Origin: an uncultured Geobacteraceae bacterium | GTDB taxonomy: Bacteria; Desulfobacterota; Desulfuromonadia; Geobacterales; Pseudopelobacteraceae | Assembly (NCBI GenBank): GCA_903930585.1 | Contig: CAIYZD010000586.1 | Coordinates: 1-57,530 of the forward strand | Length of the DNA: 57,530 nt | Direction: 5' to 3' | Part shown: piece by piece, positions 1-57,530 of the stretch | Position numbering within the stretch: position 1 is the first letter of the stretch | Layout: each line of letters begins with the position of its first letter | Program-made: the position numbers and the translations under genes | The notes under the pieces: model-generated | What the model was told of the DNA's origin: nothing | Database searches by the model: none | The model's input: the letters and a program-made list of their open reading frames with translations, nothing else

Positions 1-969
1 GCCATTGTTGTTTATCCTGTTGTTTTGGATGGCGTAGCCGTGGCGCTTGATCAGCAGGGATGCACAGGAGGGGCAGGTGGTGTTTTCACCCCCTTCGCCC
101 GGTACGTTCCCTTCATAGACGTAGCGCAATCCGGCGGACAGGCCGATGTCGCGCGCCTTGCGCAGGGTTTCGACCGATGTCCGGGAGCGGTCGGTCAAGA
201 GATAGGTGGGGTAGTATTGATTCACATGCCAGGGGGTATCGACCCCCAGGTTGGCGACGATGAACTCTGCCAGGTTTTGCAGTTCGCCGTCCGAGTCGTT
301 GAGACCGGGGATGATCAGGGTGGTGAGTTCGAGCCAGATCCCTTGTTTGCGGTATTCCATGATCGAGTCGAGTACTTCGGACAGCCGGGCGTGGACAACG
401 TCGCGGTAGAATGTTTCGGAAAACCCTTTCAGGTCGATGTTGGCCGCATCGAGAAACGGGGCGATGGTTGCCAGCGCTTCCGTGCTGATGTAACCGTTGG
501 TGACGAATATGTTTTTAAGCCCCGCTTGCCGGGCGAGACGGGCGGTGTCGCAGGCAAACTCGAAGTAGATTGTCGGTTCGGTGTAGGTATAGGAGATCGA
601 GCTGCAACCATTGTCGATGGCCCGCTGTACGATTGCGTGCGGTGTCTGTTCTCTTCCCCCGATGGGGGCGTTCCGGTCTGCCTGGGAGATTGAGTAGTTC
701 TGGCAGTGACGGCAGCGGAAGTTGCATCCTACCGTGGCGATAGAGTAGGTACGGCTCCCCGGCATGACATGGAAGAGTGGTTTCTTCTCGATCGGATCGA
801 CATGTTCGGCGCACACTTTGCCGTAGACCAGGCTGTAGAGAGTACCTCCCCGGTTCTCGCGGACGGCGCAGACGCCGCGGGCGCCGTCGCCGATCAGGCA
901 GTTGAACCGGCAGAGCCGGCAGCGTACCTGCAAGTTCCCTTCACGTTCGTAAAACAGTGCTTCCTTCAT
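1..969 (-). CDS. amrS: AmrS-like radical SAM enzyme (partial, C-terminus off the window)
   Basis: On the minus strand an open frame begins with ATG at 969 and runs off the window start without a stop, giving 323 residues. The product begins MKEALFYEREGN and carries an early cysteine-rich segment (CRLCRFNC). The radical SAM signature CNFRCRHC (CxxxCxxC) that binds a [4Fe-4S] cluster follows at about residue 75. The layout matches the AmmeMemoRadiSam-system radical SAM proteins, formerly annotated as pyruvate formate-lyase activating enzyme homologues. Their substrate is not settled. The end reads ...RINNNG, close to the expected C-terminus, so only a short tail is missing. The partner AmmeMemo genes are not in the window. 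Confidence 0.75.
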   Translation of the reverse strand, partial: MKEALFYEREGNLQVRCRLCRFNCLIGDGARGVCAVRENRGGTLYSLVYGKVCAEHVDPIEKKPLFHVMPGSRTYSIATVGCNFRCRHCQNYSISQADRNAPIGGREQTPHAIVQRAIDNGCSSISYTYTEPTIYFEFACDTARLARQAGLKNIFVTNGYISTEALATIAPFLDAANIDLKGFSETFYRDVVHARLSEVLDSIMEYRKQGIWLELTTLIIPGLNDSDGELQNLAEFIVANLGVDTPWHVNQYYPTYLLTDRSRTSVETLRKARDIGLSAGLRYVYEGNVPGEGGENTTCPSCASLLIKRHGYAIQNNRINNNG

Positions 970-1134
970 CCGGCGCCTCCCGCACTACAGGGCTTTTCGT
1001 TTGTCGTATGCCTCAGGGAACTGATTCCGGGATAATCATGCCACAAGTTGGCGATCCGTCAAGCATTACATGCTTGATCTTTCAATGGTGAGAGATACAA
1101 TCAGATGCATATATTCGCGTGACGGGAGGAACCC

Positions 1135-1725
1135 ATGATTAAAGGCAGCACAGTCCGTCGGACCGACCACCCGGTTGACGCTATTTTCCCGGATCGTTGG
1201 TCGCCGCGTGCCATGTCCGGCGAAGAAATTCCGCTTGAAGAATTGATGACGTTGTTCGAGGCGGCCCGCTGGGCGCCGTCATCCATGAACAATCAGCCGT
1301 GGCGAATCCTGTTTGCCCGCCGTTCCGGTGAACAGTGGCCGCTGTTTTATGACCTGCTGTCCGACAGCAACAAGATCTGGTGCGACCGCGCCGCGGTATT
1401 GGTGCTGATCGTTTCGTGCACCACGTTTTCCAGCGGAATCTTCTGCCGCACCCATTCTTTCGATAGTGGGGCGGCCTGGATGAGCCTGGCGTTGCAGGGG
1501 AGCATGAGAGGCTATGTTGTGCATGGCATGCAGGGGTTCGACTACGAACGGGCCCGCGCCGGGCTGGATATCCCGGACAATTTCGGGGTGGAGGCCATGG
1601 TTGCCATCGGCCTGCCGGGCCGGATCGAAGAATTGCCTGATCAGTTGCAGGCGCGGGAGACGCCAAATGACCGCAGGCCGCTGTCGCAAAGCATCTGCGA
1701 AGGGGTATTCTGTTTCCCGGAGTGA
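1135..1725 (+). CDS. nitroreductase family protein
   Basis: A 196-residue protein of the FMN-dependent nitroreductase family. The N-terminal FEAARWAPSSMNNQPWR block is the typical FMN-phosphate binding helix of the family. The later stretch EAMVAIGLPG is the usual second FMN-contact region. The start ATG follows GGGAGG closely. Family members reduce nitro compounds, quinones or flavins with NAD(P)H; the substrate cannot be read from the sequence. It stands alone, with a non-coding stretch and a terminator behind it. The call is solid at family level only. Confidence 0.8.
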   Translation: MIKGSTVRRTDHPVDAIFPDRWSPRAMSGEEIPLEELMTLFEAARWAPSSMNNQPWRILFARRSGEQWPLFYDLLSDSNKIWCDRAAVLVLIVSCTTFSSGIFCRTHSFDSGAAWMSLALQGSMRGYVVHGMQGFDYERARAGLDIPDNFGVEAMVAIGLPGRIEELPDQLQARETPNDRRPLSQSICEGVFCFPE

Positions 1726-1916
1726 GCGCCCGCGTCGTACACGCGGGAACTCCGGATTGCCAACGGCGGTAGTGCCACGCTTGCCGGTTTTCGGGCCGGC
1801 GACCCTGGCGACATCCCCCGGCGTTACCACAAATTCTAAACTCGCTGCCGATCTTGTAGCGGGTAGTTCCGGTAATGCTTCCCTTTTAACCTAAAGTGCA
1901 GTATAAGAAAAAAACG

Positions 1917-1948
1917 TGGCTTGCGATCACCTCGCAGGCCATTTTTAT
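1917..1948 (+). terminator. intrinsic terminator downstream of the nitroreductase
   Basis: TGGCTTGCGA pairs with TCGCAGGCCA around a TCACC loop and is followed by TTTTTAT. An A-rich run precedes the stem, so it may also work on the minus strand. It lies in the 325-base gene-free stretch 1726-2050. That stretch also has a GC-rich inverted repeat near 1727-1748 (CCCGCGT/ACGCGGG) without a T tract. I see no gene there. Confidence 0.65.
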
Positions 1949-2050
1949 CCCTGAATCCGTGACACCTGAATGGCGTGCCGAGTGAAATGCCGAAGTCAAT
2001 CGCCGCCTCTGTTCACGGATCTCCACTTCACAACCTACGAAAGTGCTCTC

Positions 2051-3670
2051 ATGCTCCGGACAATCGACGCCCTCTTTCCAGAAGAACAACAGATTCCCCC
2101 TCAATATCGAATCACCCGGCAGCTCAAGCAGGATTGCTACCTAATCGACGGCGAACTGCGCCGTTGGGAGGGGCCGCTCCAGGAGGTCCATTCTCCGGTC
2201 CGGATTCGTTCCGCCGCCGGATCCGCGCAACAGCGTATCGGCGAGGCGCCGCTTTTGACCGGGGGTGCGGCACTCGAAATATTGGCCGTTGCGGTACGGG
2301 CCTATTTAAATGGCCGGGGTCTCTGGCCGACGATGTCGGTGGGTGAGCGGATCAAGTGTGTCCAGCGCTTTACCACGGCCATGCTGCAGAAGCGAGACGA
2401 AATTGTGACTCTTTTGCAGTGGGAAATAGGCAAATCACTGCAGGAGGCGGAGCGTGAGTTCGACCGGACGGTCACCTACATCCGCGACACGCTTGAAGCG
2501 TTGAAAGAGCTGGACCGGGCATCGTCCCGTTTTGTCATCCAGCAGGGGATCATCGGGCAGATCCGCCGCGCTCCTCTGGGGGTAGTACTCTGTATGGGCC
2601 CCTATAATTTTCCGCTCTATGAAACATTTACCACCCTGATTCCGGCGTTGGTAATGGGCAACACTATTCTTTTGAAGCCCCCCCGTTTCGGTATTTTAAT
2701 CTTTCAGCCGCTTTTGGAGGCGTTTCGCGATTCGTTTCCGGCCGGTGTGGTCAATACGGTCTATGGCGATGGTGAAACGGTGGTCCCGCCTCTGATGGCT
2801 TCCGGCCAGGTGGATGTGCTCGGTTTTATCGGCACCCACCGGGTCGCCGATGCGCTGCGCGCGGTGCATCCCCGACCGCACCGTCTCCGCTGCGTATTGG
2901 GGCTGGATGCCAAGAACCCGGCGGTGATTCTCCCGGATGCCGACCTTGACCTGACTGTGGCGGAATGTATTCAGGGGAGCCTGACCTATAACGGTCAGCG
3001 CTGTACCGCACTGAAGATCATGTTTGTGCATCGTTCCATTGTGGATGATTTTCTGCTCCGGATGGCGGCGGCGATACGTGCTCTTACCTGTGGCATGCCG
3101 TGGGAGCAGGGGGTTACGATCACGCCGCTGCCGGAGCCGGAAAAACCGGCGTACCTGGAAGAATTGGTTCGAGATGCGAAAGCCCATGGCGCCCAAATCG
3201 TGAATCCGGGCGGTGGTGTCGCCAGTGGCTCGTTTTTCTACCCGGCACTGTTGTATCCGGTGACGCCCGACATGCGGATTTATGATGAAGAACAGTTCGG
3301 GCCGGTCATTCCGGTTGTGCCGTTTGACGATATCGGTGAACCGATCGAATATGTGGTGGCCTCGAATTACGGCCAACAGGCGAGTATTTTTGGGCAAAAT
3401 ACCGATTTGCTGGCCCAATTGGTCGATGCGCTGGTGAATCAGGTCTGCCGCATCAATATCAACAGCCAGTGTCAGCGAAGCCCGGACAGCTTCCCGTTCA
3501 ACGGCCGTAAAAACTCCGCCGACGGCACCCAGTCGGTTGCCGACGCCTTGCGGATCTTTTCCATCAGGATCGTGGTGGCGGCGCGGGAAACAGAGGCAAA
3601 CCGGGAGATCATCACCGGCATTGTGCGTGAGCGGAAATCACATTTTCTTTCAACTGATTATATGCTGTAA
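2051..3670 (+). CDS. GapN-like NADP-dependent aldehyde dehydrogenase
   Basis: A 539-residue protein of the aldehyde dehydrogenase superfamily, closest in feel to non-phosphorylating glyceraldehyde-3-phosphate dehydrogenase (GapN), which oxidises its substrate directly to 3-phosphoglycerate with NADP. Visible signatures are GPYNFPLYE (cofactor entrance), GLDAKNPAVI (region of the general-base glutamate) and NGQRCTALK with the catalytic cysteine. EEQFGPVIPVV lies near the C-terminus. In the general-base segment the usual ELGGK is replaced by LGLDAK, as in a subset of GapN-like proteins. The ATG at 2051 was chosen because homology begins there. An in-frame ATG at 1970 would add 27 unconserved residues. 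Confidence 0.8.
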   Translation: MLRTIDALFPEEQQIPPQYRITRQLKQDCYLIDGELRRWEGPLQEVHSPVRIRSAAGSAQQRIGEAPLLTGGAALEILAVAVRAYLNGRGLWPTMSVGERIKCVQRFTTAMLQKRDEIVTLLQWEIGKSLQEAEREFDRTVTYIRDTLEALKELDRASSRFVIQQGIIGQIRRAPLGVVLCMGPYNFPLYETFTTLIPALVMGNTILLKPPRFGILIFQPLLEAFRDSFPAGVVNTVYGDGETVVPPLMASGQVDVLGFIGTHRVADALRAVHPRPHRLRCVLGLDAKNPAVILPDADLDLTVAECIQGSLTYNGQRCTALKIMFVHRSIVDDFLLRMAAAIRALTCGMPWEQGVTITPLPEPEKPAYLEELVRDAKAHGAQIVNPGGGVASGSFFYPALLYPVTPDMRIYDEEQFGPVIPVVPFDDIGEPIEYVVASNYGQQASIFGQNTDLLAQLVDALVNQVCRININSQCQRSPDSFPFNGRKNSADGTQSVADALRIFSIRIVVAARETEANREIITGIVRERKSHFLSTDYML

Positions 3671-3685
3671 TTGAAGAGGTTTATT

Positions 3686-4501
3686 ATGACAATCAGTCAA
3701 ACGCTTCAGGGTAAAACAGAAAAACTCCGCGCCATTCTGGCAGAGATGGGTGGGTGTGTCATCGGTTTTTCGGGCGGCGTCGATTCGACGCTGCTGTTTG
3801 CGGTGGCTGCCGAATTGCTGGGGGAGCGGGCGATAGCCGTGACGGCAACGTCGAAGACCTATCCTGAGCGGGAGTTGAATGAAGCGCGCGAACTGGCTGA
3901 ACGAATCGGCGGGCGGCATCTGGTGATCGTTTCCGAGGAGCTGGATATTCCCGAGTTTCGCGATAACCCCCGCAATCGCTGTTATTACTGCAAAAAGGAG
4001 CTGTTCGGCAAACTGAAGGAGATTGCCGAACAAGAAGGGGTCGGGTATATGCTGGACGGCACCAACTGCGACGATGCGGGTGACCACCGTCCGGGAAGGG
4101 TCGCGGGGGCAGAACTGCGGGTCCGAAGTCCATTGGAAGAGGCCGGTTTTACCAAAAAGGATATTCGTGATCTGTCCCTTTATATGGGGCTGCCGACCTG
4201 GGACAAGCCGGCCTTTGCCTGTCTTTCGAGCCGTTTTCCCTATGGCACCGCCATTACCCCCGAGCGGGTCGATCAGGTCGGTCTGGCGGAAGAATCGCTG
4301 CGCGGTCTTGGTTTCCGGACACTGCGGGTGCGCTACCACGGGAGTGTGGCGAGGATCGAGCTGGGTGAAGAGGAGTTTGAACGTGCAACCGGAGTTTTGC
4401 GGGAGGAAGTCGTCAGGAAGGTGAAAGAGGCCGGTTTTACCTACGTGGCACTTGATCTGCAAGGGTATCGCACCGGGGCGATGAACGAGGAGCCGGCCTG
4501 A
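3686..4501 (+). CDS. larE: LarE-like ATP-dependent sulfur transferase
   Basis: A 271-residue PP-loop protein. The pyrophosphatase loop GFSGGVDSTLL is near residue 30, CYYCKKELF near residue 100, and PAFACLSSRFPYG near residue 175. LarE adenylates the nickel-pincer nucleotide precursor and donates sulfur from a cysteine in the last motif, so that the protein itself is consumed. The ATG at 3686 follows GAAGAGG at a good distance. LarB and LarC are not in the window, so a role in NPN cofactor synthesis is inferred from family membership only. Other PP-loop sulfur transferases of this branch are possible. Confidence 0.8.
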   Translation: MTISQTLQGKTEKLRAILAEMGGCVIGFSGGVDSTLLFAVAAELLGERAIAVTATSKTYPERELNEARELAERIGGRHLVIVSEELDIPEFRDNPRNRCYYCKKELFGKLKEIAEQEGVGYMLDGTNCDDAGDHRPGRVAGAELRVRSPLEEAGFTKKDIRDLSLYMGLPTWDKPAFACLSSRFPYGTAITPERVDQVGLAEESLRGLGFRTLRVRYHGSVARIELGEEEFERATGVLREEVVRKVKEAGFTYVALDLQGYRTGAMNEEPA

Positions 4502-4522
4502 CGCCGTGTGTCCGAGACATCA

Positions 4523-5908
4523 CTATTTCAGGTCGTGATCGAGCGTGAGGCCGTAGGTCGCGATCTTGCGATCCAGTGTTTTGCGCGAAATGCCCAGAAT
4601 TTCCGCCGTGTGGTTTTTGAAGTATCCGGTCGCTTTCAGCGTCCGTTCAATATGGCGACGCTCCAGTTCTTCGAGTGAGCTTTCGCACAGGTCGGTGGCC
4701 GGGGGTGGTGCGGCTGCTGTGGTCGCGCTCTTTAATATGGGGAGCAAATCGGCTGTAACCGATTCCCCCAGAGCCAGTATAACGGCCCGTTCCATGATAT
4801 TCTGCAATTCTCTCACATTTCCCGGCCAGTGGTACTCCCGCAGAACCGTGAGAGCCCGGTCGTCGAGCCCCGTTATTTTCTTTTTCAGGCGTGTGGCGTA
4901 TTTTTTCAGAAAATGAAGCGCCAACGGTTCGATATCTTCTTTTCGGTCGCGGAGTGACGGTAACGGAACCTCGATGACGTTCAAACGGTAATAGAGATCT
5001 TCTCGGAACCGTCCATCCCGAATCTCCTTCTCCAGATTTTTGTTGGTTGCCGCCACAAAGCGCACATCGATAGTGCAGGAGCGGGTTGAACCGACCGGGA
5101 TGAATTCCCGCTCCTGAAGTACCCGCAGCAATTTTGCCTGAACGGCCAGGCTGACATCGCCGATTTCGTCCAGAAAAAGCGTGCCTCCGTCGGCTTCGAG
5201 AAGAAGTCCCTTGTTGTTGGCGGTCGCCCCGGTAAAAGCGCCCTTGATATGGCCGAACAACTGGCTTTCAAGGAGTGTGTCGGTAAAGGCGGCGCAGTTG
5301 AGCGACAGGTAGCGCTTGTCGCGGCGCTGGCTGTTGAAGTGAATGGCCCGGGCGATCAGTTCCTTGCCGGTGCCCGATTCTCCACTGATCAGAATATTCG
5401 CCTCGCTGGATGCTACCATGCAGGCCAGATTGTATGCTTCGCGGAACAGGTGGCTCGTGAATACGATTTCACCGGGTGCCGTATGCCGCAGCAGTTCCTC
5501 TTTGAGACCCCGGTTTTCCGTAATCAACAGCTTCCTCTCCAGCGCTTTTTCCAGAACATCCAGGATCTTCTCTTTCGGAAACGGTTTGGCGATATAGTCG
5601 TAGGCGCCGAGCTTGATTGCCTCGACGGCCGAATCGATGGTGCCGTATGCGGTCATGATAACGGTCGGCAGCGCCGGATGACGTTGCCGGACTTTTTGCA
5701 GGACTTCGATTCCGGAGATGCCGGGCATCTGGATGTCCTGAAGCAGAAGATCGGGAATGATAGCGCCTTCACTCTCCAGTCGTTGCAGGACCGATTCGCC
5801 ATCGCAGAACAGTTCTACCGCAAAGCCGTGTGCCAGCAAGAGCTTTTTCAAATACTGCCTCATCTGCTCTTCGTCATCGCAAATGAAGATCAACCCTTCT
5901 GAAATCAT
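4523..5908 (-). CDS. NtrC-family sigma-54-dependent response regulator
   Basis: A 461-residue protein with three domains. The N-terminal receiver has the acidic pair DD near residue 10, the phospho-acceptor in LLLQDIQMPG, and the switch lysine in IAKPF. The central AAA+ domain has Walker A GESGTGKE, the sigma-54 contact loop GAFTGA and Walker B LFLDEIG. A Fis-type helix-turn-helix lies at the C-terminus (HTAEILGISRKTLDRKI). It would activate sigma-54 promoters when phosphorylated. The start at 5908 was chosen over the longer frame to 5995 because the receiver begins there. No histidine kinase lies next to it, so the signal is unknown. It converges on larE with only 21 bases between. Confidence 0.9.
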   Translation of the reverse strand: MISEGLIFICDDEEQMRQYLKKLLLAHGFAVELFCDGESVLQRLESEGAIIPDLLLQDIQMPGISGIEVLQKVRQRHPALPTVIMTAYGTIDSAVEAIKLGAYDYIAKPFPKEKILDVLEKALERKLLITENRGLKEELLRHTAPGEIVFTSHLFREAYNLACMVASSEANILISGESGTGKELIARAIHFNSQRRDKRYLSLNCAAFTDTLLESQLFGHIKGAFTGATANNKGLLLEADGGTLFLDEIGDVSLAVQAKLLRVLQEREFIPVGSTRSCTIDVRFVAATNKNLEKEIRDGRFREDLYYRLNVIEVPLPSLRDRKEDIEPLALHFLKKYATRLKKKITGLDDRALTVLREYHWPGNVRELQNIMERAVILALGESVTADLLPILKSATTAAAPPPATDLCESSLEELERRHIERTLKATGYFKNHTAEILGISRKTLDRKIATYGLTLDHDLK

Positions 5909-6060
5909 ATTCCGGACCCTTCCAGCACTTGGTTTATCAATGATCAGACCGTGATGCAATGAAAATGTGATGCGCGGCGCACGTCCGGGAAACAAGCCAA
6001 TTCATTTGAGCCAATTCATTTGACTTTATGAGCGTTTATCGCGTATAAAGTCAGATCCAC

Positions 6061-7380
6061 ATGTTTGATAAACTCCTTTACATAGAAACATTCGGCTGCC
6101 AGATGAATGTGAACGATTCCGAGCGGATCGTCTCCATGTTGACTGACCTCGGCTACGCACCGACCAATGATCCGGCTTCTGCCGATATGATCCTGCTCAA
6201 TACGTGCAGCGTGCGGGGTGGAGCAGAGGAAAAAGTCTATCGGCGGCTTGCAAATCTTCGCATTTACAAGCGTGACGGCAAGAAACAGATAATTGCGGTC
6301 GGTGGTTGCGTTGCCCAGCAGGAAGGGGAGGAACTCCTCCGAAAACTTCCCTATCTGGATCTGGTAATCGGCACCCACAATCTGCATCTGCTGCCCGATA
6401 TGGTGCGGGCTGCCGAACGCGGCGAGCGGCGCTCCGAGACCTCATTTATCGATAACGACCAGCGCCTTGACCTCTTTCCGTCAATCAAGGGGGAATCCCG
6501 TCTCTCCCGGTTTGTTACGGTTATGCAGGGGTGCGACAATTTCTGTTCGTACTGTATCGTCCCCTATGTGCGTGGCCGTGAAATCAGCCGCCGTTCAACC
6601 GATATTCTCTCCGAAGTCAGGCAGCTTGCGGACGAAGGGGTCCGGGAAGTAATTCTGCTCGGCCAGAATGTAAATTCATACGGTCTTAAAACCGGGAATG
6701 AACCGACCTTCGCCCAACTGCTTCGTCGGGTTGCCGAAATCGACGGTATAGACCGCATCCGTTTTACCACGTCGCATCCCAAGGATATGTCCGATGAACT
6801 GATCGCCTGCTTTGCCGACGTTCCGAAGCTCAGCAGCCAGATTCATCTGCCGGCGCAATCCGGAAGTGATGCCGTGCTGAAGCTGATGGGGCGCGGCTAC
6901 AGCCGTGCTTCTTATCTGGATAAGGTGCATAAGCTCAAGACGGTCCGCCCGGATATCGTTATTACCGGTGATGTTATTGTCGGTTTTCCCGGCGAGCATG
7001 AAGCGGATTTTGAACAGACCCTCTCCCTGATGGAAGAGGTGCGCTATATCGACCTGTTTTCATTTGTCTACTCGGCGCGCCCCGGCACCAAAGCGGCCGA
7101 TTTGAACGACGACCTGTCCCGGGCGGAAAAACTGGCCCGTCTTGACCTTTTGATGCAACTCCAGCGCCGCCATACCAGTGAAATCAGCCAGAACTATATC
7201 GGCAGCGTGATGTCCGTTCTTGTCGAAGGGGAAGGTAAGTTTCCCGGCCAGGTGTCCGGCAAGGCCGATATCGGTCGCATCGTCAACTTTGCCGGCGAGA
7301 GTTCCCAGATCGGCACGTTTACCGATGTCAAAATCACCAAAGCCTATCCTAATTCGTTGTTGGGCGAGCTGCTCGCCTAG
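6061..7380 (+). CDS. miaB: tRNA (N6-isopentenyladenosine(37)-C2)-methylthiotransferase MiaB
   Basis: A 439-residue methylthiotransferase of full family length. The N-terminal domain carries the cysteines of the auxiliary cluster ([21 protein letters not shown]). The radical SAM domain has [17 protein letters not shown] (CxxxCxxC). A TRAM-type RNA-binding domain closes the protein. MiaB converts i6A37 to ms2i6A37 in tRNAs reading codons that begin with U. It is followed by glnS 17 bases downstream, probably in one transcript. The upstream Shine-Dalgarno sequence is weak. Confidence 0.95.
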
Positions 7381-7397
7381 ATTCACGGGGTGTAATT

Positions 7398-9134
7398 ATG
7401 TCTAATGAATCAGTTCACAATTCTTTGCCAAGCTCTGTAAGAGTTGAATCGACTGGTGGTTGTGTTATGGGGGGAAGTGCTATAGTCAGTAACTTCCTTA
7501 GTACGATTATGGAAGAGGATTTGAAAAGCGGCAAGCACAGTAGTATCGTGACCCGTTTCCCGCCTGAACCGAACGGATATCTGCATATCGGTCACGCCAA
7601 GTCTATCTGCATCAACTTTGGCCTGGCTAATTATTTCGGTGGCCGCTGCCATCTCCGTTTCGACGACACCAATCCGGCCAAGGAAGAGCAGGAGTACATT
7701 GATTCCATCAAGGAGAGTGTGCGGTGGCTCGGTTTTGACTGGGGAGAACATCTGCATTTTGCTTCTGATAACTTTGAAAAGTTTTACCAGTGGGCGGTAT
7801 TTCTGATTGAGCAGGGCAAAGCGTACGTCGAGGATCTGAATGCCGAGCAGATCCGGTCCTATCGCGGCACACTGACCGAACCGGGAAAAGAGAGCCCGTA
7901 TCGCGACCGGTCTGTTGAAGAGAATCTCGATCTGTTCAGTCGTATGCGCGACGGAGAATTTCCGGATGGAACCCGTGTGCTGCGTGCCAGGATCGATATG
8001 GCGTCTCCCAATATGAATCTGCGCGATCCGGTTCTCTACCGGATTCTCCATGCGCCGCATCCGCATGTCGGCGATACCTGGAAGATCTACCCCATGTACG
8101 ATTTTGCCCATGGTCAGACCGATGCCATCGAAGGGATCACCCATTCGATCTGCACTCTGGAGTTTGAATCCCACAAGCCGCTCTATGAATGGTTTCTGGA
8201 TAATTTGCCGGTTCCGGCCAGGCCGCGTCAATACGAATTTGCCCGGTTGAATCTGACGTATACGGTGATGAGCAAGCGGAAGTTGCAGGAGCTGGTACAG
8301 CTCGGCATTGTCAGTGGCTGGGACGACCCGCGAATGCCGACTATTGCCGGAATCAAACGGCGCGGCTACACACCGGCGTCGGTGCGGGCTTTTTGCGAAC
8401 AGATCGGTGTCGGACGGAGCGATTCATGGATCGATGTCTCCATTTTGGAAGAGTGCGTTCGCGCCGACCTGAATGAATCGGCGCCGCGGGTTATGGGGGT
8501 GCTGCGTCCGCTCAAGCTGGTCATTGATAATTATCCGGTCGATCTGGTTGAAGAGCACATGGCGGCCAATCATCCTCAAAAACCGGAAATGGGGAGCCGC
8601 ACGGTTCATTTTTCCCGTGAAATATGGATTGATGCCGATGATTTCATGGAAGTGCCGAGCAAGGGCTTCCATCGCCTGACCGTTGGCGGTGAGGTTAAAC
8701 TGCGCTCCAGCTATATCGTAAAATGTACCGGCGTAGTAAAGGATGAACAGGGCTCTCTACTGGAGCTGCATGGCGAGTACGATCCTGCATCGCGCGAGGG
8801 GATTCATACAGCTGACGGTCGCAAGGTGAAAGGGGTGATTCACTGGGTTTCCGTTGCGCATGCCGTTACCGCCGAAGTTCGTCTGTTCGACCGGCTTTTC
8901 AGCGACCCGAATCCGGACCGGGGGGGGGCTGACTACAAGCAGTTTCTGAATCCCTGTTCGGTAGAAATTCTGCCCGACTGCAAGCTTGAAGCACGCCTGG
9001 CCAATGCGGATGTTGAAACCCGCTACCAGTTTGAACGCATGGGCTATTTCCGGCAGGATCCGGCGGATTCGCACCAAGAGAAGCTTGTTTTCAACAGGAT
9101 AGTGACCTTGCGGGATGTCTGGGCTAAGAAGTAA
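7398..9134 (+). CDS. glnS: glutaminyl-tRNA synthetase
   Basis: A 578-residue class I aminoacyl-tRNA synthetase. The HIGH motif appears as [10 protein letters not shown] and the KMSKS motif as VMSKRKL. The C-terminal anticodon-binding beta-barrels are complete. It charges tRNA-Gln with glutamine. The ATG at 7398 gives about 25 residues more N-terminus than E. coli GlnS before the conserved [16 protein letters not shown] second in-frame ATG at 7467 (MGGSAIV) would give the more usual length, so the exact start is uncertain. The gene lies between miaB and era on the same strand. Confidence 0.95.
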
Positions 9135-9160
9135 TATATGAAGGATAGGTGTTTAACTAT

Positions 9161-10051
9161 ATGAAAAAAGAGAACTTTAAATCTGGATTTGTTTCCATTA
9201 TCGGTCGTCCGAATGTCGGCAAATCAACACTCCTGAACTGCATAATCGGCGAGAAGATTGTCATCACATCAGATAAGCCGCAGACGACCCGCAACCGGAT
9301 TCAGGGGATTCATAACATACCCGGCGGCCAGATCGTGTTCATCGATACCCCCGGTATCCACACCGGACGGTCCCGGTTGAACAAAAGCATGGTGGATGTG
9401 GCGCGTTCGGCCATCAGCGGGGTTGATCTCCTGATGCTGGTCGTCGAAGCGACTACCGCCGCCGATGCCGCCTTTGTCCAGGACGTCCTTAAAAAAGTGA
9501 CCATTCCGACCGTGCTGGTTATCAACAAGATCGACCTGCTTGCCGACAAGAATCAGGTGCTGAAGAAAATTGCCGATTGGGCGGCGCTTTTTCCGTTTCG
9601 GGAGATTGTGCCGATTTCGGCTGGCCGCAATGACGGTGTAGAGCATCTGGTTTCTGTCGTCAGCGGGTATCTTCCCGAAGGTCCGGCCATGTTTCCTGAT
9701 GATATTCTGACCGACATGCCGGAAAAATTTATCGTTGCGGAAATGATCCGTGAAAAAGTATTCCGTCTGACACGCGACGAGGTGCCGTATTCGACGGCGG
9801 TCGTAGTGGAGAGCTTTATCGAGCGTGAGAACGGCGTAATTGCCATCTCCGCTGCCATCATGCTGGAACGGGACACCCAGAAAGGAATTATCATCGGCAC
9901 GAAGGGCGACATGCTCAAAAAAATCGGTACACAGGCCCGCCAGGATATCGAGCGATTGCTTGATACCAGGGTCTATCTGGAACTATTTGTCAAAGTAGTT
10001 GAAAACTGGAGCGAACGACCGTCAAAATTGCGGGAGCTGGGATACGAATAA
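9161..10051 (+). CDS. era: GTPase Era
   Basis: A 296-residue GTPase with G1 GRPNVGKS, G3 DTPG and G4 NKID in the N-terminal domain, and a C-terminal KH domain ([11 protein letters not shown]). Era binds 16S rRNA and assists 30S maturation. The ATG at 9161 gives the short N-terminus usual for Era. A GTG at 9149 in the same frame is possible but sits only three bases from AAGGA. An intrinsic terminator follows. Confidence 0.95.
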
Positions 10052-10075
10052 CCGGTAATCATCCTGGTTGCAAAT

Positions 10076-10117
10076 GCCGCTGAACGGGAAAACAGTGCCG
10101 GGTTAGCGGCTTTTTTA
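10076..10117 (+). terminator. intrinsic terminator after era
   Basis: GCCGCT (10076-10081) pairs with AGCGGC (10105-10110) and is followed by TTTTTTA. It separates the era transcript from the toxin-antitoxin pair. Confidence 0.7.
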
Positions 10118-10146
10118 TTATTGTTGACACCGTTTTATGTATCCCC

Positions 10147-10175
10147 TTGACCATACAGCATACATCATATATCAT
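10147..10175 (+). promoter_or_regulatory. promoter and likely operator of the VapBC pair
   Basis: TTGACC and TATCAT are separated by 17 bases. The -10 region overlaps a direct repeat (ATCATAT ATCATAC), the kind of site a ribbon-helix-helix antitoxin binds for autoregulation. GGAGGT just upstream of the antitoxin ATG is a strong ribosome-binding site. Confidence 0.5.
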
Positions 10176-10192
10176 ACCTATGGAGGTGTGAT

Positions 10193-10417
10193 ATGAAGCG
10201 GACTACTATTTTTGCCGATGATCATCTGCTTGATGAGGTGAAGCACTTGGCAAAAGCTCAGAAGAGCAGCGTTGCAACAATAGTTAGAGAGGCCCTGGTA
10301 AGTTACCTTGCCGCGCATAAGCCGAAACAGGCCACGAACCTGGCGTTTATTGCCATTGGTGAAAGTGGTGAGTCGGATATTGCGGAACGCCACGAGGAGC
10401 TTTTGTGGCAAAAATAA
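10193..10417 (+). CDS. ribbon-helix-helix antitoxin (VapB-like)
   Basis: A 74-residue protein. Its first half (MKRTTIFADDHLLDEVKHLA, then SVATIVREALVSYL) fits a ribbon-helix-helix DNA-binding fold. The second half would bind the toxin. Its last 13 bases overlap the next gene, typical of co-translated antitoxin-toxin pairs. It sits inside the era-der interval, which suggests insertion of the pair there. Confidence 0.75.
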   Translation: MKRTTIFADDHLLDEVKHLAKAQKSSVATIVREALVSYLAAHKPKQATNLAFIAIGESGESDIAERHEELLWQK

Positions 10418-10839
10418 TTTCAATAGCTCCTGTTCTGGTTGATACCGGTATCATCTATGCCCTTGCCGACCGTTCCGATGCCTGGCATGTCCGGGCTCGC
10501 GACTTTGTGGAAAATTTCACAGGCACGCTGATTGTGCCTGCCACAGTTATTCCGGAAGCTTGCTATCTCTTGCAGGCACATCTTTCGCTCCAGGCTGAAA
10601 CCGCTTTTGTCAATTCGATAATCAACCGGGCTTTGAGGCTTGAACAGGTTGATGAAGATGATTTGAGCCGTGCTGTTGCCCTAATGGATGCATATCCCGA
10701 TCTCAAGATTGGCCTTGTCGACGCATCGGTTGTCGCAGTGGCGGAGCGTCTTAATATCTCCGCAATTATGACGACTGATCGCCGTCATTTCTCGGTCATA
10801 CGCCCTCAAAATTGTGCGGCATTTACATTGCTGCCGTAA
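10405..10839 (+). CDS. PIN-domain toxin (VapC-like ribonuclease)
   Basis: A 144-residue PIN-domain protein. The acidic metal-binding residues are in place: [13 protein letters not shown] near residue 11, IPEACYLL near residue 49, [14 protein letters not shown] near residue 101 and MTTDRRHF near residue 121. PIN toxins cut RNA with Mg2+, often tRNA or rRNA. The gene overlaps its antitoxin and ends 14 bases before der. Confidence 0.85.
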
Positions 10840-10853
10840 AGTCAGGAACCTTA

Positions 10854-12188
10854 ATGAAACCTTTAGTAGCCATTGTCGGCCGTCCCAATGTAGGTAAATC
10901 AACGCTCTTCAATCGACTCCTCGGCCATCGCCGCGCAATTGTCGACGACACTCCCGGGGTTACGCGTGATCGCAACTACGCGAACATAACCCGTTTTGAA
11001 AAACCCTTCATTCTTATCGATACCGGTGGATTCGAGCCGGTAACCGAAGACCGTCTGCTGCAGCAGATGCGCGAACAATCACGGCTGGCAATCGAGGAGG
11101 CGGATGTCATCATTTTCATGATGGATGCCAGAAGCGGCCTTACTCCGGCTGACATCGAAGTTGCCGGTATGCTGCGGCGCGTTAAAAAACCGATTTTTTT
11201 CGTAGTCAACAAAGTCGATGGCGAAAAGCTGGAGAATGAGTCGGCAGAGTTCTATTCCCTCGGTATTGGTGAGTTATATACCATTTCGGCGGAACACAAT
11301 CGCGGGGTTATCGACCTGGTTGAAAACATCATGGAAGTTTTTCCGCCGGTCGATGCCGCCGATCCGGAAGAGAATGTCACCCGTATCGCCGTGGTGGGGC
11401 GCCCCAACGTCGGCAAGTCATCTCTGGTTAACCGGCTGCTCGGCTTTGAACGGGTTGTGGCGAATCCGACCGCCGGCACAACCCGTGATTCGATTGATAC
11501 CCCTTTCACCTGTAACCAGAAACCGTACGTCCTGATCGATACCGCCGGTATACGCCGCAAGGGCAAGACGACCGAAAAACTTGAAAAGTATAGCGTATGC
11601 GACGCGTTACGCAGTATTGAACGGGCCGACGTGGTGCTGATGGTGATTAATGCCGAAGAGGGGGTTACCGAACAGGATGAGCGCATTGCCGGGTATATTC
11701 ATGAAGCCGGGAAGGGGTGCGTGTTTGTCATCAACAAGTGGGATCTGCTTGAAAAGGACAATACCACTCTCGGCATTTATATTGCCAAGATCAGGGATGG
11801 CTTCAAATATCTTGCCTATGCGCCGATTGTCTGCGTTTCCGCCAAAAGCGGGCAACGTACCGGAAAAATTATCGCCACCGTTGATGAAGTAATGGAGCAG
11901 TATTGCCGTCGCGTGACCACATCGGAGCTGGTGCACGTGTTTACCGACGCCATCGAATCGCACCATGCCCCCTTGTCTCACGGGCGGCGGGTGAAATTCT
12001 ATTTTGCCACCCAGGTTGCAACCAGGCCGCCGGCCTTTGTAATCTTCACCAATCAGCCCGACAACATCCACTATTCCTATGAACGCTATCTGATCAATAA
12101 ATTTCGTGAAGCATTCGGTTTTGACGGGGTTCCCTTGCGTCTGATGTTCCGTGGAAGGGAAAAATCCGACCCGTCACGCAAGGGATGA
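10854..12188 (+). CDS. der: ribosome biogenesis GTPase Der (EngA)
   Basis: A 444-residue protein with two consecutive GTPase domains, the diagnostic feature of Der. The first has [12 protein letters not shown] and NKVD, and the second [12 protein letters not shown] and NKWD. A KH-like C-terminal domain follows. Der acts in 50S subunit assembly. The ATG at 10854 follows CAGGAA, and homology starts at [11 protein letters not shown]. Confidence 0.95.
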
Positions 12189-12331
12189 CCGTACACATTT
12201 CACACAATTGTCGTTCCCTTTAAAGGCTTTACTTGAGATCACGGTTGCGATATATTTCGCCAGATTTTATCCCCGCTTACAGAATCGAAACAGCAGGTAT
12301 CCGCTGATACTCTGCATACAGGTTGTATCTC

Positions 12332-14002
12332 ATGAGTCTGGTCGGTAACCTTGAAGAACTCGGACTTGGCGATATTTTGCAAATCGTCAGTCTCAGCAGA
12401 AAAACCGGTATTCTTACTCTTAGCAGCAAGGGAAAGACGGGTACGGTTTTTTTTCGCCAGGGGCAGGTAGTCAGAGCAGCGTCATCTACGTACCAGTCGA
12501 GTCTTGGAAAGGTGCTGATTCAAAAAGGGATCATTGATCAGGCCGTGCTGCAAAAGGCACTTGCTCTCCAGGAACTGAACGCGTTTTCCGAGCTTCTGGG
12601 AGTAATACTTGTGAATACCTTCGGTGTTTCACAAGTGATTATAGAGGATGTGGTACGGGAACAGATTGAAAATGTCGTGTTTTCGCTGTTTGCCTGGACA
12701 GACGGTACCTTCAATTTTAAAGTTCAGAATACGATTGAAGCGGTTGACGGTACAAAAATGGATCCGCTGCAGTTCATGCTGGACCAGGGACTGAATCCGC
12801 AGTTTCTGGCCATGGAAGGGACCAGGATTCTCGATGAGAAGCGTCACGCGGTTGCCATGGGGGGAGGCGGTGATTACCCGGCTGATGATGAAATGGATTT
12901 TGCGTTTGATCTGATAGATGACTCGGATGTTCCGGTAGCGTCTTCGCCCGGAGTTCAACAATCGCTTGTTGTCGTTGACGATGATGGCCCGACAGTGGCG
13001 GCGATTGCCGCAGGGTTAACGGAAATGGGGTTTGTCGTTCATGCCTTGACCCGTAGTGAAGATGCGCTGATCAAGATTGATACCCTGTACCGCTGCGGTG
13101 AGCACCCTGCCGTTCTGGTTGACCTGATTATGCCGAAAATGGATGGATCAGGCGTGCTGGGGGGGATTGAGCTCCTTGAACTGCTGCATAACAACTTTAA
13201 AGATCTGCTACTGATCGCCATGGCCGACTATCATCACGCGGAAGCCGGTAAAAAGGTTCGTGAACTCGGATGTCCGCTTATCATCAAGCCGCGCCGGGTC
13301 GAAATAGATTCCCCCGTTATGAGTAGTTTTCTAACCAGGGTGACGGCGGAAATCGGCAATGATTCCGACCATAGCATTTTAGGGGAGTGGCAGGATCGCT
13401 TCAATCTTGGTGATGAACTTCGAATTGAACTGGGGGAGGATAGCGATATTCCTCCTGTCATCGAATCTTCCCAGCAGCCTGGCGGTTTTTCCCTGCTGAG
13501 GGGGATGCTCGAAGAACTGAATAACCCGGATCTGCAGGGTGGCGGCGTTTTGTTGCTGGTACTTCGTTTCGCATCCGAATTCGTCAACAGAGCTATCGTT
13601 TTTACCATTACAGACCAGATTATTTCAGGCTTCGGGCAATTCGGCATCACCGGCGGTGCTGTCAGCGGAGATGAGTGTGTACGGTCTATTCATTTATCGA
13701 GGGAATCCGTTTCACTGTTCACCAAGCCTCTTCAAACCGGTCAACCATGTACGTTTTCACCAGCTGTAACGCCGGTGGATGCGCACTTTTTCGAACAATT
13801 GGGCGGCGGCGTTCCTGCCGAAGTTTTTGTCGGCCCATTGGTCAGCCGGTCACGGGTTGTCGGGTTTCTGTACGGTGACAACTGTCCCGATACGCGGCCG
13901 ATTGGCGATATCGAACCACTGGCTATTTTTCTTGCCCAGGCGGGAATATCAATAGAAAAGTCATTATTAGAACGTCAGCTGAATGAGAGGGCCATCCCGT
14001 GA
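12332..14002 (+). CDS. DUF4388 / receiver-domain protein of the chemosensory operon
   Basis: A 556-residue multidomain protein. Residues 1 to about 150 match the DUF4388 (PATAN-type) pattern (MSLVGNLEELGLGDILQIVS, then TGILTLSSKGKTGTVFF). A receiver-like domain follows at about 208-330 with the acidic pair VVDDDG, the phospho-acceptor position VDLIMPKMDG and the lysine in IIKPR. The last 190 residues look GAF-like, ending in a helix typical of signalling proteins. It heads the che operon. Its stop overlaps the GTG start of cheY (GTGA). It probably feeds an input into the CheA pathway; the input is unknown. Confidence 0.75.
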   Translation: MSLVGNLEELGLGDILQIVSLSRKTGILTLSSKGKTGTVFFRQGQVVRAASSTYQSSLGKVLIQKGIIDQAVLQKALALQELNAFSELLGVILVNTFGVSQVIIEDVVREQIENVVFSLFAWTDGTFNFKVQNTIEAVDGTKMDPLQFMLDQGLNPQFLAMEGTRILDEKRHAVAMGGGGDYPADDEMDFAFDLIDDSDVPVASSPGVQQSLVVVDDDGPTVAAIAAGLTEMGFVVHALTRSEDALIKIDTLYRCGEHPAVLVDLIMPKMDGSGVLGGIELLELLHNNFKDLLLIAMADYHHAEAGKKVRELGCPLIIKPRRVEIDSPVMSSFLTRVTAEIGNDSDHSILGEWQDRFNLGDELRIELGEDSDIPPVIESSQQPGGFSLLRGMLEELNNPDLQGGGVLLLVLRFASEFVNRAIVFTITDQIISGFGQFGITGGAVSGDECVRSIHLSRESVSLFTKPLQTGQPCTFSPAVTPVDAHFFEQLGGGVPAEVFVGPLVSRSRVVGFLYGDNCPDTRPIGDIEPLAIFLAQAGISIEKSLLERQLNERAIP

Positions 14003-14376
14003 TATGTACCAAGACTATTTTAATTGTTGATGACTCGGCGAGCATGCGTGCCATGTTGAGAGCAATCGTCGATGCACTCGGAGACTATCTGATTGTTGAG
14101 GCTACCAGCGGTTTTGAGGCTCTGCGACTATTGCCCCGCGATCATGTTGACCTGATTCTGACCGATATTAATATGCCTGATATCAACGGACTCGAATTGA
14201 TCAGTTATCTCCGTGCCAATCCGAATTACAAAGATATTCCCGTTTTCATCATTTCCACGGAAGGGAGTGCTAAGGATATTGAAAAAGGGAAGCAACTCGG
14301 AGCCGACGAATACGTTGTCAAGCCCTTCGAGCCGGCAGCGCTCCAGCAATTGATTAATTCATACTTGAAAAAATGA
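13999..14376 (+). CDS. cheY: CheY-like response regulator
   Basis: A 125-residue single receiver domain. It has the acidic pair in LIVDDSASMR, the phosphorylated aspartate in LILTDINMPD, threonine/serine in FIISTEGS, and lysine in YVVKPF. The GTG start overlaps the preceding stop codon and the ATGA at its end overlaps cheA. This arrangement supports translational coupling. It is the likely output regulator of the cluster. Confidence 0.9.
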   Translation: MICTKTILIVDDSASMRAMLRAIVDALGDYLIVEATSGFEALRLLPRDHVDLILTDINMPDINGLELISYLRANPNYKDIPVFIISTEGSAKDIEKGKQLGADEYVVKPFEPAALQQLINSYLKK

Positions 14377-16499
14377 GCGAGCAGAACAGTACACATACGA
14401 AAGCCACTCAGGACTTTCTTGCGGAAGCGGAAGAGATTGTCGAACAGCTCGGCTCGGAGCTGGCGGATCTCTCCGATATGGCGGAGAGTGGTGAATTGAA
14501 TCCGGATGTTCTGAACTCAATTTTTCGTGGCGCCCATTCCCTGAAAGGGTTGGCCGGCATGTTCAACTTTCGTGGTGTTGCCGAACTTGCCCATAATATG
14601 GAAAATCTGCTCGACTGGTTGAGACTCGGAAAATTAAATATTACCCAGCACCTTATGGCCGTTCTGTTCGATGCTTATGAGTTGCTGAATACCCTTGTCA
14701 GAGTTTTGACTTCAGGCGATGAAACCAGCATGGCAAAGGAAATTGCCGCCTGCGTCACCAAAATAAATGCGTGTCTTGCCCCGCCGGAACAGCAGGGAAG
14801 CGTGTCCCCTCTGGAAACCCTTGGCTTGCCCGCTCATGTTCTTAACGCTTTGACGGAATACGAAGAATATCGTCTGAAGGATAATTTGGCCAAAGGACGA
14901 AATATATTCAATATCCATGCATCATTCAGCCTGATCACGTTTGATACCGAACTGTCAGCCATCACGGAGATATTGAAGGGGTGTGGAGAGGTTATCAGCA
15001 CCTTGCCGAGTGTCGGAATAAACATCGAAACCAATATCGATTTCGAACTCCTGTTTGGCTCCAAATGTTCACTTGATGAGCTGGAAGCAGCTGTTGGCCG
15101 TGACAGCTTCATGGTCACGCAGTTCAGTTCAAACAGCGTGCGGGATGAACCGGTCGTTTCTCCCAAGCATGTTCCCGCTGACGTTGTAAACGCTCACGTT
15201 GATGCCGGAGGGGTGTCGACAGTATCACCCTCGGTCACACCGCAATCACCAGGCGACTCCCCGTTACTTCCATCGCCCCCGTTATCCGACGATGCCGTTC
15301 TCACTGCCAAGAGTATGAGCCGGACTGTTCGGGTTGATATTGGAAAACTTGACGAACTGATGAATATCGTCGGTGAACTTGTTCTTGCTAATTCTACCAT
15401 TGCCGGCGTTACCACCAAGATGCGCAACGAAGGCTTTTCGCATTTGGCAATCGAGCTGGCTAAGGCTGCAAAAGGACTTGAACGCAAACTCTCGGATCTC
15501 CAGAAAGGGGTCATGGAGATCCGGATGATACCGATCGGACAATTGTACGAAAAAATGTCGAGAATTGTTCGAAAAATATCCCGCGAACAGGGTAAGCGGG
15601 TTGAACTCAAATTTTTTGGGGCCGATACCGAGCTGGATAAATTGATCGTCGAGGACATATCGGATCCGATGATGCATATTATCCGCAATGCCATAGATCA
15701 CGGTATCGAGTCCCGTGATGTGCGTACTGCGCAGGGTAAGAATGAAAAAGGGACGATCCGGATTTCCTCGTATCAAAAAGGCAATCATGTCGTTATCGAA
15801 ATCGAAGATGACGGCAGCGGCATTGATGTTGAGAAGGTCAAACAGAAGGCGCTGCACAAAGGGTTGGTGAGCGATATCGGTACGGTTTCCGATCGTGAAG
15901 CAATCGAATTTATTTTTCTGCCCGGTTTTTCAACCAATGAAACCGTCAGCGAAGTTTCCGGACGAGGTGTCGGCATGGATGTTGTCAAAAACAACATCTC
16001 GGCGGTTTCCGGAATGGTGGATGTGGAAACACGGAAAGGGGAGGGAAGCCGCTTCATCATCACCCTGCCGATCACGCTCGCTATTATCAAGGCGCTGATT
16101 ATACGCTGCAGCGGCAGAACCTATGCTTTGCCGATCACCTCTGTCCTTGAAACACTGTTAATGACCGGCAGGGATATCATGACGGTGGAACGAAAAGAGT
16201 TCGTACAGCTCCGTGAATCGACGTTGCCTCTGCTACGGCTTGAGCACTATTTTGACATTTGTCGCAGTGACGAGCCTCCAAAAGAATTTTACGTCGTTGT
16301 CGTCGGTGTTGCGGAAAAGCGTCTCGGAATTGCGGTTGACGACCTTATCGGACAGCAGGATATTGTCATCAAGCCGCTCGGCGAATCATTCAAACGGTTC
16401 CGTGGCGTTTCGGGAGCCGCAGACCTTGGAGACCAACGCACGATTCTTGTTCTGGATATTGGCGGAATTATCAACGAAACAATGCGTTCGGGGAGCTGA
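14373..16499 (+). CDS. cheA: chemotaxis histidine kinase CheA
   Basis: A 708-residue kinase. The N-terminal Hpt domain carries the phosphorylated histidine in AHSLKGLAGMF (about residue 55). A long linker follows. The dimerisation domain starts near RTVRVDIGKLDELMN. The ATP-binding domain has HIIRNAIDHGIES, DDGSGID and GRGVGMDVV. The C-terminal CheW-like domain ends at the stop. It would phosphorylate the neighbouring CheY and CheB. No chemoreceptor gene is in the operon. Confidence 0.95.
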   Translation: MSEQNSTHTKATQDFLAEAEEIVEQLGSELADLSDMAESGELNPDVLNSIFRGAHSLKGLAGMFNFRGVAELAHNMENLLDWLRLGKLNITQHLMAVLFDAYELLNTLVRVLTSGDETSMAKEIAACVTKINACLAPPEQQGSVSPLETLGLPAHVLNALTEYEEYRLKDNLAKGRNIFNIHASFSLITFDTELSAITEILKGCGEVISTLPSVGINIETNIDFELLFGSKCSLDELEAAVGRDSFMVTQFSSNSVRDEPVVSPKHVPADVVNAHVDAGGVSTVSPSVTPQSPGDSPLLPSPPLSDDAVLTAKSMSRTVRVDIGKLDELMNIVGELVLANSTIAGVTTKMRNEGFSHLAIELAKAAKGLERKLSDLQKGVMEIRMIPIGQLYEKMSRIVRKISREQGKRVELKFFGADTELDKLIVEDISDPMMHIIRNAIDHGIESRDVRTAQGKNEKGTIRISSYQKGNHVVIEIEDDGSGIDVEKVKQKALHKGLVSDIGTVSDREAIEFIFLPGFSTNETVSEVSGRGVGMDVVKNNISAVSGMVDVETRKGEGSRFIITLPITLAIIKALIIRCSGRTYALPITSVLETLLMTGRDIMTVERKEFVQLRESTLPLLRLEHYFDICRSDEPPKEFYVVVVGVAEKRLGIAVDDLIGQQDIVIKPLGESFKRFRGVSGAADLGDQRTILVLDIGGIINETMRSGS

Positions 16500-16504
16500 T
16501 ATAC

Positions 16505-17305
16505 ATGTATAAACGCTATTTCGGCTTTAAGGAGAAACCGTTCAGCAAGACCCCCGATCCCCGGTTTCTGTTTTTGAGCCGCGGCCACGAAGAGGCGCTC
16601 GCCCGCCTTGAATTTGTTGTTGAAGAGCGCGAACTTGCCGTGTTGACCGGAGAAATCGGGTGCGGAAAAACGACCTTGTCACGGGCTTTGATGGATCGTC
16701 TCGGTTCCCGGTTCCGTTTTTGCTACATTATCAATCCCCGCTTGAATGCGATTGAATTCCTGCGCACGATTGCCAGGATTCTTGATGTAGAACAACCGGC
16801 CGATGCCAAGGATATCCTGATCGATCAAATCCATACCGCCGTATATGCTCTGAATCTGCGCGATATTTGTCCGGTTCTGGTTGTTGATGAAGCCCAGATG
16901 ATTACGGACGCTGAAGTATTCGATGAAATCAGGCTTCTGACCAACTTCCAACTTGATGATCGCAATCTGCTCGGTGTAGTCATTATGGGACAGCCGGAAT
17001 TACGTCTGTTGATGTCATCCAGCCGTTTCGAACCGCTCCGGCAGCGGATTTCCCTTCAATATCACCTGAAACCATTGTCGCTGGATGAGGTTATGGAGTA
17101 CCTCGATTTCCGGATCGAGGCTGCCGGAGGCACTCCCGGTTTATTTACTCCGGATGCGGTACAGCGTATTCATGAACTGAGCGGCGGGGTTCCGCGCAAA
17201 ATCAATTCCATGGCAACCAACGCTCTGCTGGTTGCGTACGGATGCGATGCCGCCTTGATTGATTCGGCCATAATCAACGAAATTAAAGATGAATTGATGT
17301 TGTAG
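16505..17305 (+). CDS. ExeA/MshM-like AAA ATPase
   Basis: A 266-residue ATPase of the general-secretion ExeA type. The N-terminus FGFKEKPFSKTPDP is the family hallmark. Walker A is GEIGCGKTT and Walker B is VLVVDEAQ. The sensor/arginine region is PRKINSMATNALL. It lacks the transmembrane and peptidoglycan-binding C-terminus of full-length ExeA, so it is cytosolic. Such ATPases usually assist secretin or pilus assembly. Its place between cheA and cheW is unusual and suggests the che system is linked to pili or a surface machine. Confidence 0.8.
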   Translation: MYKRYFGFKEKPFSKTPDPRFLFLSRGHEEALARLEFVVEERELAVLTGEIGCGKTTLSRALMDRLGSRFRFCYIINPRLNAIEFLRTIARILDVEQPADAKDILIDQIHTAVYALNLRDICPVLVVDEAQMITDAEVFDEIRLLTNFQLDDRNLLGVVIMGQPELRLLMSSSRFEPLRQRISLQYHLKPLSLDEVMEYLDFRIEAAGGTPGLFTPDAVQRIHELSGGVPRKINSMATNALLVAYGCDAALIDSAIINEIKDELML

Positions 17306-17315
17306 GCGGACAGCT

Positions 17316-18086
17316 ATGGATCTCGCAAAAATAAGAAGAAAGTCTCTACAAGCGGTTGATGAGCCGGGAAATATGCACGCTCCGGTTCCGCATCCATTGC
17401 CCGCGCTGGTAAAGACCCTGCTCGAAACCGTTCCGGTCGCTCCCGTTACTGCCGAAGTGGATTGTTTTCAAAAGGACTCATTAGTCGCCCCGGTTACATC
17501 GCTGCCGGCCACACCGCCAATAATCGCTGCCAGACTCCCTGAATTGAGTGTGGTTGCACGCACACCGCTTGAAGCAATTCTGGCCGGGAGAACTGCTGCA
17601 GGATGTGACGATGCGTCGGTTCTTGCCGATGACGGCACCGGTGACGTTGTTGCCGAATCGCGTCTGGAGTTTCTCTGCTTTCGGGTTTCTGATGAGATCT
17701 ATGGTGTAAATATCATGGATATAAAAGAAATCATTAAACCGCGAGAAGTGACGGAGGTTCCGCGCGCTCCGGTTTTTGTTTCAGGTATTCTTTCATTGCG
17801 CGGTACGATAATTCCGATTATCGATATGCGCATTCGCTTGGGGCTTGTTCGGGAAGCTCCCACCGGAAAAGAGCGCATTGTTGTCATAAAAAACAATGGC
17901 TCTTTCAGCGGTCTCATGGTTGATGAGGTTATTCAGGTTGTACAGGTGCCTCCGGATGCCGTCGAAGCGGCTCCTGCCGTTCTGGACGGGATTGACCGGG
18001 ACTTTGTCAGCGGACTTGGGCGTTCCGAAGGGCGAATCATGATAATTCTTAATCTGGAAAAAATTGCTGACATCAACCTGTACTGA
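17316..18086 (+). CDS. cheW: CheW-like coupling protein with N-terminal extension
   Basis: A 256-residue protein. The first 110 or so residues are rich in Pro, Ala and Val and look like a flexible linker. From about residue 113 (LEFLCFRVSDEIYGVNIMDI) a CheW domain follows with LSLRGTIIPIIDMR. It would couple CheA to receptors. The ATG at 17316 has CGGAC upstream. The extension distinguishes it from the second CheW downstream. Confidence 0.9.
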   Translation: MDLAKIRRKSLQAVDEPGNMHAPVPHPLPALVKTLLETVPVAPVTAEVDCFQKDSLVAPVTSLPATPPIIAARLPELSVVARTPLEAILAGRTAAGCDDASVLADDGTGDVVAESRLEFLCFRVSDEIYGVNIMDIKEIIKPREVTEVPRAPVFVSGILSLRGTIIPIIDMRIRLGLVREAPTGKERIVVIKNNGSFSGLMVDEVIQVVQVPPDAVEAAPAVLDGIDRDFVSGLGRSEGRIMIILNLEKIADINLY

Positions 18087-18130
18087 ATCGGTTGCAGCAT
18101 GCAGGTAAATTTACGGATCCGGTGAATAGC

Positions 18131-18565
18131 ATGGCAGATGAGATAACTCATATCCAGTTGGCCTGTTTCAGTCTCGGAGACAAGCTGTTTGCCGTTGATA
18201 TAATGAGAATTCGTGAGATTATTGTTCCGCAGAAGCTGTCACCGCTGCCATCTCCATCCGATCTTCTGGAAGGAGTTATTAATCTTCGCGGGACGGTTAT
18301 TCCGGTTATGAACATGCGGAAAAAATTCAGGATGTCCGACCTGAAAGATGCTCCCGCCGGCAAACTGCTGATAGTATCGCTGGTCAGGCAATCTCTGGCT
18401 CTTGTCGTCGATGATGTCATGGAGGTCGTTTCCGTGCCGGTTGCGGATATCAAGCCTCCGATCCAGATCGCATCGGGAGTTGGTATGGAATTTATACTGG
18501 GAGTCTGTCTATCGAACAGCCGTGTTTTTATGGTGTTGGACATTGATGCACTCCTTTGTCCATAG
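18131..18565 (+). CDS. cheW: CheW coupling protein
   Basis: A 144-residue protein that is almost only a CheW domain (ACFSLGDKLFAVDIMRIREI, then INLRGTVIPVMNMRKKF). It differs clearly from the preceding CheW, so it is a paralogue and not a recent copy. Two CheW proteins in one operon suggest two receptor classes or arrays. GGTGA precedes the chosen ATG. Confidence 0.9.
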   Translation: MADEITHIQLACFSLGDKLFAVDIMRIREIIVPQKLSPLPSPSDLLEGVINLRGTVIPVMNMRKKFRMSDLKDAPAGKLLIVSLVRQSLALVVDDVMEVVSVPVADIKPPIQIASGVGMEFILGVCLSNSRVFMVLDIDALLCP

Positions 18566-18615
18566 CGGTCATAACGTACTATCAGGAACTTTTGTATATC
18601 GGGAGTAGTCAGGAA

Positions 18616-20445
18616 ATGAATCTTCATGAAATGCGCTGCGCGCTTCAATCCGCAGATGAAGAAATACGCAGATCTGCTTTAAGTTCGTTGGATTCTGTTG
18701 CATACGCTGACGCACAAGCCATCATATTCGCTGCAATGGGCGACGAAAGCTGGCGGGTACGCAAAGAGGCGGTAGAGTGTTATGTCCGCTCCACGCCTGA
18801 GCTCCGTTGCGTCGAACAATTGTTGAATCTTCTCCGCAATGAGGAGAATGCCGGGTTACGGAACTCGGCGGCGGAAGCTGTTATCCGGCTTGGATCGGCG
18901 TCCGTTTTGCCGCTGCTGAAAATGGCGCAGGATCGGGATGCCGATGTACGGAAATTTGTCATTGATGTCATGGGAGCCATTGGTGATCAGGTTTTTGTGC
19001 CGGCACTATTGTTGGCCTTGAACGACCCCGAGGTCAATGTTGCCTCGGCCGCTGCCGAACAATTGGGTGCATTGGGCGATGCAAATACCGCAGAGAACCT
19101 GATGCAGGCCATTCTTGCACGAAATGAAGTACTGTTTCGCTTCAGTGCATTACGGGCGCTGGGAATTCTGGCAAAACCCGTAGCAGTCCCGGAAGCTCTG
19201 ATACAACTTGCAGAGCAGGATATACTCAGAAAAGCTGTTTTTGAATGTTTGGGTACTATTTGCGATGGAAGTTCCTTTGGCCTGTTGCTGGACGGTTTTT
19301 CCTGCCATCAGAAGAACAGCCGGGCCGCTGCGGTCAAGTCATTGTACAAAATCTACCGGCGAACTTCGGCTGCGTCTCAGGAACGGATCCGGGAGGCACT
19401 TCTATCGCTTGAGGGAAACGGTATGATTGCCGGGTTGCTGGAGTTGTATGACAATCGGGATGGAGAATTGACGGAAGCGCTGCTCTGGATCAGTGTTATC
19501 ATCAGGGATGCCCGTTTTATTCCGTTGCTGATTGCAGCATATTCCGAAGAACGCACTGCCGATGCCTCTCTTGCAGCGCTGAAAAGTTTTGGTCATGAGG
19601 CATTGCATGAAATTATCGTACGTTATTCGAGCCTGGATGAATGTGGACGAAGCGGTCTCTGCATCCTGATTGCCGAGTGTGGTTACTCCGGTTTTGACCA
19701 TGTTATTCAGGAAGGGCTGCATGATTCATCCGGGCAGGTTCGTATCGCCGCGGCAAGAGCAGTTGGCACGCTTGGCCTGATCACATTGATACCGGACCTT
19801 GTTTCGTTGATTGACGACGGAGAAACCCAGGTAATTGCCGCAGCCGTTGACAGTCTGCAGTCACTCAACATAATCGGACGACCGGCAATCCTGGCGGAAG
19901 TTGTTCGTTTTTGCTCCTCAAGCGTTTCGCAGCACCGAAAAGCTGCTGCGCTTTTGCTGGCATCACTCAGGGAACGCGAGCGTCTGCTGCTGTTGATAAA
20001 GGATGAAGATCCCCAGGTCCGCAGGGCAGCCGTTTCCGCAGTCGGGATCAACCGGATTGAGGCCGCCGGTCCGCCGCTTGTCCTGGCACTTGCCGATGAA
20101 GATCCCGACGTACGTATCGCCGTTGCCGACGCTCTTGGAAACGTTCAGGACGTGACGACACTCGACGCACTTGAACTTGCTCTGGATGATGACGATGTCT
20201 GGGTACAGTCTGCTATTTTAAAAGCGGTTGCCAGGATAGACCCGGTTCGGGCGAGGTTGATCATCAAAAATATTCATACGAACATTGACGGGCTGCTGAT
20301 GATTACCAGTTTGAAGATACTTGAGGAAACTGGCGGTTCCGAAGCCGAGGCAATCATTCGGCATGCACTTCAAAACAGTGATCAGGATATTGTCCGCCAG
20401 GCAGCCAAGTCGCTGGAGCATATTATCGAAACACATTCACGTTAG
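18616..20445 (+). CDS. HEAT-repeat protein of the chemosensory operon
   Basis: A 609-residue all-helical repeat protein. Repeats of about 30 residues with the pattern D..VR..A...LG..G are visible throughout. Examples are DADVRKFVIDVMGAIGDQ, DPEVNVASAAAEQLGALGD and DPDVRIAVADALGNVQD. There is no signal peptide and no catalytic motif. HEAT proteins serve as binding scaffolds. Position between cheW and cheR suggests a chemosensory scaffold or adaptor. The ATG at 18616 was chosen because the frame upstream overlaps cheW without conserved features. Confidence 0.8.
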   Translation: MNLHEMRCALQSADEEIRRSALSSLDSVAYADAQAIIFAAMGDESWRVRKEAVECYVRSTPELRCVEQLLNLLRNEENAGLRNSAAEAVIRLGSASVLPLLKMAQDRDADVRKFVIDVMGAIGDQVFVPALLLALNDPEVNVASAAAEQLGALGDANTAENLMQAILARNEVLFRFSALRALGILAKPVAVPEALIQLAEQDILRKAVFECLGTICDGSSFGLLLDGFSCHQKNSRAAAVKSLYKIYRRTSAASQERIREALLSLEGNGMIAGLLELYDNRDGELTEALLWISVIIRDARFIPLLIAAYSEERTADASLAALKSFGHEALHEIIVRYSSLDECGRSGLCILIAECGYSGFDHVIQEGLHDSSGQVRIAAARAVGTLGLITLIPDLVSLIDDGETQVIAAAVDSLQSLNIIGRPAILAEVVRFCSSSVSQHRKAAALLLASLRERERLLLLIKDEDPQVRRAAVSAVGINRIEAAGPPLVLALADEDPDVRIAVADALGNVQDVTTLDALELALDDDDVWVQSAILKAVARIDPVRARLIIKNIHTNIDGLLMITSLKILEETGGSEAEAIIRHALQNSDQDIVRQAAKSLEHIIETHSR

Positions 20446-20451
20446 GTCGTC

Positions 20452-21333
20452 ATGACGTTCTCTTTTACCACACAATCGATCTCCATGTCCGTCGATGAAT
20501 TTCTGCTTCTGCGGGATTGTATCTATGGACATTGCGGAATGTATTTTGACGAGGAGTCAAAATACATTCTTGAAAAGCGCCTCTATCATCGCTTGTTAGA
20601 CCTGAATCTTCCTTCTTTTTACGACTACTACTATTACTTAAAGTATAACCGTAACAAAGAACAGGAACTCATGGATATAATGGATGTTCTTACAACCAAT
20701 GAAACGTATTTTTTTCGAGAGTCGTTTCAACTGAAAGCATTTACCGACGAGATAATTCCTGAGTTGATTAAAAGTAAAGCCGCACGGGGAAACCGCTCTT
20801 TAAGGATTTGGAGTGCCGGTTGCTCGACCGGAGAAGAACCGTACACCATTGCGATGCTGTTAAGCACCATTCCTGAACTTTCGGGATGGAACATTGAAAT
20901 AATCGGTACCGATATCAGTCAAAAAGTACTCCAGCATGCCCGTCGTGCCGTATATGGCAAATCATCCTTTCGAGCGACGGAAGAACAGGATCAGCGGAGA
21001 TTTTTTCATCAACAGGATAACGGATATAAAGTTAATGACTCCATCCGGGAGCTGGTTACCATCAGCCATCTGAATCTCTTTGACTCACACCGCCTGACCA
21101 TGCTCGGCACGTTTGACCTGATTTTTTGTCGTAATGTTATTATTTATTTTGATCAGGCAGCCAAAAAACGTGTTATCACATCATTTCATTCCATGCTGTA
21201 TGATGGAGGTTTTCTTCTGCTCGGGCACTCTGAATCTCTTATGAATATCACGACATCATTTACGCTTCGTCACTTCAAGAACGACATGATCTATCAAAAA
21301 CCGAATCGTTTTCCGCTGGGAGGCGCCCTGTGA
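20452..21333 (+). CDS. cheR: chemoreceptor methyltransferase CheR
   Basis: A 293-residue SAM-dependent glutamate methyltransferase. The SAM-binding motif is [16 protein letters not shown], followed by IIGTDIS and [13 protein letters not shown]. The N-terminal helical domain precedes them. It methylates chemoreceptors for adaptation, opposed by CheB immediately downstream. No tetratricopeptide extension is present. Confidence 0.93.
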
Positions 21334-22406
21334 AAAAGATCAGGATTGTTGTCGTTGACGATTCGGCTTTTAGCCGTCGCACTATCACCCGGATGCTCGA
21401 AGGACTTGATTCAGTTGAAGTCGTGGGATATGCAATTGACGGTGAAGAGGGCATTCAAAGAGTCATTGCTCTGAAACCCGATCTGGTTACCCTGGATCTT
21501 GAAATGCCAAAGATGGATGGCTTTACGCTGCTGAGAATCCTGACCACCCGTTTTTCTCTGCCGGTGATTGTTATCAGCGCCCTTAGTGATGCCGACAAAG
21601 TCTTTAAAGCGCTTGAGCTGGGTGCCCTCGATTTTGTGGCAAAGCCCTCCAGCACCGCTTCAGTGGAACTGCTTACCATTAAAGAAGACCTTCAGAAAAA
21701 GGTGTTGCAGGTTCTTGCCCTCAAGCCGGGAAGTCGTGTCCGCTCATTATCCGGAGCCGAGGTTCCGGAATGGAAATCATTGGTTCCGGAACCGGCGGGG
21801 AAGGCAGGGATTGGAATACAGTATGCCCTTGATCTTGTCGCAATTGGCACTTCAACCGGCGGACCACCGGCTCTGCAGCAGATACTTTCGGCTTTTGATC
21901 AGAAATACCCGTTTGCAGTCGTTGTCTCCCAGCATATGCCGGCCGGTTTTACCAGGGCCTTTGCGGACCGGCTCAATCGTACCTCCGTTTTTGATGTGAA
22001 GGAGGCTGAGGATGGCGACCTTGTCCTTCCCGGTACTGTTCTGATCGCACCTGGGGGGAGTAATATGGTTTTTGAGGTATGCGGTGGCCAGGTAACGGCG
22101 CGTATTATTGAACCTTCCGAATCAGATCGCTATGTCCCCTCGGTTGATGTTATGCTTGAGTCATGTGCCGGTATTTACCGTAAGCGGGTAGCGGCTGTTA
22201 TCCTGACCGGTATGGGTAACGACGGCAGCAAGGGGATTCGGACAATAAAGGAATATGGCGGTAGTGTCATAGCTGAATCGGAGGAAACCGCTGTTGTATA
22301 TGGCATGCCGCGTGAAGCGGTCGCGACCGGTGTTGTCGACCGCTGCGTTCCGTTGAACAGAGTTGCATCGGAAATCATCCATATGGGCGGTTTTTTTGAT
22401 AAATAA
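21330..22406 (+). CDS. cheB: chemoreceptor methylesterase CheB
   Basis: A 358-residue protein with an N-terminal receiver ([30 protein letters not shown]) and a C-terminal methylesterase domain. The catalytic triad is visible as Ser in GTSTGGP, His in VSQHMP and Asp in GMGNDG. The GTG start overlaps the cheR stop (GTGA). It removes methyl groups or deamidates receptors when phosphorylated by CheA. Confidence 0.95.
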
Positions 22407-22436
22407 GAATTATTTACCGTACGAAAGGAACATAAC

Positions 22437-24908
22437 GTGGAACAGAAGTATACACCGAAAGAAATAGAGCAAAAATGGCAGTCCATCTGGGAAAACGAGA
22501 AAACGTTCAAGGCTGTCGAACAGAAAGATAAACAGAAATATTATCTCCTGGAGATGTTCCCCTATCCATCCGGACGCATCCATATGGGGCACGTCCGTAA
22601 TTATTCTATCGGCGATGTTATCGGCAGGTTCAAACGAATGCGCGGATTCAATGTCATGCATCCGATGGGGTGGGATGCTTTTGGTATGCCGGCGGAAAAT
22701 GCTGCTATACAGAACAAGAGTCATCCCGCAATCTGGACGCACGAAAATATAGCGTACATGCGGAACCAGATCAAGAAGATGGGGTTCTCCTATGACTGGG
22801 ATCGTGAGCTGGCCACCTGCGACCTCGCCTATTACCGGTGGGAGCAGAAACTGTTTCTGGAAATGTTTGCCAAAGGGCTGTCCTACAAGAAGACATCTTT
22901 TGTCAACTGGTGTCCGAAGTGCGAAACCGTACTTGCCAATGAGCAGGTTGAAGATGGTGGCTGCTGGCGCTGCGACACCGAGGTGAACCAGAAAGAGCTG
23001 GATCAGTGGTTCTTTCGGATAACAGATTATGCCGAAGAGCTCCTTGACAACACATTCAAACTTCCCGGCTGGCCGGAACGTGTGCTTGTCATGCAGCGGA
23101 ACTGGATCGGCAAGAGCTACGGCTGCGAGATCGACTTTCCGCTTGAAAACAGTACGGAATATATCCGCGTTTTTACTACGCGTCAGGACACGGTGTTTGG
23201 AGCTACCTTCATGTCGTTGGCGCCCGAACATCCTCGTGCCCTGGAGCTTGCCACACCGGAGCAGAGAGAGGCGGTTGTCGCGTTTATTGATAAAATCAGG
23301 AAAACCGACCGTATCAAACGTACTGCGGATGATTTCGAGAAAGAGGGCGTTTTTACCGGGTCGTATTGCAATAACCCTCTGACCGGGGCTCGGATGCCGA
23401 TTTTCCTGGCAAATTTTGTTTTGATGGATTATGGCACCGGCGCTGTTATGGCGGTTCCTACTCACGATCAGCGCGATTTCGAATTTGCCCAAAAATATGA
23501 CCTGTCGCTGAAAGTTGTTATTCAACCGGCCGGAATAACGCTTGATCATGCAACCATGTCCGAGGCGTACACCGAAGTCGGGATCATGACAAACTCCGGA
23601 CAATTTGACGGTCTGATGAGCAGTGACGCTAAAGAGGCAATTGCTGACTTCCTGCAAAGTCAGGGGAAAGGGACCAAGACGGTCAATTTCCGGCTCCGCG
23701 ACTGGGGGATTTCACGACAACGCTACTGGGGCAACCCAATTCCGGTCATCTACTGCGACAGCTGTGGCGTCGTTCCGGTTCCAGAGAAGGATCTGCCGGT
23801 TGTCCTGCCGAAGGATGTCGCGTTCAGCGGAGAGGGGGGAAGTCCGCTGGCACAAATGGACTCCTTTGTAAATTGTTCCTGTCCGTCATGCGGAAAAGCG
23901 GCGCGGCGTGAAACCGATACGATGGATACGTTTGTCCAGTCATCCTGGTACTTCCTGCGCTACTGTTGTCCCGACTTCAAAGACGGAATTCTCGATCGTG
24001 ATTCGGTTGACTACTGGATGTCGGTCGATCAGTATATCGGAGGTATCGAACATGCCGTCCTGCATCTGCTGTACGCCCGCTTCTTTACCAAGGTAATGCG
24101 TGATCTGGGGTACATTTCCGCCGATGAACCGTTTGTTAACCTTCTGACGCAGGGTATGGTCATTAAAGACGGCGCCAAAATGAGCAAATCAAAAGGGAAT
24201 GTTGTTGATCCCGATGCCCTTATTTCAAAATACGGCGCCGATACGGCCCGGCTGTTTTCTCTCTTTGCCGCGCCACCGGAAAAAGATCTGGACTGGAACG
24301 ACCAGGGAGTGGAAGGTTCTTCCCGTTTTCTGGGGCGTATCTGGAAGCTGGTTCACGACCGGCTTGATATGGTAAGGAGCGCCGTCCCGCTTGATACCGA
24401 AGCGCTGACCACCGAAGAACGCACTCTACGCAGGTCCGTTCATAAAACGATTCGTAAGGTGACGGAAGATCTGGATGAGCGGTTTCATTTCAATACGGCG
24501 ATCGCATCGGTTATGGAGCTCCTTAATATTCTCCAGCCCGCCGATCTTTCAACGCCGCAATTTCCGGCGGTGATGAAAGAAGCTCTGCAGAGCGTTATTT
24601 TGCTGATGGCTCCTTTTGTCCCCCATATCACAGAGGAACTCTGGCAGCGGCTGGGTAACCCGCTCTCTTTGACGGTGACAGCCTGGCCTGACTTTGACCC
24701 TGCTGCCGTTGTTGATGAAGAACTGTTGATCGTTGTGCAGGTTAATGGGAAATTACGCTCTAAAATAACGGTTGCGGCCGGTACCGGTGAGGATGACGTT
24801 AAAGTGCGTGCTTTGGCGGATGAAAAAGTCATACCGTTCATCGAGGGTTTGACGGTGCGCAAGGTCATTTGTGTTCCGGGTAAGCTTGTCAATATCGTGG
24901 TGGGGTAG
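22437..24908 (+). CDS. leuS: leucyl-tRNA synthetase
   Basis: An 823-residue class I synthetase of normal bacterial length. The HIGH motif lies in [14 protein letters not shown] and the KMSKS motif in [14 protein letters not shown]. The CP1 editing domain (residues about 220-420) is present. The GTG start at 22437 follows AAAGGAA. lptE and holA follow closely, probably as one transcript. Confidence 0.97.
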
Positions 24909-24911
24909 GGG

Positions 24912-25436
24912 ATGACGATTTCGTTATGGATTCGTGGTGTCATGCTGGCACTGCTGCTGAATGCAACTGCGGGGTGCGGGTATCGTCTGACGAACGCGCA
25001 CTCTACGCTGGCCGGAACGGCACAAAGCATATGGGTACCGTTTTTCAGCAACGAGAGCATCAGCCCGACTGCGCAAACGGTTTTTCGCAGGGCGTTCTAT
25101 GACGAGTTGCACGCCGTGCGGGGATTGAATCCCTCCGCCAGCGAAGAGGGGGCCGATCTTGTCATGAAGGCGCGGATTGTTTCCTATTCCAGCAAGGTTG
25201 TTTCATATACCGCCATAGATCGGGTTCGTGAATACAGTCTCGTCGTTGAAGTCGAGCTTGAAATTTCCCGTAAGGGGCAGACAGCTCCGCTCTGGAAAGG
25301 AGTGCTTCACGGTACAAAGCAATATCCTGCCAACGCGGATCTTGCCTTGCAGCAGAACGCCGAAGAACAGGCGCTTGATGCAGCTGCACGCATTATTGCC
25401 CGGAAATTTATTACCACGATGGAAGAGTCCTACTGA
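24912..25436 (+). CDS. lptE: LPS-assembly lipoprotein LptE
   Basis: A 174-residue outer-membrane lipoprotein. The signal peptide ends in the lipobox ATAGC followed by GYRL, the usual LptE start of the mature protein. LptE plugs the LptD barrel that inserts lipopolysaccharide. It lies between leuS and holA, the standard order in many proteobacteria. Its stop overlaps the ATG of holA. Confidence 0.88.
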   Translation: MTISLWIRGVMLALLLNATAGCGYRLTNAHSTLAGTAQSIWVPFFSNESISPTAQTVFRRAFYDELHAVRGLNPSASEEGADLVMKARIVSYSSKVVSYTAIDRVREYSLVVEVELEISRKGQTAPLWKGVLHGTKQYPANADLALQQNAEEQALDAAARIIARKFITTMEESY

Positions 25437-26432
25437 ATGACGCCTCAGGAATTTGAAATATCCCTGAAAAAGGGTATCATACCAACGGTCTGCTTTCTCT
25501 ATGGCGAAGAACAGTTTCTGGTCGAGCGGGCGGTCCATGCCCTGCTGGAACGGGCGATTGATCCGACGCTGAAGGACTTCAATTTTAATGTTTACTTCGG
25601 TAATGAATCCAAGGGAGTGGATATTGTCGATGCCGCCCAGACATTACCGATGTTTTCGGAGCGCCGCGCGGTTCTGGTCAAGCGGGCCGAACAACTTAAA
25701 GCTGAATCACTGGATGTGATGCTTCCGTATGTCCAAAACCCTTCGCCCGGCACCTGTCTGTTGCTTACCGGCACAAAGATAGATCAACGAAAAAAGTTTT
25801 TTCTGGAATTTAAGAAGCTTGGCGTTCTGGTCGAGTACAAGCGGCTGTACGATAACAAGGTGCCCGGATTCATTCAAAGCGAAGCGCTTGCCCAGGGGAA
25901 ACCTATTGAAACGGCGGCTGCCGAGTTGCTATCGGCACTGATCGGTAATAATCTTCAGGAACTGAGTTCGCAGATTGAAAAATTGGTGGTGTATGCCGGA
26001 ACAAAGCAACGCATAACCGTTGACGATGTTCGTACCATGGCCAGCAGCAGCAAGGCCTTTACCGCATTCGAACTGGCGAAATTTCTCGGGCTTCGTGATG
26101 TGCCGAATTCGCTCAGAAGTCTGGACGCTCTGTTTCTGAACGGTGAAGATGCGCCGATGATGATTGGCGCACTCACCCGTCACTTTCGGCAATTATGGCG
26201 GGTCAGGGAACTGCTGGACAAGAAAATGCCGCCGGCCGATATCGGCAGGGAACTTTCGATAAATTCATTTTTTCTTGGGGAGATTGTTACCCAGGCGCGC
26301 AATTTTACGCGAAGGGAATTGAAGAAAATCTTTGACGAATTTTATCGGTGTGATGTCGCTTCAAAAACCGGAGGCCAGCCGTACACACTTCTGCATGGTC
26401 TGGCCATGGGGATCTGTACCGGCGGATGGTAG
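25437..26432 (+). CDS. holA: DNA polymerase III delta subunit
   Basis: A 331-residue clamp-loader subunit with the N-terminal RecA-like domain (CFLYGEEQFLVERAV) and the C-terminal helical collar domain (AKFLGLRDVPNSLR, then GALTRHFRQLWRV). It opens the beta clamp for loading. Length and position behind lptE agree with the assignment. Confidence 0.93.
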   Translation: MTPQEFEISLKKGIIPTVCFLYGEEQFLVERAVHALLERAIDPTLKDFNFNVYFGNESKGVDIVDAAQTLPMFSERRAVLVKRAEQLKAESLDVMLPYVQNPSPGTCLLLTGTKIDQRKKFFLEFKKLGVLVEYKRLYDNKVPGFIQSEALAQGKPIETAAAELLSALIGNNLQELSSQIEKLVVYAGTKQRITVDDVRTMASSSKAFTAFELAKFLGLRDVPNSLRSLDALFLNGEDAPMMIGALTRHFRQLWRVRELLDKKMPPADIGRELSINSFFLGEIVTQARNFTRRELKKIFDEFYRCDVASKTGGQPYTLLHGLAMGICTGGW

Positions 26433-26478
26433 AACCTTTCAGCTTCGATCGGAGATACCGGATTATTAAACGCGAAAA

Positions 26479-26503
26479 GGGGGCATGCGGTTACGCAGCC
26501 CCC
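26479..26503 (-). terminator. intrinsic terminator of rpsT
   Basis: GGGGGC (26479-26484) pairs with GCCCCC (26498-26503), with a further four-base-pair stem inside. Read on the minus strand it ends in TTTTC. It may also stop the leftward-running holA transcript, though the T tract on that side is poor. Confidence 0.65.
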
Positions 26504-26525
26504 ATTTATCGATATGGCACTGCTA

Positions 26526-26789
26526 TCAGCCGAGAGTATTAACCAGTTTAGTCAAACGTGAAACGTTGCGGGAAGCGGTTGAACTGTGGATAACGCCTTT
26601 TGTGGCAGTGGCATCAATAACCGGAATGGCTATTTTAAGCGCTGCTACTGCGGCATCCTTGTCTTTTGCTTCTACCGCTTCACGAACACGCTTGATATAT
26701 GTTTTCAGCGTCGATGATACATGACGATTACGTGCGGTTTTCTTTGCACTCTGCTTGATCCTCTTGATTGCCGACTTATGATGAGCCAA
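26526..26789 (-). CDS. rpsT: 30S ribosomal protein S20
   Basis: An 87-residue basic protein beginning [14 protein letters not shown], characteristic of S20. The full length and C-terminal [12 protein letters not shown] agree. It is transcribed alone on the minus strand, converging on holA. GGAGGT lies a few bases upstream of the ATG. Confidence 0.97.
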
Positions 26790-27046
26790 ACTGCACCTCC
26801 AAATATTTTTCTTTTGAGTAAGTAGTGAAATTGAAGCTAGTTGTTTAGCACTAACGATCAGGATGTGTCAAGCGAATTGTAGTTCGATTAAGAGTCTGCA
26901 AAGACACGGACCGCGATTACAGGTTTGATCTACTTCTGCATCCATTGCGGGCTTCGGTGTATACCCTTCTTCTGTCATTCAGTGAGCGCAATAGAGCGGA
27001 AAGGAGAAATACACAAGACGACACGAGAGGTGTGGTAATATTTTCG
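26790..27046. other. intergenic stretch between rpsT and the nitrogenase-like operon
   Basis: The left end must hold the minus-strand rpsT promoter. A 71-codon frame at 26945-27160 on the plus strand overlaps the promoter and leader described next and has no recognisable features, so I do not call it a gene. Nothing else was recognised. Confidence 0.6.
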
Positions 27047-27075
27047 TTGACAATAAATGGGAATAGATATACTAT
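27047..27075 (+). promoter_or_regulatory. promoter of the NifH-like operon
   Basis: A perfect -35 TTGACA (27047-27052) is followed, 17 bases on, by TACTAT (27070-27075), or 15 bases on by TATACT. Thirty-four bases after TTGACA lies TTATAGAC (27087-27094), an octamer at nearly the same distance in two of the other leader-bearing promoters. It is part of a perfect small hairpin GCTTAT-AGAC-ATAAGC. No sigma-54 -24/-12 element was seen here. Confidence 0.6.
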
Positions 27076-27155
27076 ATCCATAATGCTTATAGACATAAGC
27101 TGTATGGCAGAAGGTAAGGGCATAATCGCTTGTGACAAGCGAACAGTTTTTCTCG

Positions 27156-27207
27156 ACTAACTGGTAAACCGGAGGTCAAAGGATGTTTCCTTTGACCTCT
27201 TTTTTTT
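27156..27207 (+). promoter_or_regulatory. leader attenuator element, copy 1
   Basis: A four-base-pair hairpin CTGG-TAAA-CCGG is followed at once by AGGTC, which opens a 12-base-pair terminator stem (27172-27199, loop TGTT) ending in eight T. A second upstream hairpin TCGCTTG-TGA-CAAGCGA lies at 27126-27142. The terminator stands 135 bases before the start codon, so transcription must read through it to reach the NifH-like gene. Confidence 0.75.
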
Positions 27208-27232
27208 CGCATTTCACCACATAGCGTATCAG

Positions 27233-27284
27233 GTTGACTGGAAAACCAGAGACCGGCTGCTTTTATCTGCGCCGGTCTTTTTTA
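27233..27284 (+). promoter_or_regulatory. leader attenuator element, copy 2 (tandem)
   Basis: The same arrangement as the copy just upstream: GACTGG-AAAA-CCAG, then GACCGGC pairing with GCCGGTC (27251-27277), then TTTTTT. The two terminators in series would give very tight control of the downstream operon. Confidence 0.7.
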
Positions 27285-27341
27285 TTACAGGCTTACGGTG
27301 TCAGGCTTGGACTGACACACATAACTCAAAAGGAGCTTAAC

Positions 27342-28220
27342 ATGTCAGCAAAAAAAGTAAAAACGATTGCCATCTACGGAAAAGGAGGCATCGGTAAATC
27401 GACGACCACCTCCAACATCAGTGCCGCATTGGCTGATTCCGGTCTGAAAGTGTTGCAACTGGGGTGCGATCCAAAGAGTGATTCCACAACGACCCTGCGC
27501 GGCGGCGGATATATCCCGACTATTCTGGATACTCTGCGTGAAAAGAAAAACGCCAAGGCAGCCGACGTAGTCTTTGAAGGATTTGCCGGAGTATACTGCG
27601 TTGAGGCCGGTGGTCCGTCTCCGGGTGTCGGGTGCGCCGGACGCGGCATCATTACCGCAGTGGAACTTTTGAAACAACAGCGCGTGTTTGAAGAGCTTGA
27701 CCTTGATATCGTTATTTTCGATGTTCTTGGCGATGTCGTCTGCGGCGGTTTCGCAGTGCCGATCCGCGAAGGACTGGCACAGCACGCCTTTACCGTATCT
27801 TCATCGGATTTCATGGCGGTCTACGCATCCAACAACCTGTTCAAAGGGATTCAGAAGTACTCCAACACGGGTGGAGCACTGCTGGGGGGGGTCATTGCCA
27901 ACTCCATGAACTCGAAATACCATCAGGCAATTATTGATGACTTCGTCGAAAATACGCAGACACAGGTTGTTGAGTACATCCCACGCTCCATCACGGTAAC
28001 CCAGTCTGAATTGCAGGGAAAAACGACTATTCAGGCCTTCCCGGATTCCGATCAGGCCAAGGTGTATCGTAACCTTGCCGACAGAATATACAATCACCAC
28101 GAATCAAAGGTTCCTACTCCTCTCAACGAACAGGACCTGCGTAACTGGGCAATGAAATGGGCCGACACGCTGATGGCAATCGAAACCGGTGAAGTTCGTA
28201 GCGAAGGCGCAAGCATTTAA
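27342..28220 (+). CDS. NifH-like iron protein (nitrogenase-like reductase component)
   Basis: A 292-residue P-loop ATPase of the NifH/BchL/Mar superfamily. The P-loop GKGGIGKST is at residues 13-21. The cluster ligands are Cys98 in GVGCAGRG and Cys134 in [11 protein letters not shown], the counterparts of NifH Cys97 and Cys132. Switch residues DPKSD are at 43-47. Arg101, matching the ADP-ribosylation site of NifH, is kept. The dimer would hold one [4Fe-4S] cluster and pass electrons, driven by ATP, to the NifDK-like protein encoded from 32770. AAAGGAG precedes the ATG. Which electron donor serves it is not visible. It lies closer to group IV nitrogenase-like proteins than to true NifH by context, an inference that needs a tree. 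Confidence 0.9.
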
Positions 28221-28236
28221 ACCAGGGTGGCGGATT

Positions 28237-28716
28237 ATGAAACTGATAACCACGATTGTTGCAACATTGTTGTTGGGAATATCGATTGCCCTGACCTCGG
28301 CTGCGGAACTGAAACTCCGCAAGCCGGGCTCCGGTGACAAGTGTCCGGTCTGCGGCATGTTCGTAGCCAAGTTTCCTGATTTTGCCGCACAGGTTCAGTT
28401 CAAGGACGGCAGCACCGCGCATTTTGACGGCACCAGGGATTTGTTCGCGTATTATCAGTCAATATCCCGCTATGCGCCGGGTAAATCCCTGGCGAATGTC
28501 ACGGCCGTTTTCGTTACCAGTTACTATACGTTGGCACCGATTAACGGACTTACCGCCTGGTATGTGGCCGGGAGCGATGTGTATGGCCCCATGGGGCGGG
28601 AATTGATCCCGTTTGCCCGGGAGAGCGAGGCGCAGGAGTTCAAGAAAGATCATAAGGGCACGTCAATTCTTCGTTTTAAAGAGGTCACTCAGGCTATCGT
28701 CAAGGGGCTTGATTGA
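28237..28716 (+). CDS. NosL-family periplasmic metal-binding protein
   Basis: A 159-residue protein with an N-terminal signal peptide (about 22 residues, ending TSAAE). The mature part holds CPVCGMFVAKFPDF, the NosL signature whose cysteine and methionine bind Cu(I) in the nitrous-oxide reductase accessory protein. No lipobox cysteine follows the signal, unlike many NosL lipoproteins. No nosZ is in the window, so the role is not N2O reductase maturation. It is co-transcribed with an ABC transporter, suggesting metal or redox handling in the periplasm for this operon. Confidence 0.8.
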   Translation: MKLITTIVATLLLGISIALTSAAELKLRKPGSGDKCPVCGMFVAKFPDFAAQVQFKDGSTAHFDGTRDLFAYYQSISRYAPGKSLANVTAVFVTSYYTLAPINGLTAWYVAGSDVYGPMGRELIPFARESEAQEFKKDHKGTSILRFKEVTQAIVKGLD

Positions 28717-28718
28717 AT

Positions 28719-29027
28719 ATGCGGCTCTCGACGGCATATCTCGGTGTGACTGGTCTCCTGTTGATACTCCTGACGGGGCTTGTACTTCATGCCTTTCAGG
28801 AGCGAAAGAACGCAGGGCCCCTGTTGTCTCAAATGGCCGACATGGTAAACCGGCTGAATCTGACCGACCTCTGTCTCTTTACCGAAGCAAGTTACACCCG
28901 GCATCTTGCCATGACCGACCTCAATACGCCGTTTCAGGATTCTCCTTTTTCGTTCGAGCATTTTCCGACCGGCGCACTGGTTTTACCGCCGCCTCATTTA
29001 GGGAGGAACCGTGGCCGGGTCGATTGA
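28719..29027 (+). CDS. small single-span membrane protein
   Basis: A 102-residue protein with one N-terminal membrane segment (about residues 5-27, rich in Leu) followed by a mainly polar periplasmic tail. I do not recognise a family. It starts three bases after the NosL-like stop and overlaps the ABC permease start by 17 bases, so it is almost surely translated with them. It may be an accessory subunit of that transporter. Confidence 0.6.
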   Translation: MRLSTAYLGVTGLLLILLTGLVLHAFQERKNAGPLLSQMADMVNRLNLTDLCLFTEASYTRHLAMTDLNTPFQDSPFSFEHFPTGALVLPPPHLGRNRGRVD

Positions 29028-30144
29028 GCGACAGCGACATATCCTGGATTTTACCCTGGCTTCGCTCCTGCGCCGAAAAGGCAAAAACGGCGCGCTGCTC
29101 TCGGTCTATACCCTGATCATTTTCATTCTCTCTTCAGTGTTGTTCTTTACTCATGCCCTGCATCGGGAAGCGGAGACGGTGTTGCAGGGAACTCCCGAGA
29201 TCATTGTCCAGCGTACGCTCACCGGACGCTACCAGACTATTCCGCTTTCCTATGCCGATACCGTCAGGGGGATTCGCGGTGTCGGTTCGGTCGAGCCACG
29301 ACTCTGGGGGTATCATTACGACGGCAATACGCTGGCCAACTATACCATCGTGGTGCCGGGCGAAAACGCGCCGCCGCACGGCAGTATCGATATCGGCAGC
29401 GGCATCGCCAGAGTACGTTCGGCGAACGAAAAAGATATCATGGGATTTACCGGTTTTGACGGCAAGCCGCATGCTTTTTCCATTCGCAGCGTCATTTCGG
29501 CTGAATCGCAGCTGGTGTCTACCGATCTGATTCTGATGTCGGAGCATGATTATCGAGCATTTTCCGGTATCCCCGCTAACCATGCCACCGATCTGGTGTT
29601 GAAGATCCGTAATCCAAAGGAGTACACCACCATATCCGAAAAGATCGTTCGTCTGCTTCCCGATACGCGCCCCATCGTGCGGAACGAAATTCTGCGCACC
29701 TACAACGCGGTGTTCAGTTGGCGTTCCGGACTGGTGCTGGCGATTTTCAGCGCCGCGGCGCTGGCGTTTGCCATTTTTGCCTGGGATAAAGCGAGCGGGC
29801 TTTCCGCCGAAGAGCGGCGGGAGATCGGCATCCTTAAAGCGGTAGGATGGGAAACGTCAGACATTCTGTTCATGAAATTCTGGGAGGGTGCCGCAGTCTC
29901 TCTGACCGCTTTTCTTCTCGGTGTTGTGCTGGCATATGTGCATGTGTTTTTCACGGCGTCCTGTCTGTTCGCCCCGGTACTCAAAGGATGGTCAACACTC
30001 TATCCGGCCTTCAAGCTTGTTCCGGTCATCAGTTTCGGCCAACTGGCCACCACCTTTCTGCTTACCGTGGCGCCGTACGTTGTAATAACCATCCTGCCGT
30101 CATGGCGGGCAGCGACCATCGATCCCGATGCGGTGATGCGGTAA
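29011..30144 (+). CDS. FtsX/MacB-type ABC transporter permease
   Basis: A 377-residue permease. One membrane segment near residues 30-50 is followed by a large extracytoplasmic domain (about 55-240). Three more segments lie in the C-terminal FtsX domain. The coupling helix EERREIGILKAVGWETSDI, typical of FtsX, LolC and MacB, is present. The GTG start has GGGAGG four bases upstream. Such permeases act mechanically on periplasmic or membrane substrates and do not form import channels. Its ATPase is encoded 12 bases downstream. Confidence 0.85.
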   Translation: MAGSIERQRHILDFTLASLLRRKGKNGALLSVYTLIIFILSSVLFFTHALHREAETVLQGTPEIIVQRTLTGRYQTIPLSYADTVRGIRGVGSVEPRLWGYHYDGNTLANYTIVVPGENAPPHGSIDIGSGIARVRSANEKDIMGFTGFDGKPHAFSIRSVISAESQLVSTDLILMSEHDYRAFSGIPANHATDLVLKIRNPKEYTTISEKIVRLLPDTRPIVRNEILRTYNAVFSWRSGLVLAIFSAAALAFAIFAWDKASGLSAEERREIGILKAVGWETSDILFMKFWEGAAVSLTAFLLGVVLAYVHVFFTASCLFAPVLKGWSTLYPAFKLVPVISFGQLATTFLLTVAPYVVITILPSWRAATIDPDAVMR

Positions 30145-30155
30145 CGGAGTAGCGG

Positions 30156-30842
30156 ATGATCAGGTCGTGTGACATATCGAAAGTGTTTAATGCCGGTAAA
30201 CCTAACGAATATAAAGCGCTACGAGGCATCTCCGTGGATATCGCCCTGCAGGAAGTAACTATTCTCAAGGGGCCGAGTGGCTCCGGAAAGACGACTCTTT
30301 TGGGAATACTGGGGTGTATGGCGCGTCCCACGACCGGCAGGATTTTTTTTGATGAGCGTGAAATTACCAGTCTCCCCGAGCGGTTTCTGACCGATATTCG
30401 TCTCAAGACATTCGGTTTCATCTTCCAGCAGTTTAATCTGATCAAGGGAATTACGGCGCTTGACAATGTCATGGTGCCGGCTTTTCCAACCGGAGAAAAA
30501 CATGCCTCCCTGAAAAAACGGGCTTTCGAAACTCTGGAGCTGTTCAATATGGGGCACAAGGCCGATGCAAAAACGGAATGGCTATCAGGAGGAGAAGCGC
30601 AGCGTGTTGCCATAGCGCGAGCCCTGATCAACCGGCCTTCGATCATCATTGCCGATGAGCCGACCGCCCATCTTGACACCCGGCTTTCCCACGAATTCAT
30701 GGAGATCATGGCTACGCTCAAATCGGAAGGAAAAACCATAATCCTGGCCAGTCACGATCCGATTGTCTATGACTCCGATCTGGGGGACCGGATTATTGAA
30801 ATGCGTGACGGCCATGTGATTGAGGACGGTAACCTGGCATGA
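30156..30842 (+). CDS. LolD/MacB-type ABC transporter ATPase
   Basis: A 228-residue ATPase with Walker A GPSGSGKTT, Q-loop FQQFNLI, signature LSGGEAQRVAIARAL, Walker B IIIADEPTAHLD and switch histidine in ASHDP. It pairs with the FtsX-type permease just upstream. Its last four bases overlap the next gene. NosL-like, FtsX and LolD genes also travel together in nitrous-oxide and copper-related clusters, which is the only hint to its substrate. Confidence 0.9.
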   Translation: MIRSCDISKVFNAGKPNEYKALRGISVDIALQEVTILKGPSGSGKTTLLGILGCMARPTTGRIFFDEREITSLPERFLTDIRLKTFGFIFQQFNLIKGITALDNVMVPAFPTGEKHASLKKRAFETLELFNMGHKADAKTEWLSGGEAQRVAIARALINRPSIIIADEPTAHLDTRLSHEFMEIMATLKSEGKTIILASHDPIVYDSDLGDRIIEMRDGHVIEDGNLA

Positions 30843-31834
30843 TCCTGCATCCCCAGATTCTGGCCCTGTTCGTCTCATCGCTGCTGATCTGCCTGATGCT
30901 GCTCTACTCATCATGGTACGGCATCCGGATTCTTGGCTCTTGGGACATTGCAAGCGGCAGTGAGCTGCAATTGGCGTTGGAGCGGCGCACCTACCTGATT
31001 TCGACAATCGTTTCCTGTTTTCTGGTGTTCCAGCTGGCGTCGCTGTTTCTGTTTGTCTCGACCACCGACAGTATCTGTAACCTCTTTGTCGGCGCCATGT
31101 GTGCGGTCGGGACTCTGACGGTCAACCATTTCGGCTATCCGGCGCTGCTGCTTAAACTGCTGACGTTTCTGCTGGCCGGACTCTGGCTGCTGCTCAATCA
31201 TCTGGATAATCAGGGGTACGACTATCCGCTGATCAAAGCCAAATATACACTGCTGCTCTTCATGTCCCCGTTCATTCTGGCGGAAACGGTCATTCAGGCC
31301 ATCTATTTCAGCGGTCTGAAGCCGGACATCATCACCTCCTGCTGCGGCAGTCTGTTCAGCTCCGCATCACGAAGCATTGCCTCCGAAGTTGTCAATGCTC
31401 CGCCCCTGTCGATGCTGGCGCTGTTTTTTGTTTCAGCCGCAGTGACGACACTGTGCGGAATCCGGTTTTCCTGTACGGAGAACGGCGGCGTCCTGTTTGC
31501 CGCGGTAAGCGCCTTACACTTCGTGATTTCCCTGGTTGCGGTAGTCTCGGTCATATCGCTCTATATCTACCAGATGCCGTCCCATCATTGCCCCTTCTGC
31601 ATTTTGCAGAAAGAGTACTACTATATCGGCTACCCGATGTACCTGTCCATTCTGACCGCCGCAATTACTGGTGTCGGGGCAGGGTGGACCGCCCGCTATC
31701 GCTCAATCGAAAGCCTGCAGGGTGCCATGCCGGGGATTCGTACGACTTTGATTCGTACGGCGTTACTTTCAATTGCCGTTCTGGTGGCTATTACCAGTTG
31801 TTACCTGCTTTTCACCAGCTTTACGCTGCGCTGA
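30839..31834 (+). CDS. polytopic membrane protein with CPFC motif
   Basis: A 331-residue integral membrane protein with about eight predicted spans. Two cysteine features stand out: TSCCGSLF near residue 169, and HHCPFCILQKEYYYIGYP near residue 253 at the end of a membrane helix. A CxxC at a membrane face recalls VKOR or DsbB-like quinone-linked thiol oxidoreductases, but overall similarity is not evident. I do not recognise the family. It overlaps the ATPase gene by four bases, so it belongs to the NosL/ABC module, perhaps as its redox partner. Confidence 0.55.
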   Translation: MILHPQILALFVSSLLICLMLLYSSWYGIRILGSWDIASGSELQLALERRTYLISTIVSCFLVFQLASLFLFVSTTDSICNLFVGAMCAVGTLTVNHFGYPALLLKLLTFLLAGLWLLLNHLDNQGYDYPLIKAKYTLLLFMSPFILAETVIQAIYFSGLKPDIITSCCGSLFSSASRSIASEVVNAPPLSMLALFFVSAAVTTLCGIRFSCTENGGVLFAAVSALHFVISLVAVVSVISLYIYQMPSHHCPFCILQKEYYYIGYPMYLSILTAAITGVGAGWTARYRSIESLQGAMPGIRTTLIRTALLSIAVLVAITSCYLLFTSFTLR

Positions 31835-31864
31835 ACCATACCACGAAAGGAGTTAATAAATAAA

Positions 31865-32581
31865 ATGAGTAATGATACAACAGTTCGTTGCAGTATCGGT
31901 GGCTGTTCCTGCTCGTCGTCATCTGCCGAAGAAAAGCCGTTTCATGTCAAATGGCAGGGGGCGCAACGTGATGTTTTAGGCGGCGACATACGGGGACATG
32001 TGGATCTCGAACCGCTTGCCGCGCTGGAAAATCTGTACGGCCTCGGTCCTCTCGAAGAGGTTAAGGGGGAGATTACAATTATTGACTCCGCCGCGACCGT
32101 TGCCAGGGTCGCTGACGATGGTGGAATTGCCATAACGACCGGTTTCAGTCATCGTGCCTGCTTTCTGGTCTACTCTCAGGTCCAGCGTTGGCAGAAGGTG
32201 GTGCTGCCGGAAGAGGTGATTGATGAAAAAACGCTGGAGACCGCGCTGCCTCAATTGGCTGCCGAATACGGGATAGATTCGTCCCTGCCGTTTCCCTTTC
32301 TGCTGCGCGGTCAGCCGGACCGTCTGGTATTTCACGTTCTCAACAAAACCGATGGTCTGACGCACTCACCGGAATTGCACGAAAAGGCCAAGATCAAATT
32401 CACCCTGGAAGATACGGGGATCGAGGTAATCGGTTTCTATTCATCGGCCCACCGCGGCATCTTTACCCCCGGTCATAGCGCTATTCATATCCATGTGCGG
32501 AGCAAAGACGGCCTGGCATCGGGGCATGTTGACACGTTAAGCTTTCCCGGCGGCATTGATCTTTTTTTGCCGTTCGCGTAA
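31865..32581 (+). CDS. acetolactate-decarboxylase-like protein with Cys-rich N-terminus
   Basis: A 238-residue protein. YGLGPLEEVKGEITIIDS and the C-terminal HIHVRSKDGLASGHVD fit the alpha-acetolactate decarboxylase fold. The three metal ligands are kept as His208, His210 and His221. The first 20 residues (CSIGGCSCSSSS) are rich in Cys and Ser and are not part of the classical enzyme. There is no signal peptide. No acetolactate synthase is near, so decarboxylation of acetolactate is doubtful; a related metal-dependent step on another 2-keto or beta-keto acid is possible. It ends the first transcript of the nitrogenase-like cluster. Confidence 0.65.
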   Translation: MSNDTTVRCSIGGCSCSSSSAEEKPFHVKWQGAQRDVLGGDIRGHVDLEPLAALENLYGLGPLEEVKGEITIIDSAATVARVADDGGIAITTGFSHRACFLVYSQVQRWQKVVLPEEVIDEKTLETALPQLAAEYGIDSSLPFPFLLRGQPDRLVFHVLNKTDGLTHSPELHEKAKIKFTLEDTGIEVIGFYSSAHRGIFTPGHSAIHIHVRSKDGLASGHVDTLSFPGGIDLFLPFA

Positions 32582-32606
32582 AAAAATAGTCTGTGAAAAA
32601 ATAGTC

Positions 32607-32636
32607 TTGACAATTCGTTCTACAATATAGTATATA
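32607..32636 (+). promoter_or_regulatory. promoter of the NifK-like operon
   Basis: TTGACA (32607-32612) with TATATA 18 bases on (32631-32636). TTATAGAC lies at 32649-32656, 36 bases after TTGACA, matching the promoter of the NifH-like operon. The core promoter AT pattern (TATAGTATATATACC) also resembles that one. Confidence 0.6.
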
Positions 32637-32687
32637 TACCTACAGATTTTATAGACTTATTAGTAAGAGCCGGTTTCACACATAACA

Positions 32688-32735
32688 GCTAACCAGAGAA
32701 CTGGAGGCCAAGGAATTTTCCTTGGCCTTTTTTTT
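32688..32735 (+). promoter_or_regulatory. leader attenuator element, copy 3
   Basis: GCTAACCAG-AGAA-CTGG forms a four-base-pair hairpin. AGGCCAAGGA then pairs with TCCTTGGCCT (32705-32728) and is followed by eight T. It is the clearest of the five copies and lies 35 bases before the ATG of the NifK-like gene. Confidence 0.8.
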
Positions 32736-32769
32736 GGTTTTATTTCACACGACGAGAAGGAGAGTACCC

Positions 32770-34119
32770 ATGGTTTCATTTATTGAAAAACCCCGTTTCA
32801 CCTGCCCCCTGGGGGGCGCACTGGCAACGGTCAACGCTCTGCCCAAGGCTGTAGCAATCCTGCATTCATCACAAGGGTGCGGCGGCAACTCCAATGGTGC
32901 AATTCAAGGTGCAGCCGGCCATCTGGGGAGCGGCTATTGCGGTGGTTCTGCAACGCCTGCCAGCAGTATCAGTGAAAAACAGATTGTTTTCGGCGGAGTT
33001 GCCCGTCTGGAAGAACAGTTGAACAGTACGGCAGAGCTGATCAACGCGGAATTATTCGTCATCATAACCGGATGTACTGCAGAAATCATCGGCGATGACG
33101 TTGCGTCAGTTGTTCGTGGTTACAACGACGAGGGGGTGGATCGGCCGCCGGTCATCTTTGCATCCGGAGCGGGATTCAAGGGGAATAGTTACTTCGGGTA
33201 TGATTCCGTTTTGCAGTCCCTGTTTCGTGACTACGTTGTCAAGTCTGACAAGAAAACCAAAGGGAAGGTAAATATCTGGGGTGTTCCACCGTCACTTGAC
33301 GTTTTCTGGGAAGGTAACCTGCTGGAGCTGCGTCGCGTCCTGGAGGGTATCGGTCTTACGGTAAATACATTTTTTACCAATAAGGATTCACTTGCAGAGC
33401 TGAAAGCTTCCGCCAACGCAGAACTGAATATTGTTGTTTCACCGGTAAACGGAGTTGCTGCCGCTGAGGTGTTTAAAGAGGTACATGGTGTAGACCACCT
33501 GATCACCGATCTCCCCATTGGAGCAAAAGCTACCGAAGCATTTCTGCGCGCGGTTGCCGGTCGGCTCAAACTCAAAAAAACGCTGGTGGAAAAATTTCTG
33601 GCCACGGAAAAAGACAATTACTACCATTTTTTCAACCGCATCAGCGACTCGTACGCAGATATCGATCTGCAGCGGTACGCGGTTGTTGTTGCCGATACGA
33701 CCTATGCCGTCGCGCTCACCCGGTTTGCTTCCAAGGAACTGGGGTGGCTGCCGAAACTGGTTGCCATTACGGATACGGTGGAAGATTACCAGGAGGCCGA
33801 TTTGCGATCCCTCTTTGCGCAAGACCTCGTTAATCCGGATGAAACCGTCGTTTTTGAAACCGATACCAGCCAGATGAAAGAGCGGCTCTTTGAGCGCTGG
33901 CCAAAGCCGACCGGTGGCAAATATGATCGTCCCTTCAGTCCGGCCTTTGTGATCGGAAGCCGTCTTGATTCAGAATTTGCCGAAAGTATCAAGGCCGGCC
34001 ATCTGTCAGTCACCTTTCCCATTTCGAACCGATTTGTTCTGAGCCGCGGCTATGCCGGGTATCATGGGGCGCTGCACCTGACGGAAGATATCTTCTCGGT
34101 GCTGGTGGCGAAACGGTAA
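32770..34119 (+). CDS. NifK-like subunit of nitrogenase-like enzyme
   Basis: A 449-residue protein of the NifDK/NifEN/BchNB superfamily. The three cysteines matching the NifK ligands of the P cluster are Cys12 (FTCPLGGALA), Cys37 (SSQGCGG) and Cys102 (ITGCTAEIIGDD). Their spacing of 25 and 65 is close to that of NifK (25 and 58). Near the end, GYAGYHGALHLTEDI matches the closing NifK segment. It is shorter than NifK because the N-terminal extension is missing, as in NifN and other group IV proteins. AAGGAG precedes the ATG. It presumably pairs with one or both NifD-like proteins encoded immediately downstream. NifN is the main alternative, but no nifB or second K subunit is near. Confidence 0.85.
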   Translation: MVSFIEKPRFTCPLGGALATVNALPKAVAILHSSQGCGGNSNGAIQGAAGHLGSGYCGGSATPASSISEKQIVFGGVARLEEQLNSTAELINAELFVIITGCTAEIIGDDVASVVRGYNDEGVDRPPVIFASGAGFKGNSYFGYDSVLQSLFRDYVVKSDKKTKGKVNIWGVPPSLDVFWEGNLLELRRVLEGIGLTVNTFFTNKDSLAELKASANAELNIVVSPVNGVAAAEVFKEVHGVDHLITDLPIGAKATEAFLRAVAGRLKLKKTLVEKFLATEKDNYYHFFNRISDSYADIDLQRYAVVVADTTYAVALTRFASKELGWLPKLVAITDTVEDYQEADLRSLFAQDLVNPDETVVFETDTSQMKERLFERWPKPTGGKYDRPFSPAFVIGSRLDSEFAESIKAGHLSVTFPISNRFVLSRGYAGYHGALHLTEDIFSVLVAKR

Positions 34120-34167
34120 CAAGCAAGCTATTTAACCGTCCGAAAGCGGGCGTGACAGGAGGAAAAT

Positions 34168-35682
34168 ATGAGCTATCTACACCTTAAAGTACCACCAACA
34201 CGAGATGAACGGCTGAAACCCTGCGGTGCCTTTGGCGGCACGATAGACGATCTGGTACATGGTCATAAAGAGGGGTGTCTTGGCTCAAACGGCCGTACTT
34301 TTGCCCAGGCAACCGGTTGCCAGTTAAACCTTGCCATGGGTATGGCCGCCTCGATACCCAACACGGTTGTCATCTATCATGGTCCGGTTGGATGTGGAGC
34401 CGGTTCGCTGGCCATTGCCGGGCTCTCGAAGCAGAATCAGCTTGCGCGAGGAAATATCGATGCAATCGGTCGGGTCTGGATGTCAACAAATCTGAATGAA
34501 GTGGATGTTATCACCGGCGGCGAAGAGAAGCTGAAACAGGCTATTCTGGAAGCAGAAGAGCGTTTCCATCCGCACGCGATCTTTATCGGCAATACCTGTG
34601 TGCCTGCCATCACCGGCGATGACATAGATAATGTCGCCGGACAACTGCAACCGGATGTTAAAGCAAAGATTATCCCGCTTCATTGCGAAGGTTTTCGCAC
34701 CCGGTTCGTGGCAACAGCCTACGACATCGTTTATCACGGTATTCTGCGCTACCTGCTGGGGGACGACAAAGCCGACTGGCGACCGGAGAACGAGGAAGAA
34801 CTGCGCGACTATCAGGAACGGAGCAAGCGAACCGTCAACCTGCTGAACGTTGGTTCAATGGGTTATGTGGATGAGGTGGAACTGGTGCGCCTGTTGAACG
34901 CCATCGGTCTTGAAGCAAATGTCTACCCCTGTTTCTCCCCGCCGGACAAATTTGTCAAGGTGCGTGATGCCGCTCTCTCAGTCAGTATCTGTGCCACCCA
35001 TGACGATTATTTTGTCGAGCATCTGAAAGAACTGTATGACATTCCTTACGTGCTCAACACGATCCCGATCGGTTCAGATAACGTACGGCTCTGGCTGTTG
35101 GAAATAGCTGACTTCTTTAACATCCGCGAAAAGGCACTCGAAGTGATCGAAGCTGAAGAAGCGGAACTTCGAGAAGCGCTCAAGCCTTTGCGTAAATTCT
35201 TCGAGGGGAAAACTACCTTTGTCAGCACCGGCGAGATCAGAGCGGGCGCGCAGGCCGTCATGCTGGAGCAGGACCTCGGCATGAAGGTGCTTGCCATCCG
35301 TACCCATCATTATGACAAGTTTGGCGAAGTCGTCTTCGATCATTTCAAGGGACGTGATGATATAACCATTAACGTGGCTACCGCTCAGCCCTTTGAACAG
35401 GCCAATCTGCTTAACCGGCTGAAACCTGATATTTTCCTTGGCCACGCCGGCAGTAACGTCTGGGCGGCCAGACAGGGATTCCCGGTACTGCCGATCTATG
35501 GCCCGGTCAACAGCTATATGGGGTACAAGGGGGTTTTCGAAGTTGCCGTCCGCCTGGAACGGATGCTTCAGAATACGAATTACTACAACACGCTGGGTGA
35601 TACCACGACGCTCCCCTTCAAGGATTTCTGGTATGACGAGGATCCGTATTCCTATATCCAGCAGACACAGGACGCGGCCTGA
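34168..35682 (+). CDS. NifD-like subunit 1 of nitrogenase-like enzyme
   Basis: A 504-residue NifD homologue. Cys51, Cys76 (HGPVGCGAG) and Cys144 (GNTCVPAITGDD) match the P-cluster cysteines 62, 88 and 154 of Azotobacter NifD. Cys275 (LSVSICATH) aligns with the FeMo-cofactor ligand Cys275. The other ligand, His442, is Met451 here (NSYMGYKG). NifD Arg96, Gln191 and His195 align with Ala84, Val181 and Tyr185, although the CEGFR motif between is kept. This is therefore a nitrogenase-fold reductase with a metal cluster held by one cysteine, but not a dinitrogenase. AGGAGG precedes the ATG. A close paralogue follows 31 bases downstream. Confidence 0.9.
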   Translation: MSYLHLKVPPTRDERLKPCGAFGGTIDDLVHGHKEGCLGSNGRTFAQATGCQLNLAMGMAASIPNTVVIYHGPVGCGAGSLAIAGLSKQNQLARGNIDAIGRVWMSTNLNEVDVITGGEEKLKQAILEAEERFHPHAIFIGNTCVPAITGDDIDNVAGQLQPDVKAKIIPLHCEGFRTRFVATAYDIVYHGILRYLLGDDKADWRPENEEELRDYQERSKRTVNLLNVGSMGYVDEVELVRLLNAIGLEANVYPCFSPPDKFVKVRDAALSVSICATHDDYFVEHLKELYDIPYVLNTIPIGSDNVRLWLLEIADFFNIREKALEVIEAEEAELREALKPLRKFFEGKTTFVSTGEIRAGAQAVMLEQDLGMKVLAIRTHHYDKFGEVVFDHFKGRDDITINVATAQPFEQANLLNRLKPDIFLGHAGSNVWAARQGFPVLPIYGPVNSYMGYKGVFEVAVRLERMLQNTNYYNTLGDTTTLPFKDFWYDEDPYSYIQQTQDAA

Positions 35683-35713
35683 TTCATAATAAGGATTACT
35701 ACGGAGGGATATC

Positions 35714-37228
35714 ATGAGTTATTTGCATCTTAAAGTACCGCCGACACGAGACGAGCGGCTGAAACCCTGTCACGCCTACGGCGGAAATATGGACGGTCTT
35801 ATTCACGGCCAGAAGGAAGGGTGTCTGACCTCCAACGGTCGCACCTTTGCTCAATGTACCGGCTGCCAGTTGTTGCTGTCGGCAGTTATGGCAGCTTCAA
35901 TTCCCAATACCGTCTTGATTTTTCACGCTCCTGTCGGCTGCGGCTCCTGTTTTCTCATGTTTGCCGGTGTCACAAAAGAATATCAGACCACTCGCGGCAA
36001 CGAAGATTCTGTCGGTATGATCTGGTTATCGACCAACCTGAACGAGATTGATGTCATTACCGGTGGAGAAACAAAGCTGGAGCAGGCCATTATCGAGGCG
36101 GAAGAGCGCTTCCATCCCCACGCGATCTTTGTTGCCAATACCTGCGTTCCGGCAATTATCGGCGATGACATTGATAATGTTGCTTCCCGGCTGCGGCCCC
36201 AGATAAACGCCAAAATTATTCCGTTATACTGTGAGGGCTTCCGCACACGCTTTGTGGCGACCGCCTATGATATCGTCTACCATGGTATTCTACGCTTCCT
36301 GCTCGGTGACGACAAGGTAGACTGGAAGCCTCAGGGTGAGGTTGAACGACGCGAATACGAAGAGCGCTGCAAGCGAACCGTCAATTTGCTCAATGTCGGT
36401 TCAATGGGATATGTTGACGAAAAAGAGTTGACACGACTGCTCAATGCCATTGGATTGGAAGTCAATATTTATCCATGCTTTACACCGCCAGAGAAATTTG
36501 TCAAAGTGAAGGATGCGGCCCTGTCGGTCAGTATCTGCGCCACCCATGACGACTATTTTGTCGAGCATTTGAAAGAGTTGTATGGTATCCCCTACGTTCT
36601 CAACACAATTCCGATCGGGACCGATAACGTGCGGCTCTGGTTGCTGGAGGTTGCCGACTTTTTCGGTATCCGTGAGAAGGCGCTGGGAGTAATCGAAGCG
36701 GAGGAAGCGGAACTGCGTGAAGCGCTCAAGCCGTTACGTACATTCTTTGAAGGGAAGACAACCTTTGTCAGCACCGGAGAGATCAGGGCAGGAGCCCAGG
36801 CGACAATGCTGGAGCAGGATCTGGGCATGAAGGTGCTTGCCATTCGCACCCATCATTACGACAAGTTCGGCGATGTTGTCTTCGATCATTTCAAGGGGCG
36901 TGATGATGTGACCATCAATGTCGCAACTGCTCAGCCGTTTGAACAGGCAAATCTGCTCAATCGTTTGAAGCCGGATATATTCCTTGGTCATACCGGTAGC
37001 AATGTCTGGGCAGCGAAACAGGGATATCCGGTTCTGTCTATTTTCGGACCGGTTAACAGCTATATGGGGTATAAAGGGGTCTTTGAGGTTGCTACCCGCC
37101 TGGAGCGCCTGCTCCAGAACCCGGAATTTTTCAAGACACTGGGAGAAACCACCACACTCCCCTTTAAGGAACATTGGTATGATGAAGATCCGTATTCCTA
37201 TATTCAACAGACACTGGATGCGGCGTAA
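35714..37228 (+). CDS. NifD-like subunit 2 of nitrogenase-like enzyme
   Basis: A 504-residue paralogue of the preceding protein, alignable without gaps. It keeps Cys51, Cys76, Cys144 and Cys275, and also Met451. It adds Cys48 (AQCTGC) and Cys79 (VGCGSC) beside the P-cluster-like site, plus Cys219. Differences concentrate in residues 20-105 (about 34 of 86) while residues 225-504 differ at about 32 of 280, by hand count. The pattern suggests duplication followed by change of the cluster or substrate region, not decay. It may form an alternative enzyme with the single NifK-like protein, or replace NifK in a D1-D2 pair. ACGGAGG precedes the ATG. Confidence 0.9.
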   Translation: MSYLHLKVPPTRDERLKPCHAYGGNMDGLIHGQKEGCLTSNGRTFAQCTGCQLLLSAVMAASIPNTVLIFHAPVGCGSCFLMFAGVTKEYQTTRGNEDSVGMIWLSTNLNEIDVITGGETKLEQAIIEAEERFHPHAIFVANTCVPAIIGDDIDNVASRLRPQINAKIIPLYCEGFRTRFVATAYDIVYHGILRFLLGDDKVDWKPQGEVERREYEERCKRTVNLLNVGSMGYVDEKELTRLLNAIGLEVNIYPCFTPPEKFVKVKDAALSVSICATHDDYFVEHLKELYGIPYVLNTIPIGTDNVRLWLLEVADFFGIREKALGVIEAEEAELREALKPLRTFFEGKTTFVSTGEIRAGAQATMLEQDLGMKVLAIRTHHYDKFGDVVFDHFKGRDDVTINVATAQPFEQANLLNRLKPDIFLGHTGSNVWAAKQGYPVLSIFGPVNSYMGYKGVFEVATRLERLLQNPEFFKTLGETTTLPFKEHWYDEDPYSYIQQTLDAA

Positions 37229-37237
37229 TAGAGAGTT

Positions 37238-38535
37238 ATGACCGGTCTGCGCGGGATTGCGAGAGCCCTCCATTCTCGTAACTTTCGCCTGTTTGTTGCC
37301 GGTCAGGGGTTTTCACTGGTTGGCACCTGGATGCAGCAGGTTGCCATGAGCTGGCTTGTCTATCGTCTGACCGGTTCAGCCATACTGTTGGGTGTCGTCG
37401 GTTTTTCCAATCAGATTCCAAGCCTCTTTTTTACACCATTGGCCGGTGTTCTGGCAGATCGATGGGATCGCAGGCGACTCCTCATTATTACCCAGTGTCT
37501 GGCAATGCTCCAGGCAGCCATACTGGCAACAGTTGTAATTGCCGGAGTTGTGCAGGTCTGGCATGTTATACTCCTGAGCGTTGTTCTCGGTATCATCAAC
37601 GCATTTGATATTCCGATTCGCCAGTCATTTGTGGTACTGATGGTTGACCGGCGGGAGGATCTGGGAAATGCCATTGCCCTTAATGCTTCACTGTTCAATG
37701 CTGCCCGCCTGATCGCCCGTCGATTGCCGGAATAGCCGTTGCCGTCGTGGGTGAAGGGGTTTGCTTTTCGATCAACTCCGTAAGCTTTTTGGCGGTGGTT
37801 GCCGCGCTGGCCGCCATGCGCCTTACCCCGCGACCGGAGAGAAATTATCCGCGTCGTGTCTGGCCTGAACTGCGCGAAGGGATAACGTACTCGTTCGGAT
37901 TCAGCCCGATCAGGAAAATACTGCTGCTGGTGGCTCTGGTCGCCCTGGCCGGGATGTCATATGCGGTCCTCATGCCGGTCTTTGCCCGTGAAATATTGCA
38001 TGGCGGATCACAGACATTCGGTTTTCTCATGTCGTCGGCCGGGAGCGGCGCGTTTTTAAGCACCCTGTTCCTGGCATCACGCCGGTCGGTGCTTGGACTT
38101 GGGAGGGTTATTTCCGTTTCGGTCGCCTTGCTGGGTATCGGTAATGCGGTGTTTGCCTGTTCCACGTACCTGCCGCTTTCCTGTGGCGCATTGGCAATAG
38201 TGGGGTTTGGCGCAACCGCCACGATGGCTTCCTGCAACACCGTTCTTCAAACAATTGTGGATGAGGACAAACGGGGAAGGGTTATGAGTTTCTTCTCCGT
38301 GGCGTTTAACGGGGTGCTCCCGTTCGGCAGTCTTCTGGCAGGAACACTGGCCGGGACTGTCGGACCTCGTCAGACGCTGCTGCTCGGAAGTCTTGGCTGT
38401 TTTGCCGGGGCGGCTCTGTTTGCCAGACATCTGCCGAACATACGGAAACATGTCAGGCCGATCTATATCCGGCTCGGAATTATTGATGAAAACAGAACGC
38501 CCGGTACGGAAGCTGTTTCGCATGAACGTGGATAA
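37238..38535 (+). pseudogene. MFS transporter (EntS-like), broken by a one-base deletion
   Basis: Two adjacent frames (37238-37735 and 37747-38535) are the N- and C-terminal halves of one 12-span major facilitator of the EntS/DHA type. The first frame reads ...AARLIARRLPE and stops. Adding one G near 37715 (ATCGCC to ATCGGCC) restores the usual RLIGPSIAGIAVAVVGEGV. All other parts look intact, including VGTWMQQVAMSWLVYRLTGS at the start. Either the gene is a recent pseudogene or this is a sequencing error in a G/C run. It would export a product or intermediate. It starts 9 bases after the second NifD-like gene. Confidence 0.85.
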
Positions 38536-38559
38536 ATACAACTGTGACATGAGGTAACA

Positions 38560-40791
38560 ATGAGTGACTCTCCTGAAATACGTGTGAATCCGGCGACACC
38601 AGTCTATCTGGATTACAACGCCACCACACCGGTCGACCCGCTGGTGGTTACGGAGCTTCTCCCCTGGCTGAGCGAAGATTTTGGCAACCCTTCCAGTAAT
38701 CATCCCTACGGTCAGCGCACCAAACAGGCGGTTGAACGGGCACGAACCGCTCTGGCGAATGTGCTGGGGTGTTCTCCTGCTGAAATCGTCTTTACCAGCG
38801 GTGGTACCGAGGCAAATAATCAGGCGCTTATCGGTGTGGCGCTGGCCAACAGTGGACGTGGCAGGCACATCATTACCTCGGCCGTCGAACACCCGGCAGT
38901 GCTCAATCCGCTGAATTGGCTGGAGATGCACGGTTTCACCGTGACGATTCTGCCGGTGGACGGCACCGGCAGGGTTGATCCCGAAACGGTGCGGCAGGCC
39001 ATTACCGGTGAGACGATCCTGATCAGCATCATGCACGCCAATAATGAAGTCGGTACCATCCAACCGTTGGCCGAGATCAGTGCCATTGCCCGGAAACATG
39101 GCGTCTTGCTGCATACGGATGCCGCCCAGTCGTTGGGGAAAATCCCGGTCCGGGTTGATGAACTGGGAGTGGATCTGCTGACGGTGGCCGGTCACAAACT
39201 GTATGCTCCGAAAGGGGTCGGTGCTCTCTATGTCAGGAACGGGGTTAAAGTAAATTCGTATCTGCATGGCGCCGGACATGAGGGGGGGCGCCGGGCCGGA
39301 ACCGAGAATGTCCCGTATATCGTTGCGCTCGGCAAGGCGGCTGAACTGGCCGGAGAGCGACTGGCAGCGGAGGGATCCCGTCTTCGCGAATTGCGCGACC
39401 ATTTTCACGCCAGACTCGGCGAACTGGTTGGCGGAGTCCTGCTGAACGGCCACCCGACCGAACGCCTGCCCAATACCCTGAATGTCAGTTTTGGCGGTGT
39501 GATCGGTTCGGAACTTCTGGAGCATACTCCGGAGATAGCCGCTTCTACCGGATCTGCCTGTCACGACGGGTGCGGCGAGTTGTCCGGTGTGCTCAAAGCC
39601 ATGGGGGTGACCCGCGCACAAGGGTTTGGTGCGGTACGATTCAGCCTTGGTCGCCAGACTACTCTCGAAGAACTTGATCGTGCCGCGGCTCTCATTGCCG
39701 CACGGGTAACAGAGCTGCGCGCTACGAATATTCGCGGCAGCGTGGCCCCTGTTCAGGCCGGCTTGACGACGCTTTCTTCCTGCGGCGGTTGCGCGGCAAA
39801 ACTGAGTCCTCAGGACCTGGCCCTGGTGCTGAGCCGGTTACCCGGCATTACCGATCCCAACGTCCTTGTCGGCACTGCAACCTCCGATGATGCCGCGGTC
39901 TACCGGGTGAACGACCAGCTTGCTATTGTGCAGACAGTGGACTATTTTACTCCGGTGGTTGACGATCCTTACACCTACGGCCAGATCACCGCTGCCAACG
40001 CTCTTTCCGACATCTATGCCATGGGAGCCGAACCACTCTTTGCCCTCAATATCGTCGGCTTTCCCGCAGAAAGTCTGCCGCTGGAGGTGCTGACCAGGAT
40101 TCTTCAGGGGGGTGCCGACAAGGCGGCAGAGGCGGGTATCGGTATCATCGGCGGGCATACCATCATTGATGCCGAACCGAAATACGGACTGACCGTCACC
40201 GCCGTCATTCACCCCGGCAAGGTCATCAGCAATGCCGGAGCACGCGCGGGTGACCGTCTGATTCTGACCAAACCACTCGGTCTCGGCATAATCACCACCG
40301 CGCTTAAACAGGGCAAACTATCCGAAGCTGCGCTTGTCGAGGCTACGGCCGTGATGACGACGCTCAACAAAGCTGCCGCAGCGGCGATGGTAGCTGTCGG
40401 GGTCAATGCCTGTACCGATGTGACCGGTTTTGGCCTGCTCGGACATCTGTTGGAGATGGTACGTGGCAGTGGTGTCGGCGCACAGATCCATGTTGGCCGG
40501 ATACCGGTTCTTGAAGAAGCCAGGAGTTTGGTGCGCCAGGGGATCGCACCGGGAAGCAGTCGCCGCAATCTGGAGTTTTTACGCGAACTGTTGGATCTGT
40601 CCGAGGGAATCAGTGAGGATGATCTGCTGATTCTTGCCGATGCCCAGACGTCGGGAGGGCTTCTGATTGCCGTTCTTCCCGAGAAGGTGGAGCAGCTCAA
40701 AGCGGAACTGATGCGTAACAATGTGCCGATTTTTGCCGAGATCGGCGAGATTTTGACTGATCACGGCAGTCGAATATTAATCACGCCGTAG
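38560..40791 (+). CDS. cysteine desulfurase-selenophosphate synthetase fusion (NifS-SelD)
   Basis: A 743-residue fusion. Residues 1 to about 385 are a NifS/IscS-type PLP cysteine desulfurase with the PLP lysine in VAGHKLYAPKG and the catalytic loop cysteine in STGSACHDGC. Residues 400-743 are SelD with the glycine-rich start SSCGGCAAKLSP, GTATSDDAAVY and GGHTIIDAEPKYG. Codons are ordinary Cys, not UGA, at the SelD active site. The joined enzyme could release selenide from selenocysteine and activate it as selenophosphate in place. No selA, selB or selU is in the window. The position in the nitrogenase-like operon suggests supply of S or Se to its metal cluster or product. Confidence 0.92.
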   Translation: MSDSPEIRVNPATPVYLDYNATTPVDPLVVTELLPWLSEDFGNPSSNHPYGQRTKQAVERARTALANVLGCSPAEIVFTSGGTEANNQALIGVALANSGRGRHIITSAVEHPAVLNPLNWLEMHGFTVTILPVDGTGRVDPETVRQAITGETILISIMHANNEVGTIQPLAEISAIARKHGVLLHTDAAQSLGKIPVRVDELGVDLLTVAGHKLYAPKGVGALYVRNGVKVNSYLHGAGHEGGRRAGTENVPYIVALGKAAELAGERLAAEGSRLRELRDHFHARLGELVGGVLLNGHPTERLPNTLNVSFGGVIGSELLEHTPEIAASTGSACHDGCGELSGVLKAMGVTRAQGFGAVRFSLGRQTTLEELDRAAALIAARVTELRATNIRGSVAPVQAGLTTLSSCGGCAAKLSPQDLALVLSRLPGITDPNVLVGTATSDDAAVYRVNDQLAIVQTVDYFTPVVDDPYTYGQITAANALSDIYAMGAEPLFALNIVGFPAESLPLEVLTRILQGGADKAAEAGIGIIGGHTIIDAEPKYGLTVTAVIHPGKVISNAGARAGDRLILTKPLGLGIITTALKQGKLSEAALVEATAVMTTLNKAAAAAMVAVGVNACTDVTGFGLLGHLLEMVRGSGVGAQIHVGRIPVLEEARSLVRQGIAPGSSRRNLEFLRELLDLSEGISEDDLLILADAQTSGGLLIAVLPEKVEQLKAELMRNNVPIFAEIGEILTDHGSRILITP

Positions 40792-40807
40792 AGCGGGAAG
40801 GAATAAT

Positions 40808-41395
40808 ATGATGCTCTGGAATATATTTGTCCTTTTTAGCCGGGTGGCACTGTTCTCATGGGGAGGCGGACCTGCTTCGCTTGCGCTCATGCAGCGGGAA
40901 ACAACCTCGGCGCTGTGGGTTCCCCCCGGGGCGGTTGAAGCGGTACCCTGGACAACGCCGCTGGAATTTTCCGATGCCGTCGCAGTTGGTAATGCGCTTC
41001 CCGGCCCCATAGCGCCTCAGGTGTCTGCCTACGTCGGGTACAAGCTGGCCGGCGTGCCGGGTGCCATTGTTGCCGCGACCGGTACGGTTCTTCCTACAAC
41101 GCTTTTGATGCTGGTTCTGGTGGTGTTTTTTTTCAGAATCAAGGACAGTTCTCTGATCCAGTCAATGCTCAAGGCCGTGCGTCCTGTCGTGGTCGGGCTG
41201 CTGCTCTGGACCGCGTACGATATGGCCTATAGCGTCTTCGGTGTCAAACGGTCCGGGTGGGGTGACTCGCTGGTCATTGGCTGGGACAAAATTCTCTTTA
41301 TATCTGCTACGTTTGTCCTTCTGACCACAACCAGAATCAACCCGGCCTTTGTCATCTTCGGGGCCGCCTGTATCGGAGGAGTCGTATACCGATGA
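40808..41395 (+). CDS. CHR-family (ChrA-like) transporter, single domain
   Basis: A 195-residue membrane protein with one CHR domain. FSWGGGPASLALMQRE and AVGNALPGPIAPQVSAYVGY are the family motifs, followed by four or five membrane spans. Short CHR proteins usually occur as pairs of different topology, and only one is found here. The family exports chromate, and some members have been linked to sulfate or other oxyanions. In this sulfur/selenium setting an oxyanion role is plausible but unproven. GGAAGGA precedes the ATG. Confidence 0.8.
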   Translation: MMLWNIFVLFSRVALFSWGGGPASLALMQRETTSALWVPPGAVEAVPWTTPLEFSDAVAVGNALPGPIAPQVSAYVGYKLAGVPGAIVAATGTVLPTTLLMLVLVVFFFRIKDSSLIQSMLKAVRPVVVGLLLWTAYDMAYSVFGVKRSGWGDSLVIGWDKILFISATFVLLTTTRINPAFVIFGAACIGGVVYR

Positions 41396-41423
41396 AAATA
41401 GATGCTCGTTGCAAGGGGTAACG

Positions 41424-42887
41424 ATGGCTACTCGTAATTTGTTACATGATCCGGTCTGGCAAGCTGCCGAGCTGGGACTCGCACTACCCGACTCACTGCA
41501 CGCCGTTTCCGTCGCGTTGCCGCGCTGGCAGGATGTGGTCGGTTATGAGGAAAAATGGCCTGACGTGGTCAGCAGGTTACAGTGCGGGTATCCCCGCTTT
41601 GTCATACACCGGCTGGTGCAGGAACTGGCACACGTTATCGGTGCAGGACAGCCGTGCCTGCCGTTTCCCTCGCGACACACGGCGCAGCAGTGCGTGAGCT
41701 TTATACATCGGCAGAGTGGTGCCCCGGCTCATGTCGTCGAACATAACGGGCACTACGCTGTCGTTACAACTGATGCCGGCTATGACAATCTCAAAGCTTT
41801 CTGGCAGCATACCGGCCTGATCGTTTCTACCCGTCGTGCCGAATCGGTTTTACATGGTGCGCCGGTGGCTCTTCATGACGGGCGGGAAGTTCGCGACTCA
41901 TTGCGCCGTCAGTTGGCAGAGCTGTACGATTGTGCCGAAGACGATGTGTTTTTGCAGCCTACCGGTATGGCGGCCACGTTTGCCGCTTTGAGAGCGGTTA
42001 TGCGGCGAACGCCGGGAACGGCAACCGTTCAGGTTGGTTTTCCGTATGTGGATACCCTCAAGCTCCAGGAAAAATTTGGACATGGCGCTACACTGCTGCA
42101 TGATCTTACCAGTTGTGCCGCCGATCTGCGCGAGCTGCTGCAGCGAGCCCCGCTGGCTGGATGCTTCAGTGAAATACCGGGGAATCCCCTGCTTGGCTCC
42201 GCTGATCTACGGGAGATAACTCCGATACTGCGGGAGTTCGGAATTCCGCTGGTTGCCGACGATGTGGTGGCAACCCCGCTGAATGTCGATCTGGGGCCGT
42301 ATGCAGACCTGATTGCCACCAGTTTGACCAAATATCTTGTCGGTACCGGCGACGCCATGGGGGGAGCACTGATCTGTAATCCCCGTTCGCCGTATCATGC
42401 TGAACTGAAGGGTATCGCCACATCACTGCATGAGGAGTTGCTCTGGGTCGAGGATGCCGTGGTACTTGAAAGGCACATCGGCAGTTTTCCGGAGCGGATG
42501 CGGGTGCATAACCGTAACGGCCTGACCATTGCCGAGCGCTTGCGCCGACATCCCGGTGTGGAACAGGTCTGGTATCCCAAGTGGTCATTTGGCGAGGCGT
42601 ACGAAGCGGTGCGTCGTCCGGATGGGGGGTGGGGATCGCTGGTTACCTTTCTCCCCAAAAATGCCGAAGCCATGTCCCCGCGTTTCTACGACAATCTGGA
42701 ACTCTGTAAAGGGCCGAGTCTTGGAACCAGCTTTACTTTGGCATGTCCCTTTACCCTGCTGGCACATTACACCGAACTGGAATGGGCAGAATCGTGCGGT
42801 GTGCCGCGCAATCTGATCAGGCTGTCGGTAGGACTGGAAGATGCCGATGATCTGTGGCAGCGTATCGAACGCGCACTTACGGCTTAA
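41424..42887 (+). CDS. PLP-dependent cystathionine gamma-synthase-like enzyme
   Basis: A 487-residue enzyme of the Cys/Met-metabolism PLP family. The C-terminal 330 residues hold the fold: LQPTGMAATFAALRAV, LVADDVVATPLN, the PLP lysine in TSLTKYLVGTGDAMGG, and NLIRLSVGLED at the end. The N-terminal 130-residue extension resembles that of fungal-type cystathionine gamma-synthases. Such enzymes replace the acyl group of O-acylhomoserine by cysteine, sulfide or methanethiol. Methanethiol capture to make methionine would fit a C-S-cleaving reductase in the same operon. AAGGGG precedes the ATG. Confidence 0.85.
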   Translation: MATRNLLHDPVWQAAELGLALPDSLHAVSVALPRWQDVVGYEEKWPDVVSRLQCGYPRFVIHRLVQELAHVIGAGQPCLPFPSRHTAQQCVSFIHRQSGAPAHVVEHNGHYAVVTTDAGYDNLKAFWQHTGLIVSTRRAESVLHGAPVALHDGREVRDSLRRQLAELYDCAEDDVFLQPTGMAATFAALRAVMRRTPGTATVQVGFPYVDTLKLQEKFGHGATLLHDLTSCAADLRELLQRAPLAGCFSEIPGNPLLGSADLREITPILREFGIPLVADDVVATPLNVDLGPYADLIATSLTKYLVGTGDAMGGALICNPRSPYHAELKGIATSLHEELLWVEDAVVLERHIGSFPERMRVHNRNGLTIAERLRRHPGVEQVWYPKWSFGEAYEAVRRPDGGWGSLVTFLPKNAEAMSPRFYDNLELCKGPSLGTSFTLACPFTLLAHYTELEWAESCGVPRNLIRLSVGLEDADDLWQRIERALTA

Positions 42888-42918
42888 AACTATGTATAAC
42901 GAGGGGGGTGCGTCTGAG

Positions 42919-44070
42919 ATGGCAGACACCTTATTTGATTTCGATACGGCGGTTGACCGTGCTGACACCGGCAGTGAAAAATGGAACAAATACAAAGGTC
43001 GCGACATCATCCCGCTTTGGGTCGCGGATATGGATTTCCGCTCGCCACCGGCTCTGATCAAAGCACTGCATGAGCGGGTCGAACATGGTGTGTTCGGCTA
43101 CACCTATCCCGAGCAGGATCTGATCGATATCGTGCAGTCAGCCTTGATTCGTGACTATGACTGGGCGATTGATCCGGAGTGGCTTGTCTGGCTCCCCGGA
43201 CTGGTCTGCGGGCTGAATGTCCTGTGCCGTGCCATCGGTAAAGCGGGAGACGATGTACTGACATTTACCCCTGTCTATCCGCCCTTCATGAGCGCGCCGG
43301 TGCTGACCGGGCGCGCCGTCACCAAAGTGCCGCTGGCGCTCCGGGACGGACGCTGGATACCGGACTTTGTTGCCCTTGAAGCGGCGATTACTCCGCGCAC
43401 CGGACTGCTCCTCCTCTGTAATCCGCACAATCCGGTCGGGCGTGCGTGGAATCGGGAGGAACTGCTGCAGTTCTACGACATTGCCAAGCGCCACAATCTG
43501 GTCATCGGGTCGGACGACATTCATTCCGAGCTGATCCTGGACAAGAATCTGCGTCATATTCCCATCGCCACGCTGGCGCCGGAGATTGCCGACCGTACCA
43601 TTACCCTGCTGGCCCCAAGTAAAACGTACAACATTCCCGGACTCGGCTGTTCGTTTGCCGTCATCAGCAACTCCACTCTGCGCAATCGTTTCAAAAAAGC
43701 CATGGGGAGACTGGTGCCGCACCTCAACCTGTTTGCCTATACTGCCGCCGAATCGGTGTACCGGGACGGTGAACCGTGGCGCGCCGCTCTGCTCGATTAC
43801 CTGCGCGATAACCGTGATCTGGTGGAGCGTGAAATTGCCGCCATGCCGGGACTGAAAATTACCCATGTGGAGGCGACGTATCTGGCTTGGATCGATGCAC
43901 GAGATACCGGTATCGAAAATCCGGGTCGTTTTTTTGAGGATGCCGGGGTAGGGCTGTCAGACGGTGCCGACTTTGCCGCACCGGGCTTTGTCCGGCTCAA
44001 TTTCGGTTGTAACCGGTCACTGCTGGTGGAGGCGCTCAGGAGGATGAGGGGAGCGCTTCATACCAGATAA
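42919..44070 (+). CDS. MalY/PatB-type C-S lyase (cystathionine beta-lyase)
   Basis: A 383-residue fold-type I aminotransferase-like enzyme. The N-terminus DRADTGSEKWNKY and PLWVADMDF is the MalY/PatB signature. The middle has LLLCNPHNPVGRAW and the PLP lysine in LAPSKTYNIPGL. The C-terminus FVRLNFGCNRSLL completes it. Family members split cystathionine, cysteine or S-alkylcysteines into a thiol, pyruvate and ammonia. A strong GAGGGGGG precedes the ATG. Together with the gamma-synthase-like gene upstream it forms a small trans-sulfuration unit. Confidence 0.9.
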   Translation: MADTLFDFDTAVDRADTGSEKWNKYKGRDIIPLWVADMDFRSPPALIKALHERVEHGVFGYTYPEQDLIDIVQSALIRDYDWAIDPEWLVWLPGLVCGLNVLCRAIGKAGDDVLTFTPVYPPFMSAPVLTGRAVTKVPLALRDGRWIPDFVALEAAITPRTGLLLLCNPHNPVGRAWNREELLQFYDIAKRHNLVIGSDDIHSELILDKNLRHIPIATLAPEIADRTITLLAPSKTYNIPGLGCSFAVISNSTLRNRFKKAMGRLVPHLNLFAYTAAESVYRDGEPWRAALLDYLRDNRDLVEREIAAMPGLKITHVEATYLAWIDARDTGIENPGRFFEDAGVGLSDGADFAAPGFVRLNFGCNRSLLVEALRRMRGALHTR

Positions 44071-44094
44071 TAGAGCCGCAACAAGGACTCCCGC

Positions 44095-44883
44095 TTGATC
44101 GGTAGCAACCATGGCACATTCATTTCCAGAACAAGGTGCGCCGGCCTGGTCATTCCGGTTATTTTTCTCTTCGGCTGGGAACTTGGCGCCCGCCTGCAAT
44201 GGATCACCTCTCTTTTCCTCCCTGCGCCGTCACGGATTCTCCAGTCCGAATATGATCTGTTCATTCAGCATGGCATCATGCGGCATGTCTGGTCGAGTGT
44301 CTCTCTGGTCATGAGCGGGTTTGCCCTGGGGGCTCTGACCGGCTTTGCAAGTGGAGTCATCTGCGGAGTTGCCCGTACTGCCGAGCGGCTTTTCAGTCCG
44401 CTGCTCACCTCCCTGCGTCAGGTGCCGCCTATCGCCTGGCTGACGGTCATTGCCTTTGCCATCGGGTATGAAGATTCGGGAAAACTGTTCTTTATCGCCC
44501 TGACGGTATTTTTTCCGGTATTCGTCAATACGCTGCACGGCATTGCCCACGTGTCACAGGATTATGTCGAGGCGGCGCGTAGCTACGGATTCAATCGCTG
44601 GCAAATTTTCAGTCGAGTGATATTGCCGTCTGCGCTGCCGACCATGTTTACCGGCATTCGCTACGGCGCCGGGATGTCATGGGGCATGATTCTGGCTGCC
44701 GAGATGATCTCCGGGCGTAAAGGGTTGGGGTATCTCTTGAGTCGTCGTCAGGAATTGCTGGTGGTGGATGAATCGCTGGCAATTCTGATGGTTATCGGCT
44801 GTATGGGGTTTTTGATTGATTTTTCCATAAGCAGTATTGAGAGAAGGATGACGCGTTGGAATCGGCAGGTGCAGAAGGGTTGA
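44095..44883 (+). CDS. SsuC/TauC-type ABC transporter permease
   Basis: A 262-residue permease of the nitrate/sulfonate/taurine family. Six spans are visible, and the EAA loop reads EAARSYGFNRWQIFSRVILPSA split around the conserved glycine. The TTG at 44095 has AAGGAC seven bases upstream; no in-frame ATG fits. Neither the ATPase nor the substrate-binding protein follows, where they would be expected. The downstream region is degraded, so the transporter operon may have lost its end. If functional it would import an organosulfur compound with partners encoded elsewhere. Confidence 0.85.
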   Translation: MIGSNHGTFISRTRCAGLVIPVIFLFGWELGARLQWITSLFLPAPSRILQSEYDLFIQHGIMRHVWSSVSLVMSGFALGALTGFASGVICGVARTAERLFSPLLTSLRQVPPIAWLTVIAFAIGYEDSGKLFFIALTVFFPVFVNTLHGIAHVSQDYVEAARSYGFNRWQIFSRVILPSALPTMFTGIRYGAGMSWGMILAAEMISGRKGLGYLLSRRQELLVVDESLAILMVIGCMGFLIDFSISSIERRMTRWNRQVQKG

Positions 44884-45021
44884 ATGGTGAATTGTAACAA
44901 AAGACTCAAACGGGCTTATCGGCTCCCCAGCACCCACGCCACTCGGCATGCGGGTTCATACCAAGCGGTTACAATTTCAATAAATATAGTCTTGACACTA
45001 CATATCCTTGGAGCTATTTCA

Positions 45022-45189
45022 CGTATTCAACACAAAGGAAAACCTTTTCGAGTGTTTTTCGCTTTCGATCCTCTTCGACAGGCAGTAATGCTGTGTGGTG
45101 GTGACAAGACCGGTGATAAACATTTTTACGAAACCATGATTCCCATTGCAGAACGAGAATTTTTGAACTACCTGCAAGAATTGGAGTAA
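45022..45189 (+). pseudogene. remnant of RelE/HigB-type toxin
   Basis: The last 55 codons match the C-terminal half of a common RelE/HigB toxin (RIQHKGKPFRVFFAFDP, then GGDKTGDKHFYE and MIPIAEREF). The N-terminal half is absent; upstream sequence in the same frame is unrelated. Immediately after, ATGGGAAAGCAACTTTCAGAATGA would encode only MGKQLSE, the start of the matching antitoxin, before a stop. The locus is therefore dead. A TTGACA sits upstream at 44993. From 45190 to 45353 I see nothing else. Confidence 0.7.
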
Positions 45190-45353
45190 GTGATGGGAAA
45201 GCAACTTTCAGAATGAGTGCCGTTGCATGAATAAATGCCTTTTTTAGAATTATAGTTAACTTCGGAATCGGGTTTCTTTTTGTCAATATATGTCTTTAAA
45301 TTGCCTTGTATTCCAGCCTTTTTGTGGGAATGTTCTTGAGTTGTTGACGTGAC

Positions 45354-45833
45354 TTGCACGCTCCGGGAGCCACATACATGAAACGAGCCATCCTGTTTGA
45401 TGTGGGGGTGCATCAGCGCATTCAGCGCAATGACATTACCCCGCTCCTCATGGCGCTGAGTGATAAGGATATCAACCGCGGCGGGATTGCCGAAGCATTC
45501 GTCGGTACGGAACTTGTGAAATACGGCGAGCCCCATCTTCCCCCGACGCTTTACTATTGGTATCGTGAGGCCAAAAGCAGCAATGCGGAGGTGGATTATG
45601 TTATCCAGAAGGGAACGGAGATCGTTCCAATCGAAGTAAAGTCAGGCAGCAAAAGGCAGATGCAGAGCCTGCACCTGTTTCTGGCGGAGAGAAATTTACC
45701 GGTGGGAATACGGATATCTGCCGAGAATTTCACGAAGTACGGTGCCATCACGACTATCCCGCTGTATGCGGCCAGCCACGTTCTCCGCAGACCCGGCTTG
45801 AGGAAGTTTGACATGACACTCAGCAGAGATTGA
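45354..45833 (+). pseudogene. C-terminal fragment of an AAA/DUF4143 ATPase
   Basis: The 159-codon frame holds the DUF4143 C-terminal nuclease-like segment (GGIAEAFVGTELVKYGEP, then AEVDYVIQKGTEIVPIEVKSG) but lacks the AAA ATPase domain. Its own end is gone: from 45787 the frame runs into a copied piece of the NUDIX gene read backwards (RRPGLRKFDMTLSRD). It is a relic, with no sign of function. Confidence 0.75.
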
Positions 45834-45905
45834 ATTTCCACTTCCAGCCCGGTTTCTTCCCGCACTTCACGGATGGCTGCAGTCAGGAAATCCTTGCCGA
45901 ATTCG
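45787..45905 (+). repeat. copied fragment of the NUDIX gene (119 bases)
   Basis: This segment matches 47918-48036 with three mismatches over 119 bases by hand alignment. It is in the same orientation as the original. Both ends are abrupt. The bases between here and 46116 contain no gene that I can recognise. Confidence 0.85.
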
Positions 45906-46116
45906 GTGGAGGGAGGCTAACGCTGGTAAGTTATGTAAGTTATTGCACTAAGAAGTGGTTTCCGGAGGAGAAAGCCCTTAATCAATTATAGGGAGCCGAA
46001 AATGCCCTCCCCATTTTCTACTTTGTCGTTGTCTTTGAATTTAAAGCGTTATATTCTCAAAGCAGAATTCTGATACTGATGCGTCGGACTTGGTGAAGAG
46101 AAATGGGAGCAGTAAC

Positions 46117-46335
46117 ATGCGAGTTGAAGCGATAGTGAAAAAAAACGGCTGGTTTATACCACACCCAGGTTTTTCGGTTGGAAAGGAATAACATATTCTC
46201 CTCGATATTGCCCCGGTTATTACAGAAGAAGTTTTGGATGATGCGTTTGTACAGGCAGCCGGTATTCTAAAAAAAAACACAATTGACGGGGTTAAGTTTC
46301 AGAAAGCAATGCGAAAAGAATGGGACAGGCGATAG
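46117..46335 (+). pseudogene. broken antitoxin gene upstream of a VapC remnant
   Basis: A 73-codon frame from ATG at 46117 (MRVEAIVKKNGWFIP) to TAG at 46333-46335 is interrupted by TAA at codon 25 (46189-46191). The part behind the stop (HILLDIAPVITEEVLDD, ending KAMRKEWDRR) is in the same frame. This suggests a single nonsense change in a small antitoxin. Its stop touches the GTG of the toxin remnant. Confidence 0.6.
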
Positions 46336-46702
46336 TGTACCTGATCGATACCAATATCATCATATACTACCTGAAGGTGAACAAGCAGCCGTCTCATTTT
46401 TGAGCGCCCATCGGGGGAAACTGGCAATTTAGCCAATTACTTGGATGGAAACACTCTCATACTCGTTTAGCTCCGATGAAGAAAAAGTAGTCCGGGCATT
46501 TCTGGAGGAATTCAGGCTGATCGAATTTTCCTCCCCTGTGATGGAGTTGTCTGTAGAAATCCGCCGAATGAAAAAGATGAAACTCCCTGATGCAATAATA
46601 GCAGCGTCAGCCGTTCATCATAACCTGATTCTTGTTACAAGGAATTCCAAGGATTTCAAAGGAACCGCAGTAAAAACGCTTGATCCGTTTGTAACTTCTT
46701 AA
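46335..46702 (+). pseudogene. broken PIN-domain toxin (VapC remnant)
   Basis: The GTG at 46335 opens YLIDTNIIIYYLK, a PIN-domain start. One G is missing right after it (AAGGTGAACAA for AAGGGTGAACAA), shifting the frame. In the restored frame (GEQAAVSFLSAHRGKLAI) a TAG follows. The rest (WMETLSYSFSSDEEK, then LPDAIIAASAVHHNLILVTR) is intact. The toxin is dead through at least two lesions. Confidence 0.75.
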
Positions 46703-47027
46703 TTCAACCAATATTTAGCCGATTGAAAACAGAGTCATAGCTCAACTTTCGAAAAACAAGAGGTGATACACGACTTTTGTTTTTTCACAGAGAAAGTGGT
46801 GATCACATATCACCTCGTGCCCCCCCGACAGCATAGTCAATCCACCGCGCACCTTCAAAACCAGTTTGATCCTCCTCAAAAGCCATGTCCGGAAAGGGGC
46901 CCCGAATATTCCGGGGACATCCATACCTATTCCGTCTTGACCTTATCTGGCACCAGAATACCACAGTAACAGCGGATTGTTTGCATTTGCATGCAAAATG
47001 CAGTAATATGCCTACAGGAGGTGCGCC
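46703..47027. other. 325-base stretch without a gene, holding a second NUDIX fragment
   Basis: Bases 46828-46903 resemble 47726-47826 at the 3' end of the NUDIX gene. They share ATCCACCG and CGCACC, TCAAAACC, then GCCATGTCCGGAAAGGGGCC. An internal deletion of about 25 bases and several changes separate the two. This copy is older than the one at 45787. The right end of the stretch must hold the promoter of the following toxin-antitoxin pair. Confidence 0.6.
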
Positions 47028-47276
47028 ATGCCGTCATTACAGGTTCGCGAATTGCCGGAACATATCTATCAAACTCTCTGCCATGAGGCCGAAGCTGCTC
47101 ACCGTTCCATCGCCCAACAGGCGGTGGCGGTGCTGGCAAAAGGGTTGCATCTTGATCTTACGCCGCAGACGAGACGCAAGGCGCTATTATCTGCCATCCG
47201 AGAGGGGGCGGAGAACTCGATCACATGCGGATTTCCAGACCCGGCGCAGCTGGTTCGGGAGGATCGTGACCGATGA
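47028..47276 (+). CDS. FitA-like ribbon-helix-helix antitoxin
   Basis: An 82-residue protein beginning MPSLQVRELPEHIYQTL, the usual start of FitA/VapB RHH antitoxins. HRSIAQQAVAVLAKGL forms the DNA-binding helices. The ATG has AGGAGG nearby. Its stop overlaps the toxin start (ATGA). This is the only intact toxin-antitoxin pair in the degraded island. Confidence 0.8.
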   Translation: MPSLQVRELPEHIYQTLCHEAEAAHRSIAQQAVAVLAKGLHLDLTPQTRRKALLSAIREGAENSITCGFPDPAQLVREDRDR

Positions 47277-47683
47277 ATGTTGTTATTGACGCGAGTGCAG
47301 CCGTTGGTCTGGTGCTTGCATTTCCCGACACTGAAATCTTTACGCCACTGCTGGAACAGGCCGCACTGGTTACAGCGCCAGACCTTTATATTGCCGAGGT
47401 CAGTAACGCTATCTGGAAATATCGCAAGGCAGATTTTCTTCCCATGGAGCGGTGCGAACTGCGACTTGAACAGGCGGTAAGCCTACCGGACCGGATTGAA
47501 TCAAGCTCGGCTCTCTACCAGGAGGCGTTCGCTCTTGCCTGCCGTCACCTGCATCCGGTGTACGATGCTATCTATCTCATCCTTGCCCGCAGAACCAATG
47601 CCACCATCCTGACTATGGATCGCCGTCTGGCTGTGCTTGCCGCCCAATTGGAAATCAAGGTCATCATTACATCGAAACCGTAA
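47273..47683 (+). CDS. PIN-domain toxin (VapC/FitB-like)
   Basis: A 136-residue PIN protein with the acidic residues in VVIDASAAVGL, ADLYIAEVSNAIWKY-like PDLYIAEVSNAIW, YDAIYLILARR and LTMDRRLAVLA. All four catalytic positions are kept. It converges on the NUDIX gene with 13 bases between stops. Confidence 0.88.
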   Translation: MNVVIDASAAVGLVLAFPDTEIFTPLLEQAALVTAPDLYIAEVSNAIWKYRKADFLPMERCELRLEQAVSLPDRIESSSALYQEAFALACRHLHPVYDAIYLILARRTNATILTMDRRLAVLAAQLEIKVIITSKP

Positions 47684-47696
47684 TTCCTGTTCCCCA

Positions 47697-48311
47697 TCAA
47701 AGGGCAAGATCATGACAAACCCCGCCGGCATACTCCCGATCCACCGGCGCACCCTCAAAACCGGTGGCATGAACATACGAGATAATACTTTGATCCGCCT
47801 CGAACGCCATGTCCGGAAAGGGGCCCGCCAGCGGATACCATGCAAGTTCCGTCAGGTCGTCGCCCGCCAGGAATGCGCCTCCGGTAATATGTGCCTTGAG
47901 CACTACGACCAGGGTGTGCAGACCCGGCTTGAGGAAGTTTGACATGACACTCAGCAGAGATTGAATTTCCACTTCCAGCCCGGTTTCTTCCCGTACTTCA
48001 CGGATGGCCGCAGTCAGGAAATCCTCGCCGAATTCGATGTACCCGCCCGGCAGACACCACTTGCCGGTGCCATAGTTTCCTTCACCGCCCCTTCTGCCCA
48101 ACAGTACCAAATCTCCCTCCGTTATCAGAATAACTACGCCGGGTGCCGGGTTGCGGTAGAGTGTCCAGCCGCAGGCCGGGCAGAATGGGTGCGGTTTTTC
48201 AGGTGAGGTCAGTGGCAGGGGGGCGGCGCAAGCGCAGCAGTAGCGGAAGCGGCTGCTGTCCGCTACTGTCTGAACCGGTTGATAGGTGTGAAAAACCTGT
48301 GTGGCGCGCAT
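47697..48311 (-). CDS. NUDIX hydrolase with N-terminal zinc ribbon
   Basis: A 204-residue protein. A zinc ribbon (CCAC ... CPAC, residues 25-47) precedes the NUDIX domain. The NUDIX box reads GYIEFGEDFLTAAIREVREE followed by TGL. The combination resembles NudC-like or ADP-ribose pyrophosphatase-like hydrolases. The substrate is unknown. It is the last gene of a leftward run of six that starts at 51930. Pieces of this gene were copied twice into the island to its left. Confidence 0.88.
   Translation of the reverse strand: MRATQVFHTYQPVQTVADSSRFRYCCACAAPLPLTSPEKPHPFCPACGWTLYRNPAPGVVILITEGDLVLLGRRGGEGNYGTGKWCLPGGYIEFGEDFLTAAIREVREETGLEVEIQSLLSVMSNFLKPGLHTLVVVLKAHITGGAFLAGDDLTELAWYPLAGPFPDMAFEADQSIISYVHATGFEGAPVDREYAGGVCHDLAL
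47918..48036 (+). repeat. source copy of the 119-base NUDIX fragment
   Basis: Inside the NUDIX gene, this segment is the intact counterpart of 45787-45905. It is in direct orientation, about 2.1 kb away, with three mismatches. Confidence 0.85.
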
Positions 48312-48316
48312 TATTC

Positions 48317-48757
48317 CTATTGCTTCTTTCCGCCCTGAGCCGGTTGTGTGACAAAGCTGCTGAGGACGCTTGATATATTGGTGACAAACGGCTCCAGCAG
48401 ATTTCTCTGTCCCAGTCCCAATCCTTCGGTGGCATTTTTGTTGTCGAAATTGACCAGCACGTACGAAAGCACGACATAATTGCTTTTGGTCAACTCATTG
48501 ATGTCATCCGGTACGACGGCATTGACACCAAGGTAGATGGTAGCATCTTTGCGGTCGTTCACCAACCTGATGTCCTTGTTTTTTCCCAGTTCATCCAGCA
48601 CCGCTCCGGAAACATCCTTATACCGGGTAAGGGCGGAGGTGTCCACAAAAACGGCATTGCCGGATACCCTGGGGGGCGCAGGTGAAGCGCTCTCTTTTTT
48701 GCATGCCGTCAGAGCAGCCAGCATACAGGCAACAGCTATCCATCTATAGAGTGACAT
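48317..48757 (-). CDS. small lipoprotein of unknown function
   Basis: A 146-residue protein with a lipoprotein signal (MSLYRWIAVACMLAALTAC; lipobox LTAC). The mature part has no family I recognise; DATIYLGVNAVVPDDINELT and SYVLVNFDNKNATEG are typical of small periplasmic beta-rich proteins. AAGGAG precedes the ATG. It is 5 bases upstream of the NUDIX gene in the same run. Confidence 0.7.
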   Translation of the reverse strand: MSLYRWIAVACMLAALTACKKESASPAPPRVSGNAVFVDTSALTRYKDVSGAVLDELGKNKDIRLVNDRKDATIYLGVNAVVPDDINELTKSNYVVLSYVLVNFDNKNATEGLGLGQRNLLEPFVTNISSVLSSFVTQPAQGGKKQ

Positions 48758-48786
48758 TGTGTACTATCTCCTTTTGTTGTGTATTG

Positions 48787-49053
48787 TCACTTGTCGCCGG
48801 GAACTGTTGCCGCTCCGGGCGGAGTGACTGTTGAATCTTCTTTGTGTGCCGATTTGTCGCCTTTTTTTGCGCAATTGCACTGCGTACCGCACCGCTTGAA
48901 TTTTTTCACGGCGTCCTTGCCCGCTTTGAACTTTTGCGATTTTTGTGCTTGATTCGCCGTCGTAGAGTCTGAGCTTTCTTCCGCGGCACACACGGCGAGT
49001 GACACTGTCAGTGCGATAATAGTCACCATGGTACAACTAAATAATTTATTCAC
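48787..49053 (-). CDS. small secreted Cys/Lys-rich protein
   Basis: An 88-residue protein with a signal peptide ending VCAAEE. The mature chain is rich in Lys and holds a cysteine group (KRCGTQCNCAKK). The GTG start overlaps the end of the DsbC-like gene by eight bases. No family recognised. The cysteines make a role as substrate or partner of the DsbC-like protein possible, or metal binding. Confidence 0.6.
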   Translation of the reverse strand: MNKLFSCTMVTIIALTVSLAVCAAEESSDSTTANQAQKSQKFKAGKDAVKKFKRCGTQCNCAKKGDKSAHKEDSTVTPPGAATVPGDK

Positions 49054-49825
49054 GGACGCTTACCTCCTCTCTCTTTTGTAATGATTTGCTCTCATCGGTA
49101 GTTTTCTCATCATGCAGCAAAGCGGCTTCAAATGCCTCAATGTTAACGCCCGGCAGAATCCTGCCATTTACGAAGTAGAGCGGCGTGCCGATGACATACG
49201 CTTTTTCCGCAAACGCGGCATGTTCTTTCAGCAATGCTTTTCCCGCTTCGGTGGCACCTTTCGGAAGCTCCTTGTCATATTTCCCGGAGAAAACGTCACT
49301 GAGTGCAGCCACCTTGTCGTTCCGGCTCAAAATCCATTCCGATTTGGCTACCGCCTGGGGGTGGCTTTCGGCAATGGGGAACAAAAAGGTGTAGCGGGTT
49401 ACATCCGGGACGTTCTGCCAGTATTCAAAAGCATTTCGGCAGTGAGGGCAGTCCGGGTCGGTAAATTCGATGACACTGTTTTTGCCGGTGCCGAGCTTTA
49501 CCGCTTTGGAAAGGTCAAGCGATGCAATGATCCGTGACACGATGGCGTTCTTGGAAAGGGCGGTAATGTTGGTGCTGTCCGGGGAGAAGAGATCGCCGAA
49601 AAACAGTCGCTCCGCTTTGGGGGCGTAGTAGAACACGTCGTACATCGATTCAACTTCATAAATACCGTCGATGGTGGTCGTCTTGACGGAGGTTATGGGG
49701 ACATCCTGCACAATTTTTTTCACCCCGGCGGTCACGGCGGCGAGATCATCGGCAGCTTCCGATAGCCCGAGGCCAAATACGCAGATACATACGAAGGTGC
49801 TGACGGCGATACGAAGTTTCATCAT
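49046..49825 (-). CDS. DsbC-like periplasmic disulfide isomerase
   Basis: A 259-residue protein with a signal peptide (MMKLRIAVSTFVCICVFGLG). A DsbC-type N-terminal dimerisation segment (YEVESMYDVFYYAPKAERL) precedes a thioredoxin-like domain. The active site reads DPDCPHCRNAFEYW and the cis-proline region reads VIGTPLYFVNG. It would reduce or shuffle periplasmic disulfides, given electrons from a DsbD-like protein not in the window. AGGAGG precedes the ATG pair. Confidence 0.85.
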   Translation of the reverse strand: MMKLRIAVSTFVCICVFGLGLSEAADDLAAVTAGVKKIVQDVPITSVKTTTIDGIYEVESMYDVFYYAPKAERLFFGDLFSPDSTNITALSKNAIVSRIIASLDLSKAVKLGTGKNSVIEFTDPDCPHCRNAFEYWQNVPDVTRYTFLFPIAESHPQAVAKSEWILSRNDKVAALSDVFSGKYDKELPKGATEAGKALLKEHAAFAEKAYVIGTPLYFVNGRILPGVNIEAFEAALLHDEKTTDESKSLQKREEVSVRE

Positions 49826-49846
49826 GGTGGTGCTCCTCCTTTTAGT

Positions 49847-51166
49847 TTATTTCTGAATTGTTGAAAGGTGCGGCTGACAGGAACATATGGCATTTTTCGG
49901 AAATATCGGGCTCGTATCAGGTGCCGGTACGAACTCCTGATTCCCTGCTTCTTTCCGCCGTAAGGAGCGCGCCTTTTCACTGTTCCAGGTCAGGGCCAGG
50001 AACGTGAGAGCCGTGATTGCCAATGGCAGAAATCCGGTGAATGCCGCCCGGATGCCGAACAGGGACGCGAGATAGCCGCTGTAGACCGGACCGAGCGCGA
50101 CTCCCGTTCCGGTAATCAGGAAAAAGAAACCGGAAATTTTCCCCTTCATCCCTTTCAGCCTGGCCAGTTGGGAGTAGCTTGTTGCCATCAGCAGGGCGGC
50201 ACCCATGGCCAGAACCACCGCTCCGGCGCCCACAATCCAGATATTGCTGAAAAAACCGGCGGCCAGCAGACCGACTATCTGCATCAGAAAACAGGCGACA
50301 TGTACCCGTTGCATCCTGAAGCGGTCGGCAAGATCGCCTCCCCAGAACATGATCAGCACTGCGCCAACCCCCTGGGCCGATATAACGACCGATGCGACTT
50401 GGGGTGAGTAATGCAGATCTTTGACCAGCAAAATGATGATAAACACCAAAAAAGCATGATTGCAGGCCATGGCAACGCCTTGCAGAATACCGGTACGAAG
50501 CAGCATGCGGTTGCCTGCCAGTTGCCGGAACTGGGCCAGGATCGGCACGTCATTTCCGCTTTGATGCATAAGTTCACGATGCGGCTCACCGGTCTTGAAT
50601 CCGGGAATAAAGCAGAGCGGTATGAATATGAGCGCTGCTATCACGCCGAATGACACCGGATAACCGGTGAAGTGAACCAGTTGTCCTCCGATCAACGGCC
50701 CGATAAGATTCAGGCCGACCGCCATTGCTGCTCTCATCCATCCGGCCCTGATGAGGCCAAAATTGTCCAGGCGCTCCAGAAACGAAGAGTTGAGGGCCGT
50801 CCAGCGGGTGGTTGCGACGCCGCCGCCGACAAACAGGTAGATCATCAGCAGTTCGCGGCTGGAAGCGGTGGGAATCAGACAGATGAACAGCACATCAAGC
50901 ACGCCGCAGGCGATGTAGACCTTCCGAGGCCCGAACCGGTCGATGAGGAAGCCACCCGGCAGGGTCGTCAGCAGCCCGCCGATCGGTCCCATGCCCCGTA
51001 TCAGACCGATGCCGGCGTCACCGATCCCCAGATTGAGGGCGTACAGCGGCAGCACGAACTGCATGATCCCGGCGGAACATCCGGCGGTGATGCTGACAGC
51101 CAGAAAACCGGCCAGCAGGCGGTTTTTATGCAGCCATGCCGATATACCCGGAATAGCTACCGGCAT
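49847..51166 (-). CDS. MFS transporter
   Basis: A 439-residue major facilitator with 12 predicted spans. The loop motif GGFLIDRFGPRKVYI between spans 2 and 3 is the MFS signature A region. The substrate cannot be told; the arrangement resembles drug or metabolite exporters. Its start overlaps the methyltransferase end by 10 bases, which suggests co-translation. It lies in the leftward operon behind leader copy 4. Confidence 0.85.
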   Translation of the reverse strand: MPVAIPGISAWLHKNRLLAGFLAVSITAGCSAGIMQFVLPLYALNLGIGDAGIGLIRGMGPIGGLLTTLPGGFLIDRFGPRKVYIACGVLDVLFICLIPTASSRELLMIYLFVGGGVATTRWTALNSSFLERLDNFGLIRAGWMRAAMAVGLNLIGPLIGGQLVHFTGYPVSFGVIAALIFIPLCFIPGFKTGEPHRELMHQSGNDVPILAQFRQLAGNRMLLRTGILQGVAMACNHAFLVFIIILLVKDLHYSPQVASVVISAQGVGAVLIMFWGGDLADRFRMQRVHVACFLMQIVGLLAAGFFSNIWIVGAGAVVLAMGAALLMATSYSQLARLKGMKGKISGFFFLITGTGVALGPVYSGYLASLFGIRAAFTGFLPLAITALTFLALTWNSEKARSLRRKEAGNQEFVPAPDTSPIFPKNAICSCQPHLSTIQK

Positions 51167-51930
51167 GGCTTTCCGCTGCGGATGCCGCCGAAAAATGTGC
51201 GGCGGAATGTATAAAATACCGGACCGGTCGGCCAGTATGTCCGCAATCTGTCACGGTAGCGTGTCAGAAAGCGTTCCTGCAGTTCCGGCGACAGGCGCTC
51301 AAGATAGGGAATAAGTGTTGTGCCGCGCGTCCACTCTGCTACCGCATCGGCATCGGGGAGCTGATGGCAGTATATCTTTTCAACGGCGATGATGTCACCG
51401 ACGCCCGCGCGGTTTAGGAGGGCGGCATACGCATCAATCTCTAAAACAGGTGAAATACGCACCCATCCGTTCAGGGCGCTACAAAACGGTTCCTCCGCCG
51501 CAATGTCACGAATGGAGGCGTGCGAAGGATTCTGCTCGTTGGAAGGAACCTGAACCAGCAGCTGTCCACCTGGTTTTACAAGGCTGACAAGGTGAGGAAT
51601 AAGGCTGTTGTGATCATCGACCCACTGCATGACGGCGTTGGAAATGACAAGGTCCCAACTGCCATTCACCTCTTCGACGGCACGGCGTGAAAATGACAGG
51701 CCGTCCGTGGCAAACGCTGCCGTCTGCTCCAGCATCCGCTCCGAACTGTCGATGCCGATGACACTGCTGGCCGTCAAACTGTCAGCCATTCTTCGCGTCA
51801 GTTCGCCGGTACCGCAGCCGAGATCTATGACCGAGAGATGGTCCCGCTTCGTGATAAACGCGCATAAATCTGCAAACGGAGCGAAACGCTGTTCTTTGAA
51901 TTTCAGGTATTGGTCCGGATCCCAGGGCAT
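51157..51930 (-). CDS. Tam/BioC-type SAM-dependent methyltransferase
   Basis: A 257-residue class I methyltransferase beginning MPWDPDQYLKFKEQR, like trans-aconitate 2-methyltransferase. SAM motif I is VIDLGCGTGELTRRMA, followed by GIDSSERML and WDLVISNAVMQWV. The start at 51930 has AAGGAA seven bases upstream; the longer frame to 52011 crosses the attenuator. It is the first gene of the leftward operon. Methylation of a small carboxylic acid is the family role; the substrate here is unknown. Confidence 0.8.
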   Translation of the reverse strand: MPWDPDQYLKFKEQRFAPFADLCAFITKRDHLSVIDLGCGTGELTRRMADSLTASSVIGIDSSERMLEQTAAFATDGLSFSRRAVEEVNGSWDLVISNAVMQWVDDHNSLIPHLVSLVKPGGQLLVQVPSNEQNPSHASIRDIAAEEPFCSALNGWVRISPVLEIDAYAALLNRAGVGDIIAVEKIYCHQLPDADAVAEWTRGTTLIPYLERLSPELQERFLTRYRDRLRTYWPTGPVFYTFRRTFFGGIRSGKPCR

Positions 51931-51961
51931 TGACGTATTCCTTTTTTTCTGCACGGAAAAC

Positions 51962-52008
51962 AAAAAAAGGCTGAGGATAAAATCCTCAGCCTCCAGATGT
52001 CTGGTCAG
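51962..52008 (-). promoter_or_regulatory. leader attenuator element, copy 4
   Basis: On the minus strand GCTGACCAG-ACAT-CTGG forms the small hairpin (52004 to 51993). AGGCTGAGGAT pairs with ATCCTCAGCCT (51992 to 51968) around TTT, followed by seven T. It stands 31 bases before the methyltransferase ATG. Its similarity to the copy before the NifK-like gene is striking. Confidence 0.78.
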
Positions 52009-52083
52009 CAAAATCAGCCGTCATTCAATTGAACATCGGATAACGCATTGAATGAACAGGCATGGTCTATAAATTATACAGGT

Positions 52084-52113
52084 TTTATACAGTGGGTCCG
52101 GTTATCCTGTCAA
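52084..52113 (-). promoter_or_regulatory. promoter of the leftward operon
   Basis: On the minus strand, TTGACA (52113 to 52108) and TATAAA (52089 to 52084) are 18 bases apart. TTATAGAC lies at 52072 to 52065, 35 bases after TTGACA, as in the two nitrogenase-like promoters. Confidence 0.6.
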
Positions 52114-52142
52114 CCAAATATTGCAGACAGCCGGATTTATGG

Positions 52143-52171
52143 TTGACAGCGCGCGGTTTCCGAGGGTACTC
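52143..52171 (+). promoter_or_regulatory. promoter of the NifX-like operon
   Basis: TTGACA (52143-52148) with a weak -10 (TACTCT near 52167-52172) about 18 bases on. The context GGTTGACAG is shared with the divergent promoter 30 bases away. The TTATAGAC octamer is absent, and the leader element follows much sooner. Confidence 0.45.
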
Positions 52172-52186
52172 TTGCCGAAATTACTG

Positions 52187-52245
52187 AGCTGACCATACCT
52201 ATTGGAGGCCGGACAATCTCATCTGAGATCATCCGGCCTTTTTTA
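52187..52245 (+). promoter_or_regulatory. leader attenuator element, copy 5
   Basis: GAGCTGACCA and TTGGAGG carry the conserved flanks, though the small hairpin is weaker (three base pairs, seven-base loop). AGGCCGGA pairs with TCCGGCCT (52206-52239), with ATCTC/GAGAT paired inside, followed by TTTTTT. The start codon of the NifX-like gene is about 105 bases further. Confidence 0.7.
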
Positions 52246-52348
52246 TTTGTACGAGGATTTATGTCGGGGTGGGGCATTGTACGGACATATATATCTGCAC
52301 CGTTCCGGCAGTTTGCTGGAAGAGCATATATCGTAAAAGGAGACACAC

Positions 52349-52777
52349 ATGGCAATAATCGCAGTAGCAAGCAGTGACGGAGTAAATATCGACGTCCATT
52401 TCGGACAGGCCACCTCGTTCAGGATTTATGATGTTGCTCTGGACGGGAGTTACAAACATCTGGAAGAACGGAAAATCATTCCCGCCGAGTCCGGGAACGG
52501 GGAATCCAGCCACGCGGCGGCAACAATCGAGCAGCTGCCCGATGTGGATGTCGTGCTGGTCAACCGGATCGGAACCGGACCGACCCGTGCCCTTGAAGGG
52601 CGCGGCACCAGGGCCTTTGCCCTGTCCGGTTCTGTTGACGTTGCGTTGACGGCCTATGGCAAAAAACAGAAACTCTTTAAAATAAAGCAGCCGGGTGAGG
52701 TCCTGCAGTCCCAGTATATACCGGGTAAATGCGGTGGTTGCGGAGGTAGCGGCAATGGTGGCGGATGTGGTCAATAG
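52349..52777 (+). CDS. NifX/NafY-family metallocluster-binding protein
   Basis: A 142-residue protein of the dinitrogenase iron-molybdenum cofactor family (VASSDGVNIDVHFGQATSF, then DVDVVLVNRIGTGPTRAL). The C-terminus is unusual: GKCGGCGGSGNGGGCGQ, with three cysteines in a glycine-rich tail. NifX-type proteins carry nitrogenase cofactor precursors. The shared leader with the NifDK-like operon suggests it serves that enzyme. AAAGGAG precedes the ATG. No nifB is in the window. Confidence 0.85.
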   Translation: MAIIAVASSDGVNIDVHFGQATSFRIYDVALDGSYKHLEERKIIPAESGNGESSHAAATIEQLPDVDVVLVNRIGTGPTRALEGRGTRAFALSGSVDVALTAYGKKQKLFKIKQPGEVLQSQYIPGKCGGCGGSGNGGGCGQ

Positions 52778-53540
52778 TTTCAGGCTCATTACATTCATTC
52801 TGCTGTTAGCTTCTTCGTCCCTGGCGGCAGAACCCATTCCGTTCAAGGAAACGGTCAGCGGCATCGAATTTGTCCCGGTAAAAGGGGGATGTTTCAGGAT
52901 GGGGAATGATTACGGCTGGGAAGATACCTGGGATGAGAAACCGGAACATGACGTCTGTGTAAGCGATTTTTATCTCGGCAGGTTTGAAGTTACCCAAAAA
53001 CAGTGGCAGGCGGTGATGGGTAATAATCCGGCCAAATTCAAGGAGTGTGGTCCTGATTGCCCGGTGGAGAGTGTCAGCTGGCTTGATATCCAGAAATTTA
53101 TGACCAGACTGAACAAACGGACCGGCAGGCATTTCCGGTTGCCCACCGAGGCTGAATGGGAATATGCGGCCCGCAGCGGTGGCAAGAAAGAAAAATTTGC
53201 CGGAGGCAACGCGCCGGGCGCTTTTGGGTGGTATCAGGAAAACTCCAATAATGGTATACATCCGGTCGGGCAGAAACAGCCCAATGGTCTGGGACTCTAT
53301 GATATGAGCGGCAATGTCTGGGAATGGGTACAGGATTGGCACAGCCCCGAGTATTACAGCCAGAGCCCCAGAAACAACCCGCAAGGGCCTGCCAGGGGGG
53401 TGTGCCGGGTGGTACGGGGTGGCTGTATTGCAACCGAGGCTGCTCTGGCGCGTACCGATCACCGGCGGCTGAACGACCCGGCGGAACGTTTCAACCTGGT
53501 CGGATTCAGGGCCGCAATCACGTCGCCGCCAGGTAAATAA
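52755..53540 (+). CDS. secreted SUMF1/FGE-fold protein lacking the FGE cysteine pair
   Basis: A 261-residue protein with a signal peptide (SFRLITFILLLASSSLAAEP). The SUMF1 fold is clear: FVPVKGGCFRMGND, EVTQKQWQAVMG, FRLPTEAEWEYAAR, GLYDMSGNVWEW and VGFRAA. True formylglycine-generating enzymes have two copper-binding cysteines five residues apart after the RGG segment. Here the segment reads VVRGGCIATEAALARTD, so that pair is missing. It is probably a ligand-binding or structural protein. The ATG at 52755 lies within the NifX-like gene, with GGAGGT seven bases upstream. Confidence 0.8.
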   Translation: MVADVVNSFRLITFILLLASSSLAAEPIPFKETVSGIEFVPVKGGCFRMGNDYGWEDTWDEKPEHDVCVSDFYLGRFEVTQKQWQAVMGNNPAKFKECGPDCPVESVSWLDIQKFMTRLNKRTGRHFRLPTEAEWEYAARSGGKKEKFAGGNAPGAFGWYQENSNNGIHPVGQKQPNGLGLYDMSGNVWEWVQDWHSPEYYSQSPRNNPQGPARGVCRVVRGGCIATEAALARTDHRRLNDPAERFNLVGFRAAITSPPGK

Positions 53541-53560
53541 CAAAAAACACGAGGTGTTTG

Positions 53561-54754
53561 ATGGTCACGACGATTTCAGTCGTCACGCATGAAGTTGAAA
53601 AAATAGTGCCGCATGTCAAAACCATTCGGCATCACCTGCACGCCCATCCCGAACTGGCCTTACAGGAATATAAAACCTCGGGCTTTATTCGTTCGGAGCT
53701 TTACGCGCAAGGGATTACGCCACTCTCTCCGTTTTTGGAAACAGACGTGGTTGCAATGATTTCCGGGACAGAAGCGGGAAAGAATGTAACCCTCCGGGCT
53801 GATATGGACGCGTTGCCGTTGCAGGAACAAAACGAGTCCGGTTACTGCTCCACAATCCCCGGCATGATGCACGCCTGCGGTCATGACGGTCACTGCGCCA
53901 TGCTGCTCGGTGCCGCATTCGTGCTGAATAATCTCCGTCATAGATTTCGCGGCACGGTCAGACTGGTGTTCCAGCCGGGAGAAGAGGTAGTTGCCGCCGG
54001 AAAAGCGCTGGTTGAAGCGGGTATTCTGGAAAATCCGAAGCCGGATGCGGTGCTGGCGCTGCATGCCTGGAACGGTTTTCCGGTGGGCGCAGTCGGGGCG
54101 AAGGGGGGGGCTGCCATGGCAGCCGCCGATTTCTTCAAAATCACCATACAGGGGAGGGGAGGGCACGGTTCCAAGCCGGAACGCACCATTGATCCGATCC
54201 GGATTGCAACCAAGCTTGTGGAGAGCCTGTACGCCATTCCGTTCTGGCACGTCGGGGCGCTTGATCCGGTCGTAATCAGCGTTTGCAGCATTCATGGCGG
54301 ACAGAGCGCTAATGTTATCCCCGACGAGGTAGTGCTGGAAGGGTCAATCCGCTACCTGTCCAAAGAGTCCGGCGAGAAACTGCCCGGTCTGTTCGAAGGC
54401 ATAGTCCGGGGTGAATGCGAAAAGAGTGGCGCTTCCGCTTTCATTGACTATAAACGCCCCTACATCCCGACCATTAACAGTCCCGATATCGTTGCCATCG
54501 GCAAGGGGATTGTGGAGCAGAATCTTGGCGCATCAGCATGGATCGATGAAGTCGAACCGAGCATGGGGTCAGAAGACTTTTCCTATTTCCTGGAAAAGAA
54601 CCGGGGCGCGATGTTTCTGCTCGGCATGGGTGAAGAAGGGCCGCAGCTCCATAACAACTGTTTCGATTTTAACGACGATGCCCTGCAAAATGGTATCCTG
54701 TTTTTGGTGCTATCGACGCTGGAGCTGTTGGAACGACAAGGGGGCACCCAATAA
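53561..54754 (+). CDS. M20D-family amidohydrolase (HipO/YxeP-like)
   Basis: A 397-residue metallopeptidase-like hydrolase. Metal ligands are in MHACGHDGHCAMLLGAA, QPGEE and ALHAWNG; the satellite domain contains GRGGHGSKPERTIDP. The end has MGSEDFSYFLE. Family members remove acyl groups from N-acyl amino acids. In Bacillus, relatives such as YxeP sit in sulfur-scavenging operons for S-substituted N-acetylcysteines, which would suit this regulon. That transfer of function is inference. Confidence 0.88.
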   Translation: MVTTISVVTHEVEKIVPHVKTIRHHLHAHPELALQEYKTSGFIRSELYAQGITPLSPFLETDVVAMISGTEAGKNVTLRADMDALPLQEQNESGYCSTIPGMMHACGHDGHCAMLLGAAFVLNNLRHRFRGTVRLVFQPGEEVVAAGKALVEAGILENPKPDAVLALHAWNGFPVGAVGAKGGAAMAAADFFKITIQGRGGHGSKPERTIDPIRIATKLVESLYAIPFWHVGALDPVVISVCSIHGGQSANVIPDEVVLEGSIRYLSKESGEKLPGLFEGIVRGECEKSGASAFIDYKRPYIPTINSPDIVAIGKGIVEQNLGASAWIDEVEPSMGSEDFSYFLEKNRGAMFLLGMGEEGPQLHNNCFDFNDDALQNGILFLVLSTLELLERQGGTQ

Positions 54755-54801
54755 TAGTACCCGGCTAATGATCGGGGAAATGCGAATTAACAGTATTGAG
54801 A

Positions 54802-55119
54802 TCATGACAGAGCTTCCAATCCTTTTCTACGAATAATATCGAGCAATTTAAGAGCTGTTCCGCTGGGATGTTTTTCTCCCCGTTCCCATTTACTTATGGT
54901 GCTGACACCAACATTCAAGTAGTGTGCAAAAACAGATTGACTGACGCCAATTCTGGTGCGAGTGGCAACAATCTCATCCGGTGCCAGGCTTTTAACAGGT
55001 GTGAGGCATGACGTGTCAAATTCCCGCATTGTTTTAGCATCGATAACTCCGGCAACATGAAAATCCTCGGCTGTTTCGTGGATTGCTGCAAAAATATTGC
55101 TTTTATATTGTTTAGTCAT
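54802..55119 (-). CDS. XRE-family antitoxin
   Basis: A 105-residue protein. The C-terminal half is a Cro/C1 helix-turn-helix (RTRIGVSQSVFAHYLNVGVS, then TISKWERGEK). The N-terminal half probably binds the toxin. GAGGAG precedes the ATG at 55119. It overlaps the upstream toxin gene by eight bases, toxin first, as in HigBA-type loci. Confidence 0.8.
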   Translation of the reverse strand: MTKQYKSNIFAAIHETAEDFHVAGVIDAKTMREFDTSCLTPVKSLAPDEIVATRTRIGVSQSVFAHYLNVGVSTISKWERGEKHPSGTALKLLDIIRRKGLEALS

Positions 55120-55486
55120 GGTATGGAATCTCCTCAATTCTATCAATTTCCAAGGCAGAAGTGATTTCGTCCTCTTTAAGTGCTAAAAAGAGTTGTGAGA
55201 GCTTTCGTAGTTCACGCAGTTCATCAACTCCGATATTGTCCCGGTCATTTTTTGCAAAACCGTACAAAAACAGGCTTCTCTGGCCAGAAGAGAATGCGAC
55301 AATAGTTCTGTAGCCACTACTTTTACCGCTACCTTCACGGGCAACCCGCTTTTTTACCAGACCACCACCAAGAACCGCATCTACAAGACCTCCTTCAATC
55401 TCACGAATGGCGTCTGCTAAAGCGGAGTTCTCAATTCCCTCTTTTCTCGCATATCGTGAAAAATGTTTTGATTTGAATACTCGCAC
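55112..55486 (-). CDS. RelE-family toxin (type II)
   Basis: A 124-residue protein beginning with GTG (MRVFKSKHFSRYARKEG). Basic and aromatic residues and the stretch SGYRTIVAFSSGQRSLFLYGFAKNDRDN, split over two strands, fit the group of RelE-like toxins that pair with XRE antitoxins. AAGGGAA lies upstream. The toxin precedes its antitoxin. Confidence 0.8.
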   Translation of the reverse strand: MRVFKSKHFSRYARKEGIENSALADAIREIEGGLVDAVLGGGLVKKRVAREGSGKSSGYRTIVAFSSGQRSLFLYGFAKNDRDNIGVDELRELRKLSQLFLALKEDEITSALEIDRIEEIPYHD

Positions 55487-55680
55487 ACAATTCCCTTCTT
55501 ATAATATAGTGCTCAGTGCCATATTTCAAGTAAACAATAACCTTTTTCACTCTGCTTTCCTCGGCTTTCTACGCCAAAGCTGATGTTTCTACCTCCCTCC
55601 AAGCGAGACTGCTCGACGAAGTTGGATTGAAAAGTTTGCTTGCATGTCTCACCTGCAATAGCTATTATTTTTAACGCAGT

Positions 55681-55734
55681 CCCCGGAGAAATCCTCTCCT
55701 GACCTCGAGTCAGTGACGATCCCGGGGTTTTTTT
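55681..55734 (+). terminator. orphan plus-strand terminator-like structure
   Basis: CCCCGG (55681-55686) pairs with CCGGGG (55722-55727), enclosing CTGAC-CTCGA-GTCAG, and seven T follow. No plus-strand gene ends here; the stretch 55487-55840 has no gene on either strand that I can support. A small RNA ending here is possible. Otherwise it is a remnant. Confidence 0.5.
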
Positions 55735-55840
55735 GCCCAAAATATACGTTCATGCTTCCAATTAAAATGGTAAGTTGCAAGCTGGTGAGCCGTACATGTT
55801 ATAACGTGAACTCTCATTTTCTACTTGCAAGAAAACAGCA

Positions 55841-56266
55841 TTAAACTTCGCATATGCATCTCTCCATCTGTTTCTGATGAAGAAATATTGATTGCGACAT
55901 ATATGCCCGAACGGTTACCGAGTCATCGCTGATTTCGTCCAATTGTGAGATGATCATGGATATGTAACTGCTGGTTTCCGGCAGAATGCCGGCACAACTG
56001 TCTGCAACCATCGTTAGGTCTCTGCTGGCAATGCTTGCCTGTATCATTATTTTTTCGAGCAGTTGCAAAGGTGACTCCATGCTTGGAGCTATGGTTGGCA
56101 ACTCTGGATGAGACTCAGAGTGACCGGTGATGAGAACCTGGGGTTCGGATCTGATTTGACCCATATCTCCCCCTGAAGCCGGGTAGTGGTCAACTTCCTC
56201 GTTAATTGCACCATCAAAATTTGTGGTTACTAAATCCTCTACTGGCGTAAATGGGCCGTCACACAT
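55841..56266 (-). CDS. hypothetical protein under a GEMM riboswitch
   Basis: A 141-residue acidic protein. The N-terminal 60 residues look disordered (rich in Glu, Pro, Ser). The C-terminal half (SPLQLLEKIMIQASIASRDL, then TSSYISMIISQLDEI) is helical and may form a coiled coil. There is no signal peptide or membrane span. I recognise no family. AGGAGG sits four bases upstream of the ATG, supporting a real gene. The riboswitch upstream implies control by cyclic di-GMP, hence a possible role in surface life or motility. Confidence 0.7.
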   Translation of the reverse strand: MCDGPFTPVEDLVTTNFDGAINEEVDHYPASGGDMGQIRSEPQVLITGHSESHPELPTIAPSMESPLQLLEKIMIQASIASRDLTMVADSCAGILPETSSYISMIISQLDEISDDSVTVRAYMSQSIFLHQKQMERCICEV

Positions 56267-56320
56267 AGTACCTCCTTGATTGATTCATAGTATGTGTATT
56301 ACAGGCGGCAATTTCTTCAC

Positions 56321-56368
56321 AAAAAAGCGCCCAACTTTAAATAAGTAGGGCGCATTCAAATCTCGCCC
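56321..56368 (-). terminator. expression platform of the GEMM riboswitch
   Basis: On the minus strand GCGCCC (56353 to 56348) pairs with GGGCGC (56332 to 56327), followed by six T (56326 to 56321). The same GCGCCC segment can instead pair with GGGCG further upstream (56368 to 56364). The two hairpins exclude each other, as in a transcriptional riboswitch. Confidence 0.7.
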
Positions 56369-56373
56369 TCTTT

Positions 56374-56455
56374 AGGCGGCTCGACTATCCTTCCGTGCGG
56401 AGTGGGACTCGGTAGCTTTGCGTCACCGGATTACTCCGGGTTTGCCATTTCACAG
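56374..56455 (-). promoter_or_regulatory. cyclic di-GMP-I (GEMM-I) riboswitch aptamer
   Basis: Read on the minus strand, GGCAAACC begins the aptamer, then a hairpin CCGGAGTAATCCGG, then the hallmark TGACGCAAAGCTACC. The second hairpin follows, and GGATAGTCGAGCCGCC closes it. This order of elements is that of GEMM-I. The base at the position equal to G20 of the Vc2 aptamer is G by my alignment (ATGGCAAACC). That predicts cyclic di-GMP over cGAMP, although Geobacter also uses cGAMP-selective variants. It lies about 110 bases upstream of the gene ending at 55841. Confidence 0.8.
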
Positions 56456-56623
56456 AAGAGGTTATTTTACTTTCGTTGCTGTTTCCAACGCTTTAACAGG
56501 TTTTATCCCCTTAATCCCTTTTATCCCTGTAAAAAAAATGTGGTGTAGACAAGTGGAAATGCACCATAGGACTCTTGGCATTTCAGTATCTCTTTCGACT
56601 TTTCAATGGTATTGCTCAACTCT
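56456..56623. other. non-coding stretch upstream of the riboswitch
   Basis: This stretch must hold the minus-strand promoter of the riboswitch transcript and the 3' end of the neighbouring toxin-antitoxin transcript. A TAAAAT lies on the minus strand near 56466-56471, but I could not settle a -35. Nothing else was recognised. Confidence 0.4.
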
Positions 56624-56944
56624 TTAAACAGCAGTAACTGTAGTATCTATCCTGACATGCAGTGCTTTTATAATTGTTGCAAAAATTGCCGAAAGATTTT
56701 CCATGGTAGGGTTACCGGAAGTGGAAAGCATACGGTGAAGGCTTTTGCTTGGTTTCTGAACTTCTTCAGCCAATCGCTCGAATCCGACGGTTGCGTTTAC
56801 GAGGTCGCGCAGGATCAGTCTGGCGGTTGCTGAATCACCATCCAGTAATAAATCAATCGCTTCATGTAGCAGGGATTTGGCAAAATCAGGGTCACATTCA
56901 ACCCGTTTTTTTATAGTTTCTTTAAAGTCTCTCGTAAGTGCCAT
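56624..56944 (-). CDS. HigA-like antitoxin (probable addiction module antidote)
   Basis: A 106-residue protein starting MALTRDFKETIKKRV. LVNATVGFERLAEEVQKPSK and LHRMLSTSGNPTMENL form the helix-turn-helix typical of the HI1420-type antidote family. The ATG at 56944 was preferred over an upstream start at 57016, because the latter would overlap the toxin gene deeply. It follows the toxin gene with 26 bases between. Confidence 0.85.
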   Translation of the reverse strand: MALTRDFKETIKKRVECDPDFAKSLLHEAIDLLLDGDSATARLILRDLVNATVGFERLAEEVQKPSKSLHRMLSTSGNPTMENLSAIFATIIKALHVRIDTTVTAV

Positions 56945-56970
56945 TTGTGCTCCCAGCTTTTCCCTTAAAT

Positions 56971-57306
56971 CTATTTCTTTTTCTGGTTGGCTTTTCGTTC
57001 TTTGTACTCTTTCCAAATTGATTCTGCCTTATCGATATCCTTTTGCTGTCCCTTTTTAGTGCCACCACCGAGAAGAATTATTAATTTGTCACCGTCCTTG
57101 CCGATGTAGACCCGATACCCCGGTCCCCAGTCCAACCGGTGCTCTCCTATTCCCCCAAACCATTTTACATTGGAATGGTTGCCCTGCTCCATTTTGAGTA
57201 CTACGATAGTAATTTTCGCCGCCGCTATGGTGTCCAGCCCCATGAACCACACTTCGTATGGGCTTGTACCATCTTCGGGGAGATATTCTTCAACTTTATA
57301 ACTCAT
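56971..57306 (-). CDS. RelE/ParE-family toxin (HI1419-type)
   Basis: A 111-residue protein with a typical killer-protein pattern ([39 protein letters not shown], then [18 protein letters not shown]). The core basic and aromatic residues are present. The toxin lies upstream of its antitoxin, as usual in this subtype. From 57307 to the window end I see no gene. Confidence 0.88.
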
Positions 57307-57530
57307 GTGAGATAGTATCCTATACGTTACTATTGTTCAATAATTATTTGTGATGACGTTGGAACCACCGGCAACCGATGTCCTGATATGTGTGAGTTAT
57401 CGGCTACCGTTCAGCTTGCCTGTATTGGTTGGGAAGAAGAGCGGCGTAGAAAGTCCGCTTGAATTATGCCCCACTGAAGCCGCTATTTAAGCGTTTTTTT
57501 CTATATACAACCTCCTCAAGGGCTCCCCAA

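Follow-up and report, generated by a model that had tools for sequence, protein, structure and literature searches.

Two tandem NifD-like subunits beside a single NifK-like partner in a probable organosulfur reductase cluster of an uncultured Geobacteraceae bacterium

A nitrogenase-like gene cluster (H-K-D1-D2) in an uncultured Geobacteraceae bacterium, from a lineage of the sediment type, carries two tandem NifD-like genes beside one NifK-like gene and probably encodes an organosulfur reductase. D1 and D2 differ most densely near the P-cluster ligands and the active-site gate, and the changes around the active site suggest two substrate specificities on one partner subunit. Our main reading, to which we assign a probability of roughly one half, is that the cluster encodes a MAR-type organosulfur reductase in which D1 and D2 are alternatives on the same K, and that the pair stems from an old duplication with ancient homogenization of its C-terminal part.

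The H-K-D1-D2 cluster

The window (the whole stretch of DNA analyzed, 57,530 nucleotides) encodes these components:

27342..28220, + strand: H, NifH-like reductase (Fe protein) gene; Pfam Fer4_NifH, 334 bits
32770..34119, + strand: K, NifK-like subunit gene; best solved relative MarK (9d9u_C, E = 1.4e-75); P-cluster cysteines Cys12, Cys37 and Cys102 aligned with MarK Cys32/56/121
34168..35682, + strand: D1, NifD-like subunit gene; ligands C51, C76, C144, C275 and H426
35714..37228, + strand: D2, second NifD-like subunit gene; 82% identity to D1

D1, D2 and K score 240, 248 and 223 bits, respectively, against the PF00148 (Oxidored_nitro) profile (cut-off, 28.6), so all are nitrogenase-like component 1 proteins, and H lies barely above the NCBIfam nifH cut-off (395.5 bits against 394.35). 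Against the NCBIfam nifD equivalog model, with its cut-off of 653.55 bits, D1 and D2 reach only 144 and 153 bits; the NifE model ranks first for D1 and second for D2, far under its cut-off in both cases. A PF00148 search of the bacterium's own genome gave seven matches: two on contig C86, two parts of one long open reading frame on C487, and K, D1 and D2. We read the C86 matches and the long frame of C487 as NifDK and NifEN (a NifEN-like fusion). This search found no second K of the H-K-D1-D2 type; since the assembly is fragmented (854 contigs, completeness 93%, contamination 5%), a second K could be missing from it. Contamination as the source of the contig was rejected: the leuS stretch of the window matches 38 of the 39 genomes of the genus (its own included), with main matches in the other genomes at 74 to 83% identity, and the contig thus belongs to the genus.

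Metal ligands and the gate region

In both D proteins, C51, C76 and C144 align with the P-cluster residues Cys66/91/158 of MarD, and Cys275 and His426 align with MarD Cys270 and His429, the [Fe8S9C] ligands; the latter two residues are invariant across 44 aligned sequences, D1 and D2 included. The structural model of D2 (m5b4dbb1b3781, pLDDT 84) has MarD (9fmg_A) as its top fold match (Z = 37.2, 2.8 Å over 453 residues), with NifEN structures next below. The Arg428 next to His429 that might be a hallmark of MAR (PMC12552129) is replaced by Gly425, the positions of MarD His194, Trp195 and Phe199 hold Phe180, Val181 and Tyr185, and only MarD His375 is matched (His380). Via the MarD alignment, NifD Gln191 and His195, which lie beside S2B, likewise correspond to Val181 and Tyr185. 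D1 and D2 are identical over residues 173 to 192, which hold positions of MarD active-site residues.

Further upstream, D2 has Cys48, Ala57, Val58, Cys79 and Phe80; at positions 57 and 58, D1 has Met and Gly. Position 58 is the predicted equivalent of the NifD Val70 gate, with Val in D2 alone: D1 has Gly58, and the 42 homologues have G (22), A (19) or S (1). The presence of Cys48 and Cys79 in D2 alone, next to Cys51 and Cys76 in both proteins, is as the earlier note described. Cys48 occurs in none of the 42 homologues; Cys79 occurs in 18 and is therefore not unusual. Both added cysteines are near P-cluster ligands in sequence.

It is improbable that D2 has become a noncatalytic, NifE-like maturation scaffold or a regulatory decoy replacing D1, with the extra cysteines delivering a cluster. 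The position of those cysteines, the NifE model rankings and the NifEN structures just under MarD in fold would agree with such a role, but D2 has all five aligned ligands and its residues 173 to 192 are those of D1, a NifEN-like fusion is encoded elsewhere in the genome, and only one D accompanies each K in close relatives. Decay of D2 was rejected, given an open frame, an omega of ~0.05 and the full set of aligned ligands.

Uneven divergence of D1 and D2

Both frames are intact at 504 codons and align without gaps, as first noted. They differ at 89 of 504 sites, distributed as 0/19 (residues 1 to 19), 33/86 (20 to 105), 24/119 (106 to 224) and 32/280 (225 to 504), which bears out the hand counts of about 34 and 32 for the second and fourth blocks. 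The divergent block and its key codons (counted from the D2 start) are as follows:

34225..34482, + strand: D1 divergent block, codons 20 to 105; 33/86 residues unlike D2
35771..36028, + strand: D2 divergent block, codons 20 to 105; 33/86 residues unlike D1
35855-35857, + strand: D2 Cys48 codon
35885-35887, + strand: D2 Val58 codon
35948-35950, + strand: D2 Cys79 codon

Residues 20 to 105 make up 17% of the length and hold 33 of the 89 differences (37%). To say that the pair had diverged almost exclusively near the cluster-binding region was thus too strong, with 56 of the 89 differences outside this block; its picture of two conserved NifD-like paralogues altered on the P-cluster side and in the gate region is supported. 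The spread of differences in the computed alignment is uneven (33/86 in residues 20 to 105 against 34/289 in 216 to 504; Fisher test, p = 2e-7). D1, D2 and four close homologues make 14 further pairs; the same test gave p = 0.002 to 0.018 for the four of these that contain D2 and p = 0.059 to 1 for the ten without it, the lowest being three L033 pairs (0.059, 0.062 and 0.082). The N-terminal skew is far stronger in D1-D2 than among close homologues.

Evolutionary history of the duplication

Selection or C-terminal gene conversion had been offered as the cause of this pattern, with dN/dS along the pair as a check. When this was run, synonymous sites proved to be skewed as well. Equal dS with different omega was rejected for residues 20 to 105 against 216 to 504 (p = 0.0018; 1 of 150 parametric bootstrap replicates reached the observed value) and with residues 20 to 215 as the N-terminal block (p = 0.00026; 0 of 150), whereas equal omega with different dS gave no worse a fit than the free model (p = 0.59), in keeping with a common omega of ~0.045 and an older N-terminal divergence. 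Omega in residues 20 to 105 stayed below 0.16 under every model fitted, and the synonymous signal of residues 106 to 215 was also older (p = 0.012). Selection on the N-terminal part was therefore not supported as the cause. Recent gene conversion was rejected: synonymous sites have diverged along the whole gene, with a C-terminal dS of ~1.5 in a comparison near saturation, third positions differing in 17 to 29 of 42 codons per block and 213 of 404 comparable codons differing. Since synonymous sites are skewed, one omega fits and equal dS is rejected, old paralogues whose C-terminal part would have been homogenized long ago are favored over N-terminal selection. D1 and D2 would then derive from an old tandem duplication; their C-terminal parts may have been homogenized later, yet long ago, while residues ~20 to 105 (and partly to 215) would have retained the older divergence, both copies remaining under strong purifying selection.

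A competing account, which we consider possible but somewhat unlikely, dispenses with recombination: after a recent-enough tandem duplication, the D2 N-terminal block evolved faster under relaxed or positive selection and purifying selection kept the C-terminal part. Trees lend it some weight. D1 and D2 are sisters with 100% support over the whole protein and 93% over residues 1 to 215, an AU test does not reject them as sisters for residues 20 to 105 (p = 0.31), and in the tree of that block D2 has a branch of 0.52 and D1 one of 0.20; at the 33 differing sites of the block, states absent from the 42 homologues number 9 in D2 and 6 in D1. Against it stand the codon models, including the low omega of the block, and the site patterns. 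In residues 20 to 105, where D1 is nearer than D2 to single-copy homologues, no site unites D1 and D2 against three unanimous single-copy sequences and 13 unite D1 with these against D2. The corresponding counts are 19 and 6 in residues 216 to 504, and 11 and 7 in residues 106 to 215, the latter favoring D1 and D2 as sisters, as does the amino-acid tree of that part, for which the AU test rejects no alternative. The simulated probability of finding no such D1=D2 site in residues 20 to 105 is 0.012 with the whole-gene stem length and 0.08 with a shorter stem. A single breakpoint is too simple a model for the D1/D2 mosaic. Ancient conversion of the C-terminal part is the better of the two options first offered, although it falls short of proof in view of the AU result and of the control pair L028-L029, for which p was 0.0045 and 0.015 but the direction was opposite to that of D1-D2.

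Import of the D2 N-terminal block from another homologue was also considered and rejected: among the best 25 of 78 D sequences, nothing is closer to it than the close relatives (L028 and L071, 62.8%; D1, 61.6%).

Relatives with a single D

Genomes carrying one copy of D, which the earlier note had wished to see, were sought and found. Their D proteins are 68 to 76% identical, have the same ligands and follow directly after K, but there is one D per K where the window has two D for one K. These relatives come from Geomesophilobacter sediminis (L029, whose stretch is also that of G067), from a deltaproteobacterial MAG (contig G054, which carries both L028 and L077) and from a Fibrobacteres MAG (L071 and L033). 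Apart from the window's own, no tandem D-D on one K occurs among 41 K/D operons in 32 loci, a survey that counts one contig twice, as L028 and as L077; L047 (K-D-D-K) and L083 (D-K-K-D) we read as two modules each. Across 141 genomes of the order, two copies more than 60% identical occur solely in the window's genome, and in a phylum sample of 395 genomes, with few candidates scored per genome, no other genome has a copy above 47%.

Sulfur-related neighbors and a shared leader RNA

Genes and leader elements bearing on sulfur assimilation are these:

27047-27075: promoter-like site before the H leader; promoter scan
27151..27205, + strand: leader RNA element and intrinsic terminator before H; model R1, 72.7 bits (one of two window leaders among the six sequences used to build R1); terminator scan
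27228..27285, + strand: second, weaker leader copy before H; model R1, 32.9 bits
32683..32735, + strand: leader RNA element and intrinsic terminator before K-D1-D2; model R1, 69.6 bits (the other window leader used to build R1); terminator scan
41421..42887 (range as scanned), + strand: PLP enzyme, cystathionine gamma-synthase superfamily; PF01053, 135 bits, cut-off 27; under every NCBIfam cut-off among the 25 matches listed
42916..44070 (range as scanned), + strand: downstream PatB-family C-S lyase; TIGR04350, 451 bits, cut-off 340
44095..44883, + strand: ABC permease, SsuC/TauC type; SsuC model, 154.8 bits, under its cut-off of 347

In L077 and L029 the gene directly before K-D encodes cysteine synthase (470 and 468 bits, respectively; cut-off, 351); in L033 such a gene lies elsewhere on the stretch, and in the window none is adjacent. 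L033 further has SsuABC-type genes (under cut-offs) and CysK, NifH-like and NifB-like genes (over cut-offs). A nifK-nifD-like pair with a cysteine synthase also appears in the excerpted account of Pillotina corrugata (PMC13067680).

The leader is common to H, K-D1-D2 and an rrf2-cysK-DUF2292-nifB-like operon on contig C601, and would tie an uncharacterized nitrogenase-like family to sulfur assimilation. Model R1 found no match in the L033 and L071 stretches. By eye, a TTGACA can be read at 32607-32612, where the promoter scan lists no site. In Rfam, neither the window leaders nor L136, L137, L029, L033, L071 and L077 had a match over gathering, and E-value searches with the two window leaders turned up only matches under gathering, the best being ctRNA_pGA1 (25.4 bits against 45) and MicC (21.8 against 90). 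ANTAR antitermination acts on Geobacter nif genes, and its targets show hexaloops; it was set aside here because the window leader hairpin has a tetraloop and lacks such hexaloops. A leader peptide before H was also dropped: reading by eye gives a frame that ends in the motif for the H leader and no frame with a usual start for the K leader. Going by excerpted descriptions, the guanidine-IV variant riboswitch (PMC9788692) has different associated genes, and the Geobacter nifV motif (PMC11109978) lies in front of nifV.

Proposed function

We base the probable assignment as an organosulfur reductase on the ligands, on MarD and MarK as the nearest solved relatives, on the cysteine synthase neighbors and on the leader common with the cysK operon. 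We propose that H2 would pass electrons, with ATP, to the P-cluster at each D/K interface and from there to an [Fe8S9C]-type cluster with D Cys275 and His426 as its ligands, where reductive cleavage of the C-S bond of an organosulfur substrate would supply sulfur for assimilation. D1 and D2 would be interchangeable catalytic subunits on one K, and the N-terminal differences they retained include gate residue 58 and residues beside the P-cluster ligands; on these grounds, what most likely sets D1 and D2 apart is the size of the substrate or the tuning of electron transfer. Because all three P-cluster cysteines of K are retained, the D1-D2 heteromer that the earlier note had also envisaged is unlikely if formed in the absence of K.

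More tentatively, one K and one H may serve both D subunits within a leader-RNA regulon, with the substrate switched by exchange of D, perhaps even as K2-D1-D2, and with Cys48 and Cys79 as extra thiolates at the D2 P-cluster. No precedent for a modular nitrogenase-like enzyme with an exchangeable D was found in the literature searched. Should D1 and D2 both function with this K and H, they would amount to a natural experiment with scaffold, partner and reductase held constant, in which one could test directly which residues determine the choice of substrate in [Fe8S9C] enzymes and whether the P-cluster environment plays a part in that choice.

Comparison with known systems

That the cluster is instead a group IV-A (Nfa-like) nitrogenase seems to us hardly likely. 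Excerpts of the NfaHDK description place these proteins in Paenibacillus riograndensis and Endomicrobium proavitum (PMC9147875), Paenibacillus relatives are ~49 to 53% identical to D1 (a value for Paenibacillus homologues, not for reference Nfa), and the gate residue of D2 is Val, as in NifD. However, the context of the cluster, with cysteine synthase and the shared leader, gives no indication of N2 fixation, the genome already has what reads as NifDK and NifEN, and NifD Gln191 and His195 are replaced.

The isethionate reductase IsrBHDK of Rhodobacter capsulatus is likewise a nitrogenase-like enzyme for sulfur assimilation, but in IsrD only a single P-cluster cysteine of the three remains and the cofactor cysteine is missing (PMC11423573), whereas D1 and D2 have Cys51, Cys76, Cys144 and Cys275.

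The closest known system is MarHDK of Rhodospirillum rubrum (PDB 9FMG and 9D9U), whose substrates are 2-(methylthio)ethanol, dimethyl sulfide and ethyl methyl sulfide (PMC12552129). It gives the best sequence and structure match for D and the best sequence match for K, and each of the six P-cluster cysteines and the two [Fe8S9C] ligands has its aligned counterpart, the D histidine being paired with MarD His429. In contrast, identity in D is only 27 to 31%, Arg428 is replaced by Gly, the residues at MarD 194, 195 and 199 are others, and MAR has one D per K where the window has two D and one K.

Gene organization around the tandem NifD-like pair

The tandem NifD-like genes, D1 and D2, lie behind a single NifK-like gene, K, with a NifH-like gene, H, further upstream:

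27342-28220, H, NifH-like
28189-31834, NosL-FtsX-ABC-membrane protein module between H and K
31865-32581, acetolactate-decarboxylase-like protein directly before the K unit (25.2 bits, cut-off 25)
32770-34119, K, NifK-like subunit
34168-35682, D1, NifD-like subunit
35714-37228, D2, NifD-like subunit

With spacers of 48 bases (K-D1) and 31 bases (D1-D2), K, D1 and D2 appear to form a single transcription unit, with a terminator in the leader ahead of K. A TTGACA at 32607 can be seen by eye ahead of K; a promoter scan returned no site there. In the predicted arrangement, D1 and D2 would both work on the one K. Among the loci compared, phmmer matched the acetolactate-decarboxylase-like protein to two ORFs, one of them the window's own. 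The NosL-FtsX-ABC-membrane module is complete in locus L080 and partial in L071, whose sequence stops there.

The genome is assembled in 854 contigs (estimated completeness 93%, contamination 5%). The leuS stretch of the window has a match in 38 of the 39 genomes of the genus, its own included, with 74-83% identity in the main match of the others, and the contig therefore belongs to the genus. In this fragmented assembly no second K of the window's type was found; we read the genome as additionally encoding NifDK and a NifEN fusion. Its NifB-like genes lie on contigs other than the window, and none reached the curated nifB cut-off (344 bits), the best two scoring 329 bits (with one internal stop) and 311 bits. 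Elsewhere in the window, a gene read as an MFS transporter (37238-38535) is split into two ORFs of 165 and 262 residues by a frameshift or assembly error, and 38560-40791 encodes a fusion of SelD selenophosphate synthetase (397 bits, cut-off 125) with a cysteine desulfurase that resembles NifS and scores below the NifS cut-off. A second copy of part of a putative Nudix-type gene lies some 2 kb from the longer one (45596-45865 and 47697-48311, both minus strand), and a c-di-GMP-I (GEMM) riboswitch lies at 56372-56456, minus strand (53.3 bits, gathering 35).

Divergence of D1 and D2

The two D proteins have 89 differences over 504 residues, distributed over successive blocks as 0/19, 33/86 (residues 20-105), 24/119 and 32/280; the counts in the earlier note were correct within one. 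Its claim that the pair had diverged almost only around the cluster-binding region was too strong, with 56 of the 89 differences outside 20-105, while the excess within 20-105 is real. Compared with residues 216-504, the excess (33/86 versus 34/289; p = 2e-7) is extreme for D1-D2 alone among six close homologues; the four remaining pairs containing D2 gave p = 0.002-0.018, and the ten pairs lacking D2 gave values from 0.059 (L028-L033) to 1. Residues 173-194 are identical in D1 and D2.

Searches for D homologues covered 58 relatives, 141 genomes of the order, 395 of the phylum and 49 loci of GTDB genomes. Outside the window, homologues more than 65% identical occurred in three genomes: G054 (loci L028 and L077), G067 (L029) and a Fibrobacteres MAG with two separate K-D pairs (L071 and L033). 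In the whole-protein tree D1 and D2 are joined (100%), followed by the single-copy homologues L028, L029 and L071 and then by L033. Within residues 20-105, D1 differs by 23-26% from those three singles and by 38% from D2, which itself differs from them by 37-41%; within 351-504, D1 and D2 differ by 12% and either differs from the singles by 27-30%. Counting sites at which the singles are unanimous, D1 and D2 agree against them at 0 sites in 20-105, with 13 joining D1 and 3 joining D2 to the singles; the corresponding counts are 11, 7 and 3 in 106-215 and 19, 6 and 9 in 216-504. Under one common tree, the simulated probability of zero D1=D2 sites in 20-105 is 0.012 with the whole-gene stem and up to 0.08 with very short stems. 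AU tests preferred D2 outside D1 plus singles for 20-105 and D1 and D2 as sisters for 106-215, rejecting no alternative in either (sisters in 20-105, p = 0.31); for 216-504, all four alternatives to sisters were rejected. In several loci of the order (L083 and L080-L082 among others), K/D modules of different subfamilies cluster within tens of kilobases, and in genomes G043 and G056 D1 has as many as 13 matches, a count that takes in nitrogenase genes.

The earlier note had offered selection, or gene conversion of the C-terminal part, for the skew; the codon analysis does not favor selection. Where D1 and D2 share the amino acid, their codons show synonymous differences at 36/51 positions in 20-105 versus 122/248 in 216-504 (p = 0.006, Fisher test); six other pairs were compared, and D1-L071 alone gave 0.038. 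In a pairwise codon model, equal dS with free omega was rejected (p = 0.0018 for 20-105; 0.00026 for 20-215) and equal omega with free dS was accepted (p = 0.59 and 0.37); parametric bootstrapping gave 1/150 and 0/150. Greater age of the N-terminal divergence is itself opposed by a dS near saturation and, among nine control pairs, by L028-L029, which gave p = 0.0045 (20-105) and 0.015 (20-215) in the opposite direction; for another control, D1-L028, the value for 20-215 was 0.047 and the direction that of D1-D2. An older N-terminal divergence under constant constraint seems the better account of the skew, not a proven one, and needs no burst of selection.

At nine of the 33 differing sites of 20-105 (20, 48, 57, 58, 80, 82, 92, 93 and 102), D2 carries a residue that none of 42 homologues has; the same holds for D1 at six (26, 33, 39, 83, 89 and 97). 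Of the two cysteines that the earlier note singled out in D2, Cys79 is common in the family (18/42 homologues) and Cys48 is not (0/42); besides D2, column 48 holds Cys in 2 of 78 D sequences, both in distant subfamilies. In nitrogenase, NifD Val70 restricts substrate size. The excerpted text of PMC12552129 gives Val70 a role in access to Fe6 and places Cys73 and Gln74 of MarD, a methylthio-alkane reductase (MAR) subunit, in its stead. At position 58, which aligns with MarD Cys73, D1 has Gly and D2 has Val (42 homologues: G 22, A 19, S 1). Judged from this alignment, the gate of D2 is altered.

A leader RNA element

The leaders of H and K have a motif in common, with the by-eye consensus GGCTGACCAG-NNAA-CTGGAGGCC continuing into an intrinsic terminator (cited a second time as GGCUGACCAG-NNAA-CUGGAGGCC, overlapping the terminator). 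It occurs at five places in the genome at up to three mismatches, one of them before an rrf2-cysK-DUF2292-nifB-like row; a reversed-pattern control gave 0 forward and 1 reverse. A covariance model built from six copies, all from the window's genome, gave 71 hits (67 distinct) in 34 loci at E <= 0.01, four of them in the window. Positions there and in loci L136 and L137 are:

window, 27151-27205, plus strand, leader element
window, 27228-27285, plus strand, leader element
window, 32683-32735, plus strand, leader element
window, 51962-52014, minus strand, leader element
L136, 1073-1129, minus strand, leader element
L136, 1246-1298, minus strand, leader element
L136, 3873-3927, minus strand, leader element
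L137, 5033-5095, plus strand, leader element

The element was found in many relatives, including Firmicutes loci such as L035, L037, L042, L067 and L070; the model had no hit in L033 or L071. Of the cells in the alignment, itself fitted to the model, 96.7% pair; covariation scored 0.573, against 0.243 for shuffled controls and no more than 0.156 after sliding. A leader lies within 1.5 kb upstream of 15/41 K/D operons (7 within 300 bases), or 14/40 when L028 and L077, one contig counted twice, are merged. Of 141 genomes searched in the order, 25 have a close nitrogenase-like D, and all 25 (the window's own, the source of the model, among them) contain two or more hits, against 26 of the 116 lacking one. 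Within the order, the leader is thus strongly associated with nitrogenase-like genes. It had no match in Rfam 15 at gathering, E-value scans of the two window leaders gave no Rfam hit over gathering, and no published description was found among the open-access papers searched. We regard it as a candidate for either an antiterminator or a riboswitch in a sulfur regulon. Contig C163 of the same genome (33.7 kb) has six hits at E < 0.001, with genes for a Nitro_FeMo-Co and a NosL-like protein close by (genes read in bases 12000-22000).

Sulfur context

The gene context of K-D points to sulfur. A cysteine synthase gene directly precedes K-D in L077 (470 bits) and L029 (468 bits; cut-off 351). L033 has cysteine synthase, H and NifB over their cut-offs, a Nitro_FeMo-Co protein, and, below cut-offs, an SsuA-like binding protein, an SsuC-like permease and an SaoA-like ATPase; in L071, no cysteine synthase was seen by eye among the adjoining ORFs. 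The window itself has, downstream of D2, a C-S lyase of the PatB family (over cut-off), a PLP enzyme of the cystathionine-gamma-synthase type and, below its cut-off, an SsuC-like permease. On contig C601 of the window's genome, the rrf2-cysK-DUF2292-nifB-like (radical SAM) row stands behind a leader element (L136, 1368-3851, minus strand; cysK 466 bits); rhodanese-domain genes adjoin this row. The link with cysteine synthase is not new, since the excerpted text of PMC13067680 describes a spirochete genome in which nifK and nifD homologues share an operon with cysteine synthase. The enzyme of D1, D2 and K probably acts in sulfur assimilation.

Comparison with known reductases

The closest solved proteins by sequence are MarD (for D) and MarK (for K) of the Rhodospirillum rubrum MAR. 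D2 was modelled with AlphaFold2 (mean pLDDT 84; residues 36-46 below 50), and the best match of the model was MarD 9fmg_A (Foldseek E 5e-34; Z 37.2, with 2.8 A over 453 residues). Taking residue roles from the excerpted text of PMC12552129, the P-cluster ligands of MAR are matched by Cys51, Cys76 and Cys144 of D1 and D2 and by Cys12, Cys37 and Cys102 of K, and its [Fe8S9C] ligands Cys270 and His429 by Cys275 and His426 of both D proteins; an alignment of 44 sequences, D1 and D2 among them, shows no variation at these five D positions. In contrast, Arg428, a possible hallmark of MAR in the same source, is Gly425 in D1 and D2, and His194, Trp195 and Phe199 of MarD are Phe, Val and Tyr. Because the ligands match while these residues differ, the D1/D2 protein is predicted to work like MAR, and we do not place it in the MAR family. 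Identity with isethionate reductase is excluded, since its D subunit, IsrD, lacks most of these cysteines in the excerpted text of PMC11423573. A single K with two conserved D subunits would be a real and unusual arrangement within a known kind of enzyme.
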